DNA from: a virus
Length of the DNA: 35,419 nt
IMG/VR virus record: IMGVR_UViG_3300007770_000785
Location: 1 to 35,419 of that record
Direction: 5' to 3' (one strand)
The notes beneath the pieces are model-generated. The model ran no database searches, had not been told where the DNA came from, and saw only the letters and a program-made list of their open reading frames with translations. Below, one piece after another: positions 1-35,419 of this stretch. Made by a program: the position numbers and the translations under genes. The first letter of the stretch is position 1. Every line of letters begins with the position of its first letter.

Positions 1-2
1 GT

Positions 3-167
3 ATGTTGGTTAAACGGAATGGCGGTTCCGTGACTATCCCCGAAAAGGATATCTTTGACCAAAAAGGTTCTGACATGTTGACGCTGGCTTATGATAAGCA
101 GACTGGCTCAGTTATCTTGATGTTAATTGACGCCACCGGTGGCGGTTCGAAGGGCATTCCCAATTAA
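3..167 (+). CDS. C-terminal part of a small unknown protein (possibly complete)
   Basis: An open frame runs from the left edge to a TAA at 165-167 and encodes about 54 residues ending in GGGSKGIPN. An ATG lies at position 3, but no ribosome binding site can be seen because the window begins there, so this may be only the end of a longer gene. The visible part alternates hydrophobic and polar residues (LTLAYDKQTGSVILMLID), as in a beta strand pair, and has a glycine-rich tail. No family is recognised. It lies upstream of the protease gene on the same strand, 62 bases away. Confidence 0.5.
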   Translation: MLVKRNGGSVTIPEKDIFDQKGSDMLTLAYDKQTGSVILMLIDATGGGSKGIPN

Positions 168-229
168 GTCATTTTAGGAATCGTGCCTGATTTTTAAGAA
201 ATTATACGAACTATTCTAGTTACTACTGA

Positions 230-1063
230 ATGGTTAGATGGCATGATATAACGATATCCAAGCGCATTCAACGAGTGTCAGGGCTGCTGCTTGCTGCTTT
301 TATTCTAGTGTATCTTACTGCGGACGCCCCTCCCACCCAAAACCTTCCCCGCGACTCTTTCTTACGAATCACAAAGATCGTGAAATTGAAAATTTGCGAA
401 ACAGATAGCAAGGCAATCAAAAAGAGTAAGATATGTGTTGAGGACTCTTATGGAATAACGGCTTCTGGTTTTGTCGTTAAAAACGATGATGACGGTGGCG
501 CATATATCATGACCGCCGCACATGTTTGCGATAGCGAAGATGATTTAAAAAGAATCTCGATAGATCCAGCTAACAAAATTTTTAAAAAGCCAGAAGTTTC
601 AATATCTAAAAACCTCTTCAAAGGTATGGATCTTAAGGGAGAGACTCATCAGATGCAATTTGTTCGGATGGAGGCCAAGCAGGATCTCTGCCTACTGTAC
701 GCCCCAGATTTTCAGGCCCCTCCCCTTGAGATTGCTGATAAGACTCCGGCAATTGGTGAGGAAGTTTACAATATCGCGGCGCCAATTGGTTATTCTTTTA
801 AAAATATGATACCGATTCTGTCTGGCTATTATTCTGGACTCAATCCATGGGGCTTCGAAATATACACAATCCCAGTGATGGGAGGCAGTTCTGGTTCTCC
901 TATTTTAAACAAGCACAATGAAGTTGTTGGCATGATTGTTATGAGATTGGCAGATTTTGATAATGTTTCTCTTTCTCCGCAGAGAGTTTCGATTATTAAA
1001 TTCATAAGAATAGCCATCAAAAATCATAACGATTGTCTTTGTTCACATCCAAACGAGAAATAA
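230..1063 (+). CDS. Trypsin-like serine protease with N-terminal membrane anchor
   Basis: This 277-residue protein carries the three landmarks of a chymotrypsin-fold (S1-type) serine protease: TAAHVC with His98, QDLCLL with Asp152, and GGSSGSPI with the probable nucleophile Ser221 in a GxSGxP context. A basic start (SKRIQR) and a hydrophobic stretch at residues about 18-30 look like an uncleaved signal anchor or signal peptide, so the protease domain would sit in the periplasm or outside the membrane. Closest in style to bacterial trypsin-like peptidases of the HtrA/Trypsin_2 type, but there is no room for a PDZ domain. The substrate is unknown. The next gene starts three bases after its stop. 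The start has no clear Shine-Dalgarno sequence, so the N-terminus is the least certain part. Confidence 0.8.
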   Translation: MVRWHDITISKRIQRVSGLLLAAFILVYLTADAPPTQNLPRDSFLRITKIVKLKICETDSKAIKKSKICVEDSYGITASGFVVKNDDDGGAYIMTAAHVCDSEDDLKRISIDPANKIFKKPEVSISKNLFKGMDLKGETHQMQFVRMEAKQDLCLLYAPDFQAPPLEIADKTPAIGEEVYNIAAPIGYSFKNMIPILSGYYSGLNPWGFEIYTIPVMGGSSGSPILNKHNEVVGMIVMRLADFDNVSLSPQRVSIIKFIRIAIKNHNDCLCSHPNEK

Positions 1064-1065
1064 TA

Positions 1066-2367
1066 ATGACAAAAAAAAAGTATATCTTTGACACTAGTGT
1101 CTTTCTAACTGATTCATACGCTATCAACCACTATCAAGACGGCGATATCGTAATACCCTTTAAGGTACTAGAAGAGGTTGATAAGCATAAAAAAAGGCAT
1201 GACGGCGTTGGCTCCAATGCTAGGAATATAATTCGAATTTTAGATGAACTGAGGGAGATCGGTTCTCTTAGAGACGGTGTAAAACTGGCTAATGGGTCAA
1301 TGGTACATGTCAAGAGTCCTGAATCATTTAGAGAGTTTCTTCCTGATGATTTGGATTTAGATAATCCTGATAACGAAATCATTGCAGTAGCGTTGATGGA
1401 GAAACAAACTCACGATAATGTAATTCTGATTTCTCGCGATATTAATATGAGAGTAAAGTGCGATGCCCTGGGGATTACTTCAAAGGATTACATAGCAGGT
1501 CAAGTGGTTACCGCTAAAGACAAGGTATACGAAGGAACAAGTGTACACATTGTCAATGATAGCGTTATAGAATCCTTCTATTCTGGTGAAGAGGTGTTTT
1601 CAGACAGTACCCAGGAAGTATTCCCCAACCAATTCGTGATGCTCAAATCAAGTTCAAACTCAAAAAAGACTGCTCTCACCAGAAATACTTCCTCTTCAAA
1701 ACCTTTGCGAAGGATAACTGATTACCAAAAGGGTGTCTGGGGAGTCCGACCAAGAAACCGTGAACAGCGTTTTGTTCTGGATTTGCTCATGGACAACAGC
1801 GTACCCGTTGTGACCCTCATAGGGAAGGCCGGGTGCGGAAAAACCCTCTGCGCGCTTGCTAGCGGCCTTGAACAGGTCATTGAGAATAAACAGTACACCA
1901 GATTAATCGTAACCCGCCCGGTAGAACCGCTGGGGAGAGATATAGGTTATTTGCCAGGCACCATGGAAGAGAAGATGAGACCATGGCTGTCTCCTATCCA
2001 AGATAACCTGAAATATCTTATGGGAGATAAATATGCCTTTGATATGCACCTAAACAGTGGAGCTATCGAAATAGAGGCTTTAACGTACATCAGGGGCCGT
2101 TCAATCTCCGATGCCTATATCATTATCGACGAATGTCAGAATACTACAATTCATGAGATAAAAACGATATTAACAAGAGTGGGCGAAAATACTAAAATAG
2201 TATTATTAGGGGATATCGAACAAATCGATAATATTTATATAGATGAGACAACGAATGGTCTCACATATACGATAGAAAAATTTAAAGATCACGAACTTGC
2301 AGGCCACGTCACACTCAAAAAGGGTGAACGTTCTGCTGTCGCGACATTAGCAGCGAAAGTGTTATAA
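1066..2367 (+). CDS. phoH: PhoH family protein: PIN domain fused to PhoH ATPase
   Basis: The 433-residue protein has an N-terminal PIN-like nuclease domain (residues about 5-145), with acidic residues in FDTS (Asp9), LEEVDK (36-39), NPDNE and SRDIN (Asp125). A linker of about 60 residues rich in Ser and Lys joins it to a PhoH ATPase domain (about 225-433) with Walker A GKAGCGKT at 253-260 and Walker B YIIIDECQN at 351-359. PIN-PhoH fusions are known from bacteria as RNA helicase/RNase proteins. PhoH genes are common in marine phages, where their role is unsettled. I choose ATG 1066, just after the previous stop; an in-frame start at 1033 would overlap the protease gene and adds residues outside the PIN fold. 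Confidence 0.92.
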   Translation: MTKKKYIFDTSVFLTDSYAINHYQDGDIVIPFKVLEEVDKHKKRHDGVGSNARNIIRILDELREIGSLRDGVKLANGSMVHVKSPESFREFLPDDLDLDNPDNEIIAVALMEKQTHDNVILISRDINMRVKCDALGITSKDYIAGQVVTAKDKVYEGTSVHIVNDSVIESFYSGEEVFSDSTQEVFPNQFVMLKSSSNSKKTALTRNTSSSKPLRRITDYQKGVWGVRPRNREQRFVLDLLMDNSVPVVTLIGKAGCGKTLCALASGLEQVIENKQYTRLIVTRPVEPLGRDIGYLPGTMEEKMRPWLSPIQDNLKYLMGDKYAFDMHLNSGAIEIEALTYIRGRSISDAYIIIDECQNTTIHEIKTILTRVGENTKIVLLGDIEQIDNIYIDETTNGLTYTIEKFKDHELAGHVTLKKGERSAVATLAAKVL

Positions 2368-2376
2368 AGGAGAACA

Positions 2377-2700
2377 ATGCACTACATTACAGAAGAAGAG
2401 TATAACGAAGCAGTCAAGAATCAGGAGATTGCTGAGGATAATTCAGAACTTAAACAGTATATCTTAAACCATGTAGGTGAAAAACTACAACCCTCAGATG
2501 AAAATATAACGACCGAAATGGTTGTTGAAGTCATGGCCGATGAATTCCCAGAGTTCATGCTAGCAATTGCAGAAGAGAATTGGATAAGAGGATATCACCA
2601 GGGATTGGCAGATGTTGATGCCGGTAAGGAGCTTTTCGAAAAGGAGAATTCTCTCACCGCGCTAGCAGATCGAGAAAATTTCAGCACTAGCGAAGATTAA
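2377..2700 (+). CDS. Small acidic protein of unknown function
   Basis: A 107-residue acidic, mainly helical-looking protein with a good ribosome binding site (AAGGAG at 2367-2372) only ten bases after the phoH stop, so it is probably co-transcribed with phoH. The centre has a conserved-looking pattern NWIRGYHQGLADVDAG, which resembles short helical motifs in phage hypothetical proteins, but I do not recognise the family. There are no cysteines, no membrane segment and no catalytic signature. It is the last gene before a 361-base non-coding gap and so may end the upstream operon. Confidence 0.75.
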   Translation: MHYITEEEYNEAVKNQEIAEDNSELKQYILNHVGEKLQPSDENITTEMVVEVMADEFPEFMLAIAEENWIRGYHQGLADVDAGKELFEKENSLTALADRENFSTSED

Positions 2701-3061
2701 CCTTGACTAAATTGTAAAAATATGATAAACTCTAGTCATATTCAAGACTCAACTTACAAATAACCATCTAACAATCTATATTATATCAAACTTTCTAGTA
2801 ACTTACAACGATATATTCAAAATATGATGGTGACCAAAAGTATAGAAAGCACTTACATTAGTTAAGTTATTGATTTTACTTGGTTTTTCATTTTTTTACA
2901 TCTTAAATATTTTTTCTTTGGTCATTTGGGAGACGTACGTCTACATACCACAGAAGAGAAAATGGATCTGTTGGATTTGATTATTAACCGCGGATTTGTT
3001 TTTCCACTCCCTCCCTTTTCTCCTTCGACATAATAAATTTTTATCATAGGAGGATAATATT
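2701..3061 (+). promoter_or_regulatory. 361-base non-coding gap with candidate promoter, palindrome and RBS
   Basis: This is the longest gene-free stretch of the window and is strongly AT-rich. Near its start TTGACT (2703-2708) is followed after 17 bases by TAAACT (2726-2731), a possible sigma70-type promoter; TATGAT at 2721 is an alternative -10. A perfect 12-base palindrome, AGACGTACGTCT, lies at 2931-2942 and could be an operator. Near the end ATAATAAATT (about 3030-3039) loosely resembles the TATAAATA late promoter of T4-like phages, and AGGAGG at 3048-3053 is a strong ribosome binding site 8 bases before the next ATG. No terminator hairpin was found. A 23-codon ORF at 2962-3033 is too weak to call. 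Confidence 0.45.
2931..2942. repeat. Perfect 12-bp palindrome AGACGTACGTCT
   Basis: The sequence AGACGTACGTCT is its own reverse complement and lies in the middle of the long non-coding gap upstream of the repeat-protein gene. Its neighbours are AT-rich, so the GC-containing palindrome stands out. Perfect short palindromes in such places are often operator sites for dimeric repressors, but no regulator gene in the window points to this site, and a 12-base palindrome can arise by chance. Confidence 0.35.
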
Positions 3062-3913
3062 ATGGCTATTTCAAGATTAAAAGGATCAGGCCGTTTCGGT
3101 CAGGTTCTCCAGGGACGTGACCTCGCGGTTAACGGCCTTGAAACCGTTCTTTCCGGCTCGACGATCGCTGCCGGCGACGGCTTCGCTCAGATTTCCGCTG
3201 CTCCCCTCAAGACGCAACTTGCTGCTATTGGTGCGAGAATTTCGACTGAGTACACTCGCGCTGTAGCTGCTGAGGGTACCCTCACCAGCAACCTGGCCGC
3301 AGAGGTCACCGCGAACAACACCGATCACGCCGCCGCTACCACGGACCGTGCTCTCATTCGTGCTGAGAACGTCGGCCACGTCGCGCAGGTGAGCGCCTCG
3401 CTCTCCAGCCAGCTTTCGCTGGTCCGCGGTGACGCCGACGGCGCCTACAACGACATGGGCAAGTTAGAAGATAAGATTCAGCTCGAAGAGGGTCGTATTG
3501 ACGCGATTCTCGCCGCGTCGTCCGCGGACAAGGACACCTTTGCCGAGATCGTTACATTCATCAACAGCGTTGATACCACTAACGATAACGCTTTTGCGGC
3601 CCACGTCGCTACCTACAACGCATACGTGACTAGCAATAACGCCGCACTAGCTGCTGAGATCTCCGCGAACAACACCGATCACAGTGCCGCTACCACTGAC
3701 CGCGCTGCCATTCGCGCCGAATTCGCTGCTGCTGATACCACCCTCTCCAACCGCGTCGGCGCCCTCGAAAGCTTCGACAACAGAGTAGCCGACGAGTTTG
3801 TGGCCACCAGCGCTTCTTCCGGTTGCGTACTGTCTTTCGGCTCCAAAGCTCCTCAATTGAGCTTGCAGCCCAACGGCGCCTATGTCCAACTTGTGGTTGA
3901 TTACAAGGCCTAA
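3062..3913 (+). CDS. Repeat-containing, probably abundant virion protein (fibre- or decoration-like)
   Basis: The 283-residue protein is rich in Ala, Thr, Ser, Asn and Asp and has almost no aromatic residues in its middle. It contains two copies of a motif AE(V/I)xANNTDHxAATTDRAxIRAE, at residues 80-102 and 198-220, set in heptad-like helices (for example LSNRVGALES), which suggests an elongated trimeric coiled-coil fibre. The C-terminal 40 residues look like a small beta domain. The gene is clearly richer in GC than its neighbours and uses C-ending codons, has an AGGAGG ribosome binding site and its own terminator, all signs of high expression as a single-gene transcript. I infer a structural protein (fibre, whisker or decoration); no named family is recognised. 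Confidence 0.8.
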   Translation: MAISRLKGSGRFGQVLQGRDLAVNGLETVLSGSTIAAGDGFAQISAAPLKTQLAAIGARISTEYTRAVAAEGTLTSNLAAEVTANNTDHAAATTDRALIRAENVGHVAQVSASLSSQLSLVRGDADGAYNDMGKLEDKIQLEEGRIDAILAASSADKDTFAEIVTFINSVDTTNDNAFAAHVATYNAYVTSNNAALAAEISANNTDHSAATTDRAAIRAEFAAADTTLSNRVGALESFDNRVADEFVATSASSGCVLSFGSKAPQLSLQPNGAYVQLVVDYKA

Positions 3914-3952
3914 TCACTGTTTGAACATGGTACGGGTTTAAAAAACTCGGGA

Positions 3953-3983
3953 GGGAGGAGTCTTCGGACTCCTCCCTTTTTTT
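3953..3983 (+). terminator. Strong intrinsic terminator
   Basis: A perfect 10-bp stem, GGGAGGAGTC (3953-3962) with GACTCCTCCC (3967-3976), is closed by a TTCG tetraloop in the especially stable C(TTCG)G context and followed directly by seven T residues (3977-3983). It lies 39 bases after the stop of the repeat-protein gene and should end that transcript efficiently. It is the only textbook intrinsic terminator I found in the window. Confidence 0.95.
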
Positions 3984-4045
3984 ATATGTTTTTGCTTTTA
4001 TGAAATTCTTACATATTTATAAGTACAGTTAGGAGGACAGTCAAC

Positions 4046-4480
4046 ATGAGTTTGGTAGAGAAAGAGCCACCATTCGAGGAATTAACTCTCGATATCAGAA
4101 AAGGGGATAAAGGTGAGGTAATCAACGTTTATTTTACTATTGTAACTGAGAATTTTGTGAATAAAATTGAGGAGATAACGAATGAAATTAGTAAATCACT
4201 TCTTGAGCAAAATGTCGATCTTGTTGATCAACTAACCTTCAGAGTGGAAGAGGGGATGAAACAATATGAAAATTCTTTAAATTATCTGAGGGAGTTGAGC
4301 GAGGAGTATTTGCTCCTCGATTCCACTGTTACAGCTAGTGCTACGGTCATCCCCGGGTCCCCCATCGACATCGACGAGTTGAATAAGACAATTCGTCAAT
4401 CACAAGACGATATTGAAGAACGAAAAGAGAAGGTGCGAAAGCGAAAGGCAGAGAAAAACAAAAAGAAGAATCGGAGCTAA
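4046..4480 (+). CDS. Coiled-coil protein with basic C-terminal tail, unknown function
   Basis: A 144-residue protein preceded by AGGAGG at 4031-4036, nine bases before the ATG. Residues about 25-100 look helical (VNKIEEITNEISKSLLEQN) and the last 30 residues are a highly charged Lys/Arg/Glu run ending in KAEKNKKKNRS. Such basic tails can bind nucleic acid or pack DNA, but no family is recognised. It is the first gene after the terminator at 3953-3983 and heads a small cluster with the two genes that follow. Confidence 0.75.
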   Translation: MSLVEKEPPFEELTLDIRKGDKGEVINVYFTIVTENFVNKIEEITNEISKSLLEQNVDLVDQLTFRVEEGMKQYENSLNYLRELSEEYLLLDSTVTASATVIPGSPIDIDELNKTIRQSQDDIEERKEKVRKRKAEKNKKKNRS

Positions 4481-4514
4481 CTATATAATTCATTAGACAA
4501 GAGGAGCCATCACC

Positions 4515-4877
4515 ATGATCAGCAACCGAGAGAGAGAAAAAATTACATTGAGAGTGACTACTGATGAGAAATACAAGATGTGCAATGCATTACTCCTACT
4601 GGCTTATCAGAACCTTAACGGCGCCAGCGCGTCTGAATTGCAAGCTATCAGCGATGGCCTAAAGCGGGATGATCTGAACCTCTCCAAACTAACTCTCAGG
4701 AGCCACCTCCTCCTCATTGATGAATACAAAGCCGCGATCGAACAAGTTCGGGATATTGTTGACCCCCCAAAGAAATCAAAGAATGTAAAAAAGGCTAAGA
4801 AAAAAACTGACAAGAAGGTGATGACCGAAAAGAAAACAAAAAAGAAAGCGGCGCCTAAGAAGAGAGTTTCCAAATAA
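4515..4877 (+). CDS. Small protein with histone-H1-like Lys/Ala tail
   Basis: A 120-residue protein with GAGGAG at about 4500-4505 upstream of ATG 4515. The first 85 residues look helical; from residue about 86 onward the chain is a Lys-rich tail with repeated KKA, KKK and KKT units resembling histone H1 or bacterial Lys-rich nucleoid proteins. A role in binding DNA is possible, but this rests on composition only. The stop overlaps the next ATG (TAATG), so the two are translationally coupled. It follows another protein with a basic tail, which suggests related roles. Confidence 0.75.
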   Translation: MISNREREKITLRVTTDEKYKMCNALLLLAYQNLNGASASELQAISDGLKRDDLNLSKLTLRSHLLLIDEYKAAIEQVRDIVDPPKKSKNVKKAKKKTDKKVMTEKKTKKKAAPKKRVSK

Positions 4878-5080
4878 TGGCCTATAATCAAAGTTTTAGA
4901 CTTTCAAAAGAGGTTACGAAGATCCAAGCGAAGAAGGATAACGACAAAGTAAACCCTACCTTTCGAGCACTAAGTGACGGGACGAAAGTAACTCTTGACT
5001 TTGGCCCCGGCACCCCACGAATCGAATTAGTAATCAACGGTGATCACATTGACGCCAAATTCGTTGTGGCGCCCTCTTAG
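4877..5080 (+). CDS. Small basic protein of unknown function
   Basis: A 67-residue protein whose ATG shares its A with the stop codon of the previous gene (TAATG). The N-terminal half is basic and polar; the C-terminal half (VTLDFGPGTPRIELVINGDHIDAKFVV) looks like a few beta strands. No family is recognised. The tight overlap supports a real gene and makes translational coupling to the Lys-rich protein likely. Confidence 0.65.
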   Translation: MAYNQSFRLSKEVTKIQAKKDNDKVNPTFRALSDGTKVTLDFGPGTPRIELVINGDHIDAKFVVAPS

Positions 5081-5099
5081 GATATCCAAAATCTTTAAC

Positions 5100-5128
5100 T
5101 TTATTCTCCCAATCAATTGTGTTATACT
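5100..5128 (+). promoter_or_regulatory. Candidate promoter giving a leaderless transcript
   Basis: TTTATT (5100-5105) and TATACT (5123-5128) are spaced by 17 bases. The -10 box matches the sigma70 consensus at 5 of 6 positions; the -35 box is weak (3 of 6). Transcription starting the usual 6-8 bases after the -10 box would begin at or near the A of ATG 5134. No Shine-Dalgarno sequence precedes this ATG, in agreement with a leaderless message. Confidence 0.45.
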
Positions 5129-5133
5129 AAACT

Positions 5134-5817
5134 ATGTTTTACGAAGGAAAAAATCGTTCTCCGGTGAGAGAATATCAAGTCTATGGGCGAGTCTTTGTAC
5201 TCGTTAAAGATCCTCTCCCAGAAGATGTTAATCTCTCTTCAATATTAGAAAAAATAGAAAAATCCATTCCAAATTACCTTTTGCGCGACCTAGATTCAAT
5301 ATATATCGGCCAGTTCGACGAGTTCTCTGAGAGAGATATTAACGCTTTTTACAGAGATGGCGCGATATTTGCAACAAATGACCAGATAGACGATTCAGAT
5401 TTGATGGACGATTTAGTTCACGAGATGGCCCATTCAGTTGAGTCATATTACTCGGCACAGATATACGGAGACGGAGAAATAGAGCAAGAATTCTTAGGAA
5501 AGCGCCGGCGCCTCTTGGACTTGTTGATTCAGCATGAACTAGATGTTAATTTAAGGGACAAATCTCTGAGAGATTTATTTTTTGACTTAAAATACTCACA
5601 AAAATTTGATAACATACTTTACAAGGATATTGGTTACGCGCTGTTGGACAATATTACGCGGGGCCTTTTTTGCAATGCCTACGCCGTCACCTCTTTGAGG
5701 GAATACTTTGCTAGCGGCTTCGAGGAATTTTATATGGCGGATCGACAATATTTGAAGAAGATTTCTCCTGCCGTTTTCGAAAAACTCCAATATTTGAATA
5801 ATCTAAATGAGGAATGA
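5134..5817 (+). CDS. HExxH zinc metallopeptidase-like protein
   Basis: The 227-residue protein contains VHEMAHSVE with the zinc-binding HExxH at residues 96-100 (His96, Glu97, His100). About 95 residues later, SLREYFASGFEEFY (residues about 187-200) offers Glu197 or Glu198 as the third ligand, the layout of gluzincin-type peptidases. No signal peptide or membrane segment is seen, so it would act in the cytoplasm or in the virion. The substrate is unknown; maturation of virion proteins or attack on a host protein are both possible. The start lacks a ribosome binding site but lies directly after a -10-like box. The stop overlaps the start of the nuclease gene. Confidence 0.75.
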   Translation: MFYEGKNRSPVREYQVYGRVFVLVKDPLPEDVNLSSILEKIEKSIPNYLLRDLDSIYIGQFDEFSERDINAFYRDGAIFATNDQIDDSDLMDDLVHEMAHSVESYYSAQIYGDGEIEQEFLGKRRRLLDLLIQHELDVNLRDKSLRDLFFDLKYSQKFDNILYKDIGYALLDNITRGLFCNAYAVTSLREYFASGFEEFYMADRQYLKKISPAVFEKLQYLNNLNEE

Positions 5818-6590
5818 TGTCACACATCTCTTTTTCTGAGCTAAAGAATTGGGATTTCTGTCCCTTTTATCACAAACTTGTGCACATAGACAAACTAAGG
5901 GGCTTTGAGGGGAACGAATATACAGCCTTTGGGTCTGCGATTCACAAGGCATGTGAGGTCGCTGTTGTAGACCATAACGCGGATCTTAAGGAGGAGTTTC
6001 TAAAGAGTTTTCTGGATGAGATTCAAAATGCACCTTGTGAAAATAAAAAGCTTTTAAAAGAGATGAAACTGCAAGGCGAAGCGATCTTGCCAGAGATCTT
6101 GCCGGCCTTAGAAGGTTTCTTTGAGAATTATGAGGTTCTTTCTGTTGAAGAGCAGTTGTACGAACCCATTAAAGAATATGTTGAATCAGAGGTTAATTTC
6201 AAGGGATATATTGACTTAGTTCTTAAGACTGGTGACGGAAAGGTTCACATTATTGACTGGAAGACATGTTCGTGGGGTTGGGACTCTCGGAGAAAGTCTG
6301 ATCCGATGGTGACATATCAACTGACTTTCTATAAGCACTATTACGCGAAGAAGCACAATATAGACCCAGAGAATATTGAGACTTACTTTGCTCTTCTGAA
6401 AAGAACGGCGAAAACGAACAAGGTTGAGATTTTCAGAGTTTCTAATGGCAAAAAGAGGACCAAAAATGCTCTCGATCTCCTGTTTCGCGCTTTAAAAAAT
6501 ATCGGGTCAAACATGTGTATAAAGAACAGATTATCTTGTAAAGGCAAGTTTGGTTACTGCGATTTTTATAAGACAGAACACTGTCCGTAA
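5817..6590 (+). CDS. PD-(D/E)XK nuclease of the Cas4/AddB (RecB-like) type
   Basis: The 257-residue protein (from ATG 5817) shows the RecB/Cas4 nuclease order: His43 in FGSAIHKACE, Asp133 in KGYIDLVL, the core IDWKT with Asp147 and Lys149, and Gln168 in the YQLTFY motif. Cys15 near the N-terminus together with Cys241, Cys248 and Cys256 at the C-terminus matches the spacing of a 4Fe-4S cluster staple in AddB and Cas4 proteins. It is probably a 5'-3' or bidirectional single-strand DNA exonuclease used in recombination or host DNA degradation. ATG 5814 would add one Met; 5817 has better spacing from GAGG at 5809-5812. It does not look like a CRISPR component, as no array or cas1/cas2 is present. 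Confidence 0.88.
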   Translation: MSHISFSELKNWDFCPFYHKLVHIDKLRGFEGNEYTAFGSAIHKACEVAVVDHNADLKEEFLKSFLDEIQNAPCENKKLLKEMKLQGEAILPEILPALEGFFENYEVLSVEEQLYEPIKEYVESEVNFKGYIDLVLKTGDGKVHIIDWKTCSWGWDSRRKSDPMVTYQLTFYKHYYAKKHNIDPENIETYFALLKRTAKTNKVEIFRVSNGKKRTKNALDLLFRALKNIGSNMCIKNRLSCKGKFGYCDFYKTEHCP

Positions 6591-6599
6591 AGGAAAAAA

Positions 6600-7862
6600 A
6601 TGGAAGAAAAAATAAAAGTATTAACGTTGGGAGACCATCCGTTGGCCGCCTCTGGAGTCGGCATCCAGACAAGAAATATGTGCGAGGCGCTTCTGAATAG
6701 CGGAAAGTTTAAAATAACAAGTTTTGGAGGCGCCATTAGGCATGAATCTTATAATCCCATGAAAACGGAGCGCTATGAGGATGATTGGATTATTCATCCA
6801 GTAGATGGTTATGGAAATCCCGACATGGTGAGATCTGTTTTACAAGCTGTAAAGCCCGACATCGTGTGGTTTATGACGGATCCTAGATTTTGGGGCTGGT
6901 TGTGGGCTATGGAAAACGAGATTAGAGGGTTGGCTCCCATGGTGTATTATCATGTTTGGGATAATTACCCCTACCCCACTTATAATAAGAGATTTTATGA
7001 GTCTAACGATCACATAGTCACCATATCTAAAGTGACTGATAACATCGTCCGAACTGTTGCACCCGATGTCCCGTGTACATACTTGCCTCACGCAGTTGAT
7101 TCAACTATTTTTAGAAAACTACCTGAAAACGAGTTTGATGTGTCACGCTTTAAACAAGACCATGGGATAGAGCCTGATAAGATGGTTTTTTTCTGGAATA
7201 GTAGGAACGCGCGCCGCAAACAGAGTGGTTCGCTTATCTTTTGGTTTAAAGACTTTTTGGACGAGGTCGGCCACGACAAGGCGACATTGTTGATGCACAC
7301 CAACACAAAGGATCCAAACGGTCAGGATCTTGATGCGATTATTCGTGAACTTGGACTCGATAATGGTGAGGTGTTGTTCTCGCGCGATTCAATAAGTCCA
7401 GAACAGATGTCACTGATATATAACATGGCTGATTGCACAATTTGCGTTTCTGACGCCGAAGGTTTCGGGTTATCTACTCTGGAATCGCTAGCATGCGGTA
7501 CTCCGATAATCACTACATTGACGGGAGGCCCCCAAGAACAGGTGACAGATGGTGCCAATTGGTTCGGAATAGGGCTTGAGCCAGCCTCTAAGGCCATTAT
7601 CGGCAGCCAGGAGGTACCATACATATACGAGGACCGCCTTTCAGGAGAGGATGTCGCAGCCGCACTAACAACGATGTACAGCATGACGTCACAGGAAAGA
7701 GAGGCCATGGGCCTCCTTGGTCTCAAGCATGTTGAAAAAAATTATAATTTTGAGGATTTTGGTTCAAAGTGGGTGAATTTGATGACTGATATACACAAGG
7801 AACATGGTTCGTGGGCTAGCCGAACTGGCTACAGTGCGTGGACCCTCGCGGAGGTGGCATGA
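6600..7862 (+). CDS. GT4-type glycosyltransferase
   Basis: A 420-residue GT-B fold glycosyltransferase. The N-terminal domain opens with a beta-strand and a glycine-rich loop (ASGVGIQTRN), and the C-terminal domain has the E-x7-E motif EGFGLSTLE with Glu287 and Glu295 that contacts the nucleotide-sugar in retaining family 4 enzymes, followed by ACGTPIITT. The donor and acceptor sugars cannot be told. AAAGGA precedes the ATG. It opens the 16-kb carbohydrate island, and its last bases overlap the next start as ATGA. No membrane segment is present, so it acts in the cytoplasm or at the inner face of the membrane. Confidence 0.9.
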   Translation: MEEKIKVLTLGDHPLAASGVGIQTRNMCEALLNSGKFKITSFGGAIRHESYNPMKTERYEDDWIIHPVDGYGNPDMVRSVLQAVKPDIVWFMTDPRFWGWLWAMENEIRGLAPMVYYHVWDNYPYPTYNKRFYESNDHIVTISKVTDNIVRTVAPDVPCTYLPHAVDSTIFRKLPENEFDVSRFKQDHGIEPDKMVFFWNSRNARRKQSGSLIFWFKDFLDEVGHDKATLLMHTNTKDPNGQDLDAIIRELGLDNGEVLFSRDSISPEQMSLIYNMADCTICVSDAEGFGLSTLESLACGTPIITTLTGGPQEQVTDGANWFGIGLEPASKAIIGSQEVPYIYEDRLSGEDVAAALTTMYSMTSQEREAMGLLGLKHVEKNYNFEDFGSKWVNLMTDIHKEHGSWASRTGYSAWTLAEVA

Positions 7863-9946
7863 GTAAGACAAAAGTAGTATTGCGTGGCCCATTGTTGAGC
7901 AGAAGTGGGTATGGAGAACAGGCTAGATTTGCTCTGAGATCTCTCAAGAGTGTTGAGGACGAGATAGACATCTATGTACGCGTATGTGGTTGGGGCGCCA
8001 CTTCTTGGACTCCTGAACAAACCGAAGAAACAAAGTGGATCAACGAACTTGCTGTAAAAACAGTCAACTATGAACAACTCCCGAATGCTGCACCGTATGA
8101 TGTGTCATTGCAAGTCACCATCCCCAACGAATGGGAGAAGTTGGCCAGATTTAATATTGGGTATACGGCTGGAATTGAGTCAACGGCCATCGCGCCCGAG
8201 TGGATCACAAAAGCCAATCTTATGGATAGAATCATAGTTACGTCTAATCATTCTAAATTTGGATTTGACAATTCTTCTTACTCCGGGCAAAATCCACAAA
8301 CGGGTGAGACAGTACATCTTGAAACAGAGACTCCAATTATCCCTGTGGGGTACCCAGTTCGTAAGTTGGATATCGAAAAAGTAGACTTAAAGCTGAGTAC
8401 TGATTTCAATTTTCTTTCTGTTGCGCAATGGAGTGTGCGAAAGAATCTTGAAAATACAATAGAGTGGTTTGTTAGAGAATTCAAAGACGAGGATATCGGC
8501 TTAGTTTTGAAGATGAATTGTGCTAACAATTCTAACCTTGATCGAGTCGAGACCCATGCGAGACTTGAGAGGATTTTGGCTTCGCACGCGGACAGAAAGT
8601 GCAAGGTATATCTTATTCATGGGGATATGACGGATCAGGAGATGCTTGGCCTCTACACTCATCCCAAGATTAAGGCTCTGATAAACTTCGCTCATGGTGA
8701 AGGGTTCGGCCTCCCTCTTTTTGAAGCGGCTCAGTGCGGGCTCCCTATTGTCGCAACTGATTGGAGTGGTCACACTGATTTCCTCTATGTCCCGACAGAA
8801 AACAAGAAAGGTAAGATTAAAAATAAGGGATATTTCGGTCGCGTGGCTTACGATCTTGCCCCAATACAGAAGGCCGCGCATTGGGACGGCGTACTGATCC
8901 CCCAATCACATTGGGCCTATCCTAGGGAGAATTCTGCTCGAACCGCCATACGGAAGTGTTACAAGGATTATTCTAGGCACAAATCTCAAGCAAAGAAGTT
9001 AAAAACATATGTAAACGAAACTTTTACTGAGGAGAGGCAATACGATAAATTCGTTAAGGGATGTCTTTTAGTGCCCGAACTTCCCGAAGTTGATTACATA
9101 TTTGTGAATGATGTGTTTGCTAACGAATATGTGGGCGGCGCCGAACTAAGCTTACAAACCTTGATCGATAGTTGTCCTGCTGATGGTTTAGAGGTTAAGT
9201 CGGCTCAAGTTAGTGGGAGAATCATTGACCACTATAAAGACAAAACTTGGGTATTTGCAAACGTCACTCAAATTACAGACACTATTCTTGAGAGGATTGT
9301 CGATAGTGGGATCACTTATTACGTTTCAGAATCAGATTATAAATACTGTGAAAGAAGGCTTCCGCAGTTGTGTAAAGTTTTCTCTGGAGGCCAAGATTGC
9401 ACATGTGGCAAAACTAGTCCTCGGGCCAAGTTGTATGAAAACTTCTACAATGGAGCTAAAACTGTATTTTTCCGTTCTTTGAAACAGATGAACGATTACA
9501 AGGAAGCGATTAATTTAACCAACAAGTCCATCGAGACTCTTTCGGCCCTATTTTCTGATGAGTTTTTTGAGAAGATCGACGAGTTGAAAACAGCAGAGAA
9601 AACAGATCGTTGGGTAATCAGTAGTTCCCCATCGTGGGTCAAGGGGGCCGTCGCCGCCGAACAGTGGTGCAGAAAAAATAAGAAGAATTATGAAAAAGTT
9701 CACGGCTTGCAGTATGATAAGGTGTTAGAGCTTTTAGCGACTTCCGAGGGCTTGTGTTTTCTTCCCAAGGGTTCAGATACATGTCCCCGACTTGTGATTG
9801 AAGCAAAACTTCTTGGTTGCAAACTCGAACTTAACGAGAATGTTTTACATGCTGAGGAAGAATGGTTCAAGACTGATGATCTCGGTGAAATTAGAAAGCA
9901 CTTGATAGCGCAGCCTAAGAAATTTTGGGATATTGTTACCGCGTGA
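7859..9946 (+). CDS. Tandem two-domain glycosyltransferase
   Basis: A 695-residue protein that appears to be two GT-B glycosyltransferase units in one chain. The first (residues about 1-405) is a full GT4-like enzyme with the E-x7-E motif EGFGLPLFE (Glu281, Glu289). The second (about 411-695) begins with a strand and the loop EYVGGAELSLQ typical of a GT-B N-domain and ends with a C-domain motif GSDTCPRLVIEAKLLGC that keeps only the second Glu. That motif is shared with the protein at 10704-11672 (PDACPNVVVDARASGC). The first domain may transfer one sugar and the second another, or be regulatory. ATG 7859 has GGAGG upstream and overlaps the previous stop; an in-frame GTG at 7838 is not needed. 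Confidence 0.85.
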   Translation: MSKTKVVLRGPLLSRSGYGEQARFALRSLKSVEDEIDIYVRVCGWGATSWTPEQTEETKWINELAVKTVNYEQLPNAAPYDVSLQVTIPNEWEKLARFNIGYTAGIESTAIAPEWITKANLMDRIIVTSNHSKFGFDNSSYSGQNPQTGETVHLETETPIIPVGYPVRKLDIEKVDLKLSTDFNFLSVAQWSVRKNLENTIEWFVREFKDEDIGLVLKMNCANNSNLDRVETHARLERILASHADRKCKVYLIHGDMTDQEMLGLYTHPKIKALINFAHGEGFGLPLFEAAQCGLPIVATDWSGHTDFLYVPTENKKGKIKNKGYFGRVAYDLAPIQKAAHWDGVLIPQSHWAYPRENSARTAIRKCYKDYSRHKSQAKKLKTYVNETFTEERQYDKFVKGCLLVPELPEVDYIFVNDVFANEYVGGAELSLQTLIDSCPADGLEVKSAQVSGRIIDHYKDKTWVFANVTQITDTILERIVDSGITYYVSESDYKYCERRLPQLCKVFSGGQDCTCGKTSPRAKLYENFYNGAKTVFFRSLKQMNDYKEAINLTNKSIETLSALFSDEFFEKIDELKTAEKTDRWVISSSPSWVKGAVAAEQWCRKNKKNYEKVHGLQYDKVLELLATSEGLCFLPKGSDTCPRLVIEAKLLGCKLELNENVLHAEEEWFKTDDLGEIRKHLIAQPKKFWDIVTA

Positions 9947-10707
9947 TGAGGGAAGAAAACAGCTTACTCGTTGTCTCCTCTATGTACAATGTCGAGAACT
10001 GGATTGACAGAACAATCAACAGTGTTTTGAGTCAAGACTATGAGAATTATCGTTATATCTTAGTAGATGATCTATCCACAGATAGAACTGTCTCAATTGC
10101 TAAGGAGTTGACCAACAAATACAAAAATATCCAAGTGGTCACAAACACAACTAAGAAGTTTTCGTTGAAAAATATTTACGAGGGTATAGAGGCGCTCAAG
10201 CCAAGTCCTGATGACATTGTTATAACCTTGGATGGTGACGACTGGTTGGCTAATCCTAATGTTTTCAGAACTCTAAACGACAAATATCACGACACTGACT
10301 GTTGGATGACATACGGCAGTTATATGGAATATCCATCTGGGAACATGGGCATCGAATCCAGTGCATACCCGGAGGAGCAATTGGGCGATAGTAAATTCAA
10401 TTTTCGAGAAGGCAAATGGCGTGCATCTCATTTGAGGACTTTTAAATACGGCCTTTTTTCTAAAATTAAGTATGAAGACTTTTTAGATTGGAACGGAGAG
10501 TTTTACAGAACCTCTATTGATAAAGCGTTTATGTATCCGATGATTGAGATGGCTCGCAATCGCTGTGAATTTATTGAGGATATTTTATACGTCTATAATT
10601 TTAGTAATCCGCTGAATGTTCACAAGGACAAGCGACAGTTACAACTACAGACTAGTCATTATCTTAAAAATGTAAAACAACCATATGCGCGAATAGACAG
10701 CCTGTGA
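9946..10707 (+). CDS. GT2 family glycosyltransferase
   Basis: A 253-residue GT-A fold family 2 enzyme. It shows the opening SSMYNVENWIDRTINSVLSQ, the nucleotide-binding VDDLSTD (residues 40-46) and the metal-binding DGDDW (96-100). These are the standard signs of an inverting transferase that uses a nucleotide-sugar and Mg or Mn. The C-terminal catalytic base region is less clear. ATG 9946 overlaps the previous stop as TGATGA; GTG 9943 is an alternative. The next gene starts at GTG 10704 inside its last codon, so translation is coupled on both sides. Confidence 0.9.
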   Translation: MREENSLLVVSSMYNVENWIDRTINSVLSQDYENYRYILVDDLSTDRTVSIAKELTNKYKNIQVVTNTTKKFSLKNIYEGIEALKPSPDDIVITLDGDDWLANPNVFRTLNDKYHDTDCWMTYGSYMEYPSGNMGIESSAYPEEQLGDSKFNFREGKWRASHLRTFKYGLFSKIKYEDFLDWNGEFYRTSIDKAFMYPMIEMARNRCEFIEDILYVYNFSNPLNVHKDKRQLQLQTSHYLKNVKQPYARIDSL

Positions 10708-11672
10708 ACATTTTATTAGATAACGTTAATCTGTCTTCCACTTCTGGGCCAAACCATTTTGGAAGAAAGTTGAAGCTCGGATTCGAAACAGCCGGCCACA
10801 CATGCCAAACTGATGTAGCAAATCCGGACATACAGTTGAGTTTTATAGAAACTAGGAAACACCCGGCTGACGTACCGTTAGTCCTCAGGATGGATGGGAT
10901 TTATTTCGACACGGAGTCGGATTTCGTCTCACAGAATAAAAATATCTTACGTTGTTACAAGATGGCCTCCGGGGTTATCTTTCAGTCGGAATATTGCAAA
11001 GAGTTAATCTTTAAGTTTTTTGGTGAACATCAGAATCATGAAGTTATTCACAATGGCGCAGATTTGGGGTATATAAATTCCATCGAGCCGATGCAAAACG
11101 AATTGACTACAAAGTTTGATAATGTATGGTCCTGCGCCTCTAGTTGGTATTACAATAACAATCCGAACACACCTCGTCGATGGAAGAGACTTAAGGAGAA
11201 TGTCGAGTTCTTTTTAGAATACGGAAAGGCCAACGATTGTTTGGTGGTAGCTGGAGATGTGCACCCTAAGGACCGCATGTCGCATGACCGCATTTTTTAT
11301 GTGGGGCGCCTCCAACCCGATGAGTTATTCTCTCTTTATAGGGCCTCCAAGCACTTTTTACATCTAGCTAGTCCCGACGCGTGTCCCAATGTTGTTGTCG
11401 ACGCCCGGGCGAGTGGATGCAAGGTTATCTGTTCTTCTCTCGGTGGTGCAAAAGAGATTGCGGGCCTTGACGCTTTGGTGGTAAAAGAAGACGAATGGGA
11501 CTACACCCCTATGAAACTTAACGGAGAAAGATTAATGGACTTAACAAATATTGGACCAAACTGTTATAATGTGGAGATGGACATGTCCGTGGTGACTCAA
11601 AGATATTTGAGCTTTTTAAATAACACGCTGGAACAACGATATTTGCAGATAGCTTTGGGGGAGAAAGAGTAA
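10704..11672 (+). CDS. GT-B type glycosyltransferase (GT4-like, divergent)
   Basis: A 322-residue protein starting with GTG that overlaps the preceding TGA. The N-terminus (MNILLDNVNLSSTSGPNHFG) is a GT-B strand-loop, and the C-terminal part has HNGADLGYINS, FYVGRLQPDEL and PDACPNVVVDARASGCKV, which is the position of the family 4 donor-binding motif. Only the second acidic residue of E-x7-E is in place, and as Asp. It is shorter than usual family members (350-400 residues). The same motif occurs in the second half of the tandem enzyme at 7859-9946, so the two may share an origin. Confidence 0.8.
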   Translation: MNILLDNVNLSSTSGPNHFGRKLKLGFETAGHTCQTDVANPDIQLSFIETRKHPADVPLVLRMDGIYFDTESDFVSQNKNILRCYKMASGVIFQSEYCKELIFKFFGEHQNHEVIHNGADLGYINSIEPMQNELTTKFDNVWSCASSWYYNNNPNTPRRWKRLKENVEFFLEYGKANDCLVVAGDVHPKDRMSHDRIFYVGRLQPDELFSLYRASKHFLHLASPDACPNVVVDARASGCKVICSSLGGAKEIAGLDALVVKEDEWDYTPMKLNGERLMDLTNIGPNCYNVEMDMSVVTQRYLSFLNNTLEQRYLQIALGEKE

Positions 11673-12562
11673 TGAAAGCTTGCATAAACTATATCTCATC
11701 TCGAAGCCGCTGTATTAAACGAAGCCTCCAATCACTTTGGGATAATTACAACAAAGATTACAACTACCCTGTTTACGTATATTATTTCGATGACATTTAC
11801 GATTCTGAAGTTTTTAGAAATGAAGTCAGATTGCAAGTAAGCGAAAATATTCATTTTGTTTCTGTGCCATACAAGACCCCCTCCTTTCTAAAGGAAGAAG
11901 AACTTTATTATAATCGCTTAGATATCAACTATGTTCGACGGAGTTTTTCCATTCAACGTAAGGGATACCTTCACATGTGTAATTTTAGGAGCAATATGTA
12001 CGGTTATCCCAATACACATTTTCATAAATATGACTGTGTGATGACGCACGATGATGAATCCGGTTATACACGACCCCTAGCGGTGGATCCTTTCGAAATT
12101 ATGTCCTCGCGCCCCGAAGTGATGGGGGCATTCTTTGTGGGACAGCGCCTGAAGAACGGAGCGCCACACCAAGGTCATTATGATACACGCCTCGGCCTGT
12201 GGGAATTTACTCGCAACTTTCTGCTCACCAACAATATAACACCAGCATCACCCCAACTACAAGAATTGCTGGAGAGTCCGACAGCCGAAAGAGATTTCCA
12301 TCTGTTGGAGTGGTGCGACACATATGTGATTAAGACTGAGATGTTTAAAAGCGATTTGTGGAAGAAGTGGATAGCCGCAGTTAATGAGAACGGCGGCATT
12401 TATAAATATCGCTGGGGCGATAACGAAATTATTACTCTTTTTGCTTACATATATGATGGTAATATTTTCGACCTAGGTCTCGTAGAGGACGGAACACTCG
12501 ATCAGGGAATGTTCCGCCATATGCAGGATATCGCACCAAGCATAAAAGATATTCAAAGGTAA
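11672..12562 (+). CDS. GT15-like alpha-mannosyltransferase
   Basis: The 296-residue protein shows the ordered motifs of the fungal Kre2/Mnt1 alpha-1,2-mannosyltransferases: GYLHMCNFRSNMYGYP (residues 98-113), matching their YRHMCRF-type motif; YDCVMTHDDES (120-130) at the place of the family's YDYYWRVEP stretch with the metal-binding acid; and GGIYKYRWGDNE (241-252), matching GGFYYERWGDAP. The donor in known members is GDP-mannose. Unlike the fungal Golgi enzymes it has no N-terminal membrane anchor. The start overlaps the previous stop (TAATG), with GGGGGAG upstream. The enzyme fits a pathway rich in GDP-sugars, as the GDP-fucose genes lie downstream. Confidence 0.75.
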   Translation: MKACINYISSRSRCIKRSLQSLWDNYNKDYNYPVYVYYFDDIYDSEVFRNEVRLQVSENIHFVSVPYKTPSFLKEEELYYNRLDINYVRRSFSIQRKGYLHMCNFRSNMYGYPNTHFHKYDCVMTHDDESGYTRPLAVDPFEIMSSRPEVMGAFFVGQRLKNGAPHQGHYDTRLGLWEFTRNFLLTNNITPASPQLQELLESPTAERDFHLLEWCDTYVIKTEMFKSDLWKKWIAAVNENGGIYKYRWGDNEIITLFAYIYDGNIFDLGLVEDGTLDQGMFRHMQDIAPSIKDIQR

Positions 12563-12572
12563 GGCGGGTATA

Positions 12573-13295
12573 ATGTCAATACAAACAAGAAAAAAAGTAA
12601 GATTTTTCAGCCATGGCATGTCGGGCACTACATGGTTAACATCGCTTACAACTTCTTTTTTTGATTGCGCTCATCGACCATCCCCAGAATTAAAAAGAAT
12701 TCACCCCCCCTCTACTCGCCTTCTCGGCCCTCACACACCTTTAAACATTATAGACGAATGTTGTGTGGACAGAAACTACTTGAACTCCCTCGATGCGGCT
12801 TGTATAGTATATGCGGATCCGAGAAATTCCCTTATATCGTTGGCTTCAAATTCCCGAAACCGCGCTATAACGCATTTGGGACATTTGCATACGGCCCCCT
12901 CTCACATCGAGCGTTATAAGTGTCGCACTGACGTTCTAGACTTCGACCCGTTTGACGTTCTAGACTTCGACCCGTTTAGCGATTTTTTTAATTCTTGGTT
13001 GTATCATGTCCCGACAATGCATTTGGAAAAACCTTTGGAAATTGGTTTTTTGAAGTACGAAAAGGTGGTTGAAAATCGGTATGAGTTAGCAAATTTTCTG
13101 GGAATATCAGAAGAGCGAAAAGAAGAGTACTGTGATCAAATTTTAACGACTTATCGTCCGCGTACTTCTAACTATGGAAGTCTCCCAACCTTGCAGCAGG
13201 ATAAATTAACTAAAATTCTTCAACCACTGCTTGAGACACAGAGTGGTATGGGTGATTTTCAGGTAAGAGTAATCAACCCACAGGAGACAATATGA
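12573..13295 (+). CDS. Sulfotransferase-like protein with internal tandem duplication
   Basis: A 240-residue protein with a P-loop-like HGMSGTTWL at residues 14-22, as in the 5'-phosphosulfate loop of PAPS-dependent sulfotransferases, and YADPRNSLISL (80-90) at the place of the 3'-phosphate motif. FLKYEKVVEN and the FLGI near residue 175 also match the late part of this fold. The usual Lys of the P-loop is not in its expected place, so activity is less certain than for the next gene. Residues 120-135 are a perfect repeat of the 8-mer DVLDFDPF caused by a 24-base duplication in the DNA. The next gene overlaps as ATGA. Confidence 0.65.
   Translation: MSIQTRKKVRFFSHGMSGTTWLTSLTTSFFDCAHRPSPELKRIHPPSTRLLGPHTPLNIIDECCVDRNYLNSLDAACIVYADPRNSLISLASNSRNRAITHLGHLHTAPSHIERYKCRTDVLDFDPFDVLDFDPFSDFFNSWLYHVPTMHLEKPLEIGFLKYEKVVENRYELANFLGISEERKEEYCDQILTTYRPRTSNYGSLPTLQQDKLTKILQPLLETQSGMGDFQVRVINPQETI
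12930..12977 (+). repeat. Exact 24-bp tandem duplication inside sulfotransferase gene
   Basis: Bases 12930-12953 and 12954-12977 are identical, and each encodes the 8 residues DVLDFDPF in frame. With no base difference between the copies, the duplication is recent or is actively maintained. It keeps the reading frame and adds an acidic, aromatic loop just before the helix SDFFNSWLYH. Confidence 0.97.
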
Positions 13296-13954
13296 CAAGT
13301 ACTGAAATTAAAGGCGAGATTGTGAGAAAATTTTGCAAACTTGATGAACGTGGTCACACTTTGTTGACACCGTTTGTGGTGTCTAGGGAAAGGAAGGTGA
13401 TATACTTTCACATCGCTAAAACCGGCGGTTCGTCTATTGTACATCTTTTACAAAAAAATGGTTTAGATGATAATGTCCTCTCTAACAAAAGAGGTAATTT
13501 CCAAGAAAAGGTTGAGTATTTTCTATCTTTGGTGGAGGATTGGGATTCTTACTACAAGTTTACTTTTGTGCGTAACAAGTACGATCAACTCGTCTCACTT
13601 TACAATTACGACCGCGCCATCCTTGGCGAAATGACATTTGCCGAGTTTATTCAAGAACGTGTTAACGCCCGCACTGAGTATTTTCCTATGTATGACTATT
13701 GGATTGATCAACATTTTTTGACCGTGGCCGGCGGTCAGGAGATATTTGATTTTGTGGGTCGATTTGAAAATTATGACCATGACTTAAAATTGGCTTGTGC
13801 TAATATCGGGATTCCTTTTGAGGATATTCGATCAAACCTTGGAACTTACGATAAAACCAAGAAGTCCTCGTATTATACACCCGAATTGAAACAGGTGGTG
13901 GATACAAAATTTGCTCGGGAGAGGGAACATTTCAATTGGGAGTTACAATTATGA
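13292..13954 (+). CDS. Carbohydrate sulfotransferase (Sulfotransfer_2-like)
   Basis: The 220-residue protein has HIAKTGGSS (residues 40-48), the PAPS 5'-phosphosulfate loop with the catalytic-type Lys43, and FVRNKYDQLVSLYNY (92-106), the 3'-phosphate motif seen as FRxPYDRLVSxYxY in Golgi 2-O- and 4-O-sulfotransferases that modify heparan and chondroitin. The expected role is transfer of sulfate from PAPS to a hydroxyl of a sugar. It is shorter than eukaryotic members and has no membrane anchor. No PAPS-making gene is in the window, so the host would supply PAPS. CAGGAGA precedes the ATG, which overlaps the stop of the other sulfotransferase. Confidence 0.85.
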   Translation: MTSTEIKGEIVRKFCKLDERGHTLLTPFVVSRERKVIYFHIAKTGGSSIVHLLQKNGLDDNVLSNKRGNFQEKVEYFLSLVEDWDSYYKFTFVRNKYDQLVSLYNYDRAILGEMTFAEFIQERVNARTEYFPMYDYWIDQHFLTVAGGQEIFDFVGRFENYDHDLKLACANIGIPFEDIRSNLGTYDKTKKSSYYTPELKQVVDTKFAREREHFNWELQL

Positions 13955-14676
13955 CAAATAAGATTAAAGACCTTCGTGAAGAAATCAAGAGTTTTCACGG
14001 ATTGTGGACAGGGGGTACTAGCCTAACCCGACAGGGTTTTAAAGCTGCAGCAGCAGCACGCCTTCGCCACGGATTGGATATGCACAAGATTTATGAAATG
14101 TGCATAGCCCCCTACATTACCTCAGAAACTGAGGCCTTAGATATTGGAACAAACGGTGGCGGGTGGTTGAAAATGATGTTAGGCGCCAAACGACTCGTTG
14201 GTATTGATATTCTCACGGCGGAACAGAGCGGCTTTTGGCGCAATATGCCTCGATTGGGCAATATTGAGTACCATCAGGTAGAAGATTTTAGCTGCGATTG
14301 TATCGAGGATAACAGCCTTGATCATGTTTTTTCATACGATGTGTTTTGTCACATTTCCTTCTCCGGTGCGACAGCTTATATGAAAAATCTTTATAGTAAG
14401 ATGCGCCCGGGCACAAATTGCTTTATCATGATTGGTGATGGTGACAAATACCAAGACCCCCGGGGTAAGGACAAATTAGCGATCTCTGCGGGTTTTTCTT
14501 CTTGGGAAGCTTTGGTTGCAGATTATGATGGCCCTCCGAATAAGGGCCGGTGGTATCTTTACGGGATTGAGAGGTTTTGCGCCATGGTTGAAGAACAGGG
14601 TTATCGCGTTATAAATCCAGATATTATAGGAACTTATGATAGAAACAGACCCATTGTTCATTTCGTGAGAGACTGA
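13951..14676 (+). CDS. SAM-dependent methyltransferase (class I)
   Basis: A 241-residue protein with the SAM-binding glycine motif ALDIGTNGGGWL (residues about 62-73) followed by the acidic strand end VGIDI (83-87), and a region YDVFCHISFSGATAYMKNL like motif IV-VI of small-molecule methyltransferases. The substrate is likely a sugar or glycan in view of its neighbours, but this is inferred from position only. I choose ATG 13951, which overlaps the previous stop as ATGA; a TTG at 13936 is in frame but unsupported. Confidence 0.8.
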   Translation: MTNKIKDLREEIKSFHGLWTGGTSLTRQGFKAAAAARLRHGLDMHKIYEMCIAPYITSETEALDIGTNGGGWLKMMLGAKRLVGIDILTAEQSGFWRNMPRLGNIEYHQVEDFSCDCIEDNSLDHVFSYDVFCHISFSGATAYMKNLYSKMRPGTNCFIMIGDGDKYQDPRGKDKLAISAGFSSWEALVADYDGPPNKGRWYLYGIERFCAMVEEQGYRVINPDIIGTYDRNRPIVHFVRD

Positions 14677-14681
14677 AATTA

Positions 14682-15620
14682 GTGAATATTCTGTTTTTAG
14701 ATCCTGTCACCCTATCTTCGACGGCCACCCGGTATACGTATTATAACGGACTGTTTCTTGAATTACAAAAACAACACAACGTACACCATTATACTGGGGT
14801 TCCGCAAGATTTTGCTGAATTGGAAGGGAAAATCGGGTTCAAGGCCGATTATATCGTTTTTGGCCTAGGGTGGTTTAAGCACAAATACTATGGGCACATC
14901 AAGAATTTGAATATTCCAAGTGTATGCTTCCTGTTCAAACCACAGAATCAGTTGGCGGAAAAATTGGAATTCTGTCGAATCAACAATATTGATCTGATTT
15001 TAACGCCTGTGCCCGAAATGGAAAAATATGAGGAAATAAGTGGGGTACGTACCGAGTTATTTCCTTACGGATTTGATCCGCTGACGTTCAGCCCACGACC
15101 CATTGACATAAAATATGACATAGGGTTTAGCGGGGCACTTCACCAAAGTCAACATTATCCCAACGACGCGTTTCATGTGGAGAATTTACGTCCCAAGATT
15201 GGTGCCCTATTACAGCCCATGGAGGGTGTGCGCACTTTTTGGAAGTCTAGTGACGTTACGTCGACCGCCTATGTTCACGATATGAAGGAGTATGCCGCCA
15301 CAATCAACTCTTCTCGGATGTGGATTGCGACCCTCGCTGCCTATGGGGACGTGACCCCGCGTTTTTATGAGGTGCTTGGATCGGGTACTCTGCTATTTTG
15401 TCAACAGATTCCTGAAGCATACAAATTCTTGTTAAAGGACGGTATAAATTGTGTTACATTTAAGGACGACTTGAGCGACTTCGAAGAAAAAATACGATTT
15501 TATATAAATCATCCTGATGAAGCTGCGCGCATAGCACAGGTGGCTACGCAATTTTTCCACAACCATTGCACTTGGTCTGCTCGTGCTGGAGCTTTGTGCA
15601 AGCAATTGGCGGAATTGTAA
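14682..15620 (+). CDS. CgeB/YkvP-like glycosyltransferase
   Basis: A 312-residue GT-B-like protein beginning at GTG 14682, five bases after the methyltransferase stop. The C-terminal half includes YDIGFSGALHQ, SSRMWIATLAAYGDVTPRFYEVLGSGTLLFC and a final helix region, which match the pattern of the CgeB/YkvP group of glycosyltransferases, where the conserved E of RFYEVLG is in the donor site. The donor is unknown. No good ribosome binding site precedes the GTG, so translation may depend on coupling to the gene before. Confidence 0.75.
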   Translation: MNILFLDPVTLSSTATRYTYYNGLFLELQKQHNVHHYTGVPQDFAELEGKIGFKADYIVFGLGWFKHKYYGHIKNLNIPSVCFLFKPQNQLAEKLEFCRINNIDLILTPVPEMEKYEEISGVRTELFPYGFDPLTFSPRPIDIKYDIGFSGALHQSQHYPNDAFHVENLRPKIGALLQPMEGVRTFWKSSDVTSTAYVHDMKEYAATINSSRMWIATLAAYGDVTPRFYEVLGSGTLLFCQQIPEAYKFLLKDGINCVTFKDDLSDFEEKIRFYINHPDEAARIAQVATQFFHNHCTWSARAGALCKQLAEL

Positions 15621-15623
15621 CTC

Positions 15624-16319
15624 ATGCAATATATGAAGCATTATTCTAAGAAATTTCAAGCATTTAAGGCCCTCCTTGCCAAAGAGGATCCGATAATTTT
15701 AGAAATTGGAGCACACTATGGAGAGGATAGTCTCCGGTTCGCGGAGATATTTCGAAATCCTACCATCTATTGTTTCGAACCAGATCCAAGGAACATACAG
15801 ATCTTTAAGAAGCATGTTTCAAACTCCCGAATACAATTATTTCCGATCGCCCTTTCCGATAAAAAGGGAACTCTCCCATTTTATCCGAGCTATCAGCAAT
15901 GCGAAGACCTTGATGTTCCACAAAAATATGATTGGATTAGTCATGAAGATTATAATGATATGGCTCTTAATAGCTCAGGCGCCTCGTCTTTGAAGCGTGG
16001 CTACGAACACGCAGGCCCACCCATCGAAGTAAACGTCGAGAGATTTGATAGTTGGTATGTCCAGGCCAACTTGGGCAAGATCGACCTCATCTGGATAGAT
16101 GTACAGGGCGCCGAGAGGGAGGTTGTTGACGGTATGGGTGTTGAGATTAAAAATGTGAAGTATTTGTGGATAGAGTATGGTGAGTCAATTTACGAAGGCG
16201 CTATGACGCGTTCTGAGACTGTAGAGTTGTTTGGGAAAAAGGGTTTTGATGTCTTGGAAGGAATGTCCGACACCACCCCCAGTGGCGACATTATGTTTTA
16301 TAACAGGGAGTTGAGATGA
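15624..16319 (+). CDS. FkbM-family methyltransferase
   Basis: A 231-residue protein with LEIGAHYGED (residues 26-35) as the SAM-binding motif, CFEPDP (50-55) at the end of strand 2, and IDLIWIDVQGAE (153-164) as the metal/active region of FkbM methyltransferases. Members of this family O-methylate sugars and antibiotics. ATG 15633 (MKHYSKK) is an alternative start. Its stop overlaps the next gene as ATGA. Confidence 0.88.
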   Translation: MQYMKHYSKKFQAFKALLAKEDPIILEIGAHYGEDSLRFAEIFRNPTIYCFEPDPRNIQIFKKHVSNSRIQLFPIALSDKKGTLPFYPSYQQCEDLDVPQKYDWISHEDYNDMALNSSGASSLKRGYEHAGPPIEVNVERFDSWYVQANLGKIDLIWIDVQGAEREVVDGMGVEIKNVKYLWIEYGESIYEGAMTRSETVELFGKKGFDVLEGMSDTTPSGDIMFYNRELR

Positions 16320-17176
16320 CTGAAAATTTATTAGAGCTTATGGGGTATCATGAAAAGTGGCATGCCCAGATTCAGAGCCGCCGGCGCCCATACAAATACA
16401 ATACCAATGATTTCATAATAGGTGAGATATTTGAACGCCTTGAAATAACGAATGGTACTTTTGTAGAATTTGGCGCTTGGGATGGTTTGGTATTGTCTAA
16501 TACTCGCAAGTTGTTCGAGGAGGGCTGGGGAGGTCTCTTGATAGAGGCGGATCCTCACAAGTACGAGGAATTAAAAACCAATTATGAAAACTTCGATCGA
16601 GTGACTACTGTAAATTGTTTTGTTGACACTGAGGATAATTTAATTGATAAGGTGTTTACGGATCACTTGCAAGAAAATATAGACTTCTGTTCAATTGATA
16701 TTGATGGCCTTGATTTGGACATATTCGAGACTTTTGAGGTGAATCTCCCCAAGGTGGTGTGTATTGAGGGTGGCCAAGTTCTTCACCCTTTTCACCCTCG
16801 TATATCGTCCGACATCTCTGCTCACAATATACAACAAAGTTTATCTGTCATGAATGAAGCTTTTGAAACGAAAGGATATAAACTTTTGTGCACATATCAG
16901 GATTGTTTTTTCATAAAAGAGGAATATTATCATCTATTCAATGTAGATGAAGACCTGACCAACCAGTACGTTGACGGTCTCATGGCGCTCCCGCGCATTC
17001 CGTATTTAAAAAACATCCTTGATTCTCATGGGTTTAAGAACGGAATCATTGATCGGGCTATTGAGAACATCCCTCCTCTCCACCATGCAGCCCCGAAAGC
17101 TCAAAAAATGGCCTGGGTCGATGCACATTATTTACTGATTAAAGACAGACTAGAATTCATGAAGAATCCTGCATAG
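16316..17176 (+). CDS. FkbM-like methyltransferase, longer variant
   Basis: The 286-residue protein has TFVEFGAWDG (residues 48-57), LLIEADP (74-80) and FCSIDIDGLDLDIF (124-137), in the same order and spacing as the FkbM motifs but with DIDGLD in place of the DVEGAE type. It carries about 100 further residues at the C-terminus, ending in a helical basic region. It could methylate a sugar; the changed active-site motif leaves this open. It follows another FkbM gene directly, overlapping it by four bases. Confidence 0.78.
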   Translation: MTENLLELMGYHEKWHAQIQSRRRPYKYNTNDFIIGEIFERLEITNGTFVEFGAWDGLVLSNTRKLFEEGWGGLLIEADPHKYEELKTNYENFDRVTTVNCFVDTEDNLIDKVFTDHLQENIDFCSIDIDGLDLDIFETFEVNLPKVVCIEGGQVLHPFHPRISSDISAHNIQQSLSVMNEAFETKGYKLLCTYQDCFFIKEEYYHLFNVDEDLTNQYVDGLMALPRIPYLKNILDSHGFKNGIIDRAIENIPPLHHAAPKAQKMAWVDAHYLLIKDRLEFMKNPA

Positions 17177-17178
17177 TT

Positions 17179-18015
17179 ATGATAGTTGTCAAACTCACCA
17201 ATGGCCTAGGGAATAACTTCTTTCAATTTATTGCGGCCAAACAGATGGCGATTGCGCATTCTCAAGAATTGGCGCTTTATTGTCAGGAGGGGTATTATGG
17301 CATCGAGATTATGGAAGCATTGGGGATAAAGGTTTTAACTAAAAACCCCCTTTCAGGCGGCCGCGCTGTCAACGTAAACGACGACAACTACTCTTATTGG
17401 TTGGCTGCAGCCGAGCGTCCGCCTAACTTGATGCTTAATGGATATTTCGAAAATTACAAGTATTATGTTGATTCACTTGCGGAGATAGGGGGCTGGTTTC
17501 CCTCCGTCGATAAGCGACCTTCGGAAGACATGGTGCTTCATTTGCGAGCAGGCGATCGCCTTCTTTACAAAAGCACCTTCTCTCACCGCACCCGCGTGGA
17601 GACATACTTGGAGGGTCTTTCACAATTTGAGTTTGAAAATCTACATATTGTAACAGACATGCCTCGCTGGGGTCATTATACTGCTGAGGAGATCGAAGAG
17701 ATGAATGTACACTGCCCTGTGCCACAAGAGGTCCGCGTTGATTCACAATCGTCTGCAGATTATTTTAATTCCTTCGTCGACGGCCTCGCTTATCACAATC
17801 CAATTGTTACGCGGAGATCGATTTTTGAGGACTTTAATTTTATGAGAAGTTTTGATAAAATAATGATACAACACAGTACCTTGGCGTGGTGGGCCGCAGT
17901 ATTAAGTGATGCTAGTTCGGTTGGCGTTTACGGTCCGTGGCGCCCATGGAAAGGAAAAAGTAACAAGAATTTGAGTAACATCGGTCTTGAAGGGTGGTTC
18001 CAGTGGGGAAATTAA
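17179..18015 (+). CDS. GT11-like alpha-fucosyltransferase
   Basis: The 278-residue protein starts IVVKLTNGLGNNFFQF (GLGN motif at residues 9-12, as in GLGNQMFQYA of alpha-1,2-fucosyltransferases), has HLRAGD at 121-126 (the HxRxGD GDP-fucose binding motif) and QHSTLAWWAAVLSD at 231-244 (matching the SNSTFSWWGAWL motif). These three together place it in family GT11 or close to it. GDP-L-fucose is the expected donor, and the two genes that make this donor follow at once. It is a soluble protein. There is no clear Shine-Dalgarno sequence before ATG 17179. Confidence 0.78.
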   Translation: MIVVKLTNGLGNNFFQFIAAKQMAIAHSQELALYCQEGYYGIEIMEALGIKVLTKNPLSGGRAVNVNDDNYSYWLAAAERPPNLMLNGYFENYKYYVDSLAEIGGWFPSVDKRPSEDMVLHLRAGDRLLYKSTFSHRTRVETYLEGLSQFEFENLHIVTDMPRWGHYTAEEIEEMNVHCPVPQEVRVDSQSSADYFNSFVDGLAYHNPIVTRRSIFEDFNFMRSFDKIMIQHSTLAWWAAVLSDASSVGVYGPWRPWKGKSNKNLSNIGLEGWFQWGN

Positions 18016-18016
18016 C

Positions 18017-18949
18017 ATGAGTGAGGAAAAGATATTGGTAACCGGGGGCACCGGTATGGTGGGAGTAGCCCTACAACAAGAGTTGCCTCAGGCGCAATTT
18101 TTGAGTTCCAAGTCTTGCGATCTAATAAGTGCGTCCGCAACAGAAGCTCTTTTCGAACAACGGGAGATAGAAAGAATTATACACCTAGCTGCTAAGGTGG
18201 GAGGTATCAAGGCAAATTCTGATAATTTGGCAACATTTTGCTACGAAAATAGTATGATAAACAACAACCTGTTCCATACAGCGCAAAAACATGGCGTCAA
18301 GAAGATCCTCTCTTTGTTGAGCACTTGCGTGTATCCAGACATTGCGTCGTATCCACTCACTGAGAAACAAATACACAATGGACCTCCTCACTCTTCCAAC
18401 TATGCTTACGCATATGCCAAGCGCATGTTGGATGTACAATCACGAGCCTATCGTGATCAATATGGATGCAACTATGTTACTGCAGTCCCCAATAATCTTT
18501 TTGGAGAAAATGATAACTTTGATCTGGAGAATTCTCATGTCATACCTGCCATTATCCGGAAAGTGTACGAGGCTAAGCAAAGCGGGGGAGATGTACTTTT
18601 GTGGGGCGACGGAACGCCCTTGAGAGAGTTTACATATACCCCTGATTTGGCGAAAATTCTACATTTTTTGCTTGAAAATTATGACGATCCAACCCCTATT
18701 AACATTGGCAATACTATAGAAATAGAGATAAAGAGTGTGGCCATCTTGATCGCGGAAATATTTGATTTTAAAGGGGAATTGAAGTGGGACGCCACAAAAC
18801 CTAAAGGTCAATTTCGTAAGCCTGCAGATAATTCGAAATTACTAAAACTCGGATGGTCAACTGATGATTACACCCCCTTCCCAGAGGCTCTTGAAAATAC
18901 ATGTCTTTGGTTTGCACATAATTATCCGAAAGTTAGGGGCGTTGTATGA
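18017..18949 (+). CDS. fcl: GDP-L-fucose synthase
   Basis: A 310-residue short-chain dehydrogenase/epimerase. TGGTGMVG (residues 9-16) binds NADP, STCVYP contains Cys104 at the place of the catalytic cysteine of E. coli Fcl, and YAYAK gives Tyr131 and Lys135. The enzyme makes GDP-L-fucose from GDP-4-keto-6-deoxymannose by epimerising C3 and C5 and reducing C4. The E. coli enzyme has 321 residues. ATG 18017 lies just after the previous stop; an upstream in-frame start at 17987 would overlap the fucosyltransferase. It overlaps gmd by four bases. Confidence 0.92.
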   Translation: MSEEKILVTGGTGMVGVALQQELPQAQFLSSKSCDLISASATEALFEQREIERIIHLAAKVGGIKANSDNLATFCYENSMINNNLFHTAQKHGVKKILSLLSTCVYPDIASYPLTEKQIHNGPPHSSNYAYAYAKRMLDVQSRAYRDQYGCNYVTAVPNNLFGENDNFDLENSHVIPAIIRKVYEAKQSGGDVLLWGDGTPLREFTYTPDLAKILHFLLENYDDPTPINIGNTIEIEIKSVAILIAEIFDFKGELKWDATKPKGQFRKPADNSKLLKLGWSTDDYTPFPEALENTCLWFAHNYPKVRGVV

Positions 18950-19923
18950 AGACTGCGTTAATAACTGGAATCACAGGTCAAGATGGTTCCTATTTGGCTG
19001 AACTATTGTTGTCCAAGAACTACCGTGTTATAGGGCTTAAAAGGAGGACATCATCTATATCTACCGACCGCGTGGACGGTGTCTATGACCATCCAAACTT
19101 TAAGATGGAATATTTTAACTTTCATGATACTGGTGTTTTTTACCGCATCTTACAAACTTACAAGCCAGAAGAGGTTTATAATTTAGGCGCACAATCTCAT
19201 GTTCGAGTTTCTTTTGATGTTCCGGAGGAGACGGTAGCAACCATTGCTATGGGTACAACTCGACTATTGGAGGCGATTAGAAACGTAGACCCTACTATCA
19301 AGTTTTATCAAGCATCTTCGTCAGAAATGTTTGGCGACAATCCGACAGTCCCGCAAGACGAGTTAACAGCACTTATGCCCGCAAGCCCATATGCTTGCGC
19401 TAAAGTTTTTGCCCATAACTTGGTTAGAAATTACAGACAATCTTACGGTCTGTTCGCGTGTTCGGGAATATTGTTTAATCACGAGTCTCCTCGCCGCGGC
19501 GAAACGTTTGTGACTCGCAAAATCACCATTGCTGCAGCACGTATCAAGCTGGGCCTCCAAGAGACGCTTTATTTGGGAAATTTAGACGCTAAGCGTGACT
19601 GGGGTTTTGCAGGAGATTACGTGGAGGCGATGTGGCTTATGTTACAAAAAGATAAACCAAACGATTATGTTATTGCAACCGGCGAGACGCATACGGTTAG
19701 AGAATTTCTGCAGGAAGTTTTTGCACACGCCGAGTTGGATGTGGACAAACATGTGGAGATTGATCAACGCCTATATCGCCCACACGAAGTCCCTGTGTTG
19801 CTGGGGGATCCTGCGAAAGCGCTAAAAGAGTTGGCGTGGTCTCCTAAGATAAAATTTAATGAACTTGCTGAGTTGATGTATACTGAAGACTTGGAAAGAG
19901 TAAAGAGGAGTATAAATGACTGA
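18946..19923 (+). CDS. gmd: GDP-mannose 4,6-dehydratase
   Basis: The 325-residue protein has the typical Gmd start ALITGITGQDGSYLAELL (NADP loop TGITGQDG at 7-14), GLKRRTSS, the catalytic SSSE at 124-127 and YACAK with Tyr149 and Lys153, and NHESPRRGETFVTRKI of the substrate site. It converts GDP-D-mannose to GDP-4-keto-6-deoxy-D-mannose, the first step toward GDP-L-fucose. It is slightly shorter than the usual 345-370 residues. The order fcl-gmd, next to a fucosyltransferase, gives a complete local route from GDP-mannose to fucosylated product. The next gene overlaps by eight bases. Confidence 0.96.
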   Translation: MKTALITGITGQDGSYLAELLLSKNYRVIGLKRRTSSISTDRVDGVYDHPNFKMEYFNFHDTGVFYRILQTYKPEEVYNLGAQSHVRVSFDVPEETVATIAMGTTRLLEAIRNVDPTIKFYQASSSEMFGDNPTVPQDELTALMPASPYACAKVFAHNLVRNYRQSYGLFACSGILFNHESPRRGETFVTRKITIAAARIKLGLQETLYLGNLDAKRDWGFAGDYVEAMWLMLQKDKPNDYVIATGETHTVREFLQEVFAHAELDVDKHVEIDQRLYRPHEVPVLLGDPAKALKELAWSPKIKFNELAELMYTEDLERVKRSIND

Positions 19924-20503
19924 CACGAGAGATTTGAAAATTGATATAGTGCGCGGTGACGTTGTGATTGATTGCGGCGCGAACGTTGGGGTGGTTACTC
20001 AACACTTTCGACGCTTAGGTGCAACTGTATATGCTTTTGAACCGAATCCCCACGCGTTCATTGCTTTGGACATGAATTTTGCAAATGACCCAAATGTATT
20101 TTGCTTGAAAAAGGGGGTTGCGTCTCCCGAGCAAGCCGGCCCTGGAAAGTTGTTTCTGCACGAATACGCTGAGACCGATCAGTTAACCTATTCTACCGGG
20201 TCTTCAATTAACCCCGACAAGGGAAATGTTGATGTCAATAACTATTTAGAGATAGAATTGATAGATTTGTGCAAGTTTATTAAGGACTTGGGAGTTCCCA
20301 TAAAGGTGCTGAAGATCGACATCGAGGGGGCTGAAATAGAGTTGTTAAATGCCCTTATTGATCAAGGCCTTACTTCAGTAATAGAACATATTTTTGTGGA
20401 AACTCATGAAAAAAAGATTCCATCCTTACGCACGCCGTTAGAGTTACTAAAAGAAAAGATAGAAGAGAAAAACATCACAAACATTGATTTAACGTGGCGG
20501 TAG
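19916..20503 (+). CDS. FkbM-family methyltransferase, short
   Basis: A 195-residue protein with VIDCGANVGVVT (residues 17-28), YAFEPNP (39-45) and KVLKIDIEGAE (130-140), all clear FkbM motifs. GAGGAG lies a few bases before ATG 19916, which overlaps the end of gmd. It is the third FkbM-type gene in the island and the last before a 111-base gap. A sugar O-methyl transfer is the likely reaction. Confidence 0.88.
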   Translation: MTDTRDLKIDIVRGDVVIDCGANVGVVTQHFRRLGATVYAFEPNPHAFIALDMNFANDPNVFCLKKGVASPEQAGPGKLFLHEYAETDQLTYSTGSSINPDKGNVDVNNYLEIELIDLCKFIKDLGVPIKVLKIDIEGAEIELLNALIDQGLTSVIEHIFVETHEKKIPSLRTPLELLKEKIEEKNITNIDLTWR

Positions 20504-20548
20504 CCTTGGCATCTCCGGTCGCCTTATCCGTACACCCTCAGATATAGT

Positions 20549-20577
20549 TTAAAATTACACACATTATGCATTATAAT
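20549..20577 (+). promoter_or_regulatory. Candidate sigma70-type promoter inside the island
   Basis: TTAAAA (20549-20554) and a perfect TATAAT (20572-20577) are separated by 17 bases. It lies in the only sizeable gap of the carbohydrate island (20504-20614) and points to the membrane protein, epimerase and dehydrogenase genes. AT-rich gaps give such matches by chance, so this is moderate support. Confidence 0.45.
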
Positions 20578-20614
20578 TAACAGTGTAGCAAGCACTCGAA
20601 CACAGGACTTAATT

Positions 20615-20839
20615 TTGGTACAGAGAAGAAGGCATATAGCGAAAACGATCACCTGGAGAATCATAGCAACTAGTACGACGATGTGGTTCACATGGCTTGT
20701 AACTAGGGATTGGTCGGTGGCCACGAGTGTTGGCGCCTTTAACGTATTCGCAAAATTAATCCTATACTATCTTCATGAGAGGGCGTGGTACCAATTTGAT
20801 TTTGGAGTCCAATCGAGGAGAAGGAGGGAACGGAAATGA
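20615..20839 (+). CDS. DUF2061 family small membrane protein
   Basis: A 74-residue protein with the DUF2061 pattern: a basic start then KTITWRIIATSTTMW, a first membrane segment to about residue 30, a second hydrophobic segment, and the hallmark ending KLILYYLHERAWYQF. It is expected to have two transmembrane helices in the inner membrane; the function of the family is not known. The only fitting start is TTG 20615, with AGGA at 20604-20607 seven bases upstream. Its last codons overlap the epimerase start by four bases. Confidence 0.85.
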   Translation: MVQRRRHIAKTITWRIIATSTTMWFTWLVTRDWSVATSVGAFNVFAKLILYYLHERAWYQFDFGVQSRRRRERK

Positions 20840-21714
20840 GAGCACTCATAACTGGACATTTAGGTTACATTGGCGGCCACCTCGCCAGGGAACTGAAGAA
20901 ACAAGGCCATGCCATTTGCGGAATTGATCTGAAAGAGGGGCAGGATTTACTAGATGGCATTCCTGAGAGAATAAGACAGTTTGCTCCAGATGTTGTTTTT
21001 CATCTGGCCGCCATACCCCGCGTTGCGTATAGTGTGGAAAACCCCCTGCACGTTATGAAGAACAACATTGTCTCAACCTCAATAGTCCTTGATTATGCCC
21101 GCCAGAACAACACGCCTGTTATTTACAGCAGTTCGTCCTCGGTAATCGGGAACGGCGATGGTCCTGCTAGCCCATACGCTCTTTCCAAACACGTTGGGGA
21201 GGTGGAGAGCCTTTTGTATCATAAACTCTATGGACTTAAGACTGTTGCATTAAGGTATTTCAATGTATACTCATATGATCAGACGGCTGAAAACGAGTAT
21301 GCTACAGTTGTGTGTAACTGGAAAAAATTCATAACAGAGGGCAAAACTCCCTTTATAACCGGCGACGGAGAGCAAAGAAGGGATATGACACATGTAAGTG
21401 ACATTGTTTCGGCGAATATCTTTTGTGCCAAGAATCTGGACAATGAAAGTTTGTGGGGTCAGTGGTACGACGTAGGCTCGGGGGACAATATTAGTCTTAA
21501 TGAACTAAAAGAGATTGTACTGCAATTGGATTGTTTTCCGAATCAAAAGTTTGAATATATTGCTCCACGTCCTGGCGATGTGATGCTAACGCGCGCCGAC
21601 ACTAGCAAGTTTGAACAGCATGGTTGGCACAGCGACGTGCGATTGAGGGAGGGCCTAACAGATATTTATCGTAGGCTAGCGCAAGAGATTGGCCCAGCCG
21701 TCAGAGGAAGGTAG
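20836..21714 (+). CDS. NAD-dependent UDP-sugar 4-epimerase-like protein
   Basis: A 292-residue extended SDR protein with TGHLGYIG (residues 7-14), HLAAIPRV, SSSSSVIG at the catalytic Ser position, and YALSK with Tyr114 and Lys118. RYFNVYS and the later RRDMTHVSDIV match UDP-glucose or UDP-N-acetylglucosamine 4-epimerases (GalE/WbpP group). The exact substrate cannot be read from sequence. GGAGGG lies before ATG 20836. The dehydrogenase gene starts one base after its stop, which suggests the two act on linked UDP-sugars. Confidence 0.85.
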   Translation: MRALITGHLGYIGGHLARELKKQGHAICGIDLKEGQDLLDGIPERIRQFAPDVVFHLAAIPRVAYSVENPLHVMKNNIVSTSIVLDYARQNNTPVIYSSSSSVIGNGDGPASPYALSKHVGEVESLLYHKLYGLKTVALRYFNVYSYDQTAENEYATVVCNWKKFITEGKTPFITGDGEQRRDMTHVSDIVSANIFCAKNLDNESLWGQWYDVGSGDNISLNELKEIVLQLDCFPNQKFEYIAPRPGDVMLTRADTSKFEQHGWHSDVRLREGLTDIYRRLAQEIGPAVRGR

Positions 21715-22602
21715 GTGAACAAAAAGTACAACATAGGGATTATTGGCAACGGGTTTGTTGGTTCTGCGGTCGCGTATGGTTTTTCACCTCAATGCGGTTA
21801 TGACGCAAATGTTCGAATTTACGACAAACAGCAAGAAAAATCAAATTGCTCTTTAGAGGAAACGGTTAATGAATCAGACTTTATTTTCTTATCCGTTCCG
21901 ACGCCATCAAATCAAGATGGCTCGATTCACTTGGGGATCATAGAGACAGCGCTGGCCGAAATCAATGATGCCAAGGTTGACACTAAAAAGGAGAATGTAG
22001 TACTGATAAGATCTACGGTCGTTCCCGGCACTACTCGAAAATTGGCAAAGAAGTATCCACGTCTAAATTTGGTGTTTAATCCGGAGTTTCTTACCGAGAG
22101 GTCTGCGAAGTTTGATTTTATAAACCAATCGAGGTTTATAATAGGTGGTTGCAGTTATATGCCTGACACTCCCCGATGGGAAACTGCTGCCGTTGCGAAC
22201 TTATTCAAGCATAGGTTTGGGAATTCAACCCCCGTTGTTATGTGTGATTATGAGACTGCGGAGATTATCAAGTATATGAATAACTGCTTTTTTGCTCTAA
22301 AAGTTTCTTTCTTGAATGAGATGAGAATGTTAGCGGAGAAAAGTAATGTTGATTGGGACGTTGCGGTGGATGGTTTTGTTAGAGATGGTCGCGTCGGCCA
22401 CTCCCATCTCCAGGTTCCAGGCCCTGATGGAAAATTTGGTTTTGGGGGCTCTTGTTTCCCAAAGGACTTGCGGGCAATAATCCAGTTTGGCGAAGAAAAC
22501 GAAGTTGATATGAAGACGCTCAAGGCGGCTTGGGAAACAAATTTAATAGTACGTCCTGAGAGGGACTGGGAAAAACTTAAAGGACGATCAGTCATTGAAT
22601 AA
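21715..22602 (+). CDS. UDP-glucose/GDP-mannose dehydrogenase-like protein, lacking C-terminal domain
   Basis: The 295-residue protein starts with GTG 21715 (AGGTAG upstream). It has the NAD loop GIIGNGFVGSA (residues 8-18), FNPEFLTE (121-128), EIIKYMNNCFFALK (183-196) with Lys186 and Asn190, and FGFGGSCFPKD (241-251) with catalytic Cys247. These mark the NAD-binding and central helical domains of UDP-glucose 6-dehydrogenase. Family members usually have about 390-450 residues; here the third domain, which completes the UDP-sugar site, is absent, and the DNA downstream encodes an unrelated small gene. It may work as a short form, use another partner, or act on a smaller substrate. Confidence 0.85.
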   Translation: MNKKYNIGIIGNGFVGSAVAYGFSPQCGYDANVRIYDKQQEKSNCSLEETVNESDFIFLSVPTPSNQDGSIHLGIIETALAEINDAKVDTKKENVVLIRSTVVPGTTRKLAKKYPRLNLVFNPEFLTERSAKFDFINQSRFIIGGCSYMPDTPRWETAAVANLFKHRFGNSTPVVMCDYETAEIIKYMNNCFFALKVSFLNEMRMLAEKSNVDWDVAVDGFVRDGRVGHSHLQVPGPDGKFGFGGSCFPKDLRAIIQFGEENEVDMKTLKAAWETNLIVRPERDWEKLKGRSVIE

Positions 22603-22617
22603 AAGGAGAAATACAAA

Positions 22618-22857
22618 ATGACAACAAAGAACAACGATAAGCAGTTATCAGATCAGGCTCTAGGCGCCATCATGATGGCCCTTCAGAAATCTTTGCTAGA
22701 ACAGAGCGATATCGTACCTACTCTGAAGGACATGAAATTTCGTGAATCAGAGATGGGCCTGGTGGTTATGAATCCGCCTTTGGTGAAATTCGAATATGAG
22801 GAGATTCCTGAAGAAGAGTTAGAGGCGATGACGACCTCCGAAACTGAAGACGAATAG
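22618..22857 (+). CDS. Small acidic protein of unknown function
   Basis: A 79-residue protein with a good ribosome binding site (AAGGAG at 22603-22608). It has helical N-terminal residues and a very acidic C-terminal tail (EYEEIPEEELEAM and on to DE). No family is recognised. It begins the small gene group that leads to the late sigma factor, and the next gene starts at a GTG one base after its stop. Confidence 0.7.
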   Translation: MTTKNNDKQLSDQALGAIMMALQKSLLEQSDIVPTLKDMKFRESEMGLVVMNPPLVKFEYEEIPEEELEAMTTSETEDE

Positions 22858-22858
22858 A

Positions 22859-23122
22859 GTGCCAAAGTACTTGTACAAGTGCGCGACTTGCACTGAAACC
22901 CGGGAAGAATTTCATTCTATCAAAATAACCTTGACTGACTGTAACATTTGTATTGCGAATAACATATCTGGCTCCCTCCAGCGTGTCCCCAGTCAGATTC
23001 TAGCGATTACTTCAAAAAGTAGTGATGGCAGACTTGTAAGGGATTACATAAGGGACACGAAAGAAGACGTTAAGGAATATAAGAAAGAGTTGACGGCCAA
23101 GGGGGTGCCCGGTGTTGAGTAG
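22859..23122 (+). CDS. FmdB-like zinc-ribbon protein
   Basis: An 87-residue protein starting with GTG. The start MPKYLYKCATCTETREEFHSI closely follows the pattern of the FmdB/CxxC_CxxC_SSSS zinc-ribbon family, with Cys8-x2-Cys11 and a second pair in DCNIC. The rest is polar and charged. Such small zinc ribbons are often thought to be regulatory, but no activity is proven. It overlaps the next gene by eleven bases and lies two genes before the sigma factor. Confidence 0.75.
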   Translation: MPKYLYKCATCTETREEFHSIKITLTDCNICIANNISGSLQRVPSQILAITSKSSDGRLVRDYIRDTKEDVKEYKKELTAKGVPGVE

Positions 23123-23468
23123 CATATACTTTGCCTACTTCTTGGTATCTTTCTTAACAATTGTGGTGCTTGTGCTTGTGTGGTATTGCAAGCAGCTTAT
23201 TAATCGTATACGCGCCATCGTCGATGATGTTGCTGATTTAAGGGTGATTAGTTCCTCTTATACGGCTCACCTCAAGCAAGTGTATGAACTGGAGACATTT
23301 TATGGAGATCCCACTTTGTCTGGGCTGCTCAAACACTCGAAGCACATAGATGAAACTTTTAGGACGTTTGAATTCTCCAACTCTTTACCTCTTGTTGATG
23401 GCGAATTCGATGAACATTTATACGAATTGGAACATTATGCAGAAGAAAAAGAAGAAACGGAACACTAA
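23112..23468 (+). CDS. Membrane-anchored coiled-coil protein
   Basis: A 118-residue protein with one N-terminal transmembrane helix (about residues 4-26, rich in Val, Leu, Ile and Phe) followed by a helical, probably coiled-coil region and an acidic tail. GTG 23112 has AAGGGGG six bases upstream; TTG 23115 is an alternative. No family is recognised. The sigma factor gene starts inside its last 32 bases in another frame. Confidence 0.65.
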   Translation: MLSSIYFAYFLVSFLTIVVLVLVWYCKQLINRIRAIVDDVADLRVISSSYTAHLKQVYELETFYGDPTLSGLLKHSKHIDETFRTFEFSNSLPLVDGEFDEHLYELEHYAEEKEETEH

Positions 23469-24129
23469 CCACTACTTTACAAAAGTGCACGAGAATGCCA
23501 TTGTGGAATATGTGGCCTCTGACGATCTTGAGGTTCGAGAAGCTCTTTATAGAGAATACATAGGACCAGCCTTTGACGAATTGGTTGACAAAATCGTGTA
23601 CACATACAAATTCACAACTCTTCCAAATATCGATTCATTGAGAGATGAATGTAAGGTTTGGTTAACGACCATTTTGGATAAATATGATCAAAGCAAAGGC
23701 TCAAAAGCGTTTTCTTATTTCAGTGTTGTTACGAAGAACTGGTTTATTCATAAGGTCAAAAAGAATTCGGCTCAAGTTAGAAGGGAGATTTATTACGAGG
23801 ACTTGAACAAGGAACTGGAATCTAAATATGTGATGACAGACGAGTCTTATGTGAAGAGTCGCGAGTCAGGAGAGTTTTGGAAATTTTTGTATGAAGAAAT
23901 AAATTCTTGGAACTCGAATAACATGAAGACCAACGAAGAGAAAGTTTATAAGGCTGTGATGGTTCTTTTCGAGAGCACCAATGATATCGAAATTTTTAAT
24001 AAAAAAGCTATTTATCTGTACATAAGAGAATTGACGGGCCTTAATACAAAGCAGGTTGTCAATAACCTAAACAAAATGAGGTTTAGATACAAAACATGGA
24101 AGATAAAGTGGAACAAGGGCGAGATCTAG
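23437..24129 (+). CDS. 55: Late-transcription sigma factor, T4 gp55-like
   Basis: The 230-residue protein resembles T4 gp55, the small sigma that directs RNA polymerase to late promoters. The core around residues 60-115 (DKYDQSKGSKAFSYFSVVTKNWFIHKVKKN) matches the region-2-like part of gp55 and of sigma70 family members, including the aromatic residues of the -10 contact helix. The C-terminal part (about 170-225) has a helix-turn-helix look (YIRELTGLNTKQVVNNLNKMRFRYK), and I see no clear equivalent of the clamp-binding tail of T4 gp55. ATG 23437 starts in the last 32 bases of the previous gene; an earlier in-frame start at 23350 would overlap that gene by 119 bases. Confidence 0.8.
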   Translation: MQKKKKKRNTNHYFTKVHENAIVEYVASDDLEVREALYREYIGPAFDELVDKIVYTYKFTTLPNIDSLRDECKVWLTTILDKYDQSKGSKAFSYFSVVTKNWFIHKVKKNSAQVRREIYYEDLNKELESKYVMTDESYVKSRESGEFWKFLYEEINSWNSNNMKTNEEKVYKAVMVLFESTNDIEIFNKKAIYLYIRELTGLNTKQVVNNLNKMRFRYKTWKIKWNKGEI

Positions 24130-24410
24130 GTGATTTGGAAAAACACCTAGCAGATGCCGTAAAAAACATAAACTCCGATCGCGCAGTAACAAACTCGTTG
24201 TTGGCCGATGTTGTAATCTTGTTAAAAAAGAACGAGATGAATCATAAAGAGATGGGCCAAATTGCTGCAAAATACGTGGAAACCTTGCAGAGATCAAACG
24301 AGCAGTTGGTTAAGGTCTGCACCATACTTCATAAACAGGGTGCAACGACCGCCGGCTTGTCAGAGACAGACAAAGACGAACTATTCGATATGATACAGGG
24401 GTCAAAGTAG
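24096..24410 (+). CDS. Small helical protein of unknown function
   Basis: A 104-residue, mostly helical, charged protein that begins 34 bases before the end of the sigma factor gene. The residues 10-85 read as long amphipathic helices. No family is recognised. It sits between the sigma factor and the hub gene, whose ATG comes one base after its stop. A link to late transcription or to tail assembly is only a guess from position. Confidence 0.68.
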   Translation: MEDKVEQGRDLGDLEKHLADAVKNINSDRAVTNSLLADVVILLKKNEMNHKEMGQIAAKYVETLQRSNEQLVKVCTILHKQGATTAGLSETDKDELFDMIQGSK

Positions 24411-24411
24411 G

Positions 24412-25581
24412 ATGGCAGTCGACGACAAGGTGGCTAAGATTTTAGAAACTAGCGCCGCCCGGCCGTTGATCCCGAATCGAACGTTAGATCCGCGCACTAC
24501 CGGATTTTTGCGGGAAAGTGTGCACACGACGATTGATGCGGTTGAGAAAAATGCTAATATAGACGTTTCTGGTAGACAATTGGGAAAAGTTTGTTATGAG
24601 CTTGAACCAGACGGTAACAACGGGAGTTTTTTAGATTGGGCAGGGAGTCTTCTTGGTATTGAGGATGAATTGAAATCCGCCATGGTATATGTTCCAATGG
24701 TTCACTCTGGCATACCGGATCCGTGGATAATCGCGAAGCAGAGAAACATAACGGTAAATAAAACGGAGCCCGCATGGGTGTCTCTCGTAAACACGTTGCT
24801 ACCAGACTCTTCCGCCCTGGTCACTGTTGCTTCGTCGGCCGGCCTTGAAGTCGGCTCCCTTCCCGCTGGCACATGGGTTTGGGTTGAGTATGTAGACTCG
24901 GTGAATATGACAAACGGGGTTTTACTTAAGGAGGTTGAGGCCGGCCCAGTTCTGGACGACTCAGACACCACCTCTCCTTCGTCGAAGGATAACTTCGAGG
25001 GAGGCACTCCAAATTCTACAAGGCGCACAAACGCCCCCCGCCCGAACCAGAAAAGTCGTCAAGAGATTATCTCCTCCGCGAATAATGCCGCCCGGGCAAA
25101 TGGCATCAGCCCGACTTTGCTGTTGGCAACTGCACAAATAGAGTCTGGCATGAAAGACAATACTTGGTACTATGACAGTAATGGAGTTATAACCTTTAAT
25201 CCATATGGCGTACAAATTACCCAGTTTTTGAAAGACAGCAGGTTTGGCGGATCTCGTGAAGTAGAAAAAGAGTGGATAAGGGTTAAGAAAGAATATCATC
25301 CCAAAAAGCGCCGGAAAGATGAGGTAGTACTTCCGATTGAGCAAAAAATAATAGATATGGTGGATAACAATCTCGACGCAAAATCAGATAAGGTTGCCAA
25401 GATTCTAAAAAGAAGCGCCCGCCGCCATAACAACAACAAAACCTTAATACGGATTAGCTACAATGCAGGCCCTGGCAACGCAAATAAGGTGAAAGAGATT
25501 GTGCAACGCGGCGCCCTGCCGAGTTGGTGGTCGCAAAAAAAGCAGACAAAGTGGGAGAACGCCCTCAAACAGTGGGCTTAA
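24412..25581 (+). CDS. Baseplate hub protein with C-terminal lytic transglycosylase domain
   Basis: A 389-residue two-domain protein. The N-terminal part (about 40-180) looks like an OB-fold of the gp5 type (AMVYVPMVH, GTWVWVEYVD). After a low-complexity linker rich in Ser, Thr, Pro and Asn (about 185-215) comes a soluble-lytic-transglycosylase fold, with the catalytic Glu in LLLATAQIESGM and the typical SYNAGPGN later on. It would cut peptidoglycan during DNA entry, as the lysozyme of T4 gp5 does with another fold. The start comes one base after the previous stop. The next gene encodes a spike-like protein. Confidence 0.8.
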   Translation: MAVDDKVAKILETSAARPLIPNRTLDPRTTGFLRESVHTTIDAVEKNANIDVSGRQLGKVCYELEPDGNNGSFLDWAGSLLGIEDELKSAMVYVPMVHSGIPDPWIIAKQRNITVNKTEPAWVSLVNTLLPDSSALVTVASSAGLEVGSLPAGTWVWVEYVDSVNMTNGVLLKEVEAGPVLDDSDTTSPSSKDNFEGGTPNSTRRTNAPRPNQKSRQEIISSANNAARANGISPTLLLATAQIESGMKDNTWYYDSNGVITFNPYGVQITQFLKDSRFGGSREVEKEWIRVKKEYHPKKRRKDEVVLPIEQKIIDMVDNNLDAKSDKVAKILKRSARRHNNNKTLIRISYNAGPGNANKVKEIVQRGALPSWWSQKKQTKWENALKQWA

Positions 25582-25590
25582 GAAAACATC

Positions 25591-26532
25591 GTGGCAGATA
25601 AAAGACCAGCCGTAAATAGAAAGGGGATTGGTAAAAAGGCCACTGAGGCTCTTGAGCGCGCAAACCCAGGCCAACGCGCTAACGTTTTGGGTATAGGGGG
25701 TGATAAATCCCTTGAACCAATTCCAAAGTTCATTCAAGCTTCAAGCGAAAACGTTTTAACAAATGGGCAGAACTCTTGGATCGTCTTGGGACGCGACCGC
25801 CCCGGGAATCTTGTTTCTGGCCACGGCGGCTCTGGTGATACCGGCGCCGCAAGTATCGATTTGGTTGTTGGCCGCATGTCGGCAAACCCGATAGCCAAAA
25901 CCAAAGATGACGAAGATATTTATGTCGATCCTGATTTTAAAAGGGACGCTGCTCGAATATATCTCAGCCAATTGACAGATATAGATAAGAATTTCCAATT
26001 GGAGAAATATGCCCAAGGCGGCGGCAACTTGGAAAATCGCTCTGGTATTGGTATAAAGGCTGACGGGGTGAGGATTGTGGCAAGGGAGGGGGTCAAGATT
26101 GTCTCTGGTGGTGATCCCATTAATTCACAAAATGCAAAAGTTAGTGAATTATCTGGGATAGACTTAATTGTTTATGGACAAGACTATTTACTACAACCCC
26201 TTGTTAAAGGTGAGAATCTAATGGGGTGTCTTGAATCTCTTTCAGGAGAAGTGGACAAATTAGCTGCTGTCGTCAAAGGTATGTTAACGGCGCAGACAAA
26301 ATTGAACAAGGCTTTTGTTGAACACTTTCATCAATCACCCTTTTTTGAGATGCCAACTACCACATCGATTGTTGCTGAGATAGTGGGCCCTCGCACCCTC
26401 ACAGCGCATGCGGAGATCACAGCCCCGGATATTGATACTGTGAGGAAAAACTTAGGCAAGTGGAGAGAAAAATACCTAACGGATGATCGAAGTTATGACT
26501 ATATTTGCAGTCGCCACAACAACACCACTTAA
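25591..26532 (+). CDS. Virion structural protein, possible baseplate spike
   Basis: The 313-residue protein begins with GTG 25591. The middle (GSGDTGAASIDLVVGR and GIGIKADGVRIVAREGVKIVSGG, residues about 70-175) reads as repeated short beta strands with glycine turns, like a beta-helix spike or stalk. The C-terminal part is helical then beta again. It follows the hub-transglycosylase gene, which would fit a gp5 C-terminal spike function encoded separately. The assignment rests on position and pattern; no exact family is recognised. Confidence 0.65.
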   Translation: MADKRPAVNRKGIGKKATEALERANPGQRANVLGIGGDKSLEPIPKFIQASSENVLTNGQNSWIVLGRDRPGNLVSGHGGSGDTGAASIDLVVGRMSANPIAKTKDDEDIYVDPDFKRDAARIYLSQLTDIDKNFQLEKYAQGGGNLENRSGIGIKADGVRIVAREGVKIVSGGDPINSQNAKVSELSGIDLIVYGQDYLLQPLVKGENLMGCLESLSGEVDKLAAVVKGMLTAQTKLNKAFVEHFHQSPFFEMPTTTSIVAEIVGPRTLTAHAEITAPDIDTVRKNLGKWREKYLTDDRSYDYICSRHNNTT

Positions 26533-26534
26533 TT

Positions 26535-29500
26535 ATGACTCAAAGAATACGAAGACCACCAAGAGCGCTTAGCACCAGACTCTCTGTCCCGGATTGGCGG
26601 GATTTGAATGAGGATCAACCTTTTTATAATCCTGTCACGAACCAATACTGCATTGCAGTTGCGACTGGTGCGACTTTTGCAAGTGAAGATACAATTCGTG
26701 AAGCTAGACCATTCGCCAAAGAGAAAGGTGTTGAGAACCTTTACAAATTTTATAACAAAAGCATTCCCCGCGACGCTGGTTATGAGACGGCCTTACAGAC
26801 CGCTACGGCCTCAAAATATCATTTGGATTCGCGCCCCTGCTCTACACTTAGATTTTTAGTTTGCGTCGACGCCAGTATCTGGGACACCATCCCATCACGA
26901 CCGCCCCAATACCTCCTCCCAGTGCCTAAACCTCCGGTTGCTTTTGTGGTGAATTATAATTTATCTACTTTACAGGGCTTGTTGAATTCAACAGCAGAGA
27001 AATTGGATGAATATTCTGGTGAAATAATTAACCATCAAGACGGCAATATAAGTCCGGACCTAAATCTTGCTCGCGAGGCTAAGCGTCTTCGTGCTGTTTA
27101 TCCCAGCTTGCAGAAAATGCTTTTGTTTAACAATATAGAAGTCCTCCCCGACGACCCGGCCTACGGCGCCCAGGTATTACAGTTTAGTTTTACAGAAGAC
27201 TATACTTTAGATAGTGTAGGCATAGGGAGAACGGGTCCTCCAAATAATATAGCTAGTAAATTAGATATAGGTTTTGCGAGCTTCAACCGCACTTTCCCGA
27301 TGAAGTTTGTGAGGACTCGAAGATATGTTGCGACTTTAAAACAAATGCAAGAAGCGTTTGAGTGCCCTACCCCTCCGCCATGGTATGAGTTCATTACTGA
27401 GTATTCTCATAAATCAGCCTATGTTATTGACCGTTTTGCAAACTCTCGCCGCGGCCGAGAAATAATAGGGGACGTCAAAAAGATCTTTAAGGATGCAAAC
27501 ACAGTCAAAACGGAAGGAGAGGCGAAAGAGCAGCGCCGCGCCCTGACCGCTGAGAGAAAAATAAAAGCTGCTGACAAGAGAAAGGAGGAAACAAATTTTG
27601 TAGGGAACCTCCTTCTGTCCGCCGGCGCCACCAAAGAGGTGATGGATTCTATTAACACCTCGAAGGAGGCGTACGAAAAAATATTAAATAAAGTTGATAT
27701 GAAATATTTGGCAGGTGTCGCCATGCGTATGTTGACATCGGAGACTTTTCAAGAAGACTTCAACAAGGCACTATTCGAGGCCTCCCTCACAGTTCTAGAC
27801 TATATTGAGTTGAATCAGGTGGCCACGGAGTGCATAGATCCGAACATTCTCGCCGCCTCCGGAGCATTTGACGATGTGGATAGTGATTGTCCTGAAGACG
27901 TTACTGCCGCGGCCTCCAAGATTGCACAACTAGTTGCAGACGGTCACGCGGATAACGAATGTATGGGTCGCGCTCTTGAAAAAGTGTGCCCCACTCCTGC
28001 GCGCCTGTTTGGCTGGCGAGGTCATGTTGAGAATTTTCTAGAAAAAAATACTAGCACCTTCCTTGCTTACGATCGAGAAAACCTGTGCCCCGAACCCTCG
28101 CCAGGCGGTGAAGATTCTCCGTGGCAGATCCCAACCATAAAATTCCCAACACTCCCCTCCATTACGGACGTTAGCAAGGGAATTTGGGATAGTTTCCTCA
28201 AAGCCTTAAGGCTCACAACAGACCAGTTGGTCGTTGGAACTATTAAAGAAATTTTAGCAATTCTGTTAAAAAACTTTGAAAATATACTTTGTAACTGGAG
28301 CGATTTAAGAAGTTTTGGAAAGGATAGAGTGCAGAGTATTTGGGAGGAGTCTAAGCAAACTCCCGTCAACCATTTCAAAGACGCCCTGTATGATTGGGGA
28401 ATCGATGCGGAAGCCCTTCTCAACCCAGCAAAACCAGGCACGTCCCCGGATGAACATATAACCAATTTCATGGACGAGATCAGCGAGTGCCTCAATCCTG
28501 GCGAACTTCGGGCCGCTCTCTCTGGCGAGGAGCTTGGCAAAAATTCAGAAATTATCGAACGAGCCGCCGGAGAGCACTTAGTCGGTCTAGATCCAAATGA
28601 TGCCATGGGTGTTCTCGCCCACGCAGCCCGCGATGCAAATTTGCGTAATCTAGATGAACGCACACGGTTTGACGTAGGTCAGTATGTTTGTGACGAAATC
28701 AACGCTTTAAAGTTTGAAGAAAATTTTAGAAATTCATATGCAGATCGAGCCACTCCTGAAGAAATAGAAAGGATGTTAGCGGAGGAGCGCCGGATTACTG
28801 CTGAAAAACTTCGCAATCTAGCGTCTTTGATGAATTCTCCTTATGAACAAATGTTTAGCGACTGCGGAGTAGCTGCTACGCCACCGCAAGATCCTTCAAA
28901 CTCTTTCATGACTAACGCGGCTGTTGATTCGCAGTTTGCCGGAATTGATAACAGTTTCAGCCAAGAGCTTTCTTCTTTCCCGCGATTGTTGACGGTACAA
29001 GAATCGAGGTTAGCACAGAAAGATGATCCCCAATACGACGCCCTCTTTAATACAATTAAAGAATCGAGTCCTGACGTGCCTGATCTGGACCTTCATGACG
29101 CCACTAGGGAACAAATTGCCTCTGACAGCTCCGCAGATTTCACCGTGTTTTACACTGCGGTCCTTCCGGGTTTGGAGACGTCACTTTCAAACGAAACTCT
29201 TCTGGGCAATGTTACCCCGCTTGTGGTCGCCTGGGCTCCCGCCCCCCCCGTCGGCCCCGTCACGTCCGTTGTTTTTAAATTTTTATCCTTTCGTTCGACT
29301 CGCTCTAACGACACGCCCACCGGCTTTGCTGAATCTCCAGATGTGCTGGGGGAGATGGTTTACACCACATACCCTGTTGCCAGTCAGGCTCAAGCTGTCC
29401 CAGTCGCAGATATAAATTTTTATCAAAAACGCTATTCTGGAAGGGTACCACTCGTCCCAAATGCCGCCGCCGATGTGGAAGTTTCAAGATTTTTTAGCAA

Positions 29501-32333
29501 CAATTTGCCTTCTTTTCCAACCCTGGATGAACAATTAATACGACATTTGGAGATAAACCGATCTGAATTTCTCAAGAATGATGCGCGCCCACACAGTCGA
29601 ACAGCGCAGCAAATAATGTTTTCAAATTATATCGCTAACTCTCTGACTTCCACTTTCGATCTTTTGATGTCAAGTTTGAGCAGACAAGGACAAACCAGTG
29701 CGGATGTTTTTGGAGGGGTCTCGGATGGTGGAAATTCCCTATATAACAAGACTTTAACAACCCACCTTAATGTCATAGCGGGCTTTTTCGCATCCTCACC
29801 GCTGTTTGAAATTCATCAGGAGTCACCACTTAAGGGCCTGTTTGATATCCATTTAAACCAGAGCATCACTTGTCCCACAGAATCCCAAAGCCAAGACAAC
29901 ATAATGAGGACGGACTATGAGAAGAAGCAGACCGAACTTAAATATAGTCAAGTAATCAGGGAAAGAGAAGCTGAGATTGCTAGAAATCCGAATGTAAAAC
30001 TTCCCGCATCGCGCCCCCTGCAAGAAGCAAGTATACCATCTATCTTGAGGAGCATTGTCAGGATTCATGTTGTGGATATCGCCCTCCAGAATATATTTGC
30101 ATTATCCGTGTTCAAGGGGAACGATGCGATATTCAAGGACGACATATTATTAAAGTATACAAAAGATTACACCATATCAAGTCTGAAGAAGTTCATAGAT
30201 TTTAACGTTGCGGCTTTTGCAAGATTAGGTTCATCCGTCGATCCTATTGAAAATTTTGAAAACCAACTAGTAGAAGCCGGCCTGGGTACCTTAGAAGACG
30301 TCATTGTTGAGGTCTCTTCTGGTGTTTTCGAAGAAATCGAAAAAGTGATGGCCCACGAATTCCCGGACGAAAAAAGAAAGTCGTTAATGCAAGCGATTGG
30401 AGATTCGATCGGCCTTGTCCCCGTTCCAGAGACGACTCAGTTTCTAGGCGCAGGATCTCCCGCCGGAGGTGACTTTGAAATTGATCCCTTTCCGTTTCGA
30501 TTTCGCACTCAAGAACGCCGTTCCGCAGATCAGGGAGGCCACGGCGATGACATACTCCTCCGAAACGAAACTCAAGAGTGGGCATCTGGCGCCGTTGACG
30601 CAATGAACAACAGCCAGAGAATATTCTTACCTCGACCGTTTCGCGAAGACGTTGCGATCGCCTCTCGATATGACCAATACGAGTTGAACCCTCGATTTCA
30701 ACATCTAGATGGCGGCTATTTCGTCTTTGAATATTTTATCGAATATGAGCCTTTGCGTGGTGCCGACGTGCCACACAATGATATATTTTTAACCATGTTT
30801 GATGGTAATCTGCAAAATGCCGAGTATTCCACAAAACAGGTGGAAAATCTCGAAGCTTTTAAAGAATATTTCAGGCGCGCCGTGCAACTTTATGTCGAAC
30901 GAGCCAGGGCCCCTGGAGACGAACAGGGTGTGTTATACGGCCGCGACCGCGGCGACGGGGGAGGCCGAGTGATCGATCTCGAAGAAGCGGCGCGACAGAG
31001 AGCCGCCGGCCGGGATCCGCAAGGCCGGCCCATTACACCCGTTGCCAAGGACAGGGCTTTCCGTCAAGACTTTCCGCCCGTCGACCCGAGCGCGTGGGAC
31101 GCCAGCGTCCAAATCGAAGAGCCCGTCGTGGCGGAGGAGATGTTTTTCCTGAGTAATACGACAGATCCAGACGAAGTGCAGGCTCTTACCTTTTTTAATC
31201 AGTTTGGTACAAGAAAGCTAAATGAGTATTTTGCTAGTTTAAAATATGGGGTTAGGTTAACATACGTGATTCCTGATAATGTTAACGAAATATTCCCTGA
31301 AATGTTCGCAGGCGTTGAAGGCTTGGGTGACACAGTTGATGTGGAAGATGTGGTCAATAAATTTAATTGGCCACGGTCCGAGGAAGACCCACAGAGATTT
31401 GACGGTTTTGCTGAAATTAAAAAAGCTTACAAGATAAAGCTTCACACGGTCTCTCCACCCGCCGGCGGCAGAGGCGATTTTATCGATGTACGCGAAAAGC
31501 AAACTGTGTGTACGATACCTCTTTTGGAAGAGACTCAAGCCCTCCCCATTGAACGAATGACGGTTGCCAATTTTTACGGATCCGAGCCGCTCCGAGAAGA
31601 CACTGTCGCGTGGGACTCCACCGCCGGCTATACGGGAATACCTCGTCGGCAAATATTTGGCGGCTCGGAGAGACCAACGATACCTATGCTGAAAGATAGG
31701 CTTATTCGCAATAATCCAGATTTTCAAATCTTGTTTGATTTCGTATTAGGAAGTTCAAGATTAACTTCTTTGTTAGCTATTTACTGTATGCAAACCGGAA
31801 CGTTCACAAACAAGACTCTTAAAGACGCATTTCATAGGACCAAGAAGTCGTTGATCGCCGCAATGTTTGCTGCACAGCCGGATCTTCCGATAGAAGAATT
31901 TTATAAGTATGAGGATCCAAACTTAGCTGCCATTGGCGGCCCGCAAGGACTTCTTAAAAATCAAGAGAGATTTGCTTCGACATCTGGCCCAAGTGGGAAC
32001 GCCGCGGCCAAGACGGTCCCCTTCATTATCAAGGGGCTCGCGGAATACCAAGATCCATCCTACGCGTACGCCGCTGGCCTCGACAAAGCTGGACTTCTGC
32101 CAGGTGGCCTCGGCCCTACCGCCTTGGCCGTTGCAGCGCCGGCTAACATAATACTGGGGAGCCCCCTCCCACCAGTCACCAACTTGGGCCTATCGGCATA
32201 CGCGCTGGGAAAACTCCCTGGAGAAGACGTCTCGTATAACGAAAGAACGACAGGTGCACAGGGCGCACCAACACCTCAAAGTAGTCAATGTCAAGATGTT
32301 CCGAATGAGGGCATTCCCGAGGAAGACGAATAA
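26535..32333 (+). CDS. Giant virion structural protein (1932 residues)
   Basis: The gene fills 5.8 kb and encodes 1932 residues from ATG 26535 (a TTG at 26505 is in frame but overlaps the gene before). The chain mixes helical stretches and beta-rich parts and has no signal peptide, no membrane segment and no enzyme motif that I recognise. Residues about 455-560 are rich in Cys. A segment near residues 1455-1535 is Arg/Gly/Asp/Pro-rich, low in complexity and coded by unusually GC-rich DNA. Its place between hub/spike and gp25/gp6 genes makes a baseplate or tail role likely, as does its size. The stop overlaps the gp25 start as TAATG. Confidence 0.75.
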   Translation: MTQRIRRPPRALSTRLSVPDWRDLNEDQPFYNPVTNQYCIAVATGATFASEDTIREARPFAKEKGVENLYKFYNKSIPRDAGYETALQTATASKYHLDSRPCSTLRFLVCVDASIWDTIPSRPPQYLLPVPKPPVAFVVNYNLSTLQGLLNSTAEKLDEYSGEIINHQDGNISPDLNLAREAKRLRAVYPSLQKMLLFNNIEVLPDDPAYGAQVLQFSFTEDYTLDSVGIGRTGPPNNIASKLDIGFASFNRTFPMKFVRTRRYVATLKQMQEAFECPTPPPWYEFITEYSHKSAYVIDRFANSRRGREIIGDVKKIFKDANTVKTEGEAKEQRRALTAERKIKAADKRKEETNFVGNLLLSAGATKEVMDSINTSKEAYEKILNKVDMKYLAGVAMRMLTSETFQEDFNKALFEASLTVLDYIELNQVATECIDPNILAASGAFDDVDSDCPEDVTAAASKIAQLVADGHADNECMGRALEKVCPTPARLFGWRGHVENFLEKNTSTFLAYDRENLCPEPSPGGEDSPWQIPTIKFPTLPSITDVSKGIWDSFLKALRLTTDQLVVGTIKEILAILLKNFENILCNWSDLRSFGKDRVQSIWEESKQTPVNHFKDALYDWGIDAEALLNPAKPGTSPDEHITNFMDEISECLNPGELRAALSGEELGKNSEIIERAAGEHLVGLDPNDAMGVLAHAARDANLRNLDERTRFDVGQYVCDEINALKFEENFRNSYADRATPEEIERMLAEERRITAEKLRNLASLMNSPYEQMFSDCGVAATPPQDPSNSFMTNAAVDSQFAGIDNSFSQELSSFPRLLTVQESRLAQKDDPQYDALFNTIKESSPDVPDLDLHDATREQIASDSSADFTVFYTAVLPGLETSLSNETLLGNVTPLVVAWAPAPPVGPVTSVVFKFLSFRSTRSNDTPTGFAESPDVLGEMVYTTYPVASQAQAVPVADINFYQKRYSGRVPLVPNAAADVEVSRFFSNNLPSFPTLDEQLIRHLEINRSEFLKNDARPHSRTAQQIMFSNYIANSLTSTFDLLMSSLSRQGQTSADVFGGVSDGGNSLYNKTLTTHLNVIAGFFASSPLFEIHQESPLKGLFDIHLNQSITCPTESQSQDNIMRTDYEKKQTELKYSQVIREREAEIARNPNVKLPASRPLQEASIPSILRSIVRIHVVDIALQNIFALSVFKGNDAIFKDDILLKYTKDYTISSLKKFIDFNVAAFARLGSSVDPIENFENQLVEAGLGTLEDVIVEVSSGVFEEIEKVMAHEFPDEKRKSLMQAIGDSIGLVPVPETTQFLGAGSPAGGDFEIDPFPFRFRTQERRSADQGGHGDDILLRNETQEWASGAVDAMNNSQRIFLPRPFREDVAIASRYDQYELNPRFQHLDGGYFVFEYFIEYEPLRGADVPHNDIFLTMFDGNLQNAEYSTKQVENLEAFKEYFRRAVQLYVERARAPGDEQGVLYGRDRGDGGGRVIDLEEAARQRAAGRDPQGRPITPVAKDRAFRQDFPPVDPSAWDASVQIEEPVVAEEMFFLSNTTDPDEVQALTFFNQFGTRKLNEYFASLKYGVRLTYVIPDNVNEIFPEMFAGVEGLGDTVDVEDVVNKFNWPRSEEDPQRFDGFAEIKKAYKIKLHTVSPPAGGRGDFIDVREKQTVCTIPLLEETQALPIERMTVANFYGSEPLREDTVAWDSTAGYTGIPRRQIFGGSERPTIPMLKDRLIRNNPDFQILFDFVLGSSRLTSLLAIYCMQTGTFTNKTLKDAFHRTKKSLIAAMFAAQPDLPIEEFYKYEDPNLAAIGGPQGLLKNQERFASTSGPSGNAAAKTVPFIIKGLAEYQDPSYAYAAGLDKAGLLPGGLGPTALAVAAPANIILGSPLPPVTNLGLSAYALGKLPGEDVSYNERTTGAQGAPTPQSSQCQDVPNEGIPEEDE

Positions 32334-32746
32334 TGGCTAGCTCGATAATCGGAATTTCACCCAAATTACCTGTACGCCGAGCAGGCAAAAGTGGGTTCTT
32401 AATGAACACCACATATCCCGAGATGGTAAAACAGAATATGAAAAATCTAGTTTTAACCATTCCTGGTGAAAGGGTGATGGATATTGATTTTGGAGTAGGG
32501 TTACGTAGATTTCTATTTGAACCACAAAGCGAAGTAGTATACGACGACATTGCTGCAAGGATAAACAAACAGGTTGAGAAGTATATGCCGTTCATCCAAA
32601 TACAAGGAATAGATTTCACGGTACCAGATGACGAAGCCTCGGATGAAAACTTTCTATCAGTTTCTATAACTTATGAGATCGTGCCGCTAAGTGTCTCCGA
32701 CCGAGTTTCCATCATGCCTCTTCGTCGGGCAGCCGGCTTGTTTTAA
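32333..32746 (+). CDS. 25: gp25-like baseplate wedge protein
   Basis: A 137-residue protein with the gp25/W family pattern. The segment ERVMDIDFGVGLRRFLFEP (residues about 45-65) is the hallmark, ending in FEP, and the following helix (YDDIAARINKQVEKYMPF) and strand also fit. In T4 gp25 is a small conserved wedge protein next to the tail tube; similar proteins occur in type VI secretion systems (TssE). The start shares a base with the previous stop. A gap of 58 bases with no terminator separates it from gp6. Confidence 0.93.
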   Translation: MASSIIGISPKLPVRRAGKSGFLMNTTYPEMVKQNMKNLVLTIPGERVMDIDFGVGLRRFLFEPQSEVVYDDIAARINKQVEKYMPFIQIQGIDFTVPDDEASDENFLSVSITYEIVPLSVSDRVSIMPLRRAAGLF

Positions 32747-32804
32747 TAGTGTTTTTAATATTTTAACGAAGGACTAATTAATTAACAAAGCAAAAATTTA
32801 ACTT

Positions 32805-34598
32805 ATGGCTAAAAAAAACTTACCAATAAAGTACACAAGTAGGGATTTCGCTTCAATCAAACAAGACTTAGTTGATTACGCGAAAAGGTACTATCCAGAT
32901 AGTTATCGAGACTTTAGCGAAGCCGGCTTCGGATCATTGATGATGGATACTGTCGCTTATGTGGGAGACATCTTGTCTTTCTATCTCGACTATCAGGCCA
33001 ACGAATCTTTGCTGAGTTCGGCAGTTGAATATGACAACGTTATCAGGCTGGCAAGACAACTTGGGTATGAGTTTCAGCCGAATCCGACTTCATACGGAAT
33101 TGTGTCTCTGTACATTTTGGTACCAGCTAACGCTGCTTCGAATGCTCCTGACACAACTTACATGCCGATTCTTAGAAAGGGTTCTTCGTTCTCGGCTCAA
33201 AATGGTGGAGTTTTCATGCTCGCTGAGGACGTGAACTTCGCAAAGTCTAATAATGAGATAGTTGTCGCTCGCGTCAATCCGACCACGGGTGTTCCAACCT
33301 ATTATGCAGTGAAAGCTTTGGGTACTGTCATATCTGGCGAGATAGTGCAAAACTCCTTTGTGATCGGCGCGCACACGAGGTTTATGTCGCTGGATATCCC
33401 GGGCTCCAACATTGCTGAGGTTGTTAGTGTTTTTGATACGGAGGGGCATGAGTACTTCGAGGTTGATTATTTATCGCAAGATGTCATTTATCGCGAAATC
33501 CCAAATAGAACAGTGGATATTGACTCTGTGAGAAGCATACTTAAGCCAGTCGCTGTCCCACGCCGCTTTGTTTCAAAAAACACGACCTCCGGCATGACAA
33601 TTCAGTTTGGCTATGGATCTGAAAATGAGCGCAAGAACGACTCAGTGGTTGATCCTGCAACCGTAGTACTTCAGCAGCATGCGCGAGATTATGTTACTGA
33701 CAAGACATTTGATCCCACAAACCTCAATCGAACTGATAAGTTCGGCATCGTACCATCGAATACAACACTGTTCGTGATGTCAAGACAGAATGGTGCAGCA
33801 AATACGAATGTCGCTGTGGGGGGTCTCTCAACTGTCGCAAATCCTGTAATAGTTTTTAATGATGTTACAACTCTGAGTAACACAAAAGTAAGAGATGTCA
33901 TCGCCTCTTTGGAAGTAAATAATGACAACATGATAGTGGGAGATATATCATACCCCACCTCGGCTGAAATAAAAACTCGTGCTCTTGACTATTTTGCCAC
34001 TCAAAACCGGATTGTCACAGAAAATGATTATATTAGCTACGTTTACGCAATGCCCGAAAAATTCGGAGGCATAAAGCGAGCCGCGATAATCAAGGATACC
34101 GACTCTTTTAAGAGAAATTTGAACCTCTATGTTCTTTCGGAGGGACTTGATGGTACTTTGGTGGCGACGAACAGCTCAATTAAACAAAATTTGAAAACGT
34201 GGCTTGTTAAAAACAAGATGATTCACGACACGGTTGACATACTTGATGGGAATATAGTCAATGTAGGCGTCGATTTTCAGGTCGTCATCGATAAAACAGC
34301 CAACAAGTTTGATATTCTAGACACGGCGACCACAAAGCTTGTAAATTTGTTTAAAATACTTCCAGATATCGGAGAGTCGCTCGGCCTCAGCAGCATATAC
34401 AGTACATTAAACAATATTGCGGGAGTAGTAGACACAGTTGACGTTACGATTGTTAACAAGGTCGGCGGCCTTTATTCGGACATTAATTATGATATACAGG
34501 GCGCTCTTTCCGCCGATGGCCGCTTTGTGGAGTTCCCGGAAGACTTCATTTGGGAAATTAAAATTCCGCTTTCTGACATTAGAGGATCAATTCGATAA
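32805..34598 (+). CDS. 6: gp6-like baseplate wedge protein
   Basis: A 597-residue protein very like T4 gp6 in its first 90 residues: YTSRDFASIKQDLVDYAKR, FGSLMMDTVAYVGDILSFYL and QANESLLSSAVEYDNVIRLA are typical of gp6/BpuJ-type wedge proteins. T4 gp6 has 660 residues. It forms the inner ring of the baseplate together with gp7, gp25 and gp53, and undergoes the change that triggers contraction. The start follows an AAGGAC-like site about 35 bases upstream that is too far to be a good RBS. The stop overlaps the next ATG as TAATG. Confidence 0.94.
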   Translation: MAKKNLPIKYTSRDFASIKQDLVDYAKRYYPDSYRDFSEAGFGSLMMDTVAYVGDILSFYLDYQANESLLSSAVEYDNVIRLARQLGYEFQPNPTSYGIVSLYILVPANAASNAPDTTYMPILRKGSSFSAQNGGVFMLAEDVNFAKSNNEIVVARVNPTTGVPTYYAVKALGTVISGEIVQNSFVIGAHTRFMSLDIPGSNIAEVVSVFDTEGHEYFEVDYLSQDVIYREIPNRTVDIDSVRSILKPVAVPRRFVSKNTTSGMTIQFGYGSENERKNDSVVDPATVVLQQHARDYVTDKTFDPTNLNRTDKFGIVPSNTTLFVMSRQNGAANTNVAVGGLSTVANPVIVFNDVTTLSNTKVRDVIASLEVNNDNMIVGDISYPTSAEIKTRALDYFATQNRIVTENDYISYVYAMPEKFGGIKRAAIIKDTDSFKRNLNLYVLSEGLDGTLVATNSSIKQNLKTWLVKNKMIHDTVDILDGNIVNVGVDFQVVIDKTANKFDILDTATTKLVNLFKILPDIGESLGLSSIYSTLNNIAGVVDTVDVTIVNKVGGLYSDINYDIQGALSADGRFVEFPEDFIWEIKIPLSDIRGSIR

Positions 34599-35419
34599 TG
34601 GGCGTAAAGAGATATGTGGCAACTGCCGACAACACTATAACAAATGCTTTCAAGTCTAACTTAAAGACGAGAGGCACTGGCTCGAATATGGGCGCGGCTG
34701 ATATTCTTGAGACGTTTCACATATATGCGCAGGCGACAACATCTTCTTTGGAAGATGAAAGGATTATAGTACGATTCCCCGTTTCAGATATCACGACCAA
34801 CAGGAACGACGGAATAATCCCCGCCAGTGGTAGTGTCGATTTTTATCTTCGATTGTACAACGCAAAACACTCGCAGACTGTGCCCCGGGACTTTGATCTA
34901 GTAGTTTCGGCCATTTCGGGCAGTCAGGACGGGTCTGTCGCACCGGTCGATTGGGAAGAGGGCACGGGTCTTGACATGGAAGGTTACACAGATCTTACAT
35001 ACGACGTGAAGGGCTCTAACTGGATTGAGCGAGCGGGATCAACCGCATGGGCATCCGAAGGTGGCGATTATTATATTGATACATCTTCATCTTTCACGGC
35101 CTCTTTCGTAACTGGAATAGAGGACTTGGAACTAGACATTACTCCTCTTGTGGAACAGTGGCTTGATAGTGCTGGTAATGTACTAGGTTCGAAAGGCAAC
35201 AACGGCGTGCTTATCAAACTTCGAAACGATCTGGAGGACGCGTCTAAATCCTACTATACAAAGAAGTTCTTTTCGAGAACGTCAGAGTTCTTTCTCAAGC
35301 GCCCGGTAATCGAGGCGCGCTGGGATTCCACGAAGAGAGACGACAGGGGAAATTTCCACTTTAGCAGTTCTGTTGCCCCGGCCGCTGACAATCTGAATAC
35401 CTTATACCTTTATAACGTT
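34598..35419 (+). CDS. Partial virion protein with DNRLRE-like beta-sandwich
   Basis: An open frame of 274 codons runs from ATG 34598 to the right edge without a stop, so the gene continues outside. The pattern (strand DERIIVRFPVSD, then VDFYLRLYNA, a Trp-containing loop VAPVDWEEG, TDLTYDVKG, LDITPLVEQWL, VLIKLRND, FFLKRPVIEARW) follows the order of DNRLRE-type carbohydrate-binding beta-sandwich domains. It is coupled to gp6 by a TAATG overlap, so it is probably a baseplate or tail protein. Whether it binds sugar is not shown. Confidence 0.72.
   Translation, partial: MGVKRYVATADNTITNAFKSNLKTRGTGSNMGAADILETFHIYAQATTSSLEDERIIVRFPVSDITTNRNDGIIPASGSVDFYLRLYNAKHSQTVPRDFDLVVSAISGSQDGSVAPVDWEEGTGLDMEGYTDLTYDVKGSNWIERAGSTAWASEGGDYYIDTSSSFTASFVTGIEDLELDITPLVEQWLDSAGNVLGSKGNNGVLIKLRNDLEDASKSYYTKKFFSRTSEFFLKRPVIEARWDSTKRDDRGNFHFSSSVAPAADNLNTLYLYNV

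Follow-up and report, generated by a model that had tools for sequence, protein, structure and literature searches.

In plant cytosolic sulfotransferases, region I forms the site for the 5'-phosphate of the donor PAPS, and Arg130 and Ser138 bind the 3'-phosphate (PMC4199319). The 3' motif is present in 18 of the 22 Arabidopsis sulfotransferases and is reportedly missing from the other four, so that loss of this motif alone is not proof of inactivity (PMC4199319). Human SULT4A1 has the SULT fold, but a PAPS-dependent activity has never been described for it and its solved structure carries no bound PAPS or PAP (PMC11275347). Sulfotransferases have also been noted in phages, where their role has been described as unclear (PMC10580990). 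Our literature search on sulfotransferase pseudoenzymes found none.

The stretch of DNA analysed here (the window) is a complete virus record of 35.4 kb, probably an incomplete genome, and represents a fragment of a T4-like myophage. An initial annotation, made from the sequence alone, had drawn attention to two neighbouring open reading frames with sulfotransferase-like motifs, and both the coordinates and the motif letters were reproduced exactly. HGMSGTTWL corresponds to residues 14-22 and DPRNSLISL to residues 82-90 of the first protein (gene A), while HIAKTGGSS and FVRNKYDQLVSLYNY (residues 92-106) belong to the second (gene B; Table 1). The two genes are adjacent, lie on the same strand and overlap by 4 bases. 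Neither is a chance frame, since gene B has a relative that is 64% identical and both genes recur within this island in three further viral contigs.

Table 1. Positions of the features discussed in the text. Locations refer to the window unless another contig is named.
Feature	Location	Strand	Remarks
Gene A	12573..13295	+	240 aa; SULT / Sulfotransfer_1 side; sulfotransferase fold without canonical PAPS-binding Lys and Arg
Gene A, 5'-PSB-like loop SHGMSGTTWL	12609..12638	+	Met16 (codon 12618-12620) occupies the Lys/Arg position
Gene A, His54	12732..12734	+	candidate catalytic base; invariant in four phage members
Gene A, 3'-PSB-like motif ADPRNSLIS	12813..12839	+	Ala81 instead of the 3'-phosphate Arg; Ser89 retained
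Gene A, tandem duplication	12929..12976	+	exact, in-frame, 24-nt; DVLDFDPF twice; window copy
Gene B	13292..13954	+	220 aa; Sulfotransfer_2 family sulfotransferase
Gene B, 5'-PSB loop HIAKTGGSS (residues 40-48)	13409..13435	+	Lys43 and Ser48 invariant in 14 aligned members
Gene B, 3'-PSB motif RNKYDQLVS	13571..13597	+	Arg94 and Ser102 invariant in 14 aligned members
Glycan-biosynthesis island enclosing genes A and B	about 6600..22602	+	~16 kb; Pfam, NCBIfam, PHROGs
Second, distinct Sulfotransfer_2 gene	L039:15942-16685; L040:14247-14957; L041:15161-15874		Lys and Arg kept; absent from the window
APS-kinase-like domain fused to cytidylyltransferase-like domain	L045:955-1761 (record G005)	-	PF01583, 47.7 bits

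Matches to Pfam, NCBIfam and PHROGs place both genes within a glycan-biosynthesis island whose genes all point in one direction. It encodes glycosyltransferases of several types (GT4-, GT2- and GT15-type, including a GT15-like mannosyltransferase), FkbM and other methyltransferases, epimerases, a UDP-glucose/GDP-mannose dehydrogenase and a GDP-mannose 4,6-dehydratase that exceeds the NCBIfam equivalog cut-off. The flanks are phage genes: PhoH and an exonuclease precede the island, and it is followed by T4-type baseplate wedge proteins and a late sigma factor.

By all the tests available, which draw on its sequence and a predicted model, gene B is an ordinary sulfotransferase and a further example of an already known kind. 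Golgi carbohydrate sulfotransferases belong to the Sulfotransfer_2 family, and the resemblance to them that had been proposed for gene B was borne out by its membership of the same family (PF03567, E 9.7e-10), with a score of 39.4 bits against a cut-off of 22. The same profile is matched at E <= 0.001 by 12 of the 14 aligned gene B members, and gene B also matches PHROG 3347 ('Galactose-3-O-sulfotransferase') with an E value of 2.2e-11. A PDB search using its single sequence returned spurious matches only. The AF2 model (pLDDT 88) shows a confident sulfotransferase fold, and the first PDB matches returned by Foldseek are sulfotransferases, SULT7A1 being the best (E 2.9e-4).

Only five columns of the 14-member alignment are invariant (Lys43, Ser48, Phe90, Arg94 and Ser102), and four of these residues are the ones expected in the 5' and 3' PAPS motifs. 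The Arg and Ser of the 3' motif are each present in 84/84 cellular relatives; the Lys is likewise found in 84/84, a count that is not independent because this residue belonged to the search pattern. Identity to gene B is 48-64% for relatives in other viral contigs and 24-37% for the cellular relatives. In a phylogenetic tree, gene B groups with four orthologues in a phage clade of its own, apart from the cellular members (support 100/99), the deeper placement outside this clade being unsure owing to long branches.

Gene A presents a different picture. Its score against Sulfotransfer_1 (PF00685) is 14.2 bits, under the cut-off of 22, so that of the two proteins only gene B passed the Pfam check proposed for both; PF00685 matches were obtained for two of the four phage members of the gene A family, with a best E value of 0.0025. 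When a profile of the four phage sequences was searched against the PDB, plant and animal cytosolic sulfotransferases were recovered (best E 9.1e-6), and the alignment covered both PSB motifs and the FLKYE segment of these enzymes. Comparison by hhalign of the gene A family with 30 bacterial SULTs gave a probability of 97.7%. The AF2 model of gene A is of moderate confidence (pLDDT 68, pTM 0.73); Foldseek nevertheless placed sulfotransferases at PDB ranks 1-22 (best E 4e-3, none at E <= 0.001), among them SULT1C1 with a probability of 0.99. Structure prediction, which had been suggested as a check, thus returned sulfotransferases first for both proteins. We conclude that assignment of gene A to the sulfotransferase fold, made by profile and structure methods only, is sound even though the model is moderate.

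We also considered whether gene A is a recent duplicate of gene B. This was ruled out by setting the profiles of the two against each other, which showed no detectable relation (probability 1.1%). Pfam, profile and structure evidence together uphold the claim of two different sulfotransferases side by side: genes A and B are neighbouring members of two independent sulfotransferase-fold lineages.

We next turn to the donor site of gene A. Met16 aligns to the Lys of SYPKTGTTWL in AtSOT18 (HMMER) and of TYAKSGTTWM in the bacterial SULTs (hhalign). Similarly, Ala81 (within YADPRNSLIS) aligns to the 3' Arg of WREPKDTFIS in AtSOT18 and of ARDGRDVVWS in the bacterial SULTs. Both substitutions are therefore placed identically by two alignments that used different programs and different targets (AtSOT18 and 30 bacterial SULTs). 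Across the five gene A family members the 5' Lys/Arg position is occupied by M/A/S/S/G and the 3' Arg position by A/G/A/G/G, the 5'/3' pairs of the relatives being Ala/Gly, Ser/Ala and Ser/Gly in the phages and Gly/Gly in an alphaproteobacterium. By comparison, the 5' position of the 30 bacterial SULTs is Lys in 29 and Arg in one, and the 3' position is Arg in 30/30; this set, drawn from a Pfam search of 274 genomes, is biased to proteins with high scores, and motifs guided the choice of the six sequences that seeded its profile. Since all five members are without both cations, against 30/30 that have both, gene A is not a canonical PAPS sulfotransferase. The motifs of gene A had been read as evidence of a working PAPS site, and this part of the initial annotation does not hold: judged by its sequence, the loop quoted as a PAPS loop is without the residue that makes it one.

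Other positions are retained. Gly18, Arg84, Ser89 and Arg197 are present in 5/5 family members, and the two arginines among them might stand in for the missing cations. His54 aligns with the His of the THIPYE segment of AtSOT18 by HMMER but not by hhalign. The Arg of the GTR loop is found in three of the five members and is missing from the window protein and from L169. These features mark gene A as a new departure from the SULT family that may be a scaffold or pseudoenzyme, or may use other contacts.

The island, with syntenic gene content, and gene B are shared by four other uncultured phage contigs (L038-L041, from records of 50.6, 102.6, 45.2 and 61.2 kb), which were fetched through gene B; three of the four also encode a relative of gene A. 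The fourth, L038, starts just upstream of gene B, so that a copy of gene A could be either absent or located beyond the contig edge; by eye, the place of A is taken by a frame similar to the final part of the L039 methyltransferase. Conservation of the A-B adjacency was considered and dropped, because in the three relatives with both genes B comes first, followed by one intervening gene and then A, the reverse of the order in the window. Direct adjacency is thus particular to the window, whereas the contigs that are informative on this point generally have the two genes together in the island. The three relatives with gene A also carry, within the island, a second Sulfotransfer_2 gene of a separate lineage (Table 1).

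The gene A family found so far has five members, from four phages and one alphaproteobacterium. The alphaproteobacterial relative was recovered when 385 genomes were searched with a profile, and it carries both substitutions together with many of the invariant residues. Searches with the single gene A sequence found no relatives in phages or plasmids (tblastn to E 10 and E 1) or in viral contigs, a scan of viral contigs for the pattern GM[ST]GTTWL retrieved unrelated frames only, a family scan of 84,980 genomes gave zero confirmed relatives, and none was found among 369 gammaproteobacteria. The family is kept at about 30% identity, and conservation across this distance argues for some function.

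Four further frames of the window deserve mention. A 702-aa glycosyltransferase (7838-9946) is an apparent gene fusion, its two parts corresponding to two separate neighbouring ORFs of L041 (4551-5846 and 5843-6706). The ORF at 3062-3913 lies in a GC-rich patch (about 55% vs about 42%), is Ala/Thr-rich with repeated segments and is matched by nothing in Pfam or PHROGs; between the flanking genes, L040 and L041 showed no counterpart. The ORF at 5134-5817 is kept in both of these contigs and probably encodes a phage metallopeptidase-like protein, to judge from a weak, sub-cut-off match to the ATLF metallopeptidase domain family (26.2 vs 27.4 bits). The last, a 1942-aa ORF (26505-32333), lies upstream of the baseplate genes and matches neither Pfam nor PHROGs.

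It had been observed that neither ATP sulfurylase nor APS kinase is visible, and neither of them, nor a CysD-type domain, was found within the 35.4 kb window. No APS kinase was detected in records G001-G004 either, and searches of records G001-G005 for ATP sulfurylase and CysD-type domains were likewise negative. The window and the records of its relatives are probably all fragments, and because the 35.4 kb record is probably incomplete the absence can be claimed for the window only. G005, a more distant phage record of 150.8 kb, has seven Sulfotransfer_2 genes; it also encodes the fusion protein listed in Table 1, whose layout recalls PAPS synthetases, its second domain not being ATP sulfurylase by Pfam. 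Use of host PAPS would be the simplest reading for this phage group, as genes for PAPS synthesis were not found in the fragments. The proposal that the phage draws on host PAPS is accordingly plausible for gene B, with the reservation that it rests on the absence of genes from a fragment.

The account that we consider probable combines these observations. The island would build a methylated glycan containing deoxy-sugars and uronate for the phage, which may be carried on the virion or on the surface of the infected cell. Gene B would act as a PAPS-dependent O-sulfotransferase on a sugar of this glycan, with PAPS supplied by the host, and on sequence grounds is the only one of the pair for which conventional activity can be expected. 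Gene A would represent an old line of sulfotransferase-fold proteins from which the two residues that hold PAPS by its 5' and 3' phosphates, Lys and Arg, have been lost. The loop glycine and the serine of the 3' motif are still there, and the phage proteins also keep a histidine that may once have been the catalytic base. Gene A most likely performs no usual sulfation and may instead be a partner protein that binds sugar or provides a scaffold, or else an enzyme whose contacts with the donor have changed. Counting against this account are the pLDDT of 68 for the gene A model and the E values of its PDB matches, all above 0.001.

Retention of Gly18, Arg84, Arg197 and Ser89 in all five members, the candidate catalytic His shared by the four phage proteins and the SULT-type fold could alternatively be explained if A and B were both working PAPS sulfotransferases with different acceptors, A gripping PAPS through Arg84, Arg197 and, in 3/5 members, the GTR-loop Arg. 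We regard this as rather unlikely, because two normally near-invariant cations are missing from every gene A member and the alternative GTR Arg is itself missing from the window protein and L169. That gene A is a decaying gene without function is very improbable: its PAPS residues are lost, it contains an exact 24-nt tandem duplication and similarity among members is low, but the frame is open in four phages in the same island, and the alphaproteobacterial relative has identical positions substituted and many invariant residues. Shared substitutions combined with many retained residues resemble a stable lineage and not decay. Apart from the score of gene A under the Pfam cut-off, little would favour two other P-loop proteins, such as kinases, and this we hold to be extremely improbable. 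Profile searches did not assign the two proteins to non-sulfotransferase P-loop families: gene B passes PF03567, the gene A profile matches SULTs of the PDB and of bacteria, and structure searches with both models return sulfotransferases first.

The preferred account, in which gene A is without a canonical donor site, can be taken further, though tentatively: gene A may found a sulfotransferase-fold lineage, present in phages and in one or more bacteria, which has abandoned PAPS and contributes to the building of glycans, either by using another donor or as the non-catalytic partner of a true sulfotransferase. The lineage offers a natural test of whether a sulfotransferase fold can persist without its donor site, and it cautions that an SGTTW-like motif is no proof of a PAPS site. 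With the island recurring in several uncultured phages and holding as many as three genes of the sulfotransferase fold, it becomes a concrete hypothesis that such phages make a sulfated glycan.

Compared with known systems, gene B matches both Sulfotransfer_2 and PHROG 3347 and has their PAPS residues; it differs in forming, with its four orthologues, a phage clade of its own whose cellular relatives are 24-37% identical. Pelagibacter phage Mosig (MT647606) has a 'putative sulfotransfer' gene beside glycosyltransferases and methyltransferases that is similar to gene B, but the identity is 27.5% over part of B and the neighbourhood is another one; no relative of gene A was found in the phage collection containing this record. 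Gene A resembles the cytosolic sulfotransferases of PF00685 (SULT / plant SOT, e.g. AtSOT18, 5mek) in its PSB motifs, FLKYE segment and fold, whereas its family is without the 5' Lys/Arg and the 3' Arg and falls below the Pfam cut-off. SULT4A1 is the second-ranked Foldseek match to gene A. However, SULT4A1 retains the PAPS-binding sequences, and its peculiarity is a shortened lid loop.
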